Source: Ornithinimicrobium pratense
GTDB lineage: Bacteria > Actinomycetota > Actinomycetes > Actinomycetales > Dermatophilaceae
Direction: 5' to 3'
Assembly: GCF_008843165.1 (NCBI RefSeq)
Contig: NZ_CP044427.1
Location: 2,480,001 to 2,544,000, forward strand
DNA length: 64,000 bases
Positions within the stretch are counted from its first letter, which is position 1. Each line of letters begins with the position of its first letter. The position numbers and the translations under genes were made by a program. Positions 1 through 64,000 of the stretch are shown here, one piece after another. Under the pieces are notes generated by a model. That model made no database searches. It had not been told where the DNA came from and worked only from the letters and a program-made list of their open reading frames with translations.

Positions 1-1392
1 AGCTCCACGCAGGCGTGCAAGGTGATGGTCTGCGACGCCCGGACCGGTGAGGTGGTGCGCACCGGCCGCGCGGCCCACCCCGACGGCACCGAGGTGCACC
101 CGGATCACTGGTGGACCGCGCTGCAGGAGGCGACCTCCGGTGGGCTGCTGGAGGGGGTGTCGGCGATCTCCGTCGCCGGCCAGCAGCACGGCATGGTGTG
201 CCTTGACGAGGACCAGCGCGTGGTCCGCCCGGCGCTGCTGTGGAACGACACCCGGTCGGCCCCGGACGCGCTCGACCTCATCGACGAGCTCGGCGGAGCG
301 CAGGCGTGGGCCGAGGCGATCGGGGTCGTGCCGGTGGCCGCGATCACCGTCACCAAGCTGCGCTGGCTGGCCCGCAACGAACCGGACCACCTGGCCCGCA
401 CCCGCACCGTCGTGCTGCCGCACGACTGGCTGACCAGCCGGCTGCTCGCCGGTGACGGACCGGTGCAGAGGTGGGTCACCGACCGGTCCGACGCGTCCGG
501 CACCGGCTACTTCTCCGCCACGACGGATACCTACCGCGACGACCTCTTGCGGCTGGCGACCGGCCGCGGCGACCTCGAGCTGCCCGAGGTGCTCGGCCCT
601 GCCACGGCGGCCGGCCGCAGCCCCGCGGGCCGGATGGTCGGCCCCGGCGCCGGCGACAACGCAGCCGCTGCGCTGGGGCTCGGCCTGAGGGGCGGAGATG
701 TGGCGGTCTCGCTCGGCACGAGCGGCACCGCCTTCGCCTCGCATCCCCGTCCCACCCAGGACCCCACGGGCGAGGTGGCGGGTTTCGCGGACGCCGCGGG
801 TGGCCACCTGCCGCTCATGTGCACGCTCAACGCCGCCCGCGTGCTCGGGGCCGGGGCCGCGGCGCTCGGCACCGACCTAGCCGGTCTGGAGCGCCTGGCG
901 CTGGAGGCGGAGCCCGGCGCGGGCGGGCTGACCCTGCTCCCCTACCTCGACGGCGAGCGGACCCCGAACCTGCCGACGGCGACCGGCACCCTGTCGGGCA
1001 TGACCCGCAACAACCTCACCCCGGCCAACGTGGCACGGGCCTTCGTCGAGGGCATGCTGCTCAACGTGGCCGCCGGCGTCGACGCCCTCCGCCGTGAGGG
1101 GGTGGACGTCGAGCGGGTCCTCCTCATCGGCGGCGCCACCGGGTCGGCGGCCGTGCGGGAGATCGCCGCCACCTTCATCGGCGTCCCGCTCGTCGTGCCT
1201 GCTCCGGGCGAGTACGTCGCCCGCGGCGCCGCGCGCCAGGCCGCCTGGGTGCTCTCCGGCGAGGACACCTGCCCGGAGTGGGCCGCCGTGGAGCTCGTCG
1301 TCGGCGCGGAGCCGGTCGTCGACCCGTTGGTCGAGGAGGTCAAGGGACGGTATGCCGAGCTGCTCGCCACCATGCACGGGGTGCGGCAGTGA
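1..1392 (+). CDS. xylB: xylulokinase, FGGY family (5' end outside window)
   Basis: The reading frame is open from base 1, so the N-terminus (about 10-15 residues) lies upstream of the window. Visible are the FGGY-kinase phosphate-1 signature (SSTQACKV at the very start), the sugar-contact stretch [11 protein letters not shown], the [11 protein letters not shown] and SLGTSGTAF glycine-rich ATPase loops, and the C-terminal adenosine motif LLIGGATGS. By family knowledge this cytosolic enzyme phosphorylates D-xylulose to xylulose 5-phosphate for the pentose phosphate pathway. An ATG at 25 and a GTG at 22 exist but would remove the phosphate-binding N-terminus, so they are not the start. It is followed after 31 bases by a second small kinase, suggesting a shared transcript. 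Related FGGY kinases (ribulokinase, gluconokinase) are less likely because of the QQHG motif. Confidence 0.9.
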
Positions 1393-1423
1393 CGTCGTTT
1401 CCTCAGGGGCGACCGGGGTTGGC

Positions 1424-2062
1424 GTGACGTCCGAGCCGCTACCGGACACGCTCGCTGCCCTGGTCGAGGACGCCCGCCGTCTGGCAGGACGCCCGGGACG
1501 CACCATCCTCGGGCTCACCGGGGCGCCCGGCGCCGGCAAGTCGACGCTCGCGGCCGCCCTGGCGGACGCGCTCGGGTCTGAGCTGGTCGCCCTCGCGCCG
1601 ATGGACGGCTTCCACCTCGACGGCGCGATCCTGCACGCGCGCGGGGCCCGCGGCCGCAAGGGCGCCATCGACACCTTCGACGATGCCGGGTATGCCGCTC
1701 TCCTCGCCCGGCTGCGCTTCCAGCCGCCGGACGAGATCGTCTACGCCCCCCGCTACGACCGCGACCTCGAGACCTCGATCGGCTCGGCCCTGCCCATCTC
1801 GCCAGCGGTGCCGCTCGTAGTCACCGAGGGCAACTACCTGCTCGCCAGGACCGGCGCCTGGCCCCAGGCGCGCGCCGCTCTGGACGAGGTGTGGTTCCTC
1901 GACCTCGACCCGCGGGTGCGTGAGGCGCGTCTGGTCGAGCGGCATGTCCGGCACGGCGAGGACCCGGCACGGGCACACGAGCGGGCACTCGGGCCGGACC
2001 ATGACAACGCGGTTGCGGTGGAGTCGCTCAAGGAGCTAGCAACGCGCATCGTGTGGCTGTGA
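1424..2062 (+). CDS. P-loop nucleoside/nucleotide kinase-like protein (uridine kinase / FrcK type)
   Basis: 212 residues from a GTG start. The Walker A GAPGAGKST is at residues 33-41, followed by the family signature MDGFHLD and an APRYDR / VTEGNYLL pair typical of uridine kinase-like and PanK-fold sugar kinases of actinobacteria. The last third carries the lid arginines (VREARLVERHVRHG). An in-frame ATG at 1352 lies inside the upstream gene and gives an atypical Cys/Pro-rich N-terminus, so GTG 1424 is preferred. It lies directly behind the xylulokinase gene on the same strand. The substrate cannot be read from sequence: a sugar or nucleoside that feeds the same pathway is an inference from position. 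Confidence 0.75.
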   Translation: MTSEPLPDTLAALVEDARRLAGRPGRTILGLTGAPGAGKSTLAAALADALGSELVALAPMDGFHLDGAILHARGARGRKGAIDTFDDAGYAALLARLRFQPPDEIVYAPRYDRDLETSIGSALPISPAVPLVVTEGNYLLARTGAWPQARAALDEVWFLDLDPRVREARLVERHVRHGEDPARAHERALGPDHDNAVAVESLKELATRIVWL

Positions 2063-2104
2063 GTGCCTTGGGCTTCAACTGGAACGCATACGACAGGACC
2101 GGTG

Positions 2105-2136
2105 ACCTCGGGAGCAATGATGCTCCTGACCGAGGT
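2105..2136. terminator. stem-loop between convergent genes, candidate bidirectional terminator
   Basis: ACCTCG-GGAGCA / loop ATGA / TGCTCC-(TGAC)-CGAGGT: two stacked 6-bp stems with a 4-base bulge, 43 bases after the kinase stop and before the opposing gene that ends at 2349. No T-tract follows, which is common for actinobacterial terminators. The rest of 2063-2348 shows no convincing gene. Confidence 0.45.
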
Positions 2137-2348
2137 GTAGCGCTGGTGTGTGGCGCGCTCCAACATTGACTCGACGACGTCCTGGTCGCCACGGTGATGC
2201 GGTGCCACGGGCTGCGGCAGCCCGGCGCACCGTCACCGGCTTGAAGCTCATCGATCTCCACTCATGATGACGGGCGCGCCAAGGCGTGTTGCCGTCGTTT
2301 CGCATGTGAGCATCGGCGCCGCCCGGCCCTCAGACTGTCGGGCTCCAC

Positions 2349-3581
2349 TTAGTCGTTGCGCGAACGCTTCTCCTGGATCGTCTTCGCTCTGCGCAGGATC
2401 CGCTCGTCCCGGCGCTGCTCGACCGTCTGTCCGAGCAACCGGGCACGCCCCGCCACACCGGAGCCGGCGGTGGTCACGGCCGTGGACGCCTCGTCCAGGA
2501 GCCCGCGGGCGGCCCTGGCCCAGGGGGTCAGGTCGACCGGTCCCGAGCCGTCGAGCTCGAGGTTGGCGTGCTGAGCGAAGGTCGAGATGCTCTCGGTGAT
2601 GGCATTGGCTTGGCGGGTAACCCTTGGTGCGGAGATGGGGTTGGCGACCTTCGCGGCGTTGGACAGCGTGGACGATGCGGTCACCGACTCCACGATCACC
2701 TCCAGGCCGGCCACGATCCGTCGGACCCGTTCTGCCCGGGCCACCGTGATCCCTTCGCGGTGGGCCTGCAGCTGCAGCTCGTCCTCGTCGGCGACCCGGG
2801 CCAGCTCGAGGACGTACTGCCTGTCCTGGAGAGCGATCGTGCGGGCCAGCACGCCCAACCAGAACTGGACGTCGTCCCTGACCCGGGTGAGCACCTTGGC
2901 AGCCTTGTCCGCGTCGCCGGCCGCTGCCGAGACGTCCTCGCTGAGGACGTGCAGCTGCTCGATCGACTCGGCCTGCATCGTCTGCAGGGCCAGCGACGTG
3001 CCTTGCACCTTGGACCACGTCGTGCTCGAGACCGTCCCGGTCGAGGCGTAGATGGAGGCCGCCTCGTCGATCGCGAGGGAGACCCCACCGATCTGCCCCA
3101 GCGTCTTGGTCTTGTGCTGCTTGAGCAGCTGGTCCAGCTTGCGGTCGATCTCCTCGAGGTAGGCGGTGATGTCGTCCAGCGCCGATTCGATGGCGTACTG
3201 CGTCGCCATGGCACCGAGCACGGCAGGCAACGCTGGCGTCAGCGCGCCGACCTTCGAGACGTTCTCAAACTTTACGTGCTTGAAGATCTGCCCATTATTC
3301 TTTCGCACCACGCCCGACTTGAGCTTCTCAGTTCCACCCACGGCCGCCTTGGCAATAGCGGCGGTCTCTTCGGTGATCTTGACCCACCGCCCGCTCTCCG
3401 CGATCAGTTTCCCGCCGGCGCTACCGGTGTATCCGACAGCCCGTGCCAGGTGCTTGGTCGACAGTGGCCTGGACACCGCACCGAGCTCGTTGTCGAGAAG
3501 TTCGAGAGCCGTTTCGCTCCCGAACAGAAGCACCCCATCCTCAGCCTCGTAGACCGCGACTGTCTCCCCTGCATCTGCCAT
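2349..3581 (-). CDS. protein of unknown function with hydrophobic segment and coiled coil
   Basis: 410 residues starting at MADAGETVAV. An in-frame extension upstream to 3749 overlaps the protease gene and is low in normal codon content, so it is not used. The N-terminal 30 residues read like a beta-rich domain (VYEAEDGVLLFG). At about 115-140 there is an Ala/Leu/Pro hydrophobic run (ALTPALPAVLGAMATQ) followed by an amphipathic coiled coil (AYLEEIDRKLDQLLKQ). The remainder is alpha-helical and the tail is strongly basic (RRDERILRRAKTIQEKRS). I do not recognise a family. The arrangement (small sensor-like head, hydrophobic hairpin, helical bundle) is compatible with a membrane-associated or effector protein, but that is a guess. 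It lies 97 bases behind the protease gene on the same strand and may share its transcript. Confidence 0.7.
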   Translation of the reverse strand: MADAGETVAVYEAEDGVLLFGSETALELLDNELGAVSRPLSTKHLARAVGYTGSAGGKLIAESGRWVKITEETAAIAKAAVGGTEKLKSGVVRKNNGQIFKHVKFENVSKVGALTPALPAVLGAMATQYAIESALDDITAYLEEIDRKLDQLLKQHKTKTLGQIGGVSLAIDEAASIYASTGTVSSTTWSKVQGTSLALQTMQAESIEQLHVLSEDVSAAAGDADKAAKVLTRVRDDVQFWLGVLARTIALQDRQYVLELARVADEDELQLQAHREGITVARAERVRRIVAGLEVIVESVTASSTLSNAAKVANPISAPRVTRQANAITESISTFAQHANLELDGSGPVDLTPWARAARGLLDEASTAVTTAGSGVAGRARLLGQTVEQRRDERILRRAKTIQEKRSRND

Positions 3582-3678
3582 GTCGCGATCGTAGTCTCCG
3601 TCGGCGACATACCCGGCTGAAGGCTGAGGCTGACGCCACAAACCCTGGGCTCGAACCGTCAAACGGCCCACGGGACGA

Positions 3679-5241
3679 TCAGCCATTCTCCTCGGTGTAG
3701 ACGCACATGCCGCCCCGTCCTGGGTAGAAACCGCCGCAGTCCTCAGCAACAGCCTCCTCCGGCGTTTCGTAACCAGAGGCCCAGAACAGGTCGTCGCAGG
3801 CCTGCATGTCCCCCGCTTGGCACTGACCCACGAGCACGGTCAACTCAGCAGCCTCGGCCTCGCGGTCGACGCAAGCGCCGTAGCCGTCGGGGTAGTGACC
3901 GCCGCAGGACCAGGCGACCTCATACTCCGTGGTACCCCAGCCGGCCTCCCCTTGCAGGTCGTCGCACGCCTGCATGTCGCCGTTCTGGCACGAAGTGAGC
4001 AGGGCCGTAAGAAGTTGCGCCTGAGCTCGCTCCTCTTGCTGCCGCTCCTCCTCCTGACGTCGCTCCTCTTGCTGCCGCTCCTCCTCCTGCCGTTGCTCCT
4101 CCGCCTCCCACTCGGCCACCTGGGCGTCCCACTCCGCCGAGGCCTCGCAGGAGCCAAAGGCACCGTCGGAGGTGCCACCGCAGGAGATCGCGAAGGCTTC
4201 GTACTCGGAGCCGAAGGCAGACGCCCAGTAGAGGTCGTCGCACGCGCCGAGATCTCCGGCCGAGCAGGAGTCCCACAACCGGTCGAGGGTCGCGTCGTCC
4301 CCGTAGGCCTGCGGGCCATGAGTGAACCAGTCGTCGAAATCTGACTCCCATCCGTCCGGGAGTACGGCGTACTGCGGGTCGCACTCCGCTTCGACCTGCT
4401 GGGGGTTGGCAACGATGTCGTCCACCGAGCGCTGCAGGGCGTTCGCGGTGAAGAGCAACGGCACCATCTGCAGCTGGTTCCTCTCCTGGACCATCACGGT
4501 GGCGACGCCCGCGACGGCACCGTCTCGGGTGAGGGCAGGGCCACCGGAGTTGCCGCGATCGAGAGCACCGTCACCACGGATGGCCTCCCGCGTGGAACCG
4601 GACCGCTGGAAGCTGATGATCGTGGACGGGGTCACGGAGAAGTCCCCGGCGGGTGCAGGAAACCCGAGCGAGACGATTTCCTGCCCCTCCCGGAGATCAT
4701 CCGTGTCCGCCCAGGGCAATGCGTTGGGGAGCGTCTCGTCAACCCGGATTACCGCGACGTCGGGATCGGTCTGCCCGCCGATCACCTCGCCGGAGAAGCG
4801 TATGACCCCGTCCCGGCTGACCAGGTCCGGCGTCGGGTCGTTGCTGACCACATGCCAGTTGGTTACGAGGTGCTTGTCGTCCAGCACCCAGGCAGTCCCC
4901 CAGCCCTCCATCCCGCAGCCGTCGGTCTCCACCTTGAAGACGGAGCGGCCGTAGCGCTCGGCCAGCTCAGCGTTCCCGAGTACCTCGTCCCGTGGCTCCT
5001 CTGTCACAGCAGCCGGCTCGACAGTCGCCGCCACCGGAATCGTCGATGCAGCGAGGTCCTCGACCGGTTCCGGATCGTCCTTGCCCAGCCGCAGGCCGAG
5101 AAAGAGACCCACCCCGCCGACGAGCACCGCGATGAGTGCCCCGATGACGATCAAGCCGAAGGTGCGGAGGCCCGAACCCGGCTTGGTGCTTCCTGGACCG
5201 CTAGCCGGCCACTCCCCTGCGTCATTCACGTGCTTTCTCAC
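3679..5241 (-). CDS. membrane-anchored trypsin-like serine protease with Cys-rich C-terminal repeats
   Basis: 520 residues. One N-terminal transmembrane segment (about 30-53, LIVIGALIAVLVGG) puts the rest outside the cell. An S1C/HtrA-like protease domain follows with the triad visible as H130 (TNWHVV), D161 (DVAVIRVD) and S232 (RGNSGGPAL). No PDZ domain is seen. The C-terminal part holds three copies of a C-x2-GD-x2-ACDDL repeat, each followed by a Cys-Gly-Gly and a terminal Cys, suggesting disulfide-bonded modules. Between the first and second copies runs an uninterrupted Glu/Gln/Arg coiled-coil stretch (EEERQQEERRQEEE). The function is probably envelope protein processing or quality control. 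The target is unknown. The same ACDDL-type repeat occurs in other actinobacterial surface proteins. Confidence 0.85.
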   Translation of the reverse strand: MRKHVNDAGEWPASGPGSTKPGSGLRTFGLIVIGALIAVLVGGVGLFLGLRLGKDDPEPVEDLAASTIPVAATVEPAAVTEEPRDEVLGNAELAERYGRSVFKVETDGCGMEGWGTAWVLDDKHLVTNWHVVSNDPTPDLVSRDGVIRFSGEVIGGQTDPDVAVIRVDETLPNALPWADTDDLREGQEIVSLGFPAPAGDFSVTPSTIISFQRSGSTREAIRGDGALDRGNSGGPALTRDGAVAGVATVMVQERNQLQMVPLLFTANALQRSVDDIVANPQQVEAECDPQYAVLPDGWESDFDDWFTHGPQAYGDDATLDRLWDSCSAGDLGACDDLYWASAFGSEYEAFAISCGGTSDGAFGSCEASAEWDAQVAEWEAEEQRQEEERQQEERRQEEERQQEERAQAQLLTALLTSCQNGDMQACDDLQGEAGWGTTEYEVAWSCGGHYPDGYGACVDREAEAAELTVLVGQCQAGDMQACDDLFWASGYETPEEAVAEDCGGFYPGRGGMCVYTEENG

Positions 5242-5451
5242 CTGTCTATGGCGCGCGCCAGAAGATGCGGTCGCGACACGTCAATGATAGAAGCCGCACC
5301 TCAGCGCACCGTCCTGTTTTCCTTCCCTGTGATCGAACACACAAGTGTCTTGCGTCACGCGAATGGTGTCTTACCGCAACGAAGGACGGTGCCCGGGTGA
5401 GACGAGGAAAGCGCCTGTGTACGGTGTCATCACCACGCTGAAGGAGGGCCA

Positions 5452-8400
5452 GTGCCGGCACACGTGACATGGACGTCCTATGGCCGCCGCGCGCTGGACG
5501 CGCTCAGAACCGTCGTCGCTAACCTCAAGCAGGACGACCCGCTCCATCCCGTCACCCTCGTCGTCCCGAGCAACGTCGCCGGCATCGTCGCTCGGCGGCA
5601 CCTCGCCCATGGCTTCCACCCCGACCGGCCCGCGGTCGCAGGGTTGTGGGTCACCACCCTCCCCCGGCTGGCGGAGCAGCTCGCCGCTCCGCGGCTCACC
5701 GGCGCCGGCCGCCGCCCCGCGACCCGGGCCTTCGTGGCCGCGACGGTCCGCGGGGTGCTGCAGGAGCGGCCCGGCATCTTCCGTGAGGTCGCCGACCACC
5801 CGTCCACCGCCCGGGCCCTGGCCCGCGCCCACCACGACCTGCGCGACGTGGACGACATGGCCTGCGAGGGGGTCGCTGGCACCAGCAACCTGTGCGCCGA
5901 CGTCGTCCGCGTCCATCGTGCGGCGCGGGAGCGCATGGCCGGTGGTCATTACGACGAGACTGACCTGCTTCACACCGCGGCCGCCACGCTCACCGTCGGG
6001 CGAGCCGCCGAGCTGGGCAGCATCGTCATCTACCTCCCCCAGGAGTTCACGCACGCCCAGGCCGGTCTGGCCGCCGTCCTGGCCCAGCTCACCGACACCC
6101 ACGTCGTCGCGGGGCACACCGGCGACCCTCGGGCCGACTCCGCGGTGCTCGAGACGGTACATGCCGTCGTGCCCGGGGCTCCCCCGCCGCCGGCGCGCAC
6201 CCCGCGGACGGTGGACCGCATCGCGCACGCCTCGGACTCCGACGACGAGGTCCGCTGCGCCGTCCGGGAGGTAGTCCGCGCCCTGCGCACCACGCCTGCC
6301 CACCGGGTCGCGGTGCTGTATGCCGCCCGCGACCCCTACGCGCGGCTGCTCCACGAGCACCTGGCCGCGGCGGGGATCGAGGTCAACGGTCCAGGGGTCC
6401 GCCCCGTCGCCGAACGCGCGGTCGCGCGGCTGGTCCTGGGCCTGCTGGAGATCGCCCGCACCGGCTACCGGCGGGCCGACGTCCTGCGCACCATTGGCGA
6501 GCTGCCGGTCGTCACCTTCAGCCCGGCTTCCGACGGCTCGGCCGACCCGGTCCCGCTCCCCCTCTGGGAGCGCCTGACCCGCGAGGCCGGCGTCGTGGCC
6601 GGGGATGACTGGCAGGACCGGCTCTCCTTCCACCAGCAGTCGCTGGAGCACCGGCTCCAAGACGAGGTCTACGACAGCACCCGCGACCGGCTCACCCGCC
6701 ACCGTGACGCAGCCGCGGCCATGCAGACCTTCATGACGACCCTGCGCGAGCGGCTGGACGGCCTGGACCGCGCCGCGACCTGGACCGAGGCCGCGGAGAC
6801 CCTGCGCGGCATCGTCGACGCGGTCCTGCCTCCCGCCACCCACCGGCGCCTGCCGCCGGCCGAGCAGCACGCCCTGGTCACCGTCAGGAGCGCGCTGTCC
6901 CAGCTGCACGCCCTCGACGGCACCCCGACCACCCCCTCGCTCACCGGGGTGGAGGAGATCCTGGGCCTCGAACTCGACGGGGCCCTCCCCCGGGTCGGCA
7001 CCTTCGGCCGCGGCGTGCTCGTCGCTCCGGTCGAGCAGGCGGTCGGGCTCGACCTGGACGTGGTTCACGTGCTCGGCCTGGCCGAGGACCTGTGCCCCGG
7101 CACGCTGCGGGAGGACTCCCTGCTGCCCGAGCGCGCCCGCGAGGCCACCGGCTGGGCCCTCCGCAGCACCCGGCGCCGCCCCGAGACCACCCACCGCGCC
7201 CTGCTGGCCGCCTTCCACTCGGCGGCCCAGGTGACGGCCAGCTTCCCCCGCGGCGACCTGCGGCGGCACTCCCACCGCCTGCCTTCACGGTGGTTGCTGC
7301 CCTCCCTGCGCGTGCTCAGCGGGCAGCCTGACCTCCCGGCCACGGAGTGGGAACGCGGCGCCGCACCCGCCGGGGAGGCGATCCAGGGCTCCCCCTCCTT
7401 CGCCGGCACCCTGAGCGCCACGATGCACCCCGCCACCGAGCAGGAGTGGCGTGTCCGCGCCCACCTGTCCGGTGTCGCCCCGGCCGATCCGGTCGTCACG
7501 GCGACGACCGAGCTGCTGCAGGCCCGCCGCGGCGACACCTTCAGCCGGTTCGACGGCAACCTCGCCGGCGTCGCCGGCCTGCCCGACCACGGGGCAGGCA
7601 CCAGCGCCGTGTCCCCCACCGCGCTGGAGAGCTACGCCTCCTGCCCGCACGCCTACTTCGTCCAGCGGCTGCTGCGGGTGGAGCCGGTGGAGACCCCCGA
7701 GGAGATCATCACGATCAGCGCCAGCGACCTCGGTTCGCTCGTCCACGAGGCGATGGACGGGCTGGTGCGGGAGGCGGCTGAGCGCGGGAAGCTCCCGGGA
7801 TATGGCCAGCCCTGGAGCGCGGCTCAGCGCGCCCGGCTCCTCGAGTTCGGCGATGAGGTAGGCGCCCGCTACGAGGCCGAGGGCCGCACCGGCCACCCCC
7901 GCCTGTGGGCCCGACACCGGCAGTGGCTCCGCACGGTCCTGGACCGGATGCTGACCGACGACGACGCCTGGCGGGCCGAGCACAAGGCCGCCGTGGTGGC
8001 CAGCGAGCTCACGTTCGGGCTCCGTGGCGCGCCGCCGGTGGAGGTGACCCTGGCCGACGGGCGCACAGTGCACCTGCGCGGGTCAGCGGACAAGGTCGAC
8101 CGGCGCCGCGACGGCACGCTGCTGGTCACCGACATCAAGACCGGTCGGAAGAACTCGTTCAAGGACATTGACGAGGACGACCCCGTCCTCGGGGGCAGCA
8201 AGCTGCAGTTGCCGGCCTACGCCGTGGCCGTCCGGGCAGCCCACGGCGAGGCGCACACCCCCGTCGAGGCGCTCTACTGGTTCACCGGCAGGGACACCGG
8301 CCGGGTGCAGCTGCCGCTCACCACGTCGGTCATGGAGCGGTATGCCGAGACGCTCGGCCTGCTCGTCGACGGCATCGCACGGGGTTCTTTCCCCCAGCGT

Positions 8401-8589
8401 GCGCCGAAGGCGGCCGACTTCAACTGGGTGCAGTGCTCCGCCTGCAACCCTGACGGCCGGGGCCACGCCACGATCCGCGAGCGGTGGGAGATGCTCCGCG
8501 CCACGCCGGAGCTGCGGGACTACACCGCCCTGGTCGAGCCGGACGCCCTGGTCGAGCCCGCCGACGCGAGCGAGGAGGACGAGCGATGA
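5452..8589 (+). CDS. AddB-like PD-(D/E)XK nuclease subunit
   Basis: 1045 residues from GTG 5452, preceded by a strong ribosome site (AGGAGG at 5442-5447). It is the first gene of a two-gene unit; its stop overlaps the next start (ATGA). The C-terminus holds a RecB-type nuclease domain: LGSLVHEAMDG (H for metal), LLVTDIKTGR with D894 and K896, and LQLPAYAVAV. Cysteines C731 (SYASCPHAYF), C995 and C998 (CSAC) fit three of the four Fe-S ligands of AddB proteins; the expected fourth Cys is not obvious and His1005 is nearby. The N-terminal region is AddB-like in layout, but the Walker A loop is absent (LVVPSNVAG where a G-x-GKT would stand), so it should not hydrolyse ATP itself. Role: DNA end resection for recombination with the downstream helicase. 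Confidence 0.85.
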   Translation: MPAHVTWTSYGRRALDALRTVVANLKQDDPLHPVTLVVPSNVAGIVARRHLAHGFHPDRPAVAGLWVTTLPRLAEQLAAPRLTGAGRRPATRAFVAATVRGVLQERPGIFREVADHPSTARALARAHHDLRDVDDMACEGVAGTSNLCADVVRVHRAARERMAGGHYDETDLLHTAAATLTVGRAAELGSIVIYLPQEFTHAQAGLAAVLAQLTDTHVVAGHTGDPRADSAVLETVHAVVPGAPPPPARTPRTVDRIAHASDSDDEVRCAVREVVRALRTTPAHRVAVLYAARDPYARLLHEHLAAAGIEVNGPGVRPVAERAVARLVLGLLEIARTGYRRADVLRTIGELPVVTFSPASDGSADPVPLPLWERLTREAGVVAGDDWQDRLSFHQQSLEHRLQDEVYDSTRDRLTRHRDAAAAMQTFMTTLRERLDGLDRAATWTEAAETLRGIVDAVLPPATHRRLPPAEQHALVTVRSALSQLHALDGTPTTPSLTGVEEILGLELDGALPRVGTFGRGVLVAPVEQAVGLDLDVVHVLGLAEDLCPGTLREDSLLPERAREATGWALRSTRRRPETTHRALLAAFHSAAQVTASFPRGDLRRHSHRLPSRWLLPSLRVLSGQPDLPATEWERGAAPAGEAIQGSPSFAGTLSATMHPATEQEWRVRAHLSGVAPADPVVTATTELLQARRGDTFSRFDGNLAGVAGLPDHGAGTSAVSPTALESYASCPHAYFVQRLLRVEPVETPEEIITISASDLGSLVHEAMDGLVREAAERGKLPGYGQPWSAAQRARLLEFGDEVGARYEAEGRTGHPRLWARHRQWLRTVLDRMLTDDDAWRAEHKAAVVASELTFGLRGAPPVEVTLADGRTVHLRGSADKVDRRRDGTLLVTDIKTGRKNSFKDIDEDDPVLGGSKLQLPAYAVAVRAAHGEAHTPVEALYWFTGRDTGRVQLPLTTSVMERYAETLGLLVDGIARGSFPQRAPKAADFNWVQCSACNPDGRGHATIRERWEMLRATPELRDYTALVEPDALVEPADASEEDER

Positions 8590-11500
8590 CGCAGCTGACC
8601 GACGACGCCGCCCGCGAGCGGATCCGGCAACGCACCGACCAGACCCTCTTCGTCGAGGCCGGGGCCGGGTCGGGCAAGACCCGCTCCCTGGTCGAGCGGG
8701 TGGCCACGCTCGTGCTGCGCGACGGCATACCCATCGAGGCGGTGGCGGCGGTGACCTTCACCGAGCGGGCCGCGGCCGAGCTGCGCGACCGGCTGCGGGC
8801 CGCGTTCGAGCACGCGGTCCGGTCCGGGGACGAGGCCGAGCGGGGAAGGGCCGAGGCGGCGCTGGACGGCCTCGACCTTGCCGCGATCGGCACGCTGCAC
8901 TCCTTCGCCCAGCGGATCCTCGGGGAGCACCCGATCGAGGCCGGCGTCCCGCCCCTGGTCGAGGTGCTCGACGAGGTCGGCTCGTCGGTGGCCTTCGAGG
9001 CCCGGTGGGCCGAGCTGCGGGGGCAGCTGCTCGATGACGACGACCTCGCCACGACGCTCGAGCTCGCGCTGGCCACCGGCGTGAAGGTGGACCAGGTGCG
9101 GGCGGTCGTGGCCAAGCTCAACGCCGACTGGGACCTGGTCGAGTCGCACGTCGTCGGTGCGCAGGCACCGGAACCGCCGAGCCTGCCCGACATCGGGCAC
9201 CTGGTGGAGCGGGCGCTGGAGCTGGCGGGAGAGGCCGAGACCTGCCTGGACCCCGCCGACAAGCTCCTGCCGGATCTGGCCGAGCTGACGAAGTGGGCCG
9301 ACCGACACGAGGCCCTGGGCGCCGACCCCGCGGACATCGCGGCCTCCCTCACCTCCACAGGCGACCTCAAGTTTCGCCACGGGACAGCGCAGAACTGGCG
9401 CGGGCGGCATACCGAGCTCAAACAGCACTGCAAGGACTGGCAGGACGAGATCAAGCAGGTGCTCGCCGAGCTCAAGGACCGGTGCCTGCGGGTCATCGTG
9501 CACTGGTGCGGCCAGCGGGTGCTGGAGTCGGCGCACGCCCGACGGCGCGACGGACAGCTGGTGTTCCACGACCTGCTCGTCCTCGCCCGCGACCTGCTCC
9601 TGCGCAACGCCGACGTGCGCGACACGCTGCACCGGCGCTACCGCCGGCTGCTGCTCGACGAGTTCCAGGACACCGACCCGATCCAGATCGAGATCGCGGT
9701 GCGCATTGCCGGCGGGGCCGGTGCCGACCAGCCCGACTGGAGGGATGTCGAGGTGCCGCCGGGTTCGCTCTTCGTCGTCGGCGACCCCAAGCAGTCGATC
9801 TACCGCTTCCGCCGGGCCGACATCCGGATGTATCTGCAGGCACGCGAGACGCTCGGTGGCCGGGTGTCACTGACCACCAACTTCCGCAGCGGCGAGCCCG
9901 TCCTGGACTGGGTCAACGCAGTCTTCGCGCAGCTCATCACCGAGGAGCCGGACCGTCAACCGGCCTACGAGGCGCTGGCCGCCCACCGTAGCGGCGCGAC
10001 CGTGGGTCCGGCCGTGGCGGTCCTGGGTGCCGACGCGCACGAGGACAAGCCCTCCGCCGACGAGGTGCGCCGCCGGGAGGCCGCGGACGCGGCGGCGAGC
10101 ATCCGGCGGGCGCTCGACGAGGGGTGGACGACCGAGGCGGAAACCGACGAGCGCGACGAGCACGGGAGACGGCGCCGAGCCTGGCGGCCGCTGCGGGAGG
10201 ACGACATCGCGATCCTGGTGCCCGCCCGGACCTCGGTGCCCTACCTGGAGGAGGCGCTGGACGCGGCCGGGGTGGACTACCGCACCGACTCCAGCTCGAT
10301 CCTCTACCAGGCACAGGAGGTGCGGGACCTCTTCGCCGCCCTGCGGGCGATCGCGGACACCTCCGACGGCTTCTCCCTCGTCACCGCCCTGCGTTCGAGC
10401 CTGTTCGGCTGCGGCGACGACGACCTGTTCACCTTCCGCCGCGACGGCGGCACCTTCCACCTCCTCGCGCCGGTGCCGGAGACCCTGGCCGACCACCCGG
10501 TCGGGCGAGCTACGGGATACCTGCGCGGCCTGCACGACGAGGCGCGCTGGCTGACCCCGAGCGAGGTGCTGACCCGGCTGGTCACGGACCGGCGCATGCT
10601 CGAGGTGGCGGCAGCCGGTCCCCGGGCGCGGGACACCTGGCGGCGGCTTCGGTATGTCGTGGACCAGGCCCGGGCGTGGTCGGAGACCGAGCACGGCGGC
10701 CTGCGGGCCTACCTGGCGTGGGCGCAGGCGCAGGCGTCGGAGACCTCGCGGGCCGGAGAGTCGGTGCTGCCGGAGTCGGACGTCGACTCGGTGCGGATCA
10801 TGACGGTGCACGCCGCCAAGGGGCTGCAGTTCCCCATGGTGGTGGTCTCCGGCCTGTCCTCGCAGCCCAACAACCGTCGAGGCGTGCAGCTGCTGTGGAC
10901 CGACGACGGCTTCGCGATCTCGCTGGGCAAGGACCTGACCACCGGCGATTTCGCCGACGCCCAGCCCATGGACGAGCAGATGGGCGACCTGGAGCGACGG
11001 CGCCTGCTCTACGTCGCCACCACCCGCGCCAAGGACCACCTCGTCGTCTCCCTGCACCGGTCGACGCACCGGACACAGAGCACCCTGGCCCACTTGCTGG
11101 CCGGCGCCGGGGCCGCCGACGCCGGAGGCGCCGTCGGGCCGACGCCGGATGCCCTGCCTGACCCGTCCGTGCAGGTGGGCCGTCCGCGGACAGCCCCAGT
11201 GCCGCCGCCGGAGTGGGCCGACTGGCGGGAGGCCTTGGACGAGTCGGTCACCGCGTCCCGCCGAGCCAGTTCGCGCAGCGCATCCGGGCTGGAAGGCTCA
11301 GACCCGGAAGTCGAACTGTCGGGGCTGCCTGTCGGAGCAACGCCCGACTATGCGCAAGGCCAGGACGCTCAGACGGCGGACGATGAGGAGGTGGCGAGAT
11401 CCAAGGCTAAAGGCGGGCGCGACGTGGAGCGGCCGGCCTGGGTCAAGGGCAGGTACGGCTCGGCGATCGGTCGCGCCGTGCACGGGGTGATGCAGACGGT

Positions 11501-11915
11501 CGACCTTGCCACCGGCGCCGGTCTAGACGACGCCGTGGCGGCGCAGTGCTGGGCAGAGGGGGTGATGGACCACTCGGACGTCGTGCGGCACCTGGCGCAA
11601 TCGCTGCAGGAGTCGGACGTGGTCCGTCGGGCGGCACAGCGGGAGTATTGGCGCGAGTCGTACGTGGGCACGGTGCAGAACGACGGCACGGTGCTGGAGG
11701 GGTTCGTCGACCTGCTGTACCGCGAGGACGATGGGCGCCTGGTGGTGGTGGACTACAAGACGGACGACGTGCCACAGGAGGCGTGGGATGCGCGGGCGCG
11801 GTTCTACGCGCCGCAGTTGCGGGCGTATGCCCAGATCGTGGGCCGCGCCGTCAGGGACGACCGGGTCGAGGCAGTGCTGGGCACGAGCAAGGGCATTTAT
11901 GCGGTGGGGCGATAG
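8586..11915 (+). CDS. AddA-like UvrD-family helicase with C-terminal RecB nuclease domain
   Basis: 1109 residues from ATG 8586, which overlaps the previous stop by 4 bases. An in-frame extension further upstream lies inside the upstream gene and is rejected. SF1A helicase motifs in order: Walker A EAGAGSGKTRSL (24-35), TFTERAAAELRDR (Ia), LLLDEFQDTDPIQ (Walker B near 355-367), VVGDPKQSIYRFRRAD, LTTNFRSG, MTVHAAKGLQFPMVVV (V) and YVATTRAKDHLVV (VI). A PD-(D/E)XK domain closes the protein (GRAVHGVMQ, VVVDYKTDD around 1056, YAPQLRAYA). It processes double-strand ends together with its overlapping partner and would also degrade linear phage DNA. AdnAB is the other actinobacterial option, but there both subunits have intact motor domains, unlike here. 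Confidence 0.9.
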   Translation: MTQLTDDAARERIRQRTDQTLFVEAGAGSGKTRSLVERVATLVLRDGIPIEAVAAVTFTERAAAELRDRLRAAFEHAVRSGDEAERGRAEAALDGLDLAAIGTLHSFAQRILGEHPIEAGVPPLVEVLDEVGSSVAFEARWAELRGQLLDDDDLATTLELALATGVKVDQVRAVVAKLNADWDLVESHVVGAQAPEPPSLPDIGHLVERALELAGEAETCLDPADKLLPDLAELTKWADRHEALGADPADIAASLTSTGDLKFRHGTAQNWRGRHTELKQHCKDWQDEIKQVLAELKDRCLRVIVHWCGQRVLESAHARRRDGQLVFHDLLVLARDLLLRNADVRDTLHRRYRRLLLDEFQDTDPIQIEIAVRIAGGAGADQPDWRDVEVPPGSLFVVGDPKQSIYRFRRADIRMYLQARETLGGRVSLTTNFRSGEPVLDWVNAVFAQLITEEPDRQPAYEALAAHRSGATVGPAVAVLGADAHEDKPSADEVRRREAADAAASIRRALDEGWTTEAETDERDEHGRRRRAWRPLREDDIAILVPARTSVPYLEEALDAAGVDYRTDSSSILYQAQEVRDLFAALRAIADTSDGFSLVTALRSSLFGCGDDDLFTFRRDGGTFHLLAPVPETLADHPVGRATGYLRGLHDEARWLTPSEVLTRLVTDRRMLEVAAAGPRARDTWRRLRYVVDQARAWSETEHGGLRAYLAWAQAQASETSRAGESVLPESDVDSVRIMTVHAAKGLQFPMVVVSGLSSQPNNRRGVQLLWTDDGFAISLGKDLTTGDFADAQPMDEQMGDLERRRLLYVATTRAKDHLVVSLHRSTHRTQSTLAHLLAGAGAADAGGAVGPTPDALPDPSVQVGRPRTAPVPPPEWADWREALDESVTASRRASSRSASGLEGSDPEVELSGLPVGATPDYAQGQDAQTADDEEVARSKAKGGRDVERPAWVKGRYGSAIGRAVHGVMQTVDLATGAGLDDAVAAQCWAEGVMDHSDVVRHLAQSLQESDVVRRAAQREYWRESYVGTVQNDGTVLEGFVDLLYREDDGRLVVVDYKTDDVPQEAWDARARFYAPQLRAYAQIVGRAVRDDRVEAVLGTSKGIYAVGR

Positions 11916-12230
11916 CGTGCGCGAAAGTGTCGCCGGGCCCGAGGCAGGCAACCGCTAGGTGCCGGCCACGTCCGCGACCCAGTGCTTTCAGGACTGGGCG
12001 CCAATCATCAGACGTGTCGCGAGCGCTCCGATGACGTGGTGCCAGGCCTCCTGCCCCTGCAGGCCGGGCAGTTCCGCCGGTATGGGGGGTGGTGCCCACT
12101 CCCTCGGCCTGCCCACGTCCGGCACCTCGTGCGCCACGCGGTTATTTGCCGGCCCCTCGTGAGATGTCAGTTAGAGAGAAGACGCGCCGCCCTGTTCGCC
12201 GACCTCTAGATCGGAGAACAGACCCGATAA
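11916..12230. other. intergenic stretch without supported gene
   Basis: Between addA-like and the opposing lipoprotein gene. Short open frames on both strands lack ribosome sites and recognisable domains. I see nothing else besides the hairpin listed next. Confidence 0.5.
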
Positions 12231-12251
12231 CACGGGTGACACGCACCCGTG
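12231..12251. terminator. 8-bp perfect hairpin between convergent genes
   Basis: CACGGGTG / ACACG loop / CACCCGTG, located after the helicase gene and before the end of the opposing lipoprotein gene. There is no T-run. Candidate bidirectional terminator. Confidence 0.45.
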
Positions 12252-12291
12252 CGGCTCCAGGCCGAACCGTAGGAATCAACTGGCTAGTATG

Positions 12292-13152
12292 TCACCGTTC
12301 AAAGTTGAACTCGTCGTAAGCGATGGCGAAGTCCACCGTCCATGTCTCGTCGGCGGGCACCCGAGGAGCATCGATTAGCGCCTGAGACGTCGCCCCAGCA
12401 GGTACGGGATCCGACACGTACTGACAACCCCCACCCATGTTCTGTTGCGAGCCATCTCGCAGTACAAAGCAAACCTCACCCGCGTCCGACACCGTGCTTA
12501 AGGTGTTGTTCTTCAGGTGAAGTCGTAGTCCGTCGATGTCACCATCCTTCAACAGAATCTCACCGGCCATCTCTAGATCCCCCCGCACTACGTCGAGAGA
12601 CCGGAAGTTGTCCTCCCACCTCACGTCGATCTCGACATAGTCAGCGTGAAGGCCACCGTCAAGGAAAATGCCCCCCACATGGAAGGTTTGCCCTTCTCTC
12701 AACGTAGTGATCCCATGCTGCCCGTCGTCCAATAGAGCACCTTCTCGATCGTAGAGTTTGGCGCTCACAACCCACCCATGTCGCGTGCCACCCGTATTGA
12801 TCAGGGTCGCGCCCCAATAGGAAAAGTTACTGCTACTCTCGAAACTTAGGCCGGTGTCCAGCAACCGAATTCCGTCACCCATGTCTTGCCCGGTCACCGA
12901 GTCCACCGCTGTTTCGGTCGACGTCGTGGGCACTGGCCCAGTGGAAGTCGCCTCTGCAGCCGGTGACGTGGCAGCGGCCTCAACGGTGACTGTAACCTCG
13001 ACTGGATCTGCGGTGGCAGTCACCGTTGCGGTGGCAGTCACCGTCTCGGTGACAGTCTCCGTCACCGCCTGCACGGCCGCATCGTCCGTTCCTGAGCAGC
13101 CGCTCAACATGACGAACCCGATCACTGCTCCCACGACACCGACCCTGCGCAT
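12292..13152 (-). CDS. secreted lipoprotein of unknown function
   Basis: 286 residues starting MRRVGVVGAVIGFVML with the lipobox LSGC, so it should be exported and lipid-anchored. Alternative start at 13191 (MKGLGSSN) adds 13 residues before the signal peptide. After the Cys comes a low-complexity Val-Thr linker (repeats of VTETVT and VTATAT), then a Ser/Thr/Pro-rich spacer. A C-terminal beta-rich domain of about 170 residues with an Ig-like or FxLYD-like look (SSSNFSYWGATLINTG, WVVSAKLYD) follows. This resembles actinobacterial DUF4352/FxLYD lipoproteins, but I cannot assign the family firmly. Codon use is less GC-rich than the addAB genes, consistent with an accessory origin. Confidence 0.75.
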   Translation of the reverse strand: MRRVGVVGAVIGFVMLSGCSGTDDAAVQAVTETVTETVTATATVTATADPVEVTVTVEAAATSPAAEATSTGPVPTTSTETAVDSVTGQDMGDGIRLLDTGLSFESSSNFSYWGATLINTGGTRHGWVVSAKLYDREGALLDDGQHGITTLREGQTFHVGGIFLDGGLHADYVEIDVRWEDNFRSLDVVRGDLEMAGEILLKDGDIDGLRLHLKNNTLSTVSDAGEVCFVLRDGSQQNMGGGCQYVSDPVPAGATSQALIDAPRVPADETWTVDFAIAYDEFNFER

Positions 13153-13191
13153 GCAGGCGATCCTAATGTTCGAGCTCCCTAGCCCCTTCAT

Positions 13192-13551
13192 CAGGTCTTT
13201 CACGGCACCGGCTCTGGCACGTCCTTCTCGGTGGAATCTGCTACCGGAGCAGGAACTGGTGTGCCCAGCTCGTCGAAGGCGGTCCTTTCGGCGGCGTTGC
13301 CCCACAGGTCGTACCTATCATGACGGCAACGTGGCAGGCAGACGTAGTCGCACCGATAGAGCTGTGCGCCTCGGCCCCGACCTCTCACTGGGTCGCGAAC
13401 CAGGCCAGCACTCGTGCGGTGAGATCCAGCCGGTCTACGGTGAGAGAAGCTCCCATCGGTGCTGGTCAGCGGGCCAGGATCGGAGATGACATCCGATCCA
13501 AGGCCTGTCATGCAAGCATTCGCCTACCCAGGCACGCCCAGGTAGAGGGCG
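13192..13551. other. intergenic stretch, possible gene remnant
   Basis: No convincing complete gene. On the minus strand 13200-13511 an open frame contains CDYVCLPRCRHDRYDLWG and NAAERTAFDELGTP, which read like real protein but have no clear start or ribosome site. This may be the decayed end of an older gene. Confidence 0.3.
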
Positions 13552-14121
13552 TTAGCGCGGCTCGCTGAAGAGGGCGTCGACGGTGCGGCTCAGTTCGCGC
13601 ACGACGGGGTTGTGCGGAAGACGTTCCTCGAAGACCTCCACCAGAGCCCGGTAGTACCACTCCTGCTCGGTCCGTCCGGCCTTGAACCGGGACCAGACAT
13701 CGGTCTCCGAGTAGAGGGTGTCGGTCAAGGTCGCCCTGGCGTTGTGCAACTTGTCCGCGGCAGACACGAGGAGCACGTCGGCCCCTTCGTGCTGGAGGCT
13801 GTCCAGGTAGGCCTGCTTACGTTCGCGCCACGGGGGCTTCGGTAGGACCTCGGTGTCGCTGCACGCGCGGACGATACCTGCCACACGTGACCCGAAGCGA
13901 TCCTCCAGCTCCGCATAGGAGGTCTTGTCGCCCTGATCCTCCAGGGCATCGTGCAAGAGGCCGGCGATGGCCTGTTCCTCGTCGCCCCCGCCCTCGAGCA
14001 CGAGTGAGGAGACGGCGAGCAGATGCGAGATGTAGGGGCGTTCACCACCTTTACGAGACTGATCCCGGTGCAGTTCGTGGGCGTAGACCAAGGCTTCGTC
14101 GAACTTCTCTGAGAGCGGCAT
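13552..14121 (-). CDS. HD-domain phosphohydrolase, small alarmone hydrolase (MESH1/SpoT-like)
   Basis: 189 residues comprising little more than a SpoT-type HD domain: H33 (RPYISH), the HD pair H57-D58 in LLHDALED, and D123 in SAADKLHNA, matching the metal ligands of (p)ppGpp hydrolases. Ahead of them is the typical KGGERPYISHLLAV segment. It has no synthetase, TGS or ACT domains, so it is far shorter than bifunctional Rel/SpoT (over 700 residues). Likely activity: removal of the 3'-pyrophosphate from ppGpp or a related nucleotide. The cell will have a full-length Rel elsewhere. Placed just upstream of lsr2 on the same strand order but with separate signals. Clearing of a signal nucleotide in a defence setting is possible, but this is inference. 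Confidence 0.8.
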   Translation of the reverse strand: MPLSEKFDEALVYAHELHRDQSRKGGERPYISHLLAVSSLVLEGGGDEEQAIAGLLHDALEDQGDKTSYAELEDRFGSRVAGIVRACSDTEVLPKPPWRERKQAYLDSLQHEGADVLLVSAADKLHNARATLTDTLYSETDVWSRFKAGRTEQEWYYRALVEVFEERLPHNPVVRELSRTVDALFSEPR

Positions 14122-14166
14122 ACGTTCGTGACCTCCGTGATTGTGGTTCAGTCAGGCGAGATAGAT

Positions 14167-14511
14167 TCAGTGGGCCGCTTCGAACGCATCGACGATCTCT
14201 TTTCTGATACGACCGCGATCGCTGACCTGGTGGCCGTTGTCCCGCGCCCAGCGACGGATGGCATCCAGTTGGGCCTTGTCCGTGCGTGCGGTGGTGGTGC
14301 CGCGAGCAGGAGCCGACTGACGTCGGCGTGCAACCCGGCGGGCATGGTCGGTGTAGAGCTTGAACGTCTCGCGCATCTTGGCCCCGTTCTCGTCGCTCAG
14401 GTCGATCTCGTACGAAACACCGTCGATCGCGAATTGCACCGTCTGGCCACCATCAGTGATGTCCGTGCCTTCGATGTCGTCCACGAGAATGGTCTGGACC
14501 CTCTGTGCCAC
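14167..14511 (-). CDS. lsr2: Lsr2 family nucleoid-associated protein
   Basis: 114 residues from a GTG start (AQRVQTILVDDIEG follows the initiator), preceded by GGAGA at a good distance. Longer in-frame openings to 14628 are rejected because the family begins exactly here. The N-terminal dimerisation domain ends near residue 60 (YEIDLSDENGAKMRETF), then comes a basic linker (RRVARRRQSAPARGTT), and the C-terminal DNA-binding domain has the AT-hook-like RGR core (SDRGRIRKEIVDAF). Lsr2 bridges AT-richer DNA and silences foreign genes. The copy sits at the edge of the accessory region, so it may be a second, island-borne paralogue rather than the housekeeping gene. Confidence 0.92.
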   Translation of the reverse strand: MAQRVQTILVDDIEGTDITDGGQTVQFAIDGVSYEIDLSDENGAKMRETFKLYTDHARRVARRRQSAPARGTTTARTDKAQLDAIRRWARDNGHQVSDRGRIRKEIVDAFEAAH

Positions 14512-14799
14512 CGGTAGTTCTCCTTGCGTGTCGGGATGAGCGCCCTGAACGTACCGCATGGGGGCTGCAAGGCGGAGAGAGCCCATTCCCACATCCGCGG
14601 TGAGCCCCGTGCGACTTCGCCTGCGCAACGCCGTACAGATCTTGTCTTGGCGGGTACCGGACAGCCTGCAGATGCTCCTGTTTACACGCTTCGACTTGGT
14701 GTCCAGCGGACCACATCACGTCGTGTGCTGCTACCGGCCCGATTGGGTCCTTTCAGGCGACACGGAAAAAAGCTGATCCTGCAGGTGCCCGCGCTGCTT

Positions 14800-15447
14800 T
14801 CAGGGCTGGCTGTCACCAGAGACGAGCGCCTGGAACTCCTCGACGGTCATGACGTGGCCCGTGGTGACACCGACAACCGTCAGGATCGTGCGGTGCAGAT
14901 CCTCAGCCTTCACCGGTCCGTACCCGATGTCCGGGTAGTCGTAGGTGCCCGTGGCGTCGGAGAGGAACGCGACGCGGTAGCCGCGGTACATCGCGTCTCG
15001 CGCGGTGGCCAGGCAGCAGTCCTCGGAGGTGGCACCCGCTATGGCGACGTCCCTGATGCCGTTGCTCCGCAGGGTCAGATCCAGGTTTGTCTGGAAGAAG
15101 CCGCTGTAACGCTGCTTCCGGACCATGAGGTCACCTTCTTGGGGAGCGAGCTCGTCGAAGATCTGCGCCCCACGCTGACCCTCGATGAGCGCGGCCCCCT
15201 CCCCCAAGCCCGGATAGATCTGTGCGAACAAGCCCATGTCCGAGCCGTCTGCGTCGTGCGCATGCCGGGTATAGATGAGCTGAATGCCGCGATCGCGGCA
15301 GAAGGAGACGAGCTCTTTCAGCCGAGGCAGGTTCTGGTACGCCATCGGCGTCTCCAACGGAGCACCGGGCTCCACGAAGTCGTTCTGCAGGTCGATGAGC
15401 AGCAGAGCCGTAGTATTCGGGTCGAGTGAATCGATTTTGAGAGACAC
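14800..15447 (-). CDS. isochorismatase-fold cysteine hydrolase
   Basis: 215 residues from GTG 15447, with AAGGAG six bases upstream. The much longer in-frame opening to 15867 has no family match and is not used. The catalytic triad of the cysteine hydrolase superfamily is visible: D19 (LLLIDLQNDF), K111 (VRKQRYSGF) and C144 in GATSEDCCLATARDA, where Cys145 follows directly. Typical members are nicotinamidases, ureidoacrylate hydrolases and isochorismatases. Substrate-determining residues do not decide between them here. It has no operon partner: the 3' neighbour (lsr2) starts 289 bases beyond its stop. Confidence 0.85.
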   Translation of the reverse strand: MSLKIDSLDPNTTALLLIDLQNDFVEPGAPLETPMAYQNLPRLKELVSFCRDRGIQLIYTRHAHDADGSDMGLFAQIYPGLGEGAALIEGQRGAQIFDELAPQEGDLMVRKQRYSGFFQTNLDLTLRSNGIRDVAIAGATSEDCCLATARDAMYRGYRVAFLSDATGTYDYPDIGYGPVKAEDLHRTILTVVGVTTGHVMTVEEFQALVSGDSQP

Positions 15448-15910
15448 GGCGTACTCCTTGTCGCGTTGGCCTGGGGTGGCAGTTCTCAGGAGGCTAGCCC
15501 ACGTGGTCACAGCCGAACAGGCCATGGGTACAGGATGGCCAGAGAACGCCCGGGGACGTCGTCGCTGGAGCCGCGTAGGCGCGCAAGCTCCGTGAGGGCT
15601 AGCCTCCCAGCGCGTTCGAGACCGCCTCGCATCGGCGCGGGCGGAGTGCAGATGGCACCCGTAACGAGGGTGGGTGACCTGACTGCTCGCTGGACCTACT
15701 GTCCTGACAGCGCCCTCGACGTCACTACCTGGAGCGACCAGCCTCCCCGTCGTCTCCGCGCTCTGGCCGCTTGTCTCGCAGTGGGCGCGTGGAGACGCGC
15801 CTGCACCGTGGCTGCAGCACAGAGAAAGTAGACCGCCACCGCGGCCTCCAGTGGCGTCACCACCCATTGCCCGGCCGAATGTGCCGTGCTGTCGCCGGTG
15901 CTCTAAGTGT
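15448..15910. other. intergenic stretch without supported gene
   Basis: Upstream region of the cysteine hydrolase plus the 3' flank of the Mrr-like gene. Several short openings exist on both strands, none with a ribosome site and a plausible protein. Nothing further seen. Confidence 0.5.
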
Positions 15911-16777
15911 CTAGCTGAGCCGCTTTAGCACGGCGACCGCTCGGCGGTTCAGACCAACTACGTGGCCGCCAGGGTTGAAGGTGAACAAGAACATTCCAAC
16001 GGCGTCGCCCCACTTCAGTGCCTCGGAGGTGAACTGGCACATGGAGAAGAAGTGGGGAACCTTTCCGATGGCCTCAGCGTCCTCGAACAGTTGCTTCAGC
16101 GCAGGCGTGGCCACCGGCAGCCTGTCCGCAACTGCCTGTGCTAGCGCGTGCCGGGACTCCACGTACCTCCTCCCCCGAGCGTGCCGGAGTTCTGCATCGG
16201 CGTGCCCCATGAAGTGCATCCACTCTAGGGCACAGACCTCTGCATCGGCGGCACCATGAATCGCGCGTGAAGGCGGTCGACGGCCCGTCGCTCGCTCCTT
16301 CGCCTGTACGCATGGCGCAGCCGCGGGAGCCTGCTGCGCGAGACGCTGCGCATCGAGAATGTTCAGAGTCGCAGCCGGATCGTAGCCATCGGAGAGCGAT
16401 CTGTAGGGGAAGAGCGAGTGATCACTAACCCATTGCTGCTCCCTTACCTTGGCCCTGTACCTGCCGTGCCGGTCCCACACCAGCCAAGCCCGTGTGGTCG
16501 CGACAAGCAGGGCTGGGTTGGCCAAGACCCGCGGACCCAGGCTGTGGACGCTACTGCTGGAGGTGCCGTACTGGGGGACGGTTGTGAGCCCAAGAACCTG
16601 CTCGTCGGGCTCCGCTAGTTCCTCCACGAGCTTGTCGAGCTTGGGCCGGAACTTATCTTGCTCGTGCTCCGGTAGGTCGGTGATGTGCGCTTCGACCGCG
16701 GCCCTCGACGACGCCCCTGGAGCCAAGCTCCGCCGCAGACGTGCATGAGCGGCCACAGACCTTGCAGTGTCCGTCAC
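15911..16777 (-). CDS. Mrr-like restriction-endonuclease fold protein, catalytic residues lost
   Basis: 288 residues. The C-terminal part (about 175-285) follows the actinobacterial Mrr_cat pattern: ALEWMHFMGHADAEL, then ALAQAVADRLPVATPALKQL, FFSMCQFTSEAL, GMFLFTFNPGGHVVGLN. By alignment from memory to the family pattern G-x-D-G-G-x-D-V...A-Q-V-K, the catalytic Asp positions are occupied by R201 and Y205. The Q-x-K position reads Q214-A-V216. The fold seems kept while the nuclease centre is gone. The middle region (LLVATTRAWLVWDRHGRY) may be a small PH-like module. It is divergently arranged with the ImmA-like gene, 184 bases between starts. Possible roles: DNA-binding regulator or antitoxin-like partner. 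This is inference only. Confidence 0.6.
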   Translation of the reverse strand: MTDTARSVAAHARLRRSLAPGASSRAAVEAHITDLPEHEQDKFRPKLDKLVEELAEPDEQVLGLTTVPQYGTSSSSVHSLGPRVLANPALLVATTRAWLVWDRHGRYRAKVREQQWVSDHSLFPYRSLSDGYDPAATLNILDAQRLAQQAPAAAPCVQAKERATGRRPPSRAIHGAADAEVCALEWMHFMGHADAELRHARGRRYVESRHALAQAVADRLPVATPALKQLFEDAEAIGKVPHFFSMCQFTSEALKWGDAVGMFLFTFNPGGHVVGLNRRAVAVLKRLS

Positions 16778-16961
16778 TTAGTCTCCTCGTCATCTCCCTG
16801 GGCACAGACCGTGCATCGGCGAACCTACCCAAGGGGCTGTATTGATCACCCCCGAGGCCGACGCCCGGGCGACCCTCGAAGACACCGCTGGATGGCGCAG
16901 ACCTCTCAAGACTATGGGCAACTTTGCCTACCCGGTCGTCGCAGGCTGCTATACACAGATC

Positions 16962-18055
16962 ATGACTGCTACACCCGACGGGACGGACGAGAGCCATGAT
17001 GCGACGTCTGGCGTGGCAGTGAAGGTCGGCACGGAGAGCGTCAGCATCCGCAAAGCGGTATTCACTGCACTTTTTGACAACTCTTGGGTCAGCCAGTATG
17101 CCGCCTATCGGACGGCTGTCAAAACTGGGCAGATTCACCTAGACGATCTGGTTCGGCTGGCTCGCAAGGCACAGATTCCCTACGTCCTATTTTTCGCCCC
17201 ACCGGAAGTGGTGCAGAGGCAGCTTCAAGACAAGACGGAGAAGCTGCTCGCGGGCATGACGAAGGATGCCTTCTCAATGAACTCCCGTAATCAGGTGCAG
17301 CTACGGGACGTCGAACTCGTCGTGAAAGACCTGCTGCGCAAGCAGGCGACCCTGAAAGAACTGGATCGGTCCTTGGTCGAGAACACCTTGGTCGGATGCT
17401 TGGCGGGCCGCCGTGGCGGTGATCCACGAAGGTCTGCCGAACGCCTCAACGAACTTCTGGGCATCTCCAGCCTCGACCTACAGCGGATATCGACGAGGCA
17501 GGCTGCGCTGGAGCTCGTTGTTCGCCGACTGGAAGACAACCAGGTGCTGGTGTCCCAGAGCCAGCAGGACTTCATGCCTCAGCGGATCCCGGTGCACGTG
17601 AAATTCAGCGGCCTGTGCATCAAGGACAGGAAGGTCCCCTACATCTTCCTGACCGGCGGCGAGGGCGACATCAGACTGGAACCTACCGGGCGCAGACTTT
17701 TTACCTTGGTGTTGTTGACGGTATTCGTTGCTCGTGGGAGGTTTTCCCCCTGACTTTCGACGATCACACCGATGACCTTATCGAGGACATCGAATACAGG
17801 ATCGCGGAAGAAGTCCTTATGCCTGCGGACACGGTGGCCGAGGTCGGCGTCTCAGGCATGGAGGACCTCCGAGCGCTGGCGGACCGGTTCAAAGTCACGC
17901 CGAGCGCTATGGTCATGCGAGCACGACGCCTGCACCTGATCACCCCCGAGTCGGCGAACGACTACCTGGACGCCCTGGCCAGCGAGTTCAGACAGCGCCC
18001 CAAACCACGGTTAGGACGCAGCCATCCGCTCAACGCCGTCAGACCTGAGTTGTGA
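16962..18055 (+). pseudogene. ImmA/IrrE-like protein gene: frameshifted, HExxH-less, 3' end cut by IS
   Basis: Read in two frames. 16962-17753 gives an XRE-like N-terminal part with the LARKAQIPYVLFFAPPE linker known from XRE-ImmA proteins, then VPYIFLTGGEGD and GRRLFTLVLLTVFVARG. Frame 2, from about 17751, continues LTFDDHTDDLIEDIEYR, AEEVLMPADTV and FKVTPSAMVMRARRL, which is the ImmA C-terminus. One extra base in the C-run 17746-17750 would join them. Where ImmA proteins carry FTLAHELGH this one has FTLVLLTVF, so both zinc histidines and the Glu are missing even in the reconstructed protein. The current stop (18053-18055) lies inside the left IS end. Across the IS, the sequence from 19689 can continue this frame to a stop at 19722-19724. 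Confidence 0.65.
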
Positions 18056-18057
18056 CG
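18040..18057 (+). repeat. left terminal inverted repeat of the IS
   Basis: CAGACCTGAGTTGTGACG; perfect inverted match to 19673-19690. It supplies the premature stop codon of the ImmA-like gene. Confidence 0.8.
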
Positions 18058-18151
18058 TTGGGCCGGATTCCGCGGGTGGAGGTGTCGCTGACCTGCGGAT
18101 TCGCGCTGCAGGGTGTGACTAATCGGGGCGTGTGGTGGGTAGCCTTACCCG

Positions 18152-19666
18152 GTGGGCTCGTTCGTGCGCAAGGTGAAGACCGCCTCGGGCGCGACAGCAG
18201 TACAGATCATGCACAAGCGCGGTCGGCGGGTCCTGGGGATCGATCACATCGGCTCGGCCCGGACGGAGGCCGAGCTCGCACTGCTGGAAGCGATCGCGCA
18301 CGAGCGGTTGCACGCCGGCCAGGAACAGCTTCCCCTCGAGCCCGGCGGGCCCAGCACTCCGGCTGCGGCCACGGGGATGCAGGCCACGGTCGCCGGCACA
18401 TCCTCGCTGGTGCTCTGGCAGGCCCTGGAGCGGGTCTACACCGACCTGGGCTTCGATGCTCTGGGTGATGAGGCGTTCAAGCAGCTCGTGCTGGCGCGGA
18501 TCATGGAGCCGACGTCTAAGGCTGACACCGTGCGGGTGCTGGAAGACATCGGTGTCCCCTCCCGGACCAGGGAGACGTTCATGCGCTGCCTGTCCCGCGT
18601 GGTCGAGCGCAACTACCGGGAGCAGATCGGTGCCGCTTGCTATGCCCACGCCGCCCCGACCGGGCGCCTGGCCGCGGTGCTGTACGACCTGACGACACTG
18701 CACTTCGAGACGCCGAAAGAGGACCGGCTGCGCAAGGTCGGGATGAGCAAGGAGCGGCGGGTCGATCCTCAGGTGACGGTCGGGCTGCTGTGCGATCCCG
18801 GAGGGTTCCCACTGGCGGTGCACCTGTTCGAGGGCAACAAGGCAGAGACCAAGACCCTCATCCCCGTGCTCACCGAGTTTCAGGACGCGCACGACGTGCA
18901 GGACATGATCGTGGTCGCCGACGCCGGGATGCTGTCCGCGGCCAACCTGCTGGCCCTGGAGGAGGCCGGGTTCAGCTTCATCGTCGGCTCCCGCGCGGCC
19001 AAGACCCCCTATGACCTGGCCGACCACTTCGCCACGAAGGGCAACCACTTCACCGACGGACAGAGCGTGGAGACGACCCGGGCGATGGGCGCCGGGAAGG
19101 ACCGGCGCACCCGGCGGGTGGTGTACCAGTACTCCTTCAAGCGGGCCAAGAACGATGACCGGGCGATCAACGCGATGATCAAGAAGGCCGAGGACGTCGC
19201 CGCCGGTCGACGCCCCCTCAAGCGTGACCGGTTCGTGCGGATCGACGGGGCGACCAAGGGCGTGGACTGGGACCTGGTCGAACGGGCCCGGTCGATGACC
19301 GGGCTAAAGGGCTACGTCACCAACATCGCCGCTGAGCAGATGGACGGGCCAGCGGTCGTGGCCGCCTACCAGGACCTCTACCAGGTCGAACGGTCTTTCA
19401 GGATGGTCAAGTCCGACCTGCGCGCCCGCCCGATCTTCCACCAGCTGCGTGACTCCATCGAGGCGCACCTGACCATCGTCTTCGCCGCCCTGGCGATCTC
19501 CCGCGAGGCCCAGCAACGCACCGGCGCCTCGATCAAGAAGATCCTGAACACCCTTCGTCCGCTGCGCACAGCCACCATCACCGTCGGCGGCCACCAGATC
19601 ATCGCCGATCCCGAGATCTCCGACGAGGCCCGCGAACTGCTGAACTACATCAACCCCGGGGTGTGA
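18152..19666 (+). CDS. IS1634 family transposase (DDE)
   Basis: 504 residues from GTG 18152. N-terminus SFVRKVKTASGATAVQI is typical for actinobacterial IS1634/IS4-type transposases. The DDE residues are recognisable: YDLTTLHFE (first D), VVADAGMLSAANL (second D) and the YREK-like signature YQVERSFRMVKSDL (E). The C-terminus shows the ISREAQQRTGASIKKIL segment. The frame is intact, so the element could still be active. It catalyses cut-and-paste transposition via the 18-bp ends. Confidence 0.9.
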   Translation: MGSFVRKVKTASGATAVQIMHKRGRRVLGIDHIGSARTEAELALLEAIAHERLHAGQEQLPLEPGGPSTPAAATGMQATVAGTSSLVLWQALERVYTDLGFDALGDEAFKQLVLARIMEPTSKADTVRVLEDIGVPSRTRETFMRCLSRVVERNYREQIGAACYAHAAPTGRLAAVLYDLTTLHFETPKEDRLRKVGMSKERRVDPQVTVGLLCDPGGFPLAVHLFEGNKAETKTLIPVLTEFQDAHDVQDMIVVADAGMLSAANLLALEEAGFSFIVGSRAAKTPYDLADHFATKGNHFTDGQSVETTRAMGAGKDRRTRRVVYQYSFKRAKNDDRAINAMIKKAEDVAAGRRPLKRDRFVRIDGATKGVDWDLVERARSMTGLKGYVTNIAAEQMDGPAVVAAYQDLYQVERSFRMVKSDLRARPIFHQLRDSIEAHLTIVFAALAISREAQQRTGASIKKILNTLRPLRTATITVGGHQIIADPEISDEARELLNYINPGV

Positions 19667-19672
19667 CTAAGG

Positions 19673-19690
19673 CGTCACAACTCAGGTCTG
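19673..19690 (-). repeat. right terminal inverted repeat of the IS
   Basis: CGTCACAACTCAGGTCTG, complement of the left end. It begins 6 bases after the transposase stop. Confidence 0.8.
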
Positions 19691-19724
19691 GCAAGACAAG
19701 CTGGACAGTCTGCGCGACCGCTGA

Positions 19725-20031
19725 CGCCACGTTCCCCTACGGTCTATCCCTGACGCGCCCTTAAGATGGGACGCCCACCCCTCGCGGTACGGCGCTGCCC
19801 AAGGAGTAGGCGTACCAGCACCACCAAGCAGACACCGCGCGGGGGTCTGCAGGCCTTCGACACCTAGCTCACTTTGCTGAACCTCATGGTTACCCGCCCG
19901 TGAGAGGACAGTGAGACGGAGAGGCTTCCTTCGTCGTCACGACGTCGCCGATCGGATAAGCAATCCGATGTTGCTCCGAGCCTTCAGGGGTTTTGCTCGT
20001 CAATCGCTGACTCCCCCTCTTGGTGCAAGAT
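19725..20031. other. intergenic stretch with one hairpin
   Basis: No supported gene. A perfect hairpin, ATCGGAT / AAGCA / ATCCGAT (19951-19969), lies 63 bases beyond the end of the minus-strand restriction operon and could terminate it; no T-tract follows. Confidence 0.4.
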
Positions 20032-20760
20032 CTAAGAATCGGTCAGCTTGGGAATGTCGGCCGGGGTCACGACAGCCACGGGTCGCTGGTGGGACTTGCC
20101 CGTCTCGGTGACGATGAGGGCTGCCAGCGGGCTTCCACGCTCAGCTGCCTCGACGAACGTGCGCACGGCTCGGGTGCTGGTCACACTCTTGGGGACATGC
20201 CGGACAGGCTCGTTCTCCTGGAAGCTCAGCGCTGTTGCGATCGATGCGTCTTCGAGGAGGCCGTCGTGCTGGCGCATCTGATCGGCTACCCACCGGGCGA
20301 CGGTGTTGGTGGTCAGTAGACCTTTATAGGTGTCGTCGTCATACACCGGCAACTGCGAGAAGTCGTTCTCGTACATCAGGTCCAACGCTGCACGCACTGA
20401 GAGACCTGGCTCAACGACCAACGGCCTCTGGCTTCGGAGCACTGTGATGGCGGTGGGCGGGTCGAGGAGGCGGTCTCGGATGTGGCGCATCGCGGCGATG
20501 GCGGTGTCGGTGGGGACCGCTAGGCGTTGGTCGTCAAACTGTCGCTCATGGGTCAAACTGTTGCGCACCTGAGCGAGTACTCGGAGGTCGTCGTACTGCT
20601 TCTGGGTTATGTCCCGTGACCGCTTAGTCTTAAACGTCTCGAGAAGTTTCGCGAAACTGACGCTGCCGACGTCTTTGCCACCGTAAACCATAAATTTTAG
20701 GTGTGCCTCCACGTCGTTGAACGCAGACATGAACAAGTCGTAGGGTCCTGGGGTCGTCAC
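20032..20760 (-). CDS. HEPN-CBS domain protein coupled to the type I RM operon
   Basis: 242 residues. Residues 1-100 are all-helical with the HEPN ribonuclease signature R-N-x3-H as R66-N67-S68-L69-T70-H71 (AQVRNSLTHE), preceded by the usual acidic helix (FNDVEAHLKF) and SFAKLLETFK. Residues about 104-237 hold two CBS motifs (LVVEPGLSVRAALDLMYEND / LPVYDDDTYKGLLT, and the second around AVRTFVEAAERGSPLAALIV...RPVAVVTPADI). CBS pairs bind adenine nucleotides such as AMP, ATP or SAM. The start overlaps the hsdR stop by 4 bases, so it is translated with the restriction subunit. Proposed role: a nucleotide- or SAM-gated RNase acting when restriction fails. The fold and motif are seen; activity and ligand are inferred. 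Confidence 0.75.
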   Translation of the reverse strand: MTTPGPYDLFMSAFNDVEAHLKFMVYGGKDVGSVSFAKLLETFKTKRSRDITQKQYDDLRVLAQVRNSLTHERQFDDQRLAVPTDTAIAAMRHIRDRLLDPPTAITVLRSQRPLVVEPGLSVRAALDLMYENDFSQLPVYDDDTYKGLLTTNTVARWVADQMRQHDGLLEDASIATALSFQENEPVRHVPKSVTSTRAVRTFVEAAERGSPLAALIVTETGKSHQRPVAVVTPADIPKLTDS

Positions 20761-23700
20761 TGTGCACCCTCCCTCACCATGTGGTGGACGAGTTCTCCGG
20801 TCATCTCGACCAGGATCTTCTCTGGTCGCCCGCCTTGGTGGATGATGTCGCTCATCTTGGCGTGGGCCTGCTGGTTGTCCAGCACCGCGAGCAGGACCTT
20901 TGTGCGCAGGGTGGGGCTGGCCAGGAACTGTCCCTTAGTGTTGTGCTCTGCCTGCTCCCGGACCTGCTCGTCCTCCAGCAGGGTACGGATCAACCCTTCA
21001 AGCCAGGTCTCCTGCTGCTCGACGGTGAAGTCCTCATCCCCGAACAGATCGTTGAGGCGGGCAACCACCTCGGCCAGTGGTCCCTTCTTCATCTCCTGCA
21101 CGCTGCCTGACCCTGCGGCGGCGGTGGGCCTGACAGGCTTGGTCTCGTCGATGGCCAGGTCGGTGGTGCCCTGGTGCTTCTGCTTGATCGCGACCAGGTC
21201 GACCCCGGACAGGTCGGTGGCCGGTGTGTGATTGCTGACGTGGATCAGCGGCTCGAGCAGCCTGAAGAAGATGGACCGTCGGAACGGTTCGGTGTCGCCG
21301 AACTCCACGATCTGGGAGAGGAAGTCGTACAGGTTGATGAACGAGCGGACGTCCTTGCGGAACATGTCCAGCTCGTCCAGCCGGGTCCGGTCATCTCCCT
21401 GCATCGCCGAGGCGTAGTCCGACCTGAACCGGTGCACGACTGGCCCCAGTCCGCCGCTGAGGGCGTTATTTCCCTTCTGGTGCACCCACGCGTCGACCAC
21501 CGTGTTGACCTCGTCGGCGGTGTAGATGCCGGTGGTGTCGAGCTTGTTCTGGAGGTCGTGGATGAGGTCGGGGTCGGTGACCGCCTCCAGGCGGGCTCCG
21601 GCGTAGTAGGGCTTGTACGCGTCCAGGATGTCCTTCTCGGTGTTGACGAAGTCCAGGACGTAGGTGTCAGTCTTGCCCGGAAAGGTCCGGTTCAGCCGGG
21701 ACAGGGTCTGCACCGCCGTTACCCCGGACAGCTGCCGGTCCACGTACATCGCGCACAGCAACGGCTGGTCGAACCCGGTCTGGTACTTGTTCGCCACGAT
21801 CATCACCTGGTAGCCGTCTCCAGCGAACGCCGCGGTCAGGTTGCCCTTCACGGTGGGGTTCATGTTGGCCTCGGTGAACTTCTCCGGTCCGGTCTCGGGG
21901 TCGTTGACCTCTCCGGAGAAAGCGACCAAGGTGGCCAGACCCTCGTACCCCATCTTGGTGATGTAGGAGTCCATGGCGACCTTGTACCTGACAGCGGCCT
22001 TGCGGGAGTCGGTGACGACCATGGCCTTGGCCTTGCCCTGGAGTAGGTGGGCGATGTTGGCCCGGTAGTGCTCGACGATGATCTGCACCTTCTGGGCGAT
22101 GTTGGTCGGGTGCAGCTTGACCCACCGGATCAGGCCCTTGGTCGCGGCGTGCTGGTCGACCAGCACCTCCTCGACCTGCGGGTCCTGCCCGACCAGCTCC
22201 TGCCCGCTCTTCTCGACCTTGACCGCCAGCTCGAACGCGGTGTCGTAGTTGGTGAAGTTGCGCAGCACGTCGAGGATGAACCCCTCCTCGATGGCCTGCT
22301 GCATCGGGTACAGGTGGAACGAGACCGGGATTGGCTCCCCCGTCTTCTCGTCCCGATCCTCCCCAGGACGGCCGAACAGTTGCAGCGTCTTGCCCTTGGG
22401 GGTCGCGGTGAACGCCAAGAAACTGATGTGCTCCGGACGGGCGCGGCCCTCCATCTCCGCCGCCAACAAAGTCTCGGTGTCGACCTCGGCCCCGTCGTCC
22501 AGGGCAGCCAACTCGGCCGGGGACAGCACCTTCTTCAACTTAGTCGCAGCCGAACCGGTCTGCGATGAGTGTGCCTCGTCGGCGATCACCGCGAACCGAC
22601 GACCCGCGAGCGAGACATCACCCTCCAAGAGTTCGAGTACCCAGGGGAACGTCTGCAGCGTGACGACGATGATCTTGCGGCCTCCGAGGAGACCCTGCCG
22701 GACCAACTCAGAGTTGGATGTCACACCGTGAGCCGACTTGCTGCTGGCGTCGACGGCTAGCACGGTGCCGGTCGTGCGCTCAATCTCCTTGACTGCGTCT
22801 TGCAATTGACTGTTCAGCACTGTCCGGTCCGACACGACGATCACCGAGTCGAAGATCTTCTCGTCGCTCTCGTCATGCAGCGACAGCAGCCGGTGCGCGG
22901 TCCAAGCGATCGTGCGCGTCTTGCCAGACCCTGCCGAATGCTCGATCAGGTACGACTGCCCCGCCCCAAGCGCCTTGGCATCAGCGAGGACCTTCGTGAC
23001 GGCCTCCCACTGGTGGTACCGCGGGAAGATCAACGCCGAAGACCTACGGGGGCGGCCCTGGGCATCCAGTTGGGTGGAGGTCTCGACGTGCGCGAACCTC
23101 AAGATGATGTCCAGCCAGGCGTCCTTGTCCCACACCTGCTCCCACAGGTAGGACGTGTCCGACCCGAGCGGGTTGACCGGGTTGCCCGCCCGCCCCTGGT
23201 CGCCCTTGTTGAACGGCAGGAACCTGGTGTCCTTCCCTGCCAGCTTGGTGGTCATCCACACCTCGGCGTTAGACACCGCGAAGTGCACGATGGCACGGGA
23301 GCCCCACCCGAACAACGGGGACGACTTCGGGTCCCGGGACCGGTATTGGGCCATCGCGTCCTGCACGCTCTGGGTGAAGTCCGTCTTCAGCTCCACCGTG
23401 GCCACCGGAACCCCGTTGACGAAGAGCACCAGGTCAACAGTCTCGTTACCTCGGGACGACAAGTGGACCTGCCGCATCACCCGCACCCGCGTCATGCCGT
23501 ACAGCTCTGCAGCCCGAGGGTTCAACGACGTCGCGGGCCGCGGGTAGGACATGTCCAGCCGCTTGGAGGTGCCGACCTTGAACCCACCACGCAGGAGGTT
23601 CAACGTCCCGCCATCGTTGGTCAAAGGAGTGTCGAGAACCTTGGCCACCCGGTCCAGGATCTTCTCCTGCGCCCCCGTCTGCTCCCTGTCCGACATCGAT

Positions 23701-23882
23701 GGCTTCACGATCGACTCGTACGTCTCCGGCTGTGTCTGCTCCAGCCACGCCAGCAGGTCCTCCGGGAAGAGAGCCCTGGCCCGGTCGTACCCGGCATCGC
23801 TGGAGGAGTACAGCCAGCCGTGGGCTGATAGGTACTGGCACAGTTCGGTTTCGAACACGATCTCGTTGTGCTGGGCCATCAT
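20757..23882 (-). CDS. hsdR: type I restriction enzyme, R (translocase/endonuclease) subunit
   Basis: 1041 residues, overlapping the hsdM-S stop by 4 bases and the HEPN-CBS start by 4. Domain order: N-terminal nuclease with VDLVLFVNGVPVATVELKTD (the D and the ExK around residue 165). SF2 motor follows with Walker A EHSAGSGKTRT (about 313-323), FAVIADEAHSSQTG (DEAH box, about 434), FLAFTATPKGKTLQLFG (motif III) and the C-terminal RecA lobe with ANKYQTGFDQPLL and VQTLSRLNRTFPGK (motif VI). A helical C-terminal region for binding the methylase closes it. It translocates DNA and cuts unmodified DNA away from the recognition site. Start: two consecutive ATG codons; 23882 is chosen for the coupling overlap. 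Length is normal for HsdR. Confidence 0.95.
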   Translation of the reverse strand: MMAQHNEIVFETELCQYLSAHGWLYSSSDAGYDRARALFPEDLLAWLEQTQPETYESIVKPSMSDREQTGAQEKILDRVAKVLDTPLTNDGGTLNLLRGGFKVGTSKRLDMSYPRPATSLNPRAAELYGMTRVRVMRQVHLSSRGNETVDLVLFVNGVPVATVELKTDFTQSVQDAMAQYRSRDPKSSPLFGWGSRAIVHFAVSNAEVWMTTKLAGKDTRFLPFNKGDQGRAGNPVNPLGSDTSYLWEQVWDKDAWLDIILRFAHVETSTQLDAQGRPRRSSALIFPRYHQWEAVTKVLADAKALGAGQSYLIEHSAGSGKTRTIAWTAHRLLSLHDESDEKIFDSVIVVSDRTVLNSQLQDAVKEIERTTGTVLAVDASSKSAHGVTSNSELVRQGLLGGRKIIVVTLQTFPWVLELLEGDVSLAGRRFAVIADEAHSSQTGSAATKLKKVLSPAELAALDDGAEVDTETLLAAEMEGRARPEHISFLAFTATPKGKTLQLFGRPGEDRDEKTGEPIPVSFHLYPMQQAIEEGFILDVLRNFTNYDTAFELAVKVEKSGQELVGQDPQVEEVLVDQHAATKGLIRWVKLHPTNIAQKVQIIVEHYRANIAHLLQGKAKAMVVTDSRKAAVRYKVAMDSYITKMGYEGLATLVAFSGEVNDPETGPEKFTEANMNPTVKGNLTAAFAGDGYQVMIVANKYQTGFDQPLLCAMYVDRQLSGVTAVQTLSRLNRTFPGKTDTYVLDFVNTEKDILDAYKPYYAGARLEAVTDPDLIHDLQNKLDTTGIYTADEVNTVVDAWVHQKGNNALSGGLGPVVHRFRSDYASAMQGDDRTRLDELDMFRKDVRSFINLYDFLSQIVEFGDTEPFRRSIFFRLLEPLIHVSNHTPATDLSGVDLVAIKQKHQGTTDLAIDETKPVRPTAAAGSGSVQEMKKGPLAEVVARLNDLFGDEDFTVEQQETWLEGLIRTLLEDEQVREQAEHNTKGQFLASPTLRTKVLLAVLDNQQAHAKMSDIIHQGGRPEKILVEMTGELVHHMVREGAQ

Positions 23883-26443
23883 GGAGAGACCTCTCCTGTG
23901 CCGTGATTCACCAATTCGGCTGAGAGCGCACGGACCTGCTCCGACACGAGTGCCGCGTAGCGAGCTGCCAGGCGGGACAATTCATCCAACGCATCTAGTT
24001 GCCTCACAATCTCGGCTTGCTCTTCGGGCGGGGGGAGCGGCACGAGAATGCGTGCCATTTCGGAGTATCTAGTAGTCCACAGGTCAGCGACGATACCGTG
24101 GCCCCACCGATAAAACTCTTCCTGGAACGGAATCGATCGGATCAAGTGATGCGCATACCGCGGATGGATCCCAACAGGGCGCAAAACCGTGTAGATAATC
24201 GACACACTTCCGTCCCTGATCGCGAGACCGGAACTACCACGTCTGTCAGATCGACTGTTAATGACGATGTCGCCAGCCCGAACAATACGCCGAGCATCCC
24301 TGTCGGCAGTTTTCGCCACGTGACTCAACTGGGGGATGACGCCGTCAAGAGTCACCGATAGTGCTGGAAAGTCGTCTTCACTGCCAACCTCACGCCTCTC
24401 TTTGAGAATGCTACCGAGCCGGACACGACGCCAATTGGGGGCCAGTGGGGCATCGAATGAGGCCGCAAACGTTTCCCTGAGTTTCGAGCCTGGAATCTCC
24501 TCGAGCGTCCTCTGATGTGACTGGATTTGCGCCATAACGTCCGCTGCTTCATCACTGACGACACCCGCGCCTCGGAGTCGCCGGCCACTGTAGAACAGGC
24601 GCGTGAACGGAATTTCGTAGCCGACCTTGGTCTTGCTGTGATCGACCCAGGCGTCCGGGGCATGCGGCTGAACTTCGGTTCGGAAGTACTTCTCGATGTC
24701 GCGCTCAAAAGGAACAATCTCGGTGCTCCGCGAGGCAGGGTCGGGTTCCCAATTGCCTCCCCTGTCCGTACAGATCACCGCCTCATCGTCGTGCACGCCA
24801 ATGCTCTGCCACAACACCTTTACCATCGGTGTCGGAAGTGCGTACCCTGCGGCTTTGCTCGCCATGCGCAGTGCGGACAGGAACTCCTGACGGTCCATCC
24901 ACACCCGACCCCGCAGGGTCTCTAATCCGGCACTGAGCTTGGCACGGTTCTCTTCAGAAAGTTTCTGGATCTGCTTCACCGACGTCATCTTGGAGAGGGT
25001 CTCGTCGGTGATCTCAAACCGCCGACGCAGCGGCTGCTCAACGGTGATCTCGCGGTAGCCAAAATCTTCTGGAGCGAGGACCTTCGAGTAGGGCGCGTCC
25101 TCCTCTGCCTGCTCGTCGAAAGCTGCGTAGATCCGCAGAAGTCGCTCCCGGCTCCTGTCTTCGATCTCCTTGCCTTTTGAGCCGAGGCTTCGCCGAAGCC
25201 TAGTGAAGAATTCGCGACCGTCGATGAGTTGGACCTTGCCTCGACGCTCTTCCGACTTCGCGTTGTCCAAGACCCACATGAAGGTGGAGATCCCGGTGTT
25301 GTAGAACATGTCGGTTGGCAGGGCGACGATCACGTCGACCAGGTCCGACTCCAGCAGCCAGCGGCGGATGTTCGACGGTCCGGACTCGGCCCCTCCGGTG
25401 AACAGCGGGGACCCGTTAAGGACGATCCCGGCCCGGCCACCACCCTCGGAGGCCGGGCGTAGCTTAGAGGAAACTACCTGCAGGAACAGCATCTGCCCGT
25501 CGCTGATCGCGGGCAGCCCCCCGGGGAAACGACCACCCCCGGCCATGTTCTCGGCCTCAGACAGGACGGCGGACTGGGATGCTTTCCAGTCGCCCCCGTA
25601 GGGCGGGTTGGACAGCACGTAGTCGAAGGTGCGTTCCAGGTGGTGGTCGTTGGCCAGGGTGTCGCCCAGCGCGATGTTGTTGGCGTCTTGGCCCTTGCCG
25701 ATGAGTTCGGACTTGCAGATCGCGTACGACTGCGCGTTCAGCTCCTGCCCGTACATGACCACCTGGGCCTTGGGGTTCATCTCCGTCAGCCGTTCATCCA
25801 GCACCGACAACATGCCCCCGGTGCCCGCGGTCGGGTCGTATACGGTCCGCACGGCCGAACCGGTCAGCACATCACCATCGGGTTCCACGAGCAGGTCCAC
25901 CAGCAGACGGACCGCGTCCCGAGGGGTGAAGTGCTCTCCCGCGGTCTCGTTCGACGCCGCAGCGAAGCGGCGGATGAGATCCTCGAACATCGTGCCCATC
26001 TGCGCGTTCGTCAGCGCCTCAGGCCCGAGGTCGATCTTGGCGAAGCGGTCCAGCACCAGGTAGAGCCGGTCGTTCGTGTCCAGGGTGTCGATCTCCTGGT
26101 CGAACTTGTAGTTGCCGAACAGGTCGGCCACATTGCCCGAGAACGCGTCCAGGTAGGCCCGCAGGTTGTTCCGCAGGTTCTCCGGCTCCTCCAGAATCTT
26201 GGCCAGCGTGTACGGGGAGGTGTTGTAGAACGACAGACCCGTCCGGTCACGCACCAACAGCTCCAGCGTCTCCCCCTGCGCCATCCCAGCCAGCTTCTGG
26301 ATTGTGTCCCGGTGCGGGGCCAGCACACACTCCATCCGGCGCAGGATCGTCATCGGCAGCACGACGTTGCCGTACTGGTTCGGCTTGTACACCCCCCTCA
26401 GCTGATCGGCAATGCTCCACACGAAATTGGCCAGTTGGCTCAT
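23879..26443 (-). CDS. type I RM fused modification-specificity subunit (HsdM-HsdS, one TRD)
   Basis: 854 residues, first gene of the operon. The HsdM part spans about 1-650: HsdM_N helices (SQLANFVWSIADQLRGVYKP), the SAM motif I VYDPTAGTGGML (about 200) and the catalytic NPPY in FDYVLSNPPYGGDW (about 280), that of N6-adenine methyltransferases. From about 665 an HsdS-type target recognition domain follows (APNWRRVRLGSILKER), ending in the conserved region PPPEEQAEIVRQLDAL and a helical dimer arm. Typical HsdM is about 500-680 residues and separate HsdS has two TRDs (about 400 residues); here a single half-S is fused. Expected result: a dimer reading two identical half-sites, hence a palindromic bipartite target. 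Confidence 0.9.
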   Translation of the reverse strand: MSQLANFVWSIADQLRGVYKPNQYGNVVLPMTILRRMECVLAPHRDTIQKLAGMAQGETLELLVRDRTGLSFYNTSPYTLAKILEEPENLRNNLRAYLDAFSGNVADLFGNYKFDQEIDTLDTNDRLYLVLDRFAKIDLGPEALTNAQMGTMFEDLIRRFAAASNETAGEHFTPRDAVRLLVDLLVEPDGDVLTGSAVRTVYDPTAGTGGMLSVLDERLTEMNPKAQVVMYGQELNAQSYAICKSELIGKGQDANNIALGDTLANDHHLERTFDYVLSNPPYGGDWKASQSAVLSEAENMAGGGRFPGGLPAISDGQMLFLQVVSSKLRPASEGGGRAGIVLNGSPLFTGGAESGPSNIRRWLLESDLVDVIVALPTDMFYNTGISTFMWVLDNAKSEERRGKVQLIDGREFFTRLRRSLGSKGKEIEDRSRERLLRIYAAFDEQAEEDAPYSKVLAPEDFGYREITVEQPLRRRFEITDETLSKMTSVKQIQKLSEENRAKLSAGLETLRGRVWMDRQEFLSALRMASKAAGYALPTPMVKVLWQSIGVHDDEAVICTDRGGNWEPDPASRSTEIVPFERDIEKYFRTEVQPHAPDAWVDHSKTKVGYEIPFTRLFYSGRRLRGAGVVSDEAADVMAQIQSHQRTLEEIPGSKLRETFAASFDAPLAPNWRRVRLGSILKERREVGSEDDFPALSVTLDGVIPQLSHVAKTADRDARRIVRAGDIVINSRSDRRGSSGLAIRDGSVSIIYTVLRPVGIHPRYAHHLIRSIPFQEEFYRWGHGIVADLWTTRYSEMARILVPLPPPEEQAEIVRQLDALDELSRLAARYAALVSEQVRALSAELVNHGTGEVSP

Positions 26444-26731
26444 CCATCTCCCTCACGCCCGGTCCCGAGGCGCTCCGCTGCGGCATCGGCTTTCTCTTGA
26501 CCAACTAACCTACCTGCATCCCCCGACAACCCCTCCGACGGGGCGGGATGCACCTCAAGAGGGATCGGACACCGTCTCCGATCGCGGGCCGTGCCGTCAG
26601 GCCCAGACGTGACTGATCTAACCGCCACCTAACGCGACGCCAGAACTAGCGGGGTACCCCAGAGCCCGAGCACACGAGGCCTCCTTCGCGCAGCCCATCG
26701 ATGCCAGCGCCATACCCAGCACTGCCAGCCA

Positions 26732-27430
26732 CTAGCCAAGCTGGCTCACGAAGTCGCCCATACGACGATTCCGCGCGCGAATGAAGTCGTCGCTCGCTGC
26801 CCGGTAGGAGAGGTACTCCGCGGTGTCCTGAGGTATCGATGAACGCTGGAACTCGTCGAACTCCATGAAGAACTTCACCTTATCTGGTCCTCGGAGGAGG
26901 TCGTGCAGCAGGAAGAACTCCACGTAGCCGCCGAAGTCGACAAACAGGTCGAAGAAGTAGCCGTAGCGGCCCAGGACTACGGCCAGCGGGCTCTCCTCAC
27001 CTTCGTAGTGTCGACGGATGCACTCAAGGGTTAGGTCGAAACGGTCCGCGATCTGAGGATGGAAACCTCGCGCACCGTTGATCGTCATCTGGCGACCGAT
27101 CCTCTCGCCCGGGAAGATGATCGAACTGCCGATCGTGTAGCCCAGATCCGGAGGGATCTCGGCTGGGGGGATCTGGTCGATGATGCGGGCCGCTTTGCCG
27201 TAGAGGTTGGTCGTGATGGCGTCGCTGGCGGGGTAGATCGTCCGCCCCTCGGTCTCGTATGTGAGGTAGGCGCCTGGCCGCTCCTGGAGGTCGAAAACCG
27301 GTCCTGAGGGCAGCGGCTTGGTCCACAGGTGTCGGTGGTAGCGCTTCAGGGTGGGGCTAACGGCGTCCGCGTCCTTGCCGGGGGGCGTCTCCGTGAGGAA
27401 GTCGAACGTCGTGTCAATGGCGAGACCCAT
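26732..27430 (-). CDS. DUF6994-like protein
   Basis: 232 residues. The N-terminus IDTTFDFLTETPPGKDADA followed by SPTLKRYHRHLWTKPLPSG matches my memory of the DUF6994 family of actinobacteria and proteobacteria; function unknown. An aromatic segment lies near 170 (YGYFFDLFVDFGGYVEFFLL). No catalytic motif, signal or membrane helix is evident. It is divergent to the HhH-GPD gene and stands 288 bases upstream of the RM operon start. The intervening 26444-26731 shows no gene. Family naming is moderately sure, role unknown. Confidence 0.65.
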   Translation of the reverse strand: MGLAIDTTFDFLTETPPGKDADAVSPTLKRYHRHLWTKPLPSGPVFDLQERPGAYLTYETEGRTIYPASDAITTNLYGKAARIIDQIPPAEIPPDLGYTIGSSIIFPGERIGRQMTINGARGFHPQIADRFDLTLECIRRHYEGEESPLAVVLGRYGYFFDLFVDFGGYVEFFLLHDLLRGPDKVKFFMEFDEFQRSSIPQDTAEYLSYRAASDDFIRARNRRMGDFVSQLG

Positions 27431-27580
27431 CAGACATTATGGCGCAATGGGGTGCTGTGCTCCAAGGCATCCCTCGGTGCCCCCGGATGTCTCGTGAGCC
27501 CGGGTGGACCGCAGCCAATCACGCGGCGCCTACCGAGCTCCACGGATTGCAGCCCGCAGAGACCATCACCTAGACCGCAT

Positions 27581-27602
27581 AACACCAGGTCTCTGGGGTG
27601 TT
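27581..27602. promoter_or_regulatory. inverted repeat in the divergent promoter region
   Basis: AACACCAG-GTCT-CTGGGGTGTT: near-perfect dyad between the divergent DUF6994-like and HhH-GPD genes, 36 bases before the latter's start. It could be an operator or a small hairpin. No binding family is recognised. Confidence 0.35.
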
Positions 27603-27638
27603 AAGTCTTCGGAGGGCTTGATCCGATAGGGTCATCGA

Positions 27639-28259
27639 ATGGACGAGGTCGACAAGGTTGTCGCAGCGGTAGAGCACATCCCAAAGCCCTGGAACAAGTT
27701 TCCCGGCGGCTATCCGGACCAGATCGAGGCGGCGCTGATCGACGCAGTCTTCTCGATCCGATCGAAATACGGAAGCGAGACCACGGGAGTCCGGGCGGTC
27801 GTTCGACGCTACTGCGACGCGATCGGGGATCCCAAGCCCGACCAATTGGACCGTCTCGCGTCCATGGACACCGGCAGGCTGACTCGCGTCCTGCAGAACG
27901 CGCAGGCGGTGAGCGGCAGATCGAAGGCAGAGGCCGTGCAGGAGGCTGCGCGCAACCTCGTCGAGGCCGGGGTGCATCGCGCAGCGGACCTGGACCCCGC
28001 ACGCCACCGACCTGCGTACACACGCGTCCACGGACTGGGCAAGGTGACCTGGGCGTACTTCTGCATGCTGCTGGGTCATCAGGGCGTCAAGGCCGACACC
28101 TGGGTGATGCGGTGGGTGGCTCAGGCTCTCGGCGAGGATTCGATCAACTCTGCCCGGGCCAACGCCCTGGTTCAGGGCGCCGCTCAGAAGCTCAAGGTAG
28201 ATGCCACACAGCTTGACCACGCCATCTGGGCGCATGCCCGAGCCGGAGGCACCGCGTAG
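27639..28259 (+). CDS. HhH-GPD-fold DNA glycosylase-like protein
   Basis: 206 residues. The helix-hairpin-helix with catalytic Asp of the endonuclease III superfamily is visible as RVHGLGKVTWAYFCMLLG followed by VKADTWVMRWV (D in KAD). The N-terminal half supplies the first helical lobe (ALIDAVFSIRSKYG). Classical EndoIII places a Lys two residues after G-x-G; here the hairpin reads GLGKVT, so bifunctional lyase activity is uncertain. No FeS cysteines at the end. It may remove modified bases or simply bind damaged or modified DNA. Located between the type I RM operon and the nuclease trio, in a defence context. Confidence 0.65.
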   Translation: MDEVDKVVAAVEHIPKPWNKFPGGYPDQIEAALIDAVFSIRSKYGSETTGVRAVVRRYCDAIGDPKPDQLDRLASMDTGRLTRVLQNAQAVSGRSKAEAVQEAARNLVEAGVHRAADLDPARHRPAYTRVHGLGKVTWAYFCMLLGHQGVKADTWVMRWVAQALGEDSINSARANALVQGAAQKLKVDATQLDHAIWAHARAGGTA

Positions 28260-28331
28260 AGCACGTGACCGAGTCTTGCCTGCGCCAACCCCAGCCAGAC
28301 GTTCCCGTGCGGGTTGAGGGAGGCTAGAGCC

Positions 28332-29522
28332 ATGGCATCGGTGCTGGCGTGGGTCGACTACTCGTCGGCCCACCGTGACCAGATGGACCGACTGCTGGAC
28401 GCCTTTCGCGACAAAGGGACTGTCGACGAGCTGGGCATCGGCACCCTCCGCGACACCTTCAGCGACCATCTCTTCCCGGGCACCTCCACCCTGCACACAC
28501 GCGCCCGCTACCTGCTCTTCGTCCCCTGGGCCGTGACCAGCACCACCCCCCATCGCTGGCCGGCCGATCGAGCCGAGCGGGAGCTACGTCGCCTCGAGGG
28601 CAAGCTCATCGAGGCGTTGCGCAGCGGGGACCTGGATGGTGGGGTCATTGGTCGGGACGCCGGCGCCACCGTGCAACGCCTGCCGAGCACCGTCTACTGG
28701 AGCGCCCTCGGCGCCTACGACATCCGACGCTGCGGGCACAGCATCGCCCAGCACCTGCGCTTCTCGACCGAGCGTCCGCCGCCCTCGGTCGACGAGGACG
28801 AGGACATCCTCCACGTCCGGCACCGGGACCCGTGCTTCCGCCAGCTCCCCGTGCCCCCGGACGACTGGCTCCAGACCGCCAACTTCACCCTCAGCCGCGC
28901 CGAGGCGGAGTTCCTCCGGGACCGGATCCTCGACACCTGCTCGGAGCGCTACCTCGGCTGGCTGGTGCAACGTGACCTCCCAGGAAATCCGGAAAGGCCC
29001 TGGGATCCTGCCCTGACCGCAGACCTGCCGGCGGAGATCTCCGGTGTGCTCGCTCACGCCCGGCGGTTCAGCCGGCTGCATGAGGGCGCGCCGATCCTCT
29101 ACAACCTGCTCCTCGCCCGGCTCAAAGACTGGGAAGAGGGTGTCGAGCGCTATACCGCCCAGCTCGAGGCCTGGGCCGACGACGACGAGACCCACCAGGC
29201 CGTCGCGACCTGGGATGAGGACGACTTCTGGAGCTGCGTCGCCCGCGCCGGTTGGCGCCACAACGTCCGCACCCAGTCCTTCGTCCGCTCCTGGGTCGAC
29301 CTCGTCCACCACGGTGCAGACCTCGTTCACGGCCAGGCAGCCGAGCAACTGATCCGCGAGCGCGAGACCAACCTCAAGGGCCGCCGCTCGCGCTTCGTCA
29401 ACCCGGACGCCCTCGAGGCCTGGGAGGGTGGCAACGGCATGGGCCGGATGACGTTCCGCTGGTCGGAAGCCAGACAACTGGTCACCGACATCCGGCAGGG
29501 ACTGGAGGCCAGCAATGCTTGA
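28332..29522 (+). CDS. DUF6361 family protein, first gene of nuclease-helicase trio
   Basis: 396 residues from ATG 28332, preceded by GGGAGG at 8 bases; an in-frame GTG/ATG further upstream lacks a site. The N-terminus matches DUF6361: VLAWVDYSSAHRDQM, DKGTVDELGIGTLRD, LFPGTSTLHTRARYLLFVPW. It is mostly helical with a C-terminal basic stretch (RETNLKGRRSRFVNPD). Function is unknown. Genes of this family are seen beside PLD and helicase genes, as here. The stop overlaps the next start by 8 bases, so expression is coupled. It may provide target recognition or a scaffold, but this is inference. Confidence 0.8.
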   Translation: MASVLAWVDYSSAHRDQMDRLLDAFRDKGTVDELGIGTLRDTFSDHLFPGTSTLHTRARYLLFVPWAVTSTTPHRWPADRAERELRRLEGKLIEALRSGDLDGGVIGRDAGATVQRLPSTVYWSALGAYDIRRCGHSIAQHLRFSTERPPPSVDEDEDILHVRHRDPCFRQLPVPPDDWLQTANFTLSRAEAEFLRDRILDTCSERYLGWLVQRDLPGNPERPWDPALTADLPAEISGVLAHARRFSRLHEGAPILYNLLLARLKDWEEGVERYTAQLEAWADDDETHQAVATWDEDDFWSCVARAGWRHNVRTQSFVRSWVDLVHHGADLVHGQAAEQLIRERETNLKGRRSRFVNPDALEAWEGGNGMGRMTFRWSEARQLVTDIRQGLEASNA

Positions 29523-31374
29523 GCCGAGCACCCGCACCCTCTTCGTCGACGCCTTCCGTCCGCCGACGGGGCACGTCGTCGATCTGGCTGTCGGCACCAC
29601 CTACACGTTGAGCCTGCGCATGTTGCTCCTGCCGCCCTTGGCCATGGCCGCCCACGACCGAGAGTCCGAGCTCAGCGATTCCGGGGACGGCACCGACCCC
29701 ACGGAGGAGACCGAGCACTCCCCCGCCGACACGCTCGCCCTGCTCGAGGCCGTCCGGCGGTATGCCGACCGGACGACGGTCTACTGCCACGCCTCCGGCA
29801 TCGCCTCCCCCGGCCGCTACCCGCGGCTGCTGGCCTTCTCCGAGGACTCGGTGGTGCAAGTGCTCCCTCGCACTCCGGGGCACATCTTCCACCCCAAGAT
29901 GTGGGCTCTGCGCTTCCGCCAGGACGACGACCTGATCCACCGGCTCGTGGTCTGCAGCCGCAACCTGACCGAGGACTCTTCCTGGGACACGCTGCTGGTC
30001 CTCGACGAGGGCGAGCCTGACCAGGGCATCTCCGGCGCACCGGCCGCCGAGTTCGTTCGAGCGCTGCCCAGCCTGACCGTGGGGCCGGTCGCCCCCGGCC
30101 GACCCGAGCAGGCGGAGACGCTCGCCGCGACCCTCGAGGATGTCTGGTTCGACCTGCCCGCGCCGTTCACCGGTGGCGAGCTCCTCCCGCTCGGCCTGCG
30201 CGCCGGCACCGCCTCGTGGCCCATGCCGGAGCACCCGACGCGCGCCGTGGTGGTCTCTCCCTTCCTGGACATCGACACCGTGTCTCGAGTCAAGGCCCGC
30301 CGCACCCCCGTGCTCGTCTCCCGCCCTGAGTCCTACGACCTGGTCGGCGCCGAGGCCGTCGCCCACACCAGCACCAAGGTGCTCAGCCCGCACGCCGAGA
30401 CGCAGGTAGCCGACCCGCGGACGGACTCCCCCACCCGTGCCGGCGAGGTGCGTGACGGCCTGCACGCCAAGCTCTTGGTGTGGGACGAAGGCCGCACCGG
30501 TCACCTGCTCACCGGTTCGGCGAACGCCACGCACGCGGCCTTCCACGGCAACGTGGAGTTCGGCGTGCTGCTCACCGGCCCTCGTCGATCCTGCGGGGTT
30601 GAGGCGCTGTTGCCCGACGAGGCGCCTTCTCGTGACCGGGTCACCTTCGACCAGGTGTTGCAGGACCACAATGTGGTCGAGCCCGAGCCGCAGGAGGACA
30701 CTACCCGGCAGACGGAGCGCCAGATCGAACTCCACCACGAGGGCCTTCTGCAGGCCGGCCCCCGACTCTCCTGTGAGCAGGACGAGAGCGGGTATGCGGT
30801 CACCCTGCAGTTCGAGGACACGCTCCCCAGGGATCCGGGCACCACGAGTGTCCGGCTGGTCAGCCGGCCCCGCACCGAGCTGCGTCCACCCGACCGGGCC
30901 CGGTGGGAAGGGGTCCCGCTGCTGCAGCTCACCCCATACCTTGAGGTCGTCACCACGGTGCCCATCTCCGACACCGAGAGGATGGAGGTGGCAAGCGTGC
31001 TCAAGGCTGAGCTGGTGGACGCCCCCGAGGAGCGGGCAGCCGAGGTGCTCCGCAGCTATCTGGGCTCCGAGGAGAGCCTGGTGCGCTACCTTCGCTTCCT
31101 TCTCGACGAGGCTGACGCCGGGTCGGTCTGGGACGACCTGGAGCTAGGTGATGCCCAGGGCGATGGTGCCGGGGCTCGGAGGCCGACCTTCGAGGACCTG
31201 GCCATCCTGGAGCCCCTGCTGCGGGCAGCGGCCGACGGCAGCGAGGCGTTGGACCGCGTCCAGGCGCTGCTGCGGGACCTCGGTGTGAGACCGGACCAGC
31301 CCGGGGTGGTGCCGCAGGAGTTCCTGCAGCTGTGGCAGGCGGTCTGGGATGCGACGCGGGAGGGGCGACCGTGA
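29515..31374 (+). CDS. phospholipase D-like nuclease domain protein
   Basis: 619 residues. Two PLD half-sites: the first (near 123) is HIFHPKMWALRF with VVCSRNLTED, an H-x-K without the usual Asp spacing; the second (near 317) is a complete H-x-K-x4-D in LHAKLLVWDEG followed by GSANATHAAFHGN. So one half-site is canonical and one degenerate. In defence systems such PLD domains are usually metal-independent endonucleases. The C-terminal third (from about 400) is unassigned, acidic and perhaps a binding region for the helicase. It overlaps DUF6361 by 8 bases and the helicase start by 4 (GTGA). Confidence 0.8.
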   Translation: MLEPSTRTLFVDAFRPPTGHVVDLAVGTTYTLSLRMLLLPPLAMAAHDRESELSDSGDGTDPTEETEHSPADTLALLEAVRRYADRTTVYCHASGIASPGRYPRLLAFSEDSVVQVLPRTPGHIFHPKMWALRFRQDDDLIHRLVVCSRNLTEDSSWDTLLVLDEGEPDQGISGAPAAEFVRALPSLTVGPVAPGRPEQAETLAATLEDVWFDLPAPFTGGELLPLGLRAGTASWPMPEHPTRAVVVSPFLDIDTVSRVKARRTPVLVSRPESYDLVGAEAVAHTSTKVLSPHAETQVADPRTDSPTRAGEVRDGLHAKLLVWDEGRTGHLLTGSANATHAAFHGNVEFGVLLTGPRRSCGVEALLPDEAPSRDRVTFDQVLQDHNVVEPEPQEDTTRQTERQIELHHEGLLQAGPRLSCEQDESGYAVTLQFEDTLPRDPGTTSVRLVSRPRTELRPPDRARWEGVPLLQLTPYLEVVTTVPISDTERMEVASVLKAELVDAPEERAAEVLRSYLGSEESLVRYLRFLLDEADAGSVWDDLELGDAQGDGAGARRPTFEDLAILEPLLRAAADGSEALDRVQALLRDLGVRPDQPGVVPQEFLQLWQAVWDATREGRP

Positions 31375-34300
31375 CGGACGACCGGCCTGACCTGGAGGCC
31401 GCGCTGAGCGGACTCAAGGACTTCCAGCGCCGCACCGTGGACGCCGCCTTTGAGCGGCTGTGGGGCGATGATGACCCGTCGAGCCGATTCCTGGTAGCGG
31501 ACGAGGTCGGGCTGGGCAAGACCCTGGTGGCCAGAGGGGTGCTCGCCAAGACCGTGGACCACCTGTGGGACCACGCCGATCGCATCGACATCGTCTACAT
31601 CTGCTCCAACAGCCAGATCGCCCAGCAGAACCTGCGCCGCTTGCACGCCGGACTGCACGGCGAGATCCCGCACGCCGACCGGCTCACCATGCTCCCAACA
31701 GTCCTTGACGACCTGGACCGGCAGCGGGTCAACGTCATCTCTTTCACCCCCGGGACCTCCTTCCACCTCGGCAACAGCGGGGGCCAGGCACCCGAGCGGG
31801 CCCTGCTCTTCGTCATGCTGGAACGGGCTTGGGGCGCCGGGGCCCTCCGCGGGCGGAAGTGGTCCCGGTTCTTCCAGGGAGCTGCGAGCGAGGAGCGGAT
31901 GCGGCGGGAGATCGACCGCGCACGTGGCACCTCCATCAGCCCGCAGCTCATGCACGCCTTCAGCGAGGCGCTGCTGCTGCCGAGCGCGGACGGACCACGG
32001 CTGTGCGACGCCCTCGGTGAGGGTGCGGACGACTTCCGATGGCTGCGGGAGGGTGGGAGGGTTTCCTGGCAGGTCTCGGCTCACCGCTACCGGCTGATCG
32101 GCCAGCTCCGCCAGGCGCTGGCAAGGATCTGTGTCTCTCACCTGCAGCCCGACCTGGTGATCCTGGACGAGTTCCAGCGCTTCAGCCAGCTGCTCAGCGG
32201 TGACGATGACGCCTCACGCCTGGTCCAGTCCCTGCTGGGCCCGATACAGGTGGAACGCCCCGGTGAGCAGCGCACCGCTCGCACGCTCCTGCTGTCGGCC
32301 ACGCCCTTCAAGATGTACACCCTGCCCGACGAGCCCGAGGGCGATGACCACTACCGGGACTTCCTACACACCGTGCGGGTCCTGGCCGGCCCCGAACGGG
32401 CTCAGATCGTGCAGGACAGGATGAGCGAGATGCGCGCCGCCCTGCTTCGCGGTGATGTGCCGGCTGCCACTGACGCCAAGGACGTGGCCCAGGTCGAGCT
32501 GCGCCGAGTCATGGCACGCACCGAGCGGCTGGCCGCCACGAAGGACCGGGACGGCATGCTTACCTCGCGTCAGGACCGGCTCACCGTTACCCGGACCGAT
32601 GTGTCGGACTACCTTGCTCAGGCCGCAGTCGCCCGGGCCCTGGACTCCCCGGAGGGCCTGGAGTACTGGCGCAGCTCTCCCCACGTCCTGGAGATGATGG
32701 AGCGCTATCACGTCAAGCGCCGGATCGACGAGGAGCTGACCGCCGGCAGCGGACTGCTGCGCGGGATCCTGCGGACGCGCTTCACCCCCGATGACCTCCA
32801 CACCTACGGCGAGATTGACCCCGGCAACCCGCGTGCTCGATGGCTCGCCGACGACGTCTTGTCCACCGGTGCCTGGCGCGCGGCGTGGCTAGCGCCGTCT
32901 CTGCCGTACTACACCCCTCGCGGCATCTATGCCGAGCCGGCCTTCCAGCGCTTCACCAAGCGCCTCGTCTTCTCCGCCTGGGGAGTAGCCCCGAAGGGGA
33001 TCGCGACCACCCTCAGCTACGAGGTGGAGCGCCGGCTGGCAGGACAGTCCCCGACCATGCGCGAGCGGGGATACTTCGCCACCCGCCGCCGTGGCCTGCT
33101 TACGCGCACTGTGACAGACGGCCGGTTGACGGGTATGCCGGTCCTCGCCCTGCTCTACCCCTGCGTCGAGCTCGCGAGAGCCGGGGACCCGTTGCGGGTC
33201 GCCCGCGACCTGGGGCGGTCCCTGCCCCTGGACCGCGAGGATCTTGTCGCTGAGGTGCGTAAGCGGGTCGAGCGGTCGCTGGAGCAGTTGCCGTCGGGTG
33301 GCAGCGAAGGTGTGGCGGACCAGCGGTGGTTCTGGGCAGCACCCTTGCTCCTTGACCGGTTGCACGGGCTGACCACTGTCGAAGGCCTCACCTTCGGGGG
33401 CAAGCGCCTCGGTGACCAGGGCGCGGACGGTTTTGGACAGCACCTCGATGAGGCGCTGCACGTCGACGCTGCGCAGCTCGGGCCCCGACCTGCAGAGCTG
33501 GCTGACGTGCTCACCGAACTGGCGCTGAGCGGGCCCGCGGTCTGCGCCCTGCGCACTCTCGCCAGGGTTGTCGCGGACCCGGGCGACCTTGGCGCCCGGG
33601 ACGTGCGGGCCACCGCGTCAGAGTGGGCCTGGTCCCTGCGATCCCTGTTCAACGGCGCCGAGATCATGGCGGTCGTAGAGGGCCAGGGTGATGACCCCTA
33701 CTGGCGGCGTGTGTTGCAGCACGGGATGGACGGCAACCTGCAGTCGGTGCTGGATGAGTACGGCCAGGTCCTGCACGCTGCGCACTCCCTCGCCGGGCAT
33801 GACAGGCCCGAGCAGTTGCGGCAGCTCGGAGAGAAGTTCGCCGAGGGGAGCGGTCTGCTCGCCTCCCCGCAGGCCATGGACTTCTTCGCCGACGGTGTGA
33901 GCCCGCCTAAGCGCAGGCGAATCCGCACCCACTTCGCAGCCCGCTATGGCCGCGCCGCAGCCGTGGACGACAAGACCGTCCAGCGTGAGACCCAGGTCCG
34001 GGAGGCGTTCAATTCACCTTTCTGGCCCTTCGTTCTTGCCTCTACCTCCGTCGGCCAGGAGGGTCTCGACTTCCACCACTACTCGCACGCCGTGGTGCAC
34101 TGGAACCTGCCTTCCAACCCCGTCGACCTGGAACAGCGTGAAGGTCGGGTCCATCGCTATCGCGGACACGCGGTCCGCAAGAACGTCGCCCAGGCTCACA
34201 GCGGCAACACCTCGTTGGTCGGCGGCCCGAGTCCTTGGCCGGTGCTCTTTGACCTGGCTGCCGACGAGCGTGGCGACCGCTCGGAGATCTTCCCGGACTG

Positions 34301-34496
34301 GGTGTACCCCCTTGCGGGCGGCGCCACCATCGAGCGGCACGTGCCCGTACTACCCATGAGCCGAGGCACCCAGCACTACCAGCGGCTGCTACGGACCGTC
34401 GGGGCCTACCGGCTCACGTTGGGCCAGCCCCGCCAGGAGGAGCTGATTGCCTACGTCGGCGACAACCACGACCTTGCCCTCGACCTCACGCCGTGA
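31371..34496 (+). CDS. SF2 helicase/translocase of the DUF6361-PLD cassette
   Basis: 1041 residues from GTG 31371, which overlaps the PLD stop. Motor motifs: Q-like entry LKDFQRRTVDAAFERL (15-30), Walker A VADEVGLGKTLVARG (42-56) of the SNF2/RapA style, VILDEFQRF (about 263-271; DEFQ box), LLLSATPFKMYT (about 307-318). The C-lobe has STSVGQEGLDFHHYS and LEQREGRVHRYRG (motif VI, about 920-930). A long insert of about 550 residues separates the lobes. DEFQ and GRxHR combine features of RapA/SNF2-like enzymes. Expected to move along DNA or RNA and deliver the PLD nuclease. No DUF1998 (DrmB) partner or methylase is nearby, which argues against DISARM. Confidence 0.85.
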   Translation: MTDDRPDLEAALSGLKDFQRRTVDAAFERLWGDDDPSSRFLVADEVGLGKTLVARGVLAKTVDHLWDHADRIDIVYICSNSQIAQQNLRRLHAGLHGEIPHADRLTMLPTVLDDLDRQRVNVISFTPGTSFHLGNSGGQAPERALLFVMLERAWGAGALRGRKWSRFFQGAASEERMRREIDRARGTSISPQLMHAFSEALLLPSADGPRLCDALGEGADDFRWLREGGRVSWQVSAHRYRLIGQLRQALARICVSHLQPDLVILDEFQRFSQLLSGDDDASRLVQSLLGPIQVERPGEQRTARTLLLSATPFKMYTLPDEPEGDDHYRDFLHTVRVLAGPERAQIVQDRMSEMRAALLRGDVPAATDAKDVAQVELRRVMARTERLAATKDRDGMLTSRQDRLTVTRTDVSDYLAQAAVARALDSPEGLEYWRSSPHVLEMMERYHVKRRIDEELTAGSGLLRGILRTRFTPDDLHTYGEIDPGNPRARWLADDVLSTGAWRAAWLAPSLPYYTPRGIYAEPAFQRFTKRLVFSAWGVAPKGIATTLSYEVERRLAGQSPTMRERGYFATRRRGLLTRTVTDGRLTGMPVLALLYPCVELARAGDPLRVARDLGRSLPLDREDLVAEVRKRVERSLEQLPSGGSEGVADQRWFWAAPLLLDRLHGLTTVEGLTFGGKRLGDQGADGFGQHLDEALHVDAAQLGPRPAELADVLTELALSGPAVCALRTLARVVADPGDLGARDVRATASEWAWSLRSLFNGAEIMAVVEGQGDDPYWRRVLQHGMDGNLQSVLDEYGQVLHAAHSLAGHDRPEQLRQLGEKFAEGSGLLASPQAMDFFADGVSPPKRRRIRTHFAARYGRAAAVDDKTVQRETQVREAFNSPFWPFVLASTSVGQEGLDFHHYSHAVVHWNLPSNPVDLEQREGRVHRYRGHAVRKNVAQAHSGNTSLVGGPSPWPVLFDLAADERGDRSEIFPDWVYPLAGGATIERHVPVLPMSRGTQHYQRLLRTVGAYRLTLGQPRQEELIAYVGDNHDLALDLTP

Positions 34497-34630
34497 GTTC
34501 AGGTGCGATGCAGATCGACGGATATCGAGCGGGCCCCTCCAGTGGTCATTTCCGTTGGCGGTGTCCGGACTGTCATCCATGGGTAGGCGCCCTTGTGCTG
34601 CCTCCGTCACCAGCCTGGAGCGGACGTCGC

Positions 34631-35491
34631 TCACCCGAGCCAGGGCTGGACCCGCTCCAGGTAGCGGTCCGACATCGTGGCCACGACCTCGGCCCCGGGC
34701 GTGGCCCAGACGTCGGCGTTGAAGATCTCCACCTCGACGTCGCCGGCATACCCGGTCCTCGCGACCCACCCGGTGAACGCCTCGAAGTCGATGTGCCCGT
34801 CCCCGACCATGCCGCGGCTGAGCAGCGCGTCCGGCGGCAGGGGGGTGATCCAGTCGCTGATCTGGTAGCTGGCGATCCGGTCGCCGGCGCGGGCGATCTG
34901 CTGCTCCACGCCCGGCTCCCACCACAGGTGGAAGGTGTCCACGACCACGCCGACGGCCGAGGCGGGGAACTGCTCGGCCATGTCCAGCGCCTGCTCCAGG
35001 GTGGAGACCACGCCCCGGTCCGCGGCGAAGATCGGGTGCATCGGTTCGATCGCGAGCACCACCCCCGCCGCCTGCGCCTCCGGCACCAACGCGGCGACCC
35101 CGTCCAGGAACCTGCGGCGCGCCGCATCGATGTCCCGCTCACCCTCGGGTAGCCCACCGGGGACCAGCACCAGCGCCGGCGCCCCCAGGGTGGCGGTCTC
35201 CTCGATCGCCGCCCGGTTGGAGTCCAGCGACGCCCGTCGCAGCGATCCCTCGGGCATGGTCAGGAACCCGCCCCGGCACACCGAGGACACCCGCAGCCCC
35301 GACTCCTCGACCCACCGGCGGGCCGTCTCCAGGCCCACGTGGGCGACCGGCTCCCGCCAGACGCCGAGGCTGCTGAGCCCGGCGCTGAGGCAGCCGTCGA
35401 TAGCCTCGCGCAGCGTCCACTCCGCGCAGGTGCGCTGGTTCAGCGAGAGCCGCGCCAGCCGTGGGTCGACGCCTGCCGATGCGCTGCTCAC
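34631..35491 (-). CDS. sugar phosphate isomerase/epimerase (TIM barrel)
   Basis: 286 residues, AP-endonuclease-2/xylose-isomerase-like TIM barrel. Metal-ligand segments are recognisable: VLAIEPMHP (Glu), VVVDTFHLWW (Asp and His), YQISDW and the late VEVEIFN (Glu). Last gene of a long operon; it overlaps the preceding gene by 4 bases (ATGA). Members of this family epimerise or isomerise sugars and inosose-type intermediates. With a Gfo/Idh/MocA dehydrogenase and a DUF993 aldolase-like protein upstream it probably acts in the same catabolic path; the substrate is unknown. Confidence 0.85.
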   Translation of the reverse strand: MSSASAGVDPRLARLSLNQRTCAEWTLREAIDGCLSAGLSSLGVWREPVAHVGLETARRWVEESGLRVSSVCRGGFLTMPEGSLRRASLDSNRAAIEETATLGAPALVLVPGGLPEGERDIDAARRRFLDGVAALVPEAQAAGVVLAIEPMHPIFAADRGVVSTLEQALDMAEQFPASAVGVVVDTFHLWWEPGVEQQIARAGDRIASYQISDWITPLPPDALLSRGMVGDGHIDFEAFTGWVARTGYAGDVEVEIFNADVWATPGAEVVATMSDRYLERVQPWLG

Positions 35492-36648
35492 CGGGTCACC
35501 CCGGCACCGCGCAGCACCACGTCCATCCGGGAGGCCGCCAACTCCGGGTCGGGCAGCAGCCGGGCCTCGTTGGCCAGCGCGAACACCTCCGCCAGGTGGG
35601 TCACCGGGCGGGCCGACTGCAACCCACCGACCATGGTGAACCCGCTCTGGTGTCCGGCGAGCCAGGACAGGAACGCGATCCCGGTCTTGTAGAACCAGGT
35701 CGGGGGGGCGAAGACCAGCCGCGACAACGGCACGGTCGGCGCCATCTCCGCCTCGTAGGCGTCCAGGTCACCGGCGTCCAGCGCGGTCAGCGCCGCCGAC
35801 GCCGCCGGCGCGATCGCGGCGAAGGCCCCGAGCAGCGCGTCGCTGTGCCGCTCGCCGTCGCCGCGGATGAGCTCGGGGTAGTTGTAGTCGTCCCCGGTGT
35901 AGAGGCGCACGCCCTCGGGCAACGCCGCCCGCAGCGACACCTCGTGCTCGGCGGACAGCAGCGACACCTTGACGCCGTCGATCCGGGCGGCGTGCCGCGC
36001 GACCAACTCCAGGAACGTCGCGGTGGCGGTCGGGATGTCCTCGCTGCCCCAGTACCCGAGCAGCTGCTGGTCGAACATCGGACCCAGCCAATGCAGGATC
36101 ACCGGCGAGCCGACCTGGTTGAGCACCTGGTCGTAGACCTGGAGGTAGTCCTCGGCGCTGCGGGCCACCGCCGCCAGGTGCCGGCTGGCCATGACGATGA
36201 CCTGGGAGCCGGTGCCCTCCACGAAGGCGACCTGCTCCAGGTATGCCGCCGTGACGGCCTCCAGGTCATCGCCGCGGGCGACGTGGTCGGTGCCGGCGCC
36301 GGAGGCGATCCGGGCACCGGCGGCCTGCGCCTGCGCGGCGCTGCGGCTGACCAGCTCCTGGATCGCCGGCCAGTCCAGGCCCATGTTGCGCTGCGCGGTG
36401 TCCATCGCCTCCGCGACCCCGAAGCCGTGGTCGAAGAGGTGCTGACGGAACGCCAGGGTGGAGTCCCAGTCGATGGCGGCCGGCTGACCGGGGCCGTTCT
36501 CCTGCCAGGGGTCGGCCACGACGTGCGCGGCGGCGAACGCGATCCGGGTGGAGAACCCGCCGGGGTGCTTCTCCCACGTGCGGGCCGGCTGGAGGGTGAC
36601 GTCGCGCCAGCTCCCGTCCGCCTGCGGCAGGCTGATCGTGCCGGTCAC
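35488..36648 (-). CDS. DUF993 protein, dihydrodipicolinate-synthase-like (aldolase fold)
   Basis: 386 residues from GTG 36648, overlapping the dehydrogenase stop by 4 bases; an in-frame opening to 37008 lies in that gene and is rejected. It follows the DUF993 pattern: AFRQHLFDHGFGVAEAMDTA, GSQVIVMASRHLA, VILHWLGPMFD, RIDGVKVSLL (the Lys in the position of the Schiff-base lysine of the NAL/DHDPS superfamily), and APPTWFYKTGIAFLSWL. Such proteins are expected to carry out an aldol cleavage or dehydration of a keto-sugar acid. Same operon as the transporter and dehydrogenase. Confidence 0.8.
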   Translation of the reverse strand: MTGTISLPQADGSWRDVTLQPARTWEKHPGGFSTRIAFAAAHVVADPWQENGPGQPAAIDWDSTLAFRQHLFDHGFGVAEAMDTAQRNMGLDWPAIQELVSRSAAQAQAAGARIASGAGTDHVARGDDLEAVTAAYLEQVAFVEGTGSQVIVMASRHLAAVARSAEDYLQVYDQVLNQVGSPVILHWLGPMFDQQLLGYWGSEDIPTATATFLELVARHAARIDGVKVSLLSAEHEVSLRAALPEGVRLYTGDDYNYPELIRGDGERHSDALLGAFAAIAPAASAALTALDAGDLDAYEAEMAPTVPLSRLVFAPPTWFYKTGIAFLSWLAGHQSGFTMVGGLQSARPVTHLAEVFALANEARLLPDPELAASRMDVVLRGAGVTR

Positions 36649-37796
36649 GCGCGGACCTCGGTGATCGGCACCCGCCGACCCTCGGCGGAGGAGAGCAGCC
36701 CTGCCTCGACCAGCTCCAGCCCGCGCACTCCGGAGGCGAAGTCGTAGGGGTGCTTGCGGCCCTCGTGCAGGTCGATGAGGAAGCGTTCCCACTGCGCCCG
36801 GAAACCGTTGCCGTGCTCCTGCGTGTCCGGGACCTCGGTCCACTGCGACCGGAAGTCCTGGTCGGTCGGCAGGTCGGGGTTCCAGACCGGGCGCGGGGTG
36901 ACCACGCGCGGCTGCACCCGGCAGCCGAAGAGCCCGGCGACGGCGGACCCGTGGGTGCCGTCCACCTGGAACTCGACCAGCTCCTTGCGGTCCACCCGGA
37001 CCGCCCACGAGCTGTTGACCTGGGCGATGATGTCGCCCTCCAGCTCGAAGATCCCGTAGGCCGCGTCGTCGGCGGTCGCCTGGAAGGGCTCGCCGTTCTC
37101 GTCCCAGCGCTGGGGGATGTGGGTGACCGCCTTGGCGGTGACCGCCTCGACGGCCCCGAACAGGCCCTCCATCACGTAGTTCCAGTGGCAGAACATGTCG
37201 AGCACCATGCCGCCGCCGTCCTCGGCGCGGTAGTTCCAGCTGGGTCGCTGGGTGGGGGTCAGGTCACCCTCGAACACCCAGTAGCCGAACTCGCCGCGCA
37301 CCGACAGGATCCGGCCGAAGAAACCGGAGTCGATCAGCGAGCGCAGCTTCAGCAGCCCGGGGAGGTAGAGCTTGTCGTGCACGACCCCGGTGGTCACCCC
37401 GGCCTCCTCCGCCGCCCGGACCAGGTCCATACCGTCCGCGACCGACTCCGCGATCGGCTTCTCGGTGTAGATGTGCTTCCCGGCCGCGATCGCCGACAGG
37501 ATCGCGCCCTTGCGGGCCTGGGTGGTGGCCGCATCGAAGTAGATGGTGGCGCTCTCGTCTGCCAGCGCGGCCTCGAGGTCGGTGCCGTACTCGGCGATGT
37601 CGTGCCGGCGGGCGAGCTCGGCCAGCTTCTCGGCGTTGCGGCCGAGCAGCACCGGCTCCACCTGGATGCGGTCCCCGTTCGGCAGCTCGACGCCGCCGTC
37701 GTCCCGGATCGCCAGGATGGAGCGGACCAGGTGCTGGCGGTAGCCCATCCGTCCGGTGACGCCGTTCATCAAGATACGGACGGTATGCGTGGTCAT
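36645..37796 (-). CDS. Gfo/Idh/MocA family oxidoreductase
   Basis: 383 residues. NAD(P)-binding Rossmann N-terminus (ILMNGVTGRMGYRQHLVRS), the family EKP motif in HIYTEKPIAES and the active-site segment DGGGMVLDMFCHWNYV with a His in the substrate site. The glycine motif reads NGVTGRMG, a little different from the usual GxGxxG. It probably oxidises a sugar, polyol or sugar acid. The start overlaps the stop of the transporter ATPase gene by 4 bases. Confidence 0.9.
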   Translation of the reverse strand: MTTHTVRILMNGVTGRMGYRQHLVRSILAIRDDGGVELPNGDRIQVEPVLLGRNAEKLAELARRHDIAEYGTDLEAALADESATIYFDAATTQARKGAILSAIAAGKHIYTEKPIAESVADGMDLVRAAEEAGVTTGVVHDKLYLPGLLKLRSLIDSGFFGRILSVRGEFGYWVFEGDLTPTQRPSWNYRAEDGGGMVLDMFCHWNYVMEGLFGAVEAVTAKAVTHIPQRWDENGEPFQATADDAAYGIFELEGDIIAQVNSSWAVRVDRKELVEFQVDGTHGSAVAGLFGCRVQPRVVTPRPVWNPDLPTDQDFRSQWTEVPDTQEHGNGFRAQWERFLIDLHEGRKHPYDFASGVRGLELVEAGLLSSAEGRRVPITEVRA

Positions 37797-38593
37797 CCTG
37801 CGTGTCCTTCGTTCGTGGGTGAGTAGGTGCTGCCCGAGGTGGTGGTGGCGTGGGCCTTGTCCTCCTGCGGGCGGCCGCCGAGGTAGAGCTCGCCGAGCTT
37901 CGGGTCGTCCAGCAGTTGCCGGGCCGGGCCCTTGATGTGGACGCGTCCCAGGTCGAGGACAAGGCCGATGTCAGCGGACTCCAGCGCCCGGCGGGCGTTC
38001 TGCTCCACCAGGAGCACCGCGGTGCCGGCGTCACGCATCCGCACGACCTGCTCGAAGACCACCGCGGTGGCCTTGGGGTCCAGGCCCATCGACGGCTCGT
38101 CCAGCAGGACCACCTTCGGGTCGACCATGAGCGAGCGGGCAAACTCGACCTGCTTCTGCTGTCCACCGGAGAGGGCACCCGCCAGGGCGTTCCACCGGTC
38201 GGCCACCAGCGGGAAGAGGGACTTGACGAAGTCGAGACGCTCCTGGGTCCTGGACTGGTCGCGGACCGTAAACGCCCCCAGCGAGATGTTCTCGCCGACG
38301 GTCATCTCCCGGAACACGCTGTGCCCCTGCAGGACGTGGGACAGCCCCGCCCGCAGCATCTGCTGCGGACCGTGGCCGGTGACGTCCTGGCCGTCCACGA
38401 CGACCTTGCCGGCCCGCGGCGCCAGCATGCCGCTGGCGACCTTGAGCACGGTGGACTTGCCTGCGCCGTTCGGGCCGACGAGACAGACGATCTGTGCCGG
38501 CGGCACCTGCACGGTCAGCCCGCGCAGCACCAGGGCCGCGCGGCCGTAGCCGGCCTCGACGTCGACCAGCTCGAGAAGATGTTCAGACGCCAA
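37793..38593 (-). CDS. ABC transporter ATP-binding protein, LivF type
   Basis: 266 residues from a TTG at 38593, chosen because GGAGG stands six bases upstream; the longer frame to 38659 starts inside the preceding gene. Motifs: Walker A GPNGAGKST, Q-loop LQGH, signature LSGGQQKQVEFAR, Walker B VVLLDEPSMGLD. The tail has a non-conserved Thr/Ser stretch. It energises uptake with the LivG-type partner. Confidence 0.9.
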   Translation of the reverse strand: MASEHLLELVDVEAGYGRAALVLRGLTVQVPPAQIVCLVGPNGAGKSTVLKVASGMLAPRAGKVVVDGQDVTGHGPQQMLRAGLSHVLQGHSVFREMTVGENISLGAFTVRDQSRTQERLDFVKSLFPLVADRWNALAGALSGGQQKQVEFARSLMVDPKVVLLDEPSMGLDPKATAVVFEQVVRMRDAGTAVLLVEQNARRALESADIGLVLDLGRVHIKGPARQLLDDPKLGELYLGGRPQEDKAHATTTSGSTYSPTNEGHAG

Positions 38594-39362
38594 GGTATGC
38601 CTCCAGGACGGCAGGGTCGCTCTGCACGAGCGAGGGTGGTCCGGCGGCGATCGCCGCACCGCGGTCGAAGACGATGACGTGGTCGCTGAGCCGCATCACC
38701 AGGTCCATGTTGTGCTCGACGACGATGAAGGTGCGCCCCTCGGCGTTGAGCTCGACGATCAGCGAGCTGATCCGCTCGATGAGGGAGGGGTTCACCCCGC
38801 CCGCGGGCTCGTCGAGCATGATCGTCTCGGGGTCGGTCATCAGCACCCCGGCCAGCTCCAGCAGCTTCTGCTGCCCGTAGGAGATGTCCCGTGCGTCGGA
38901 GCGCTCCAGGTGGTCGATCCCGACCCGGGCCAGCAGCTCCTGGGCCCGCTTGACGTCGGCCGCGCGGCGGCCGGAACCCAGCAGCTGGCCGATGCCGTGA
39001 GGACGAACCCCGGCCAGCACGTTGTCCAGGACGCTCATCCGCGGGAAGATCCGGCACAGTTGGAAGCTGCGGCCGATCCCGGCGTGCGCAATCTTGTGCG
39101 GTGGCTTGCCGGTGATGTCCTTGCCCCGGTAGGTGACGGTGCCGGAGTCGGCCTTGATCATCCCGGTGACGCAGTTGAAGAAGGTCGTCTTGCCGGAGCC
39201 GTTCGGGCCGATCAGGGCGTTGATCCGGCCGTGATGGAAGTCCACGTCCGCACCGTTGACCGCCTTCACGCCACCGTAGGCCTTGGCCAGGCCACGCACC
39301 GACAGGCCGATCTCGTGCTCCGACGCAGGACTCTGCTGCGTCGTGCTGCTGTCCACGCTCAT
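38583..39362 (-). CDS. ABC transporter ATP-binding protein, LivG type
   Basis: 259 residues; ATG 39362 with GGGAGG five bases upstream, overlapping the permease stop (ATGA). Walker A GPNGSGKTT, signature shifted to the short ISYGQQKLLELA form typical of LivG, Walker B IMLDEPAGGVNP. The C-terminal IAAGPPSLVQSDPAVLEAYLG is the classic LivG ending. Confidence 0.92.
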   Translation of the reverse strand: MSVDSSTTQQSPASEHEIGLSVRGLAKAYGGVKAVNGADVDFHHGRINALIGPNGSGKTTFFNCVTGMIKADSGTVTYRGKDITGKPPHKIAHAGIGRSFQLCRIFPRMSVLDNVLAGVRPHGIGQLLGSGRRAADVKRAQELLARVGIDHLERSDARDISYGQQKLLELAGVLMTDPETIMLDEPAGGVNPSLIERISSLIVELNAEGRTFIVVEHNMDLVMRLSDHVIVFDRGAAIAAGPPSLVQSDPAVLEAYLGV

Positions 39363-40480
39363 TCTTTCCTCCCGGTGGTGCTGGACCCGCTGAGCGACGC
39401 CGCGGTGAGGCCGTTGGTGCCTTCCGTCCGCTGGTCGACCGCCTTCTGCGCGTCCGCGTTCTTGGCGGCCAGCTCCTCGGCGCTCTGCTCCCGGATAGAG
39501 GTCGCGTCGGGACGCAGCCGGTTCAGCAGCTGTCCGAGGGTGGGCAGGATGCCCTCGGGCATGAAGAGCACCACGATCCCGAGCAGCAGGCCCAGGGCCA
39601 CCAGGTGGAACTGGGAGTCGCCGTACTGCGCCTTGAAGAACTCCAGGGCGTAGCCGACGATGAACGCGCCCAGTGCCGGCCCGAACAGCGACCGGATCCC
39701 GCCGAGCAGCGACATCAGCACCATGTAGGAGCCGATGAGGATCGAGAACTGGAAGATCGGGTCCAGGAAGCCGAACCAGAGGGCGTAGAGCCCACCGGCC
39801 AGCGCGGTGAAGAACGCCGAGATGACGAAGACCGCCAGCTTGTAGCCGAAGGTCGGGATACCCAGGCTCTGTGCCTTGTCCTCGTCCTCACGGATCGCCT
39901 TGAGCCCCGCCCCGAACCGGGAACGGTCGATGGCCCACCAGGCGAGCAGCATGATGACCAGCAGCGCAGCGTGCAGGTAGTAGAAGCGCTCATGCTGCTC
40001 GGGCCGGAGCACCTCGGGACCGAACGGTCGCGGCACCCGCAGACCGTTGGAGCCGCCGGTGACGTCCGACCAGCTCTGGAAGACCAGCAGCAGGATGAGC
40101 ACCAGCGCGATGGAAACGATGACGAAGGACGCACCGCGGACCCGCAGCGAGGCATACCCGATCGGGACCGAGAAGGCCGCGACGATCAGGGCGCCGAGGA
40201 ACAGGGCCAGCCACGGCTGGACGTCGGCGCGCAGGATGAGCAGCGCGACGGCATACCCGCCCAGGCCGGTGTAGGCAGCGTGCCCCAGCGACATGTAGCC
40301 GGTGAACCCACCGACGAAGTTCCAGCCGGTCGCCATGCAGGCGTAGCTCAGGATGACCACGCCCACCGACATGATGAACGGGCCAGGGCCGGTCATCGGG
40401 AAAAGAAGAACCCCGAGCGCGGCGCCGAGCACCGCGACGACCTGGACGGTCCGGATGATGGTGTCAGAAGCGTTGCGCAA
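39359..40480 (-). CDS. ABC transporter permease, LivM type
   Basis: 373 residues from TTG 40480, which has GGAGG five bases upstream; the alternative TTG at 40492 sits on that site. About 9-10 transmembrane helices, with the LivM signature GYMSLGHAAYTGLGGY and AIREDEDKAQSLGI (the cytoplasmic EAA-like loop). A hydrophilic C-terminal tail (NAKD-rich, about 60 residues) is longer than usual. It forms the membrane channel with the LivH-type permease. Confidence 0.88.
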   Translation of the reverse strand: MRNASDTIIRTVQVVAVLGAALGVLLFPMTGPGPFIMSVGVVILSYACMATGWNFVGGFTGYMSLGHAAYTGLGGYAVALLILRADVQPWLALFLGALIVAAFSVPIGYASLRVRGASFVIVSIALVLILLLVFQSWSDVTGGSNGLRVPRPFGPEVLRPEQHERFYYLHAALLVIMLLAWWAIDRSRFGAGLKAIREDEDKAQSLGIPTFGYKLAVFVISAFFTALAGGLYALWFGFLDPIFQFSILIGSYMVLMSLLGGIRSLFGPALGAFIVGYALEFFKAQYGDSQFHLVALGLLLGIVVLFMPEGILPTLGQLLNRLRPDATSIREQSAEELAAKNADAQKAVDQRTEGTNGLTAASLSGSSTTGRKE

Positions 40481-41342
40481 GGCGACCTCCAAAGAACCCG
40501 TGCGGGCGGAAGACGAGGGTGGCGAAGAGCACCACGTAGAAGATGGTCTGTGCCCAGGTCGTGCCCATCGGGATCTGCAGCAATGACTGGCTGACCCCGA
40601 GGATCATCGCCGCGGCGGCCGCACCGGGGATGCTGCCGAGGCCGCCGACCACGATGATGGCCATCAGCGGGCCGATCCAGTGCCAGTGCAGCGAGGGGTA
40701 GATGGTGGCGTCCAGCGCCAGCGCGGTGCCGCCGATGGCCGCGGTGGCCAGGCCGACCCCGAAGCCGTAGCCGGCCACCTTGCGGGTGTCGATCCCGACC
40801 AGCTCGGCGGCCTCCTTGTTCTGGATGGTCGCGCGCAGCGCCTGCCCGAAGCGCGTCTTCTTCAGCACCAGGTAGAGCACCGTCAGCGAGATCGCCGCCA
40901 GCACGAAGGCGATCAGCTTGACCACCGCGATCTGGGCGCCGAAGAACTCGATGCTCGACCCGGAGTAGGGAAGCTGGATGCGCCGCTGGGTCCCGGTGAA
41001 GACGAACCCGATGGTGCCCTCGATGGTCAGCGCCACCGCGAAGGTGAGCAGCACCGACATCATCGTCAGGGTGGCCGGCCGGAGCCGGGAGAGCAGGACC
41101 CGCTGCATCAGCACGCCCACCACGAAGAACAGCGGGACGGTGCCGAGCAGCGAGACCAGGGGGTCGATCCCGGTGGTGGAGGTGAACCACCACGCCAGGT
41201 AGGCCGCGAGAATGAGGAACGCCGAGTGGGCGATCATCACCACCCGCATGACCCCGAAGTACAGGGTCAGACCGGCTGCGAGCAGGGCGTACAGCCCGCC
41301 GAGCAAGATTCCGAGGATGAGGCTCTGGAGGAAGAGCGCCAT
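40464..41342 (-). CDS. ABC transporter permease, LivH type
   Basis: 292 residues from ATG 41342, which overlaps the binding-protein stop by one base (TGATG); two GTG codons just upstream are alternatives. About 8 helices. LivH features: ILGGLYALLAAGLTLYFGVM and ATIQNKEAAELVGIDTRKV. The second half shows the GGLGSIPGA loop of the family. Confidence 0.88.
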   Translation of the reverse strand: MALFLQSLILGILLGGLYALLAAGLTLYFGVMRVVMIAHSAFLILAAYLAWWFTSTTGIDPLVSLLGTVPLFFVVGVLMQRVLLSRLRPATLTMMSVLLTFAVALTIEGTIGFVFTGTQRRIQLPYSGSSIEFFGAQIAVVKLIAFVLAAISLTVLYLVLKKTRFGQALRATIQNKEAAELVGIDTRKVAGYGFGVGLATAAIGGTALALDATIYPSLHWHWIGPLMAIIVVGGLGSIPGAAAAAMILGVSQSLLQIPMGTTWAQTIFYVVLFATLVFRPHGFFGGRLAQRF

Positions 41343-42589
41343 CACCACTCTGGCTTGGGGAAGATCAGCTCAGCCTCGGCGGCCTCCTCGGGCAGCACGA
41401 TCCGGATCTCCCCGTCGACGTACTGCTGGATGAGGTGGGCACCCTGCGGGCGGCCCTCCGCATCCCAGGTCAGCGGACCGACGACGGTCTGGACCTCGTT
41501 CTCGCGCAGCCAGTCGATGAGCTGCTGCTGGCACTCCGCGCTGGGGTCGGCGCAGCCGACACCCTCGACGGCGGCGGCCACGACCTGACCGGTGGTCCAG
41601 GCGTTGGCCTCGTCCTCGTTCGGCTCGGCGCCGTTCTCCTCGGTGAAGTACTCCACGAACTCGGCGGTGGTCTCGTAGGTCGCCTCGGGGGTGAAGCCGG
41701 TCGGGGCCATGATGCCCTCGGTCTTATCACCGATCGCGGACGCGAACTCCGGGTTGGTGGGCGCCGTCGAGAAGGCGGCCATCCTCGGCTGGTAGTTCAG
41801 CTGCTGCAGCGAGATGATCAGGTTCACCGCGTCCTGGTACTGGGTGCCGCCGACCACGATGTCTGCGTCGCTGGAGGCGATCTTGGCCGCGATCGAGGAG
41901 AAGTCGGTGGTGTTGGGCGGGTAGACCTCGTCCACCACCGTCTCGACGCCCATCTCTTCCAGGCGGTCCTTCAGCCCGTAGGCCGTGCCCTGGGCGAAGG
42001 GGTCGTCCATCGCCGCGTAGGCGGCCGTCTCCGGGCGCTCGCCCTCGGGCATCGCCTCGATGTGGTCGGCCAGGTAGTTGTAGTGGTCCTGGGCGACCGC
42101 GGGCGCGGCGTAGAACAGGTTGGTGAAGCCCTGGGTGAAGACGTCCTCGGCCGCGCCCGCGGGCTCGACGAAGAGAAAGCCGTAGTCCAGGGCTACCTGG
42201 GCGGCGGGCACCACCAGGCGGGTGGAGAACGGGCCGAAGACCAGGTCCACGCCGTCCTGGTTGATGAGTTTCTCGTAGTCGGAGGCGACCCGGTCCGCGT
42301 TGGACTGGTCGTCCAGGATGGTCAGCTCGACCTGGCGGTCCAGCAGCCCACCGTTCTCGTTGACGTAGGCCGCCCATGCCTCGTAGCCGCGCTGCACGCC
42401 CTTGCCCGGCTCGGAGAAGTCTCCGGTCAGGGGCAGCGAGATCCCGATCTTGATCGGGTCGTCCGAGGCCTCGCCGGAGCTCCCGGCGTCATCACCTCCT
42501 TCGGACGGATCATCGATGCCACAGCCTGTGACCGTGAGACCTACGACTGCGGTCGTGGCGACCGCCCATCGGCGAATGCTTGTTGTCAT
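41342..42589 (-). CDS. ABC transporter substrate-binding lipoprotein, branched-chain amino acid type
   Basis: 415 residues starting MTTSIRRWAV with signal peptide and lipobox VTGCG; the longer frame upstream (to 42724) crosses the operator region and is rejected. Periplasmic-binding-protein type 1 fold (IKIGISLPLTGDFSEPGKG, DLVFGPFSTRLVVPAAQVAL, FAQGTAYGLKDRLEEMGV). First gene of the operon, divergent to the LacI regulator. The family is called Leu/Ile/Val-binding, but the metabolic neighbours point to another carbon source such as a sugar acid, polyol or aromatic ligand. Confidence 0.9.
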   Translation of the reverse strand: MTTSIRRWAVATTAVVGLTVTGCGIDDPSEGGDDAGSSGEASDDPIKIGISLPLTGDFSEPGKGVQRGYEAWAAYVNENGGLLDRQVELTILDDQSNADRVASDYEKLINQDGVDLVFGPFSTRLVVPAAQVALDYGFLFVEPAGAAEDVFTQGFTNLFYAAPAVAQDHYNYLADHIEAMPEGERPETAAYAAMDDPFAQGTAYGLKDRLEEMGVETVVDEVYPPNTTDFSSIAAKIASSDADIVVGGTQYQDAVNLIISLQQLNYQPRMAAFSTAPTNPEFASAIGDKTEGIMAPTGFTPEATYETTAEFVEYFTEENGAEPNEDEANAWTTGQVVAAAVEGVGCADPSAECQQQLIDWLRENEVQTVVGPLTWDAEGRPQGAHLIQQYVDGEIRIVLPEEAAEAELIFPKPEW

Positions 42590-42610
42590 GACCCTCGCTC
42601 CTCGTTGAAC

Positions 42611-42634
42611 GTAAGCGTTTGCGTAACCGCTTCC
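42611..42634. promoter_or_regulatory. two tandem LacI-type operator-like dyads
   Basis: GTAAGCGTTTGC (42611-42622) and GTAACCGCTTCC (42623-42634), each an imperfect dyad around a central CG as usual for LacI/GalR operators, directly abutting. They lie between the divergent binding-protein gene and lacI-type gene, so the regulator likely represses the operon and itself until an inducer binds. Confidence 0.6.
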
Positions 42635-42695
42635 GTAGACAATAGGGGCTGACCTAAGATGAGGCAAGAGCCGAGCGACGATGCGGGGAGAATTT

Positions 42696-43748
42696 ATGGT
42701 GCACACGCGCAACCCGCGCCTCAAGGACGTGGCGCAGGAAGCCGGGATCTCGATCGCGACAGCCTCCCGGGCGATGTCCGGCTCACCGGGGGTGAGCGCG
42801 CAGCTGGCCCAGCGTGTGCGGCAGATTGCCGCGGATCTCGGGTATGTCGCGAACGTGCACGCCCGGTCGCTGGCCGGCAGCCCGAGCTCGGTGGTGGGCC
42901 TGGTGGTGCACGAGATCGGGGACCCCTACTTCTCCGAGATCGCCAGTGGCGTCCTGAGCGTGGCCTCGACCCGCGGGCTGACCGTGCAGATCTGCCACAG
43001 CGGTCGGGACCCCGAGGCCGAGCTGGCCCAGGTCCGGACGCTCATCGCCAACCAGGTTGGCGCGATCATCGTGGCGGGCTCAGGCTTCGTCGACCCCGCG
43101 AAGGAGGCCGGGGTCGTGCAGTCCCTGAAGCGCTACCAGGAGGGAGGGGGCCGGGTTGCCGTGATCGGGCGGCACTCGCTGCGCGCCGACACGGTCCAGC
43201 CGGACAACCGCGAGGGTGGGACCACCATCGCGGAGCACCTGCTGGGACTGGGCCACCGGCGGATCGGGGTGGTGTCCGGCTCGCGGCAGCTGACCACCGT
43301 CGCCGACCGCCTGGTCGGCATCGACGGGGCGCTCGCGACGGCCGGGCTGTCGCTGGACGCCACGCCGCTGGTCGAGGCGCCGTTCACCCGGGAGGGGGGC
43401 AAGCAGGCGATCACCGAGCTGCTCACGGTGGCTCCGGACGTCACGGCGGTCATCGGGATGAACGACGATATGGCGATCGGCGTCCTCTCGGTGCTGCGCT
43501 CACGGGGGGTGATGGTGCCGGAGCAGATCTCCGTCACCGGCTTCGACGACGTAGCCGTCGCCGGTGACCTCGCGCCTGGTCTGACCACGATCCGGCTGCC
43601 GATGTCCGAGATGGGACGCCAGGCGCTCAAGCTCGCGCTGGCCCCCCCTGCCACCCGCCGCCGATCTCGGCGGGCCGCCCACGAGCTGGTCGTGCGGGGT
43701 TCGACCGCCCCGCCGCGGGCGGACTCAGTGCTGCGCCCGCCCGCCTGA
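42696..43748 (+). CDS. LacI family transcriptional regulator
   Basis: 350 residues from ATG 42696 (GGGGAG six bases upstream); an ATG at 42681 is less well placed. HTH RLKDVAQEAGISIATASRAM with the hinge helix VHARSLAGS, then the sugar-binding core (VVGLVVHEIGDPYFSEIASG, IGMNDDMAIGVL, ISVTGFDDVAVAG). It presumably controls the divergent transporter/catabolic operon. Confidence 0.92.
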   Translation: MVHTRNPRLKDVAQEAGISIATASRAMSGSPGVSAQLAQRVRQIAADLGYVANVHARSLAGSPSSVVGLVVHEIGDPYFSEIASGVLSVASTRGLTVQICHSGRDPEAELAQVRTLIANQVGAIIVAGSGFVDPAKEAGVVQSLKRYQEGGGRVAVIGRHSLRADTVQPDNREGGTTIAEHLLGLGHRRIGVVSGSRQLTTVADRLVGIDGALATAGLSLDATPLVEAPFTREGGKQAITELLTVAPDVTAVIGMNDDMAIGVLSVLRSRGVMVPEQISVTGFDDVAVAGDLAPGLTTIRLPMSEMGRQALKLALAPPATRRRSRRAAHELVVRGSTAPPRADSVLRPPA

Positions 43749-43796
43749 GCGGCGTCATCACCCTCGGGGAGCGGTGTTCACAGCGGCATGACGGGG

Positions 43797-44246
43797 TCAC
43801 GCCCCAGGATGCTGTCTACTCCCCGGCATCCTGGTCCGACTGCACCCGGTGCCGCCCTTCTCGGAGCGGACTCTGTCAGCCGCACCCTCTTCGCGCCCGC
43901 CCAGCTCGGCATCGGCAGCCGCCGCGAACCGCAGCAGCTCCTGCCGCTCCTGCGGTGACGGCTCGTGCCCGGAGCCGAACGTGGCGCCTGCGGGGAGCTG
44001 GACCAGGTTGTCCTCGGCCGGGTCGCCCGACCGTGGTGCTGCGACCGCCTGGTCCCCTTCCTGCTGCCGGGCGACACCGGACACCGGTCCCTGCTCCTCC
44101 CCCAGGTTGTGCTCGAGCCACCGCTTCGCGTCGCCGTGAGGGTGCTTGCGCACACCCAGAGCCTCCGCCTCCTGGTGGCTGGCGGGCGGTTCACCGCTCT
44201 GGGAAGGGCCCGCGGGAACGTCGCTGCTCCGGTCGGTCGGCATCAT
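43797..44246 (-). CDS. small hydrophilic protein of unknown function
   Basis: 149 residues from an ATG-ATG pair at 44246 with AGGAGA just upstream and good actinobacterial third-base use. Rich in Glu, Gln, Gly and Pro (SQSGEPPASHQEAEALG; QERQELLRFAAAADAELG). No signal, membrane helix or known domain. It may be disordered. Convergent with the LacI regulator. The region 44247-44491 upstream has no gene. Confidence 0.55.
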   Translation of the reverse strand: MMPTDRSSDVPAGPSQSGEPPASHQEAEALGVRKHPHGDAKRWLEHNLGEEQGPVSGVARQQEGDQAVAAPRSGDPAEDNLVQLPAGATFGSGHEPSPQERQELLRFAAAADAELGGREEGAADRVRSEKGGTGCSRTRMPGSRQHPGA

Positions 44247-44491
44247 CTCTCCTACCATCGACGGGGGAATCTCCCTGACCCGCAACCTACGGCACCGGCA
44301 TGCTCGGCCGAGGGATGTCGGCCCGGCTGCCGCCGGGTCGTGCCTGCCCGGCACGTACGCAACGCGGGGCAGGGTGTGTTGGTCGCGCAGGCGGTGGACC
44401 TCCGCCAGTCGGTGGACGGCGGTGCGTCGGCCCCACGGCCTTGCCCGGGGCGGCACAGGCGGAGCACGCACATACCGTGCAGACTGGGCCC

Positions 44492-44962
44492 ATGCTCAGG
44501 ACCATCGCGACCACCACCGATGTCGACCGCGACCAGATGCTGGACTTCGTCCGGCCGCGCCACAACCTCGTGCTCATCACCACCAGACAGGACGGCCGAC
44601 CGCAGGCGTCGCCGGTCACCGGTGGCGTGGACGACGAGGGCCGGATCGTCATCTCGACCTACCCCGAGCGGGCCAAGACCGCCAACGCGCGGCGGGACCC
44701 GACGGTGAGCGTCCTCGTGCTCTCCGACGACTTCGGGGATGCGTGGGTGCAGGTGGACGGTGAGTGCGAGGTCATCGACTGCCCCGAGTCGGTCGAGCCC
44801 CTGGTCGACTACTTCCGGGCGGTGGCCGGGGAGCACTCGGACTGGGACGAGTACCGCCAGGCCATGGTGAAGCAGGGCAAGTCCCTGCTGCGCATCACGC
44901 CCACCCGCTGGTCGCCCGTCGCGACGGGCGGTTTCCCCGCGAAGTTGGCAGTGGATGGCTGA
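44492..44962 (+). CDS. PPOX class F420/FMN-dependent oxidoreductase
   Basis: 156 residues from ATG 44492; upstream openings lack support. Split-barrel flavin fold: RHNLVLITTRQDGRPQASPV, IVISTYPERAKTANARRDP and a C-terminal LLRITPTRWSPVATGGFP. It resembles the mycobacterial Rv1155/Rv2074 group that uses F420 for biliverdin or other reductions. Cofactor choice is not visible. Confidence 0.85.
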   Translation: MLRTIATTTDVDRDQMLDFVRPRHNLVLITTRQDGRPQASPVTGGVDDEGRIVISTYPERAKTANARRDPTVSVLVLSDDFGDAWVQVDGECEVIDCPESVEPLVDYFRAVAGEHSDWDEYRQAMVKQGKSLLRITPTRWSPVATGGFPAKLAVDG

Positions 44963-45022
44963 GCGCCCTAGCTGACCGCTCGTCCTCTGACACTTCTCAC
45001 TCGGCCAGACCGCAGGGGATCC

Positions 45023-46711
45023 TCAGCCACCCGCTCCGGGCAGCACCTCGGCCACCGTTCCGGCGTCGACCTCCCACCGGCGCGTCAGCCGCACCGTCTC
45101 CAGCATCCGCCGGTCATGCGTCACCACTAGCAACGTGCCGTCGAAGGCCTCCAGCGCCTGCTCCAACTGCTCGATCGCCGGCAGGTCGAGGTGGTTGGTC
45201 GGTTCGTCCAGGACGAGCAGGTTCACCCCGCGCGCCTGCAGCAGCGCCAGCGCCGCACGCGTCCGCTCCCCCGGCGACAGCGTCGACGCCGACCGCCCGA
45301 CGTGCCCGCCGGTGAGGCCGAACTTCGCCAGCAGCGTGCGCCGGTCGGCATCGGTCCACTCCGGCAGCTCCAGGGCGAAAACCCGCGCCAGCGGCGTCTC
45401 GTCGGCGGCGTCCAGCAGACGCCGCGCCTGGTCCACCTCCCCCACGACGACCCGTGAGCCGAGCGACACCGCCCCTTCGTCCGGTGCAACCTGCCCCGTG
45501 AGCAGGGCCAGCAGTGTGGTCTTGCCCGACCCGTTCGGCCCGGTGATCGCCACCCGGTCACCGAGATCGAGCTGCAGGTCCACCGGCCCGAGCGTGAACG
45601 ACCCCGTCGGTCCCGACCGGCGCACCACGGCACCCCGCGCCACCGCGACGACGTCACCCGACCGGGGCGCCTGCGCGATCGAGAACTGCAGCGACCACTC
45701 CTTGCGCGGCTCCTCGACGACGTCCAGCCGCTCGATCATCCGTTCGGTCTGATGCGCCTTGGCCGCCTGCTTCTCTGAGGTGGCGACCTGGTGGGCCCGG
45801 ATGAACTTGTCCTTCTCCTGGCGCCGCGCGGACTTCTTGTTGGCGTTGCGCACCCCCTTGCTCATCCACTCGCGCTGCATCCGGGCGCGTGACTCCAGAC
45901 CGCGGCGGCGCTCGGCATACTCCTCGTAGGCCTCCCGCGCGTGCCGGCGGGTGATCGAGCGCTCCTCCAGGTAGGCGTCGTAGCCGCCGCCGTAGGCCAC
46001 CACCCGCTGCAGGCTGCGGTCGATCTCGACCACCGTGGTCACCGTCGCCGACAGGAAGGCGCGGTCGTGGCTGACGAGCACGACGGGCGCCTCCAGCCCG
46101 TGCACGAACTCCTCCAGCAGGTCCAGGCCCGCCGCGTCGAGGTCGTTGGTCGGCTCGTCGAGCAGGTAGCCGTCGTAGCGCGACAGGAGCAGCCCCGCCA
46201 GTCCGACCCGCGCCGCCTGCCCGCCGGAGAGTGTCCGCACCTCCCGGTCCAGGTCGACGGCCAGGCCCAGACGGGCCGCGACCTGCTCGGCCCGCTCGTC
46301 GAGGTCAGCGCCCCCGAGCGCGAGCCAGGCCTCCAGAGCGGTGGAGTATGCCGTGCCGCTCGCCTCGTCTTCCGGGTGGTCCCCCAGCTGCTGGGCGGCG
46401 GCGTCCATCCGCGCCTCCGCCTCGGCGACGCCCGTGCGGCGGGCCAGCGAGTGCCGGATCGTCTCGCCCTCGAGCGCGTCCGCCTCCTGGGTCAGCAGCC
46501 CGAGGTGCGCGGTCCTGGGTGAGACGATCACCTCCCCCGCCTCCGGGGGACGGCGGCCCGCCAGGACGTGGAGGAGGGTGGACTTCCCGGCGCCATTGGG
46601 GCCGACCAGCCCCACGACGTCACCCGGCGCAACGACGAGGTCAAGTCCGGAGAACAAGAGGGTGGCCCCATGTCCGGCAGCCACGTCGCGGGCCTGGATC
46701 GTCGCGGTCAC
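45023..46711 (-). CDS. ABC-F family ATPase
   Basis: 562 residues from GTG 46711 with GGGAGG eight bases upstream; the longer frame to 47077 runs through a pseudogene. Two ATPase domains without membrane helices: Walker A GPNGAGKST and GPNGSGKTT, signatures TLSGGQAARVGLAG and TLSPGERTRAALAL, Walker B LLDEPTNDLD and VLDEPTNHLD. The linker (arm / P-site tip) is rich in Arg/Lys (KSARRQEKDKFIRAHQ). ABC-F proteins act on ribosomes in translation or antibiotic protection; resistance is possible but not shown. Confidence 0.92.
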   Translation of the reverse strand: MTATIQARDVAAGHGATLLFSGLDLVVAPGDVVGLVGPNGAGKSTLLHVLAGRRPPEAGEVIVSPRTAHLGLLTQEADALEGETIRHSLARRTGVAEAEARMDAAAQQLGDHPEDEASGTAYSTALEAWLALGGADLDERAEQVAARLGLAVDLDREVRTLSGGQAARVGLAGLLLSRYDGYLLDEPTNDLDAAGLDLLEEFVHGLEAPVVLVSHDRAFLSATVTTVVEIDRSLQRVVAYGGGYDAYLEERSITRRHAREAYEEYAERRRGLESRARMQREWMSKGVRNANKKSARRQEKDKFIRAHQVATSEKQAAKAHQTERMIERLDVVEEPRKEWSLQFSIAQAPRSGDVVAVARGAVVRRSGPTGSFTLGPVDLQLDLGDRVAITGPNGSGKTTLLALLTGQVAPDEGAVSLGSRVVVGEVDQARRLLDAADETPLARVFALELPEWTDADRRTLLAKFGLTGGHVGRSASTLSPGERTRAALALLQARGVNLLVLDEPTNHLDLPAIEQLEQALEAFDGTLLVVTHDRRMLETVRLTRRWEVDAGTVAEVLPGAGG

Positions 46712-46769
46712 CGGGCCATCCTCCCAGCCCGTCCGTCGGAGACCTACCTGCGCCGGCGACCGGCGCTCC

Positions 46770-47000
46770 GTCACGGTCATCGAGCGGGACGTGCTTCCGT
46801 CGGAGCCTGAGCCCCGACCGGGGGTATCGCAGGGGCGCCAGCCGCACGTGCTGCTGTATCGCGGCCCGGCCGAGGAGGCGGCCCATGACGCCGACCTGGC
46901 CGTCGACGCCACGGGACGCGGGTCCCGCCTGCCGACGTGGCTGACAGGGCTGGGCATCGGGTCCGTCGACGTCACGGAGGTCGACCCCCCACGGGACTGA
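46770..47000 (+). pseudogene. remnant of FAD-dependent monooxygenase
   Basis: On the plus strand the frame reads VTVIERDVLP, RPGVSQGRQPHVLLYRG and then directly DLAVDATGRGSRLPTWL. These are the N-terminal and the mid-protein motifs of geranylgeranyl-reductase/halogenase-like flavin monooxygenases, which normally lie about 100 residues apart. There is no N-terminal GxGxxG and no C-terminal half, so it is a deletion remnant of about 77 codons. It lies between the ABC-F start and the gntR stop. Confidence 0.65.
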
Positions 47001-47849
47001 CTAGTTCTCGGTCGCCGCTTTGCGAATCGCGCGAAGGGCGTCCCGCAGTGATCTCTCCGCTTGCGCCAAGGCCCCACCTGCGGAGGCGCTCAAGGTGTCC
47101 GAGCCCTCTGGCGTGGCGACAACCGGGTCGATGATGGTGATGTCGAGCGCGATCCGGTCCGATCGGTGCCAGGTGGAGAAGATCTCCACCGGCTTCCCGT
47201 CTTGATCGAGGCTCTCCCCGGTGAGCTGAAGCACGGGCGAACCGGTGGGAACGGCGAGCCGTTCAGCCATCTCGCCGGTGACCCCGACGGCATGGATCTG
47301 TCGGGGGCCGCCGTGGACATCCACCCCGGCGTGCTCGTGCAGCCGCATATGCAGCGAGGCGTCCTCAAGGTCGCCGCTCGTCACCTTCTCGGCGACCCAA
47401 CCTGGCAGCCAGGTCCGGATGTAGGCCACGGGTTCGCCGTCGAGGTAGCGAAGGCGTTCGAGGACGAGCACGTCCTTGCAGCCCAGCCGGGTCGCCTCCG
47501 CACCGCCACTGCGCACGGCATACGAAAGGACCCGCGTGTTGACCCGGGCCTTGAGCGCCCGCATCTGGGTGGACAGACCGGCTGTGCGCTGGGCGTCGCG
47601 GTGCCATTCCGCATGCGTCGCGACCACAGCACCGCGCCCCGGAGAGACCTGGATGAGCCCTTCGTCGGCCAAGGTGCGCAGCGCCTGCCGGACCACGGAG
47701 CGCGAAACGCCGAACTCGGTGGTGAGCTCCATCTCGCTCGGCAGGATCGCACCGGGTGGGATCTCGCGATTGCTAATCCGGGCCCTGAGCGAGTCGCTGA
47801 CGGCCACGTGCAGGTAGGGCCGGCGTGGGGTAGGCGTCCGCACGGGCAC
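47001..47849 (-). CDS. GntR family regulator, HutC/UTRA type
   Basis: 282 residues. wHTH SEMELTTEFGVSRSVVRQAL, GLIQVSPGRGAVV wing, then a UTRA ligand domain (RVLSYAVRSG, VLVLERLRYLDGEPVAYIRTWLP, FSTWHRSDRIALDI). Last gene behind pdxA2-like (39 bases gap) on the same strand, so the operon includes its own regulator. Ligand presumably a four-carbon sugar acid or a phosphorylated form. Confidence 0.9.
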   Translation of the reverse strand: MPVRTPTPRRPYLHVAVSDSLRARISNREIPPGAILPSEMELTTEFGVSRSVVRQALRTLADEGLIQVSPGRGAVVATHAEWHRDAQRTAGLSTQMRALKARVNTRVLSYAVRSGGAEATRLGCKDVLVLERLRYLDGEPVAYIRTWLPGWVAEKVTSGDLEDASLHMRLHEHAGVDVHGGPRQIHAVGVTGEMAERLAVPTGSPVLQLTGESLDQDGKPVEIFSTWHRSDRIALDITIIDPVVATPEGSDTLSASAGGALAQAERSLRDALRAIRKAATEN

Positions 47850-47888
47850 TTCCCTCGTTTCGTCAGTCTGCCGACAGGGTGATCGGCC

Positions 47889-48920
47889 CTATCTTGCCTT
47901 GGCCTGTGCCGCCTCCCACACCTCGCCCCAACCCAGCGACAGCTTTGCGGCGCGCTCGGCCGCGAGCACGAGGCTCGCCTCACGGGCGATCCCCTGGCCC
48001 GCGATGTCGAAGGCGGTCCCGTGATCGACGGAGACGCGGACAACGGGCAGACCAACCGTGATGTTCACCCCGTCATCCCCGTAGACCGCCTTGAACGGCG
48101 CGTGGCCCTGGTCGTGGTAGCACACGACCAGCATGTTCCACTTCCCCTTGACTGCTTGCGGGATCACGGCGTCGGCGGGCAAGGGACCGTGGACGTTCAG
48201 TCCACGCTCCCGGGCGGCCTCCACGGCAGGCTGGAGAATGTCCGCGTCCTCGTCGCCGAACAACCTGTTCTCCCCGGCGTGCGGATTGAGGCCGGTCACC
48301 GCGATGGCCTCGTCCGGCTTGCCCATGGCCCGGGAGAAGGCAGCGACCAGCTCGATGACGTTGTCCGTCCGCTCCCGGGTGAGGTCCTCAATGGCTTGTC
48401 GGAGCGAGACGTGGGTGGTGAGGTGAAAAAGGTAGAGGTCCCCGGCCGACAGGACGAGCGAGAAGTTCTCGACGCCGAACTGCTCGGCAAGCAGCTCGGT
48501 ATGCCCCGGGTACATGTGTCCCCCAGCGTGCATGGCCGCCTTGTTGAGTGGTGCGGTGACAATGCCGTCGATCTCGCCCGCCTTCGCCAGCGTGCACGCC
48601 TCGACGACGTAGCGGTAGGAGCCGTCCCCGGCATCGGGATGGATCTCGCCGAGCGGCACATGCTTCAGCGACTGGCCCGTCTGGAGCACCTCGATGGTGT
48701 TGGGATCGTTCGTGGCCTCAGCCGGCTCGGCGATGACCCGCACCGTGGCCGGGTCAAGACCGGCGTTGGAGGCTCCCCCGCGCATCGCATCCGCGTCTCC
48801 GATGACGATGACGGTGGCCTGCTCGCGCAACTCGGGGTGCAGGAGCATCGTCTTGGCGGTGATCTCGGGGCCGATGCCTGCGGCATCGCCCATGGTGAGG
48901 GCAAGTACTGGTGTGGACAT
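47889..48920 (-). CDS. pdxA2: PdxA family, probable 4-phospho-D-threonate/erythronate 3-dehydrogenase
   Basis: 343 residues from ATG 48920 (GGAGG seven bases upstream). PdxA fold: LTMGDAAGIGPEI, DGIVTAPLNKAAM, GHTELLAEQF, VTGLNPHAGENRLFGDED, CYHDQGHAPFKA (metal His and Asp) and VDHGTAFDIAGQG. Next to a DUF1537 kinase, which in known clusters marks the PdxA2 type that oxidises 4-phospho-D-threonate or -erythronate to dihydroxyacetone phosphate and CO2, rather than pyridoxine biosynthesis. Confidence 0.85.
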   Translation of the reverse strand: MSTPVLALTMGDAAGIGPEITAKTMLLHPELREQATVIVIGDADAMRGGASNAGLDPATVRVIAEPAEATNDPNTIEVLQTGQSLKHVPLGEIHPDAGDGSYRYVVEACTLAKAGEIDGIVTAPLNKAAMHAGGHMYPGHTELLAEQFGVENFSLVLSAGDLYLFHLTTHVSLRQAIEDLTRERTDNVIELVAAFSRAMGKPDEAIAVTGLNPHAGENRLFGDEDADILQPAVEAARERGLNVHGPLPADAVIPQAVKGKWNMLVVCYHDQGHAPFKAVYGDDGVNITVGLPVVRVSVDHGTAFDIAGQGIAREASLVLAAERAAKLSLGWGEVWEAAQAKAR

Positions 48921-48921
48921 G

Positions 48922-50202
48922 TCAATCCTCCTCGGGGTGCCGCATGGCACCGATGACGTCTGTGAGCGTGGTGGTGGACCCGAAGCCTCCGGCCTTGGTG
49001 ACGACCGGCAAGCCAGCCGCCGGTCCGCCGACGATATGTCCGAGCGGCACGCCTTCGCTTGCCTGCCGGTCAATGCGGACGGCGGTGGCGCCCAGTTCGC
49101 GCAACGCAGCCTCGGCCCCGTCGCCGCCGACCAGGACAAGGGCGTCAATGCCGCCGGTCGCGGTCATACCGCCGATGGCCGCGGCCAGGCCACGGGCTAT
49201 CGCGCGAGCGGCTTCGGCGGCATCGACGCCCTCCACTCGAGCTGGGCTCGGCTGGAGGATGACGACCTCCGGCTGCCGGTTGGCGATGCTTCTCCCCAGG
49301 TGCCGCATACCGGCGGGGTCTTGGAGCTGGTCCACCCTGAACTCGTGCTGCTCGTGCCGCTCGCCGAGAACTGTCCGTAGGTGGGAGATCTGGTCGAAGG
49401 ACACTTCGTTGAGGGTGCTGGCGGAGACGACGACTGTGCCGCTGATGGCCTCCGGCTCTGCACTGGTAGGGTCCGGCGACCCAGCTGGACGCCATACCTC
49501 GGCAAGATAGCGAGCCCAGCCGGCGGAACCCACGCAGATGGCTCGAGGACCCAGGATCTCCACCGCCTCGGCTAGCCGCCTCAGGTCGTCGTCGGTCTCG
49601 GCGTCGACGACCAACCGGTCTGAGGATTGAGCCGCTGTCCTGAGTGCCTCCCCCAGATCGGTCGCCGTTCCACCATTGGGTACGGACTCCGCACCGGGGA
49701 CCAGCTCGGCGAGCACGGCGCTGCTGACCGGGGTGACCGGGTCGAAACTGGCTGCCGACTGGTCCAGGGGCGTCCCGTTGACCAGCATCGAGCCACCCGC
49801 TACGACCCTGCCCATCTGCGGGTAGGCCGGGCAGATCACGGCGACCGCGTCAGGGTGCGTCTCGGACCACGCCGCGAGCGCACCAGCCACCTGACCGGCC
49901 ACGCTGCCTCGCATCGTGGAGTCGATCTTGACGTACAGCCTGTCTGTCCCGGCCGACAGCTGCTCGGACACGGCCAGTCTGGTGCTCTCGGCCGCCTGAT
50001 CGCTTGTCAGGGCGCGGGTGTCCAGGGAGCGGGAGGTCGCGACGACGCCGCTGGCGTCCTCCTGGACCGGCTCCTCGTCTGTCAGCAGCAGGTATGCCGT
50101 CCACCCAGCCTCACGGAACTGCACGACGCTGTCCGTGGCTCCGGTGAGGTCATCGGCGATGACGGCGATCCGCCTGCTGGCGCTCGATGGGTCGTTGGCC
50201 AT
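48922..50202 (-). CDS. dtnK: four-carbon acid sugar kinase (DtnK/DUF1537)
   Basis: 426 residues starting MANDPSS; further upstream frame has no support. N-domain IAVIADDLTGATDSVVQF and the KIDSTMRGSVAGQV active-site motif. The C-domain, which binds nucleotide, has VGGDGAEAALREL and GVPLGHIVGGPAAGLPVVTKAGGFG (written here in short parts: GVPLGHIVGG, VVTKAGGFG). One base separates its stop from pdxA2. Expected to phosphorylate D-threonate, D-erythronate or a close acid. Confidence 0.88.
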   Translation of the reverse strand: MANDPSSASRRIAVIADDLTGATDSVVQFREAGWTAYLLLTDEEPVQEDASGVVATSRSLDTRALTSDQAAESTRLAVSEQLSAGTDRLYVKIDSTMRGSVAGQVAGALAAWSETHPDAVAVICPAYPQMGRVVAGGSMLVNGTPLDQSAASFDPVTPVSSAVLAELVPGAESVPNGGTATDLGEALRTAAQSSDRLVVDAETDDDLRRLAEAVEILGPRAICVGSAGWARYLAEVWRPAGSPDPTSAEPEAISGTVVVSASTLNEVSFDQISHLRTVLGERHEQHEFRVDQLQDPAGMRHLGRSIANRQPEVVILQPSPARVEGVDAAEAARAIARGLAAAIGGMTATGGIDALVLVGGDGAEAALRELGATAVRIDRQASEGVPLGHIVGGPAAGLPVVTKAGGFGSTTTLTDVIGAMRHPEED

Positions 50203-50206
50203 GCGC

Positions 50207-51300
50207 CTAGAGCTTCGGCTCGCTGACCCCAAGGTCCATCTCGTCGAGACGGGCGATCTCCTCCTCAGAGAGCAGCCCACCTTCCCGCTTCAGCGCCCAG
50301 GAGGCCAGCAGGGGTGCCACGATGGCGCTGACGAGGACGGCGGCAGCGACCTGAGCTGTGGCGGTCTCGACATAGGGTGCGAAGGCCGGGTCGGCTGCCC
50401 CCACCACGGCGGGCGTGGCGATGGCGTTGCCGGCGGTCGTGCCTGCGGCGAAGCCCAGGCCAGACCGATAGCCCCGTCGCAGCAGGAACCGGTAGCCAAG
50501 GTAGACCAGGAACCCAGTGAACGGAGCCAGAACGAGGGCCGCCGCGATCCCGGTGGCCCCGCCCTTGACGACGGCACCCAGGTCGATCCCAGTGCCGAGG
50601 GCGAAGGCGAAGAAGGGGATCACGATGGCCGCGGTTGGCTTGACGACCTCACGCCAGTGCGGGTTCAGGTTGCCGACGATCATGCCCAGGATGAAGGGGA
50701 TGACGGCCCCCAGCAGTGCCCAGAACGGGATGGAGCCGAGACCGGACGCGCCGAGGAAGAGCAGCGAGAAGAACGGCCCGTCATTCAGGGCCGAGGCGAT
50801 ATAGGCCCCCGGTCACGCTTGTCCCCGTAGCGTCCGGTGAAGGCGAGCCACAGGCCACCGTTGGAGTTGTCGAGCATCGCCAGCAGACCAAGGATCGACA
50901 GGCCAAAGATGCCGTCGAGCCCGACGACCCAACCGAGGGCGATGACGAGGGAGGCCGGGATGATGGACTTCATCAGCAGGACGACCCCGGCGGTCGCGAG
51001 AACCGGACCACTGGTCCTGACACTGACCTGCGTTCCCGTGGCGAAGATCAGGAGCGCGATGAGCGGAAGGGCGCTGTTGGCGAAAAGGGCGGTGGTGAAA
51101 GAGCCCAGTTCGAGGAACCCGACACCCCACGTGCCGACGATGCTGCCCAAGATCAGGGGGATGAGCATGAGCCCACCCGGGACCTTGTCCATCCACTGAT
51201 AGAAGGGGAGGATCTCGCGGTCCTGTTTCTCCGGGGTGGAGGTCGGATCGGTGCCGAGGTCGGCAGGCGACTCGCGCGGGTCTTCTGGCGTCTTTGACAT
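50207..51300 (-). pseudogene. KdgT-type keto-sugar-acid permease, single-base frameshift
   Basis: From ATG 51300 (AGGAG six bases upstream) the protein runs MSKTPEDPRESP... through KVPGGLMLIPLILGSIVG and AMLDNSNGGLWLAFTGRYG, then stops at 50785 after RDRGPISPRP. In the other frame the sequence continues YIASALNDGPFFSLLFLG, MIVGNLNPHWREVVKPTAA and FFAFALGTGIDLGAV to 50207. One extra C in the run at 50806-50810 would restore a permease of about 360 residues with some 10 helices. It is the presumed uptake route of the dtnK-pdxA2 pathway. Real inactivation or sequencing error cannot be told apart here. Confidence 0.75.
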
Positions 51301-51512
51301 CAGCACTCCTGACGGCGATTGGCACGAACACCCTGTACGCACCATGAGTTCAGGGAACACCATGACGGGGCGCCCCTGAATTGTCAAGACCGCCTGTATG
51401 GACAGGTTGTCCTCATGGCCGGTCTCGGTCTTCGGTCGCTGACCACGACCTTCCGACTGGGGCCTGACCTATGCCAGAATCCCGGCAAGCACTCCGGACA
51501 GAGGTGATCGGT

Positions 51513-52970
51513 ATGTCTCCAGGCCAGATCGGCTTCGCACTCCTGATCCTGGGGTTCTTCCTGCTCATCGGGAAAGTGATCCGGGTCAAGACGGGCTGGG
51601 TGCAGCGTCTGTTCCTGCCCAGCTCGATCATCGGGGGCGCCCTCCTGCTGCTGCTGGGCCCGCAGGTCCTCGGCCAGCTGGTCCCGGGCCTGTCCGAGGG
51701 TGGCATCTTCACCGAGGAGATGCTCACGGTCTGGGCGGCGCTGCCCGGGCTGCTCATCAGCGTGGTGTTCGCCACGATGTTCCTGGGCCAGGACCTGCCC
51801 AGTCCCAAGCGCGCGGCACGGCTCGTCGGACCGCAGCTCTCCCTGGGTGTTGCCCTGGGATCCAGCCAGTATGTCGTGGGGCTCCTGCTCGCCGCCCTCA
51901 TCCTGGTCCCGGTCCTGAGCGCCAGCCCGATGACGGGCGCGCTGATCGAGATGGGCTTCGAGGGCGGCCACGGCACGGCGGCCGGCATGCGCGGGGTGAT
52001 GGAGGACCTCGGCTTCGGCGAGGGCGCGGACCTGGCTGTCGGGCTGGCCACGATCGGCATCGTCGGCGGCATCGTCATCGGCATCGCCCTGATCAACTGG
52101 GGCGTGCGCACGGGCCGGACCGAGCTGCTCAAGGGGGACGTCAAGACGTCCGTCGACGAGCAGAAGGGCCTGTTCCGCAAGGACGAGCACTACCCCGCCG
52201 CGACGATGACCTCCCGTCCCGCCTCGGTCGAGCCGCTGTCCTTGCACATGGCCCTGGTGGCCGTGGCGATCCTCATCGGCTGGGCCATCCTGGAGGCGCT
52301 GCGATGGATCGAGGCACGGACCTACGCGTCGGTGATGCTCGAGGACAACACGCCGCTGGAGATCTTCGCCTACGTCCCGCTCTTCCCGCTCGCCCTCATC
52401 GGCGGCGTGATCCTGCAGGCGGTGGCGCAAGCGCTCAAGGTGGACCACATCATCGACCACCAGATGATGCTGCGGATCCAGGGCTGGGCCCTGGACTTCC
52501 TCATCATCGCCGCCATCGGCACCCTCTCGCTCACCGCCATCGGTGCCAACATCGGCGCCTTCGCCCTGCTGGCAATCGCCGGCGTCGGCGTCAACGTGGC
52601 CCTCTTCCTGTGGCTGGCTCCGCGGATCATCGGACGCTACTGGTTCGAGCGGGGCATCGGCGACTTCGGTCAGTCGATGGGCGTCACCGCCACCGGCCTG
52701 ATCCTCATGCGCATCACCGACCCCGAGGCGAAGAGCCCTGCCTTCGAAGCCTTCGGCTACAAACAGCTGGTCTTCGAGCCCTTCTTCGGCGGCGGCATGG
52801 TCACCGCGCTGGCGGTGCCGATCATCTTCCTCACCGGCATCTGGCCGCTGTTCTTCGCGATGCTCGTCCTCCTCGTCATTGCCGTGGGTGTAGGACTGTT
52901 CTACTACGGCCCTCGCGCGAGGGCCGAGCGCGCCGAGACTGGCGAAGGCACGTCCGCAGTGACCACCTGA
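51513..52970 (+). CDS. sodium/glutamate symporter-like protein (GltS family)
   Basis: 485 residues from ATG 51513; alternative GTG 51504. About 12 helices, with the GltS hallmarks GFEGGHGTAAGMRGVM (substrate-binding loop) and the second-half counterpart RGIGDFGQSMGVTATGL. Longer than the usual 400 residues because of a central cytoplasmic insert of about 60 residues (ELLKGDVKTSVDEQKGLFRK). Divergent from the kdgT-type gene, start to start 212 bases. Substrate may be glutamate or another acid, given its neighbours. Confidence 0.85.
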   Translation: MSPGQIGFALLILGFFLLIGKVIRVKTGWVQRLFLPSSIIGGALLLLLGPQVLGQLVPGLSEGGIFTEEMLTVWAALPGLLISVVFATMFLGQDLPSPKRAARLVGPQLSLGVALGSSQYVVGLLLAALILVPVLSASPMTGALIEMGFEGGHGTAAGMRGVMEDLGFGEGADLAVGLATIGIVGGIVIGIALINWGVRTGRTELLKGDVKTSVDEQKGLFRKDEHYPAATMTSRPASVEPLSLHMALVAVAILIGWAILEALRWIEARTYASVMLEDNTPLEIFAYVPLFPLALIGGVILQAVAQALKVDHIIDHQMMLRIQGWALDFLIIAAIGTLSLTAIGANIGAFALLAIAGVGVNVALFLWLAPRIIGRYWFERGIGDFGQSMGVTATGLILMRITDPEAKSPAFEAFGYKQLVFEPFFGGGMVTALAVPIIFLTGIWPLFFAMLVLLVIAVGVGLFYYGPRARAERAETGEGTSAVTT

Positions 52971-53168
52971 GCCGTATGGACGTGCGCGTCAGCACCCCCT
53001 CACGGCCTAGCCCCCAACATGAGGGCGGCCCGGTGCTGCGCCACCGGTGGCGGAAAAGCCTCTAGCGCCCGGGCTGTCAGCGGTCCTATCCTGGTTTCAC
53101 GCGGGCCGCACCAGCCCGCCGGCGCGACACCACCCGCGGCGCCGCGTCCTCCCGCAGGAGGCGCACCG

Positions 53169-55235
53169 ATGGCCGACCTCACCATCGACATCCCCACCGA
53201 CGGCACGCTGCTGCACGCGCACGTCGACGCCGGCAAGCTGGTCCGGCTGGAGCGCGACCAGGGCGGCCTCCTGGACGACCTGACCGCCTCCACGTGGGCG
53301 AAGGTCACCGGGCAGGTCACCCAGCTGATCAAGGGCCTGCGGGGGCGGGAGCTGGCCAAGGGCATCAGCCTCTACGACATCGACGTGCGCATCGCGCAGG
53401 ACTGGACCCGTTCGGTCCAACGTCGCGGTGCAGGGTCGCTGGCGCTCACGATCGTCTCGGACCGCTGCACCATCATCGCCACGTCCACCACCCCCACCGC
53501 CCTGGGCAAGTACGCCGACCCGCGCTTCTCGGTCGACTTCGGGGTGATGGTTACGGTCGTCCTGGCGGTGCCGCCGGCCCTGGCGCCGCTGCGGGTGACC
53601 GCGGTGGAGGACCTGCGCATCCTGCTCCAGCGCATCGACGCCCAGAACCTGCCCGGCGACATCGTCATGGCCGTGACCCGCACCGCGGCTGCCCTCGCCA
53701 ACTTCAGCATCGAAGGCACCGCTCAACAGATGCTGGACGGTCTGGACCTGCCCGGCCAGGCGAACGCCCAACTCGGGCCGATCAACGACCAGCTCGCGTC
53801 CCTGGCTGCCAACGGCTACGCCTACCAGGAGCTGCTGGCCGGTGACCCGGCCAGCCTGGCCCGCCAGCTCGGCGCCGCCTACGGCATACCGGACGCTGCC
53901 GCCCAGCTGCGCTCCGCCGGCGCGCCGACCGACACCCAGGCCCTCCTGCTCGTCAGCCGCCGCCCCGACCGCAGCGGCGTCATCGAGGGCGAGATCGCCT
54001 GGCGCGCCGACAGTGGCGCCCCCATGGGCCGCACAACGGCGGCCATGCTGGACCGGCTCGTCTCCTCCTACCTCGCGGACGACACCCTGCGCACCCTGCG
54101 CACCAGCCTGTCCGGGAGCGCCGCCGCCACCGACCCGAGCACGTGGGCCAGGGTGCGCATGCAGCCGCTGAAGCAACTCACGGCCGCGTCGTCCTCGACC
54201 CCCGACGCCGTCGCGCAGGCCGTCGTGGCGGACACCGCAGCCCGTGCCCCGCTGGCGACCGCGGCCACCCTGCAGGTGCAACGCCCGTTCTCGCAGGCCA
54301 GCGTCTGGGACTCCACCGGCCCCGCCCCCGTCCCGCCGCCCGAGGTCGCACCCCAGAGCCTTGGGGCGGCCCAGCTGACGCAGACCCTCGGGAGCCGCGT
54401 GGCCTATGAGGACCTGATGGACCTCTTCCGGCTCGGCCCAGTGCAGTTCGAGGTCCGGTGCACCAACGCCTCCGGTATGCCGTCCGGGCGCACCACGATG
54501 ATGTGGTGGGACGACGACGAGGGCGGCTGGTCCCGCCGTCGCTACCGCGTCGAGGACGTGGAGACGGACACCCCGCTGAGCGTCAGCTGCCAGCTGGCGA
54601 AGGACTGGGTATGGCGCGGCGGCACGGTCCGCGCGGTCGAGCCGGTGAACTGGAGCGGCCGGGTGACGGTCAAGCCAGCGCGTGACCTGGTCGGGCCGCT
54701 GGCCTCGGAGGCCGTGCACGCCACCGTTGTCCAGGCCGACGGCTCGCACCGGACCGTCAGCCTGCGCACGCTGGAGGAGGCGGGCGTGGTCTCCGGCGTC
54801 CGCCAAGGCGAGGACCGCTCCATCATCGTGGTCGGCGGGCGCGCCGGGGACAAGGTCTCGCTCAACCCCCAACCGCTGCCGCCCAAGGAGCCCGCGCTGC
54901 GCAACCGCCTGCTCGGTCGCGCCGGCGGCCTCGTCGACAAGGTCTCGCTCAACCCCCAGCCGCTGCCGCCCAAGGGGCGCACCCTCGGCAAGCGGCTACT
55001 CGGCGGCCTCACAGACAAGGTCGTCCACCGGGCCGACTCCGTCAGGGCGGTAGTGCGCGAGGCCGCCCCCACCCAGAAGAGCCCTGACCTAGTCACGCGG
55101 CTGGACGACTTCGGCACCTTGGGCATGTGGCAGCTCGACCTCGGGGACATCACCGTGCCCGACGTCACGAACCCCACGGGCCACGGCACGGTGCGCGGCA
55201 TCGACTTCCGCGTCCGCGCCGACGGCACCGGCTGA
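53169..55235 (+). CDS. large protein of unknown function with LNPQPLPP repeats
   Basis: 688 residues from ATG 53169 (GGAGG seven bases upstream). No signal or membrane helix. N-terminal half is Ala/Leu-rich with alternating helices and strands (LALTIVSDRCTIIATST). A middle region resembles a beta domain (RTTMMWWDDDEGGWSRRRY). Near residues 561-602 a 13-residue motif DKVSLNPQPLPPK occurs twice. The end is a short acidic domain (LGMWQLDLGDITVPD). I recognise the motif from many bacterial proteins without assigned function. It is a stand-alone gene; no operon partner. Confidence 0.8.
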   Translation: MADLTIDIPTDGTLLHAHVDAGKLVRLERDQGGLLDDLTASTWAKVTGQVTQLIKGLRGRELAKGISLYDIDVRIAQDWTRSVQRRGAGSLALTIVSDRCTIIATSTTPTALGKYADPRFSVDFGVMVTVVLAVPPALAPLRVTAVEDLRILLQRIDAQNLPGDIVMAVTRTAAALANFSIEGTAQQMLDGLDLPGQANAQLGPINDQLASLAANGYAYQELLAGDPASLARQLGAAYGIPDAAAQLRSAGAPTDTQALLLVSRRPDRSGVIEGEIAWRADSGAPMGRTTAAMLDRLVSSYLADDTLRTLRTSLSGSAAATDPSTWARVRMQPLKQLTAASSSTPDAVAQAVVADTAARAPLATAATLQVQRPFSQASVWDSTGPAPVPPPEVAPQSLGAAQLTQTLGSRVAYEDLMDLFRLGPVQFEVRCTNASGMPSGRTTMMWWDDDEGGWSRRRYRVEDVETDTPLSVSCQLAKDWVWRGGTVRAVEPVNWSGRVTVKPARDLVGPLASEAVHATVVQADGSHRTVSLRTLEEAGVVSGVRQGEDRSIIVVGGRAGDKVSLNPQPLPPKEPALRNRLLGRAGGLVDKVSLNPQPLPPKGRTLGKRLLGGLTDKVVHRADSVRAVVREAAPTQKSPDLVTRLDDFGTLGMWQLDLGDITVPDVTNPTGHGTVRGIDFRVRADGTG
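54849..54974 (+). repeat. two in-frame copies of a 39-base motif (DKVSLNPQPLPPK)
   Basis: Copies at 54849-54887 and 54936-54974, 87 bases apart, identical in protein and nearly so in DNA (one visible difference, CCCCAACCG against CCCCAGCCG). Confidence 0.85.
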
Positions 55236-55245
55236 CGTCGGCGAC

Positions 55246-55566
55246 CTAGTCCATCTTCAGCTCGCCCATCTCCTCCCAGCCGTCCCCGTCCACCTGGCGA
55301 GAGACGATCTTGGGAGTGCTGGTGATGTGCGGGCGCATGGCGTCGATGCCCTGCTGGAAGTGGGGGCTTTGCACGTGCGCGGCAGCACCCTCGTCGGTGA
55401 ACGCCTCGACGAGGACGAACTCGTTCGGGTCCTCCACGCTGCGCGACCACTCGAAGAAGATGTTGCCCTCCTCGGCGCGGCAGGCGGACGTGTAGTCGGC
55501 CACGATGTCTATCCAGCGGTCGGCCGACTCGGGCTTGACGGGGAACTTCACGACGATCAGGTACAT
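55246..55566 (-). CDS. antibiotic biosynthesis monooxygenase-like (quinol monooxygenase, YgiN type)
   Basis: 106 residues starting MYLIVVKFPV at 55566, nine bases after GGAGG; the ATG at 55575 overlaps that site. Dimeric ferredoxin-like ABM fold: KPESADRWIDIVADYT, EEGNIFFEWSRS, PNEFVLVEAFTDEGA, HVQSPHFQ. Cofactor-free quinol oxidation or small-molecule binding is usual. Confidence 0.85.
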   Translation of the reverse strand: MYLIVVKFPVKPESADRWIDIVADYTSACRAEEGNIFFEWSRSVEDPNEFVLVEAFTDEGAAAHVQSPHFQQGIDAMRPHITSTPKIVSRQVDGDGWEEMGELKMD

Positions 55567-55755
55567 GACCGGCATCCTCCACAGGCTCCTGCACCCCCGT
55601 CAAGGCAGCCCGCCGGGTCGAGTCTCCTGGCCCGTCCGGGCGCCACCCGCCAGTCTGGCCCCGCGCGACTTCCACCCGGCCGAAGCAGGCGCAGGTGGGG
55701 CGCTCTTTGCCGGCACCAAGCACCGCCGTGTGGCTGAACGCCGTACTCTGGCACG

Positions 55756-56661
55756 GTGAGCGGGCAGCAGCCCTACCGCACCTCGCCGGTGCACCCGGCC
55801 CTTGCGCCCTTCGTCACCTCGCTGGTGGCGTATGACGTGGCCATGGGCCCACCGGGAGTGCACCGCGGGCTGCCCTCGACCTCGCTCACCCTCGTCCTGC
55901 CGGTCGATGAACCCATTGACGTCAGCTGGGCGGAGGGTTCATCCCGGGCACGTCGCTGGTCGGTCGTCTCCGGGCTGCACGCCGCGCCGGCGGCGATCCG
56001 TCACGACGGCCACCAGAGCGGCGTGCAGCTCGCTCTCACCCCCGCCGGGGCCCGGGCGCTGCTCGGCATGCCCGCTGCCGCCCTCGGTGCTGCCCTGCTG
56101 CAGCTGGACGAGCTTGACCCGCCCGGAGCGACCGACCGCCAGCTCCGTCACCTCCCCGAGCAGCTGCACGACACCGCTGACTGGTCCGACCGGCTCAGGC
56201 TGGTCCAGGACGCCCTCGTCGGCGCCATGGCGCAGCGGCCCGCAGCTCGACCCAGGAGCGAGGTCGCCCAGGCCCTGTCCCGGCTCGCCAGCGGGCAGAG
56301 CGTTGCCGCCGTGGCGGCCGAGGTCGGCTGGAGCCGCCGCCACCTGACGACCCAGGTCAGCGCCGAGCTCGGGCTGTCCCCGAAGGTCTACCAGCGGGTC
56401 GCCCGGTTCCAGACCGCGCACCAGCTGTTGCTGACGCTCGCCCGCGCCGGGCGCCCGAGCCTGGCCGAGGTGGCCGCGGACACCGGCTATGCCGACCAGG
56501 CCCACCTGACCCGGGAGTGGGTCGAGCTGGCCGGCTGCTCCCCGGCCCGGTGGCTGCGGGAGGAGTTCCCATACGTTCAAGACTCCCCCGTGGCCGGCGA
56601 CGACGATGGCGCTGACGGCGCGGACCACCCGCGTCGAGCACCCAAGACGGAAGGACACTGA
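55756..56661 (+). CDS. AraC family transcriptional regulator
   Basis: 301 residues from GTG 55756. The C-terminal double HTH is clear: VAAVAAEVGWSRRHLTTQVS, LGLSPKVYQRVARFQ, LAEVAADTGYADQAHLTREW. N-terminal ligand domain (TSLTLVLPVDEPIDVSW) of the DUF6597 type. Two bases separate it from the VOC gene, which it probably controls or shares transcript with. Possible substrate sensing of a toxic aldehyde or antibiotic. Confidence 0.88.
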   Translation: MSGQQPYRTSPVHPALAPFVTSLVAYDVAMGPPGVHRGLPSTSLTLVLPVDEPIDVSWAEGSSRARRWSVVSGLHAAPAAIRHDGHQSGVQLALTPAGARALLGMPAAALGAALLQLDELDPPGATDRQLRHLPEQLHDTADWSDRLRLVQDALVGAMAQRPAARPRSEVAQALSRLASGQSVAAVAAEVGWSRRHLTTQVSAELGLSPKVYQRVARFQTAHQLLLTLARAGRPSLAEVAADTGYADQAHLTREWVELAGCSPARWLREEFPYVQDSPVAGDDDGADGADHPRRAPKTEGH

Positions 56662-56663
56662 CG

Positions 56664-57047
56664 ATGAGCGTAGGTATGTGGTGCAGCATGGCGTTCCGCG
56701 ACGCCGAGGTGATGATGGGCTGGCTGAGGGCAGTCGGTTTCCAGGAGCGGGCGGTCTACCGCGACGACGCGGACCCCCGCACCGTGGTCCACGCCGAGCT
56801 GGTCTGGCCCCGGGGCGGCGGCGTGATGTGCTCCACCTTCGTCGACCGCCCCGACTGGCCCGTGCAGCCGGGCACGGCCGCGGCCTATCTCGTCTGCGAG
56901 GACTGCGACGAGATCTTCGAGCGCGCGGTCGCGGCCGGCGCCAGCGTGCTGCGGGAGCCGGAGGACCAGGACTACGGCGGCCGTGCGGCCGCCGTCCGGG
57001 ACCCGGAGGGCAACGTCTGGTCGATGGGCACCTACCCCGGCGAGTGA
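56664..57047 (+). CDS. VOC (glyoxalase/bleomycin resistance) superfamily protein
   Basis: 127 residues. beta-alpha-beta-beta-beta repeat: MWCSMAFRDAEVMMGWLRAV, VVHAELVWPRGG, AAYLVCEDCDEIFERAV, YGGRAAAVRDPEGNVWSMG. Translationally adjacent to the AraC gene. Likely a resistance or metabolic binding protein; specific reaction not readable. Confidence 0.85.
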   Translation: MSVGMWCSMAFRDAEVMMGWLRAVGFQERAVYRDDADPRTVVHAELVWPRGGGVMCSTFVDRPDWPVQPGTAAAYLVCEDCDEIFERAVAAGASVLREPEDQDYGGRAAAVRDPEGNVWSMGTYPGE

Positions 57048-57097
57048 CACCGCGGGGCCGGCCCGTGGCAGCCGGGAAGCAGGGCTAAGATCCGGCC

Positions 57098-57799
57098 ATG
57101 ACGCAGCGTCCACGCATCCTCGTGGTCCAACCCGAGGACGTCTGCCCCCTCGGGATGTTCGGGACCTGGCTGGACCGTGCAGGGGTCGACTGCGACGTCC
57201 TGGCGGTGCAGGAGGGGCGGGCCCTGCCGGTCACCCTCGGGGACCATGCCGGGCTCATCGTCATGGGTGGCCGGATGGGCGCCAACGACGGAGCCGACCA
57301 GCGTTGGATGGTCCCGACCATGGGGCTCATCGTCGCCACCGTCGCCGCCGGCTCCCCCTTCCTGGGGATCTGCCTTGGGCACCAGCTGGCGACGGTCGCG
57401 TTGGGCGGGGAGGTGACCGTCAACCCGGGCGGACCCACCATCGGCCTGCGTCCCTGGCGCCCCACCTCCTACGGCACTACCGACCTGCTCACCGGCGTCC
57501 TGGCAGGCGGCACACCGGTCCTGCACCACAACAACGACATCGCCGCCCGGCTGCCCGACGGGGTGACCAGCCTGGGCCATGCGCCGGACGGCTCCGTGCA
57601 GGCGGCCCGGTTCGGCCCCCGGGCCTGGGGCGTGCAGTTCCACCCCGAGGTGAACGCCACGATCGTGGGCGGCTGGGCGCGCGACCCGGCCGAGGCCACC
57701 TCCCACCAGGCGACCCGTGAGCTGCAGGCCCAGCAGGACCAGCTGCACCGGGCCTGGGAGCCGCTGGCCACCCGGTTCGCGGCCCTCGTCGGCGTCTGA
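57098..57799 (+). CDS. class I glutamine amidotransferase-like protein
   Basis: 233 residues. Cys nucleophile in [13 protein letters not shown], His-Glu in [12 protein letters not shown], preceded by the oxyanion glycines [11 protein letters not shown]. Stand-alone GATase1 of the GuaA N-type group, probably acting on a small substrate such as a gamma-glutamyl compound or amidotransferase donor. No synthase partner is nearby. Confidence 0.85.
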
Positions 57800-57851
57800 G
57801 CGGCGAGCTGCCACCTCGACCCGCCGCAGGCCGACCCGCCGCCTCGACCCG

Positions 57852-58745
57852 TCAGCCGGCGCGGACCACCAGCACCGGGCAGGGCGCGGTGCGCATCATC
57901 CGCTGGCTGACCGACCCGAGCAGACGTCCGCGCAGCCCGCCCAGCCCGCGACTGCCGACGACCAGGACGTCCCACTGCTCAGCAAGGTCGCGCAGAGTCA
58001 TCACCACCGGACCACGGGCGACCTCCACGTCCACCTCGACGCCGGGGTAGGTGTCCCGCACCGGGGCGAGGACCTCCTCGACGAGCGCGCGCCGGTCCGC
58101 CTCCAGCTGCGCCCACTCCCGCGAGCCCGGCTCGGTGAGGACGAAGCCGTTGACGATCTCGAGATACCAGGTGTTGACCGCAGTGACCCTGGCGCCGGTC
58201 AGCTCGGCGAGCGCCATGGCGGCCCGGACGGCCCTGCGGCTGTCGGCGCTGCCGTCCACCGCAACCCCGATGCGGCCATGCTCCAGGGCGTCGAGGTCGA
58301 CACCGGGGTTGATGACCACCACCGGGCATTGGGCATGCGCGGCGACCCCCAGCGAGGTGCTGCCCAGGATGAACTCCTCGATCGCCCCCTTGGCATCGGT
58401 CCCCACCACGATGACGGCCGCCTCGTCCTGGTGCGCCAGCAGCGCCGAGACCGGGCTGCCCCGGACCGCGTCGACGCGGGCGGAGATCTCCAGCTCCTGG
58501 GCCAGTGTCGCGACCCGCTCCTGCAGCTCGCGCAGCATCTCCTCCTCGGCCTCCAGGACGACGCTCACCGCCATGATCTCGGCCCCGGCCATCCGGGCGG
58601 CCACCGCCTCCGGCTCGCTCGCGTGCACGACCACCAGGGAGGTCCCCGTGCGCGCCGCGGTCCGGGCCGCCCAGAGCAGCGCGCGATCCCCCTGGCCGGC
58701 GCCGGCCACCCCCACGACGATCGGGCTCGTGAGCCTGCGTGTCAC
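57852..58745 (-). CDS. universal stress protein, tandem UspA
   Basis: 297 residues from GTG 58745, eight bases after GGAGG; an ATG at 58760 overlaps that site. Two UspA domains: N-domain [18 protein letters not shown] with [20 protein letters not shown] (degenerate G-x2-G-x9-G), C-domain [18 protein letters not shown] with [19 protein letters not shown] (ATP-binding G-loop intact). Divergent from the isocitrate dehydrogenase gene. Stress or dormancy role typical of mycobacterial-type USPs. Confidence 0.9.
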
Positions 58746-58847
58746 CGTGACCACCTCCATGTGGGATCCGTAGACCCATCCTATCGACGGCCTTCCGTAG
58801 ACTCGGGGGGACGTCCGATCTCGCCGAGGCAAGGAAGACACCACCTG

Positions 58848-61059
<2,212 letters not shown>

Positions 61060-61076
<17 letters not shown>

Positions 61077-62307
61077 CCCGGGCCCCGCGCCCGACCACGA
61101 GCCAGGTGGGCGCGGGGCACGGCATACCGTCGCGCTCTGGCTCGTCGTGCTCGCGGTGGTGCTGATCTCGCTCAACCTGCGCCCGGGCGCGTCCTCGGTC
61201 GGCCCCGTCCTCGACGAGGTGCGCCAGGGGCTGGGGATGAGCAGCACCACCGCTGGCCTGCTCACGGCGCTGCCCGGCTTCGCCTTCGGCGCCATCGGCG
61301 CGCTCGCCGTGGGCCTGTCCCGCCGAGTCGGGATGACCATGGGCATCTGCCTGGGGCTGGTCGCGATCGTCGCCGGGCTCCTCCTGCGGGTCACCTCCGG
61401 CTCCACCGTCGTCTTCCTGCTGCTCTCGACGGTGGCGCTCGCGGGGATGGCCATCGGCAACGTCCTGGTCCCCGCCTGGGTCAAGCGGCACAGCAAGGAC
61501 GGCGGGGTGCGGCTGATGAGCCTCTACGGCGCCGGGCTGATCCTGGGCGGCGCGGTCGGCTCCGCGCTCGCGGCTCCACTCACCGCGGCACCCGGTGGCT
61601 GGCGCACGGCGTTGGGCGCGTATGGCCTGCTGGCCAGCCTGGCGCTGCTGCCCTGGGTGGTTCTGGCGCGGCGTGAGCTGCGCGCCTCCCGCGGCCAGCC
61701 ACCCCAGTTCTTCCCGCCGAACGCCCGGCTGACCGGCTCCCCCACGGCCCTGGCGCTGACCCTGCTCTTCGGCGTCCAGTCGATGAACGCCTACGTGCAG
61801 TTCGGCTGGCTGCCGCAGATCTACCGTGACGCCGGTCTGTCCGCGGTCCACGCCGGGGCGCTGCTGTCCCTGCTGACCCTGCTGGGGGTGATCGGCGGGC
61901 TGACCATGCCCACGGTCATCGACCGGGCGACCACCCTGGCCCCCCACATCACCATCATGGGGGCGCTGCTGGTCGGCGGGTATGCCGGCCTGCTGGTGGC
62001 CCCGGCGACCCTGCCCTGGCTCTGGGCCAGCATGCTGGGGCTGTCCGGCTTCGCGTTCCCGATGGCGATCGGGCTGATCACCGCCCGCACCCGCGACCCG
62101 AACGTGACCGCGCAGCTGTCCGGCTTCGTGCAGCCGGTGGGCTATGTCCTGGCCGGACTGGGGCCGCTGGTGGTCGGGGCGATCTACGGAGTGGCCGGGG
62201 ACTGGACGCTGGTCCTGGCGCTGCTGATGGCCAGTGGCGTGGTCATGGTGCTGGCCGGTCTGCGGGTGGCCCGCCACGTCTACGTCGACGACGAGCTGGC
62301 CCGCTGA
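61060..62307 (+). CDS. MFS transporter, CynX/NimT family
   Basis: 415 residues if TTG 61060 is the start; it overlaps icd by 17 bases. No better ATG/GTG exists before the first helix, so the start is uncertain. Twelve helices, with CynX-type [20 protein letters not shown] and a gating loop [11 protein letters not shown]. Exports or imports small anions such as cyanate or nitroimidazole-type drugs. Confidence 0.85.
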
Positions 62308-62373
62308 GACGGGCGGCCGAGAAGCCGGCACACCGACCTGCACCGCTCGCGTGCTCGCGCTTAGGGTCGGTCC

Positions 62374-63150
62374 ATGCACCTTCTCGAGCTCGGGGCCGAG
62401 GTCCCTGACCCGCTCGCGCCCTATCTATCGGTCGACCGGTCGAAGCCGCGGCACGAGTGCTGGGTGACCGGGCATATGGTCGCCGGGCTCGACGGCTCGG
62501 CGGCCGTCGGCGGCCGGGTCGGTCCGCTGTCCACCAAGCCGGACCAGGCGCTCTACCGCGCGATGCGCGAGATCGCCGACATCGTCATGGTCGGCGCCGA
62601 GACGGTGCGCCGGGAGAGGTTCGGGCCGGTGCGGCTCTCCGAACAGGCCCAGGCCCGGCGACGCAGCCTCGGCAAGCCGGCGCTGCCCCCGGTCGCCGTG
62701 GTCAGTCGCAGCCTCGACCTCGACTGGGCGGCCCGGGCGTTCACCGACGTTCCAGAGGATGCGCGCACCCACGTCATCACCTGCGCCGCTGCCGACCCTG
62801 GGCGCCTGGCGCAGGCGCAGCGCTCCGCCGTCGTGGTCGTCGCGGGCGAGGAGCGGGTGGAGCCGGCGGCGGCCCTGCGTGCGCTGGCTGGCCTGGGCCA
62901 CCGCGTCGTGCTGTGCGAGGGCGGACCCACCTGGCTCGGCGAGGTCGTCGCCGCCGACCGCCTCGACGAGCTGTGCCTGTCCATCTCGCCCCTGATGGGC
63001 AGCGACCCGCTGCCGGTCTCGATCACCCCACCCGGGTCGGGGCTGGCCGGGTTCGCGCTGGAGTCGATCATGGCCGAGGACGACACCGTCTTCCTGCGCT
63101 ATGAGGCTAGGCGGCAGGAAGGGCGGCAGGAAGGGCGGGAGGATGGGTGA
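62374..63150 (+). CDS. RibD C-terminal/dihydrofolate reductase-like oxidoreductase
   Basis: 258 residues. HMVAGLDGSAAVGGRVGPLS, IADIVMVGAETVRRERFG (NADPH-binding), VVLCEGGPTWLGEVV and LSISPLMGSDPLP are signature segments of pyrimidine reductases. It may reduce a pteridine or pyrimidine. Its 3' end carries a purine-rich repeat (GGAAGGGCGGCA twice), encoding RRQEGRQEGRED. Overlaps the next gene by 8 bases. Confidence 0.85.
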   Translation: MHLLELGAEVPDPLAPYLSVDRSKPRHECWVTGHMVAGLDGSAAVGGRVGPLSTKPDQALYRAMREIADIVMVGAETVRRERFGPVRLSEQAQARRRSLGKPALPPVAVVSRSLDLDWAARAFTDVPEDARTHVITCAAADPGRLAQAQRSAVVVVAGEERVEPAAALRALAGLGHRVVLCEGGPTWLGEVVAADRLDELCLSISPLMGSDPLPVSITPPGSGLAGFALESIMAEDDTVFLRYEARRQEGRQEGREDG

Positions 63151-63652
63151 AGAGGCGTTCGACACCCTCATGGGCGCTGCCGACCCGGCCGTCGTCGTGG
63201 TGACCACCGCCTCCGAGGGCGTGCGTGCCGGGTGCCTGGTCGGCTACCACGCGCAGTCGAGCATGTCCCCGCAGCAGTACTGCCTGTGGCTGTCCAAGGC
63301 CAACCACACCTACCGGGTCGCTCTGCGCGCCGACCACTTCGCCGTCCACTTCCTCACCCAGCAAGACCTGGCCCTGGCCGAGCGCTTCGGGGCCCGCACC
63401 GGCCTGGAGACGGACAAGTTCGCCGGGCTGGGTGTCGACATCGACGAGCACGGGGTCCCGCTGATCAGGCAGTGCCCGCACCGCTTCCTGCTCGAACGCC
63501 TCACCCTGCTCGACGACGGTGGCGACCACGTCTGCCTCACCGGACGGGTGCGGTCGGCCGCCAGCGAGGGAGGGTTGGCACCGCTCCGGCTCACCGACGT
63601 CGTCCATCTCACGCCAGGCCGCCCCAGCGAGGATCGGTCGGTCCGGCCGTGA
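63143..63652 (+). CDS. flavin reductase-like, FMN-binding protein
   Basis: 169 residues from ATG 63143; the longer frame begins in the repeat. Flavin-reductase split barrel: DPAVVVVTTASEGVRAGCLVG, SMSPQQYCLWLSKANHTY, FAVHFLTQQDLALAERFG. Probably reduces FMN with NAD(P)H or forms a two-component partner for the RibD-like neighbour. Confidence 0.85.
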   Translation: MGEEAFDTLMGAADPAVVVVTTASEGVRAGCLVGYHAQSSMSPQQYCLWLSKANHTYRVALRADHFAVHFLTQQDLALAERFGARTGLETDKFAGLGVDIDEHGVPLIRQCPHRFLLERLTLLDDGGDHVCLTGRVRSAASEGGLAPLRLTDVVHLTPGRPSEDRSVRP

Positions 63653-63679
63653 CCTGACGCGGGGGGCCTGCCCACGACC

Positions 63680-63997
63680 TCACCGCGGCGCGCCGCCCCC
63701 GCTCGCCAGGCGGCGGATCAGCGCGGCGACCTCCTCCGGGCGCTCCTGCGCTGCGAGCTTCAGCACGATGTCCTTGCCCTGGCGCAGACGCACCCGCAGC
63801 CGGCCGCCGAGCAGCCGGGACTCGACCTCCGCGCCAAGGACGTCTGCCGACGGGGCCTCACGCAGGACCCGCCAGCGTCGCCACGGCTGGTCGATGGTGA
63901 GGACGACCCGACGATCGGTGACCAGCAGCAGCGGGAAGGTGTCCGAGGACAGCCCGCCCACCGCGACGTCGAGCACCGTCTCCTCCGGATGCAGCAC
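63680..63997 (-). CDS. PH-like domain protein, N-terminus possibly beyond window
   Basis: About 105 residues from GTG 63997, the frame being open to the window edge. beta-rich with a basic region: FPLLLVTDRRVVLTIDQPW, RLLGGRLRVRLRQGKDIVLK, a bacterial PH/YokE-like look ending in a short helix. Function unknown. It may be longer. Confidence 0.5.
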   Translation of the reverse strand: MLHPEETVLDVAVGGLSSDTFPLLLVTDRRVVLTIDQPWRRWRVLREAPSADVLGAEVESRLLGGRLRVRLRQGKDIVLKLAAQERPEEVAALIRRLASGGGAPR

Positions 63998-64000
63998 CTT

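Follow-up and report, generated by a model that had tools for sequence, protein, structure and literature searches.

The three genes at 28332–34496 of the window, by which we mean the whole stretch of 64,000 nucleotides of Ornithinimicrobium pratense DNA that was analysed, are near certain, judged by their sequences, to be a complete copy of the named anti-phage system Azaca (ZacABC). The proteins match the PADLOC-DB 2.0.0 models ZacA, ZacB and ZacC almost from end to end, and the genes lie adjacent in the order A-B-C on one strand:

28332..29522, + strand: zacA, DUF6361 protein, 396 aa (PADLOC ZacA, PDLC03828, E 3e-126, residues 1-392 of 396; PF19888, E 4e-59)
29515..31374, + strand: zacB, double-motif PLD-type nuclease, 619 aa (PADLOC ZacB, PDLC03829, E 1e-154, residues 1-616)
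31371..34496, + strand: zacC, SF2 helicase-type ATPase, 1041 aa, GTG start (PADLOC ZacC, PDLC03830, E 0, 1086 bits, residues 7-1041)

The initial annotation had put the trio forward as a new candidate system, to be withdrawn if it was already named in current defence databases. As all three genes already carry Zac models, its novelty is refuted, and the copy in the window is best described as an ordinary member of a known system, being the same as Azaca in all three proteins, in gene order and in overlaps, with nothing essential differing. What stands is that the three genes form a defence operon complete in itself, which encodes a PLD-type nuclease and an SF2 helicase and differs from both DISARM and Dpd, and the PF19888 match bears out the assignment of the first gene to DUF6361. 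The accessible parts of the literature contain an entry "Azaca (ZacC)" with ZacC as the Azaca helicase, include the system in listings of defence systems, credit it to Millman et al. 2022, name Actinobacteria as a group enriched in it and give its mechanism as unknown. Literature searches by the names ZacA, ZacB, ZacC and DUF6361, or by PADLOC plus Zac, gave nothing relevant among the matches listed. In NCBI, related proteins are named only "DUF6361 family protein".

Gene calls and distribution of ZacABC

The overlaps of 8 bases between zacA and zacB (29515–29522) and of 4 bases between zacB and zacC (31371–31374) that had been described before are exact in the sequence. For zacC the mechanical ORF list gives a GTG start at 31332 (1054 aa); the GTG at 31371 gives 1041 aa, the same length as the identical database protein P0241. 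The closest homologs are 85% identical for ZacA and ZacB and 75% for ZacC, and identity falls to about 37% in archaea. Because homologs span this whole range, zacA, zacB and zacC are genuine genes rather than open frames that arose by chance.

ZacABC is a patchily distributed cassette in which the three families indeed occur together. Among 80 loci of relatives from bacteria and archaea, 72 show the order A-B-C on one strand and the other 8 are cut by contig ends; ZacB comes directly after ZacA in 79 of them, the remaining contig stopping at ZacA. A search of 197 genomes found ZacABC contiguous in all four that bear ZacB, and a partial ZacA match without ZacB in two. Within the genus 5 of 31 genomes are carriers, and carriers share DNA homology only across ZacABC, plus the DUF6994 gene (see below) in two. 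ZacB matches were also present in 37 of 72,556 plasmid records (in 33 of these the match covers 80% or more), and RM and AbiE genes adjoin Azaca copies.

Active sites and related systems

Catalytic motifs had been claimed for two of the genes, and these were confirmed in both:

29890..29988, + strand: first PLD-type half-site of ZacB, H126-P-K128 ... S148-R-N150 ... D154, D158, conserved in homologs
30463..30558, + strand: second PLD-type half-site of ZacB, H317-A-K319 ... G334-S-A-N337 ... E348, conserved in homologs
31500..31523, + strand: Walker A of ZacC, DEVGLGKT (44-51), invariant in a 25-row alignment
32166..32177, + strand: motif II of ZacC, DEFQ (266-269), in 115/115 homologs and 62-63 of 63 diverse ones
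32295..32303, + strand: motif III of ZacC, SAT (309-311), in 115/115 homologs and 63/63 diverse ones
34134..34157, + strand: motif VI of ZacC, QREGRVHR (922-929), RapA/Snf2-like, invariant in a 25-row alignment

In ZacB both H126, K128, N150 and D158 of the first half-site and H317, K319, N337 and E348 of the second are kept in all 119 close homologs and in all 72 diverse homologs (7 short rows excluded). The Pfam PLD match is weak (PF13091, PLDc_2, E 3e-4, 21 bits vs a cut-off of 27), and in a profile search of solved structures the second half-site is aligned with a 45-residue stretch of PDB 7clg (E 4e-4), which we take to be SauUSI. For enzymes of the PLD family RNA or lipids are also possible substrates. 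The checked SF2 residues of ZacC are kept in 62-63 of 63 diverse homologs, and its profile matches RapA chains over 887-934, only about 48 residues.

The same two proteins are the reason to ask whether the trio descends from DISARM or Dpd by reduction or divergence, as ZacB matches DrmC models, ZacC matches DrmD/DpdE models, and a PLD protein (in ZacB with a DrmC-like motif) together with an SF2 helicase is common to DISARM and the trio. However, the best of these stretches are short (about 40-75 residues), with the NCBIfam ones far under their cut-offs, and the DrmA match covers 57 residues only, so that no full DrmA is present, whereas the Zac models match nearly full length. DrmB/DUF1998, a methylase and the Dpd core, already described as missing, gave no match in the trio in Pfam, NCBIfam and PADLOC scans, the Dpd side being limited to partial DpdE-type helicase matches; for 11 other window proteins no Dpd-named PADLOC family was among the matches listed. 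DrmC is termed non-essential for DISARM in the text accessible to us, whereas ZacB follows ZacA in 79 of 80 loci, the last contig stopping at ZacA. We thus regard membership in DISARM or Dpd as refuted by the near full-length Zac matches, which leaves this explanation with hardly any probability.

Other systems were also compared with the trio. SauUSI is of the PLD type and belongs to the type IV class, and the endonuclease of CglI/NgoAVII is also PLD-type. As far as the consulted sources describe it, SauUSI combines a nuclease with a helicase-like ATPase translocating on DNA, as we propose for ZacABC. It is a single chain that includes a target-recognition domain, whereas Azaca consists of three chains with no recognisable target domain; in the window the genes are separate and only the PLD motif (45 residues) matches 7clg. 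In CglI/NgoAVII, according to the same kind of source, the endonuclease and the helicase-type ATPase are separate and cooperate, as those of Azaca would. These systems have a methyltransferase and a sequence-specific site, where Azaca has ZacA instead. A PLD-like domain is listed for Mokosh and Azaca alike in the portion of the literature at hand, and no Mokosh model was found among the 1, 18 and 24 PADLOC families listed for the trio proteins.

Neighbouring genes and edges of the cassette

The adjoining type I RM operon of the initial annotation was recovered, and two further genes lie between it and zacA:

20757..23882, - strand: HsdR of the adjoining type I RM (passes the Pfam cut-offs for HSDR_N and SWI2_SNF2 but, at E 5e-50, not that of TIGR00348)
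23879..26443, - strand: HsdM with S-like C-terminal part, type I RM (PADLOC MTase_I E 1e-245, Specificity_I E 9e-27)
26732..27430, - strand: DUF6994 gene, possible lineage-specific neighbour (PF22507 E 1e-82)
27639..28259, + strand: possible lineage-specific accessory gene, 206 aa, no known family, 72 bases 5' of zacA

The DUF6994 gene has DNA homology just 5' of zacA in two Serinicoccus genomes and a protein match in locus L040, and a homolog of the 206-aa gene (52-53% identity) is the second gene after ZacC in two Serinicoccus loci. In three plasmid regions no annotated Azaca genes were found near homologs of the 206-aa gene. We do not claim that this gene encodes a DNA glycosylase: the HhH-like motif seen in it is our own reading only, the A4 profile gave one match against the PDB (E 1.5, of another kind), the single sequence gave insignificant ones (E 0.11-0.82), and the glycosylase match of one homolog in NCBIfam has E 0.03. 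An AddA/RecB-like gene of the window (8484-11912) was also rejected as a part of Azaca, as 7 of the 31 genus genomes have this gene and 5 have ZacB, but only the window's genome has both; among these 31 genomes no link between the AddA-like gene and Azaca was seen.

The left edge of the Azaca island was not found. In one relative without Azaca, the sequence to the left of the isomerase falls into two halves: the more distant one matches the window's genome at a place some 0.5 Mb away, and the closer one matches it only in short stretches elsewhere. From this we infer that the DNA was rearranged at the cassette or close to it.

Proposed working of Azaca

While the identity of the trio as Azaca comes from sequence, its way of working is one that we infer. 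We think it probable, if by no means assured, that Azaca acts by ATP-dependent restriction, with ZacABC forming an ATP-dependent nuclease complex, and such a model is supported by SauUSI and CglI/NgoAVII, in which a nuclease is paired with an SF2 ATPase. ZacC, as a Snf2/RapA-like SF2 ATPase, would translocate on DNA and ZacB would cut it, the two PLD-type half-sites in its one chain perhaps combining into a full active site. Recognition of the foreign DNA, or coupling of the two enzymes, would fall to ZacA, either by itself or together with a part of ZacC. As the cassette is without methyltransferase, self would probably be spared through a trigger that is a DNA state or a phage modification instead of an unmethylated site. 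The earlier idea that DUF6361 senses, the helicase moves and the PLD protein cuts agrees with the data, in which the catalytic motifs of ZacB and ZacC are what is shown; recognition or coupling by ZacA is a guess, because no solved structure resembles it by sequence (its profile gave no match up to E 1). The RapA match of ZacC over only about 48 residues, the RNA or lipid substrates open to PLD-family enzymes and the partial ZacA matches in two genomes without ZacB speak against the model.

Of 101 loci scored, 20 have AddB-AddA-like helicase-nuclease genes next to ZacABC, 18 times in front (Alphaproteobacteria, Lyngbya) and twice behind (Nitrosomonas, one Anaerolineae bacterium), a count which the plasmid loci (17 of the 37 records) joined after the pattern had been noticed. 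For the 80 chromosomal loci alone, AddA-like adjacency in 3 of 10 groups (expected 1.07, p 0.075) is only suggestive, and our motif patterns failed to match some of the AddA/AddB-like proteins. On a quickly built ZacC tree, in which long branches were flagged and from which 7 rows had been removed because their flank was short or ZacA was missing, the AddBA labels (19 of 78 rows) take at least 6 changes vs a shuffled mean of 17.2. The genes are thus inherited within clades and have also been gained or lost several times, the at least 6 changes not being a count of gains. Among the labelled rows only, clustering of the placement is not strong (front placement 2 changes, shuffled mean 2.9, 45/500 as low). 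The AddBA-like neighbours would fit a product with DNA ends, and it could tentatively be proposed that Azaca is a first, cutting stage, in which foreign DNA is opened by ZacABC, and after which a RecBCD/AddAB-like helicase-nuclease shreds the DNA from its ends. In some lineages this partner would be dedicated, a divergent AddB-AddA-like pair and ZacABC making up a five-gene cassette as if joined more than once, and in the window's lineage host end-processing enzymes would serve.

Further repair-type neighbours are a UDG-like gene in locus L096 and Ku and ligase genes on one plasmid. Together with the AddBA-like genes they would also suit an abortive surveillance like that of Hachiman, described in the excerpts available as a helicase-nuclease pair working in this way: ZacC would scan all DNA and hold ZacB inactive until damaged or replicating phage DNA frees it, whereupon host and phage DNA are destroyed and the cell dies. 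Azaca likewise has a helicase and a nuclease in a cassette without methylase, but Hachiman is a two-gene system without a ZacA counterpart and its HamA is assigned in the same excerpts to another family, DUF1837, so that we consider this reading rather unlikely. That ZacABC is a DNA-repair operon instead of a defence system, as these neighbours of some copies might suggest, is much less plausible in view of the patchy carriage in the genus, the carriage on plasmids, the RM and AbiE neighbours and the publication of Azaca as a defence system.

In summary, the window holds one more actinobacterial copy worth annotating as Azaca, and DUF6361 can be annotated as ZacA. Beside some related copies in other genomes, the AddBA-like neighbours point to a possible partner of Azaca that degrades DNA. 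With an invariant double PLD-type site, an intact motor, a cassette free of methylase and these recurrent neighbours, the question of the Azaca mechanism is now open to direct tests.

Identity of the trio and its surroundings

Reading the window frames confirmed the three genes of the initial annotation together with their overlaps of 8 bases (zacA/zacB) and 4 bases (zacB/zacC):

28332-29522, + strand: zacA, DUF6361 protein, 396 aa (Pfam DUF6361; PADLOC ZacA, E 3e-126)
29515-31374, + strand: zacB, PLD-type protein, 619 aa (PADLOC ZacB, E 1e-154; Pfam PLD sub-threshold)
31371-34496, + strand: zacC, SF2 helicase-type protein, 1041 aa, GTG start (PADLOC ZacC, E 0)

All three proteins are matched at nearly full length by the ZacA, ZacB and ZacC models of PADLOC-DB 2.0.0, the zacC product also by Pfam Helicase_C and DEAD, and we are almost certain that the trio is Azaca (ZacABC). 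The proposal of a candidate defence system held for the defence role but not for its novelty, as models of the three proteins are already named in PADLOC-DB; the trio is a real and intact, already named defence system and as a find it is ordinary. Membership in DISARM or Dpd was discarded, the matches being short and the NCBIfam ones far under the curated cut-offs.

The adjacent type I RM operon was also borne out, by profile matches to HsdR and to an HsdM whose C-terminal part is S-like, both on the opposite strand. The end of hsdR overlaps by 4 bases with a CBS-domain gene, which matches NF053863, the model of an anti-phage protein with CBS domain, but weakly (26 bits vs a cut-off of 260). 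On a Haliscomenobacter plasmid (L145) ZacABC lies within a type I RM operon, between hsdM/hsdS and hsdR. Further genes of the window are:

18152-19666: DDE transposase gene
20032-20760, - strand: the CBS-domain gene
27639-28259: gene in front of zacA, encoding a 206-aa protein that belongs to no known family

Homologues of the 206-aa protein are encoded on actinobacterial plasmids and, two genes downstream of ZacC, in two Serinicoccus loci.

ZacB is carried by 5 of the 31 genus genomes, and the window DNA homology around the four other copies comprises ZacABC only, plus DUF6994 in two Serinicoccus genomes. On the right side, homology to three Azaca-less relatives begins sharply at 34635-34644, just past the ZacC stop at 34496. 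Part of the left flank of one Azaca-less relative matches the window genome about 0.5 Mb away, which makes it likely that the DNA was rearranged at the cassette or close to it.

Distribution of ZacABC

Among 197 genomes of the class, ZacA was found in six, ZacB in four and full-length ZacC in four, with short helicase matches in 25 more. The three genes are contiguous in all four ZacB-bearing genomes; the two other ZacA genomes (G166 and G095) have a partial ZacA match only, without ZacB. Using ZacA for a scan of genome contigs we obtained at least 568 confirmed relatives and took the best 80 of them as locus set. The co-occurrence of the three families across genomes, which the initial annotation had suggested looking for, was found in 72 of these best 80, where A is followed by B and then C, all on the same strand. 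Frames are split or cut off in some of these 72 loci (e.g. L046, L067, L079, L081, L104 and L117). From the other eight, seven are without C and one without B, and only 0-215 contig bases are left there. The hosts include Actinomycetota, Pseudomonadota, Thermodesulfobacteriota, Cyanobacteriota, Chloroflexota, Bacillota, Planctomycetota and Verrucomicrobiota as well as archaea, e.g. Methanothrix. ZacB matches occur in 37 of 72,556 plasmid records (33 covering at least 80% of ZacB) and, among 50,697 phage records, in a single contig that is unverified and unannotated. DUF6361 is also seen outside Azaca, as a partial match near PDC-S44-, MzaA-, DrmA- and DrmB-like genes (L120:6567-17757).

Catalytic residues and possible working

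ZacB contains two half-sites, H126-x-K128...N150...D158 and H317-x-K319...N337...E348, whose residues are each kept in 119/119 close and 72/72 diverse homologues (seven short rows left out). The second half-site matches PDB 7clg ("Putative helicase"), which we take to be SauUSI, over 45 residues (E 4e-4). Of the close homologues of ZacC, 114-115 of 115 retain the residues checked (Walker A, DEFQ, SAT, motifs V-VI), as do 62-63 of 63 diverse ones (nine short rows left out), and the RapA contact of the ZacC profile is confined to the region around motifs V-VI. Across 79 diverse homologues (one short row left out), ZacA has 45 columns conserved to at least 97%, and it gave no match in the solved structures searched.

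Read from its sequence, the cassette has no methylase and encodes ZacA along with a complete SF2 motor and a double-motif protein of the PLD type. ATP-driven movement and DNA cutting would follow, with ZacA possibly acting as recogniser or coupler. We consider a restriction-like working of ZacABC rather probable, for which SauUSI and CglI/NgoAVII are works-alike precedents. An abortive logic like that of Hachiman seems less likely to us; Hachiman, as well as DISARM, is a precedent for surveillance logic. Millman et al. 2022 reportedly showed phage protection by Azaca. The Zac genes are assigned to Azaca via the entry "Azaca (ZacC)" (PMC12278908), and Azaca is described with a PLD-like domain, credited to Millman et al. 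2022 with activity N/A (PMC10952713), as enriched in Actinobacteria with its mechanism listed as unknown (PMC10482375), likewise as unknown in a 2026 review (PMC12926258), and, with a single reference, among systems of validated or predicted nuclease activity (PMC10855318). The distribution of Azaca is reported in PMC13379101, PMC13321033, PMC12629846, PMC10121019 and PMC11680222.

AddBA-like genes beside ZacABC

In 16 of the 80 loci, whose neighbours amount to 705 ORFs, an AddA-like protein was found. Using our own models we scored AddA and AddB in 101 loci, namely the 80, four genus/class genomes (one, L123, with a ZacC identical to that of L043), 16 of 17 plasmid loci (L143 being excluded due to its weak ZacA) and the phage contig. 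In 18 of the 101 an AddA-like gene stands directly before ZacA (L089, L094, L095, L097, L098, L099, L101, L104, L113, L134, L136-L139, L141, L142, L148 and L149), preceded by an AddB-like gene in 17; L097 is cut by the contig end and L104 has AddB in two pieces. The script rule had given 17 front loci, including L100, discarded for its weak match (56 bits), and missing L141 and L149, whose open frames overlap beyond the rule; both were counted, with 14 and 116 bases between their annotated genes. Five-gene cassettes AddB-AddA-ZacABC and reversed placements are:

L089:4107-16135: five-gene cassette
L098:96-12103: five-gene cassette
L134:669-9845: five-gene cassette
L136, L137, L139, L141, L142, L148, L149: five-gene cassette
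L064:16272-19013: AddB-like gene directly behind ZacC, AddA-like match beyond
L078:14759-17881: AddB-like gene directly behind ZacC, AddA-like match beyond

Hosts of the front cassette are Alphaproteobacteria (chromosomes and plasmids) and Lyngbya, those of the reverse placement Nitrosomonas and an Anaerolineae bacterium. One gene intervenes in L066 (ADP-ribosylglycohydrolase-like, under cut-off) and L096 (UDG-like). One protein cluster lies near ZacABC in 9 of the 80 loci (L060, L063, L066, L070, L075, L086, L088, L091 and L110), and two scanned members resemble ADP-ribosylglycohydrolase, L088 by Pfam and L066 by NCBIfam under cut-off.

Plasmid gene orders cover 17 of the 37 ZacB-matching records, the other 20, mostly Cronobacter, being left out. 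The order AddB-AddA-ZacA-ZacB-ZacC is present in eight of the 16 annotated loci and not in the other eight, and our models found it in the unannotated 17th. Among the eight cassettes one zacC, absent from the gene table, was recovered by our model and one zacB is annotated in two pieces.

Four scanned AddA-like proteins from cassettes or near-cassettes, plasmid ones left out, reach at best 136-316 bits, so far under the housekeeping AddA cut-offs (708 or 861) that, judged by these scores, they are divergent relatives of housekeeping AddA. By our own patterns, AddA-like proteins have motif II DEFQ in 7/7, an N-terminal Walker A in 4/7 and PDDEXK in 0/7, and AddB-like proteins PDDEXK in 4/6; the AddA-like protein of L113 matches Pfam PDDEXK_1 with 20.6 bits, under the cut-off of 22.

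On the ZacC tree the AddBA label, carried by 19 of 78 rows (seven rows dropped), needs at least six changes, the shuffled mean being 17.2 and the lowest 13. Against a link count the first permutation test for AddA (p 0.075), the non-random sample of loci scored for adjacency and the window genus, in which ZacB is not associated with the AddA-like gene. The literature searched for Azaca together with AddA gave one paper, on an unrelated matter. The AddA/RecB-like UvrD-PDDEXK gene of the window (8484-11912) occurs in 7 of the 31 genus genomes, where it is not linked to Azaca.
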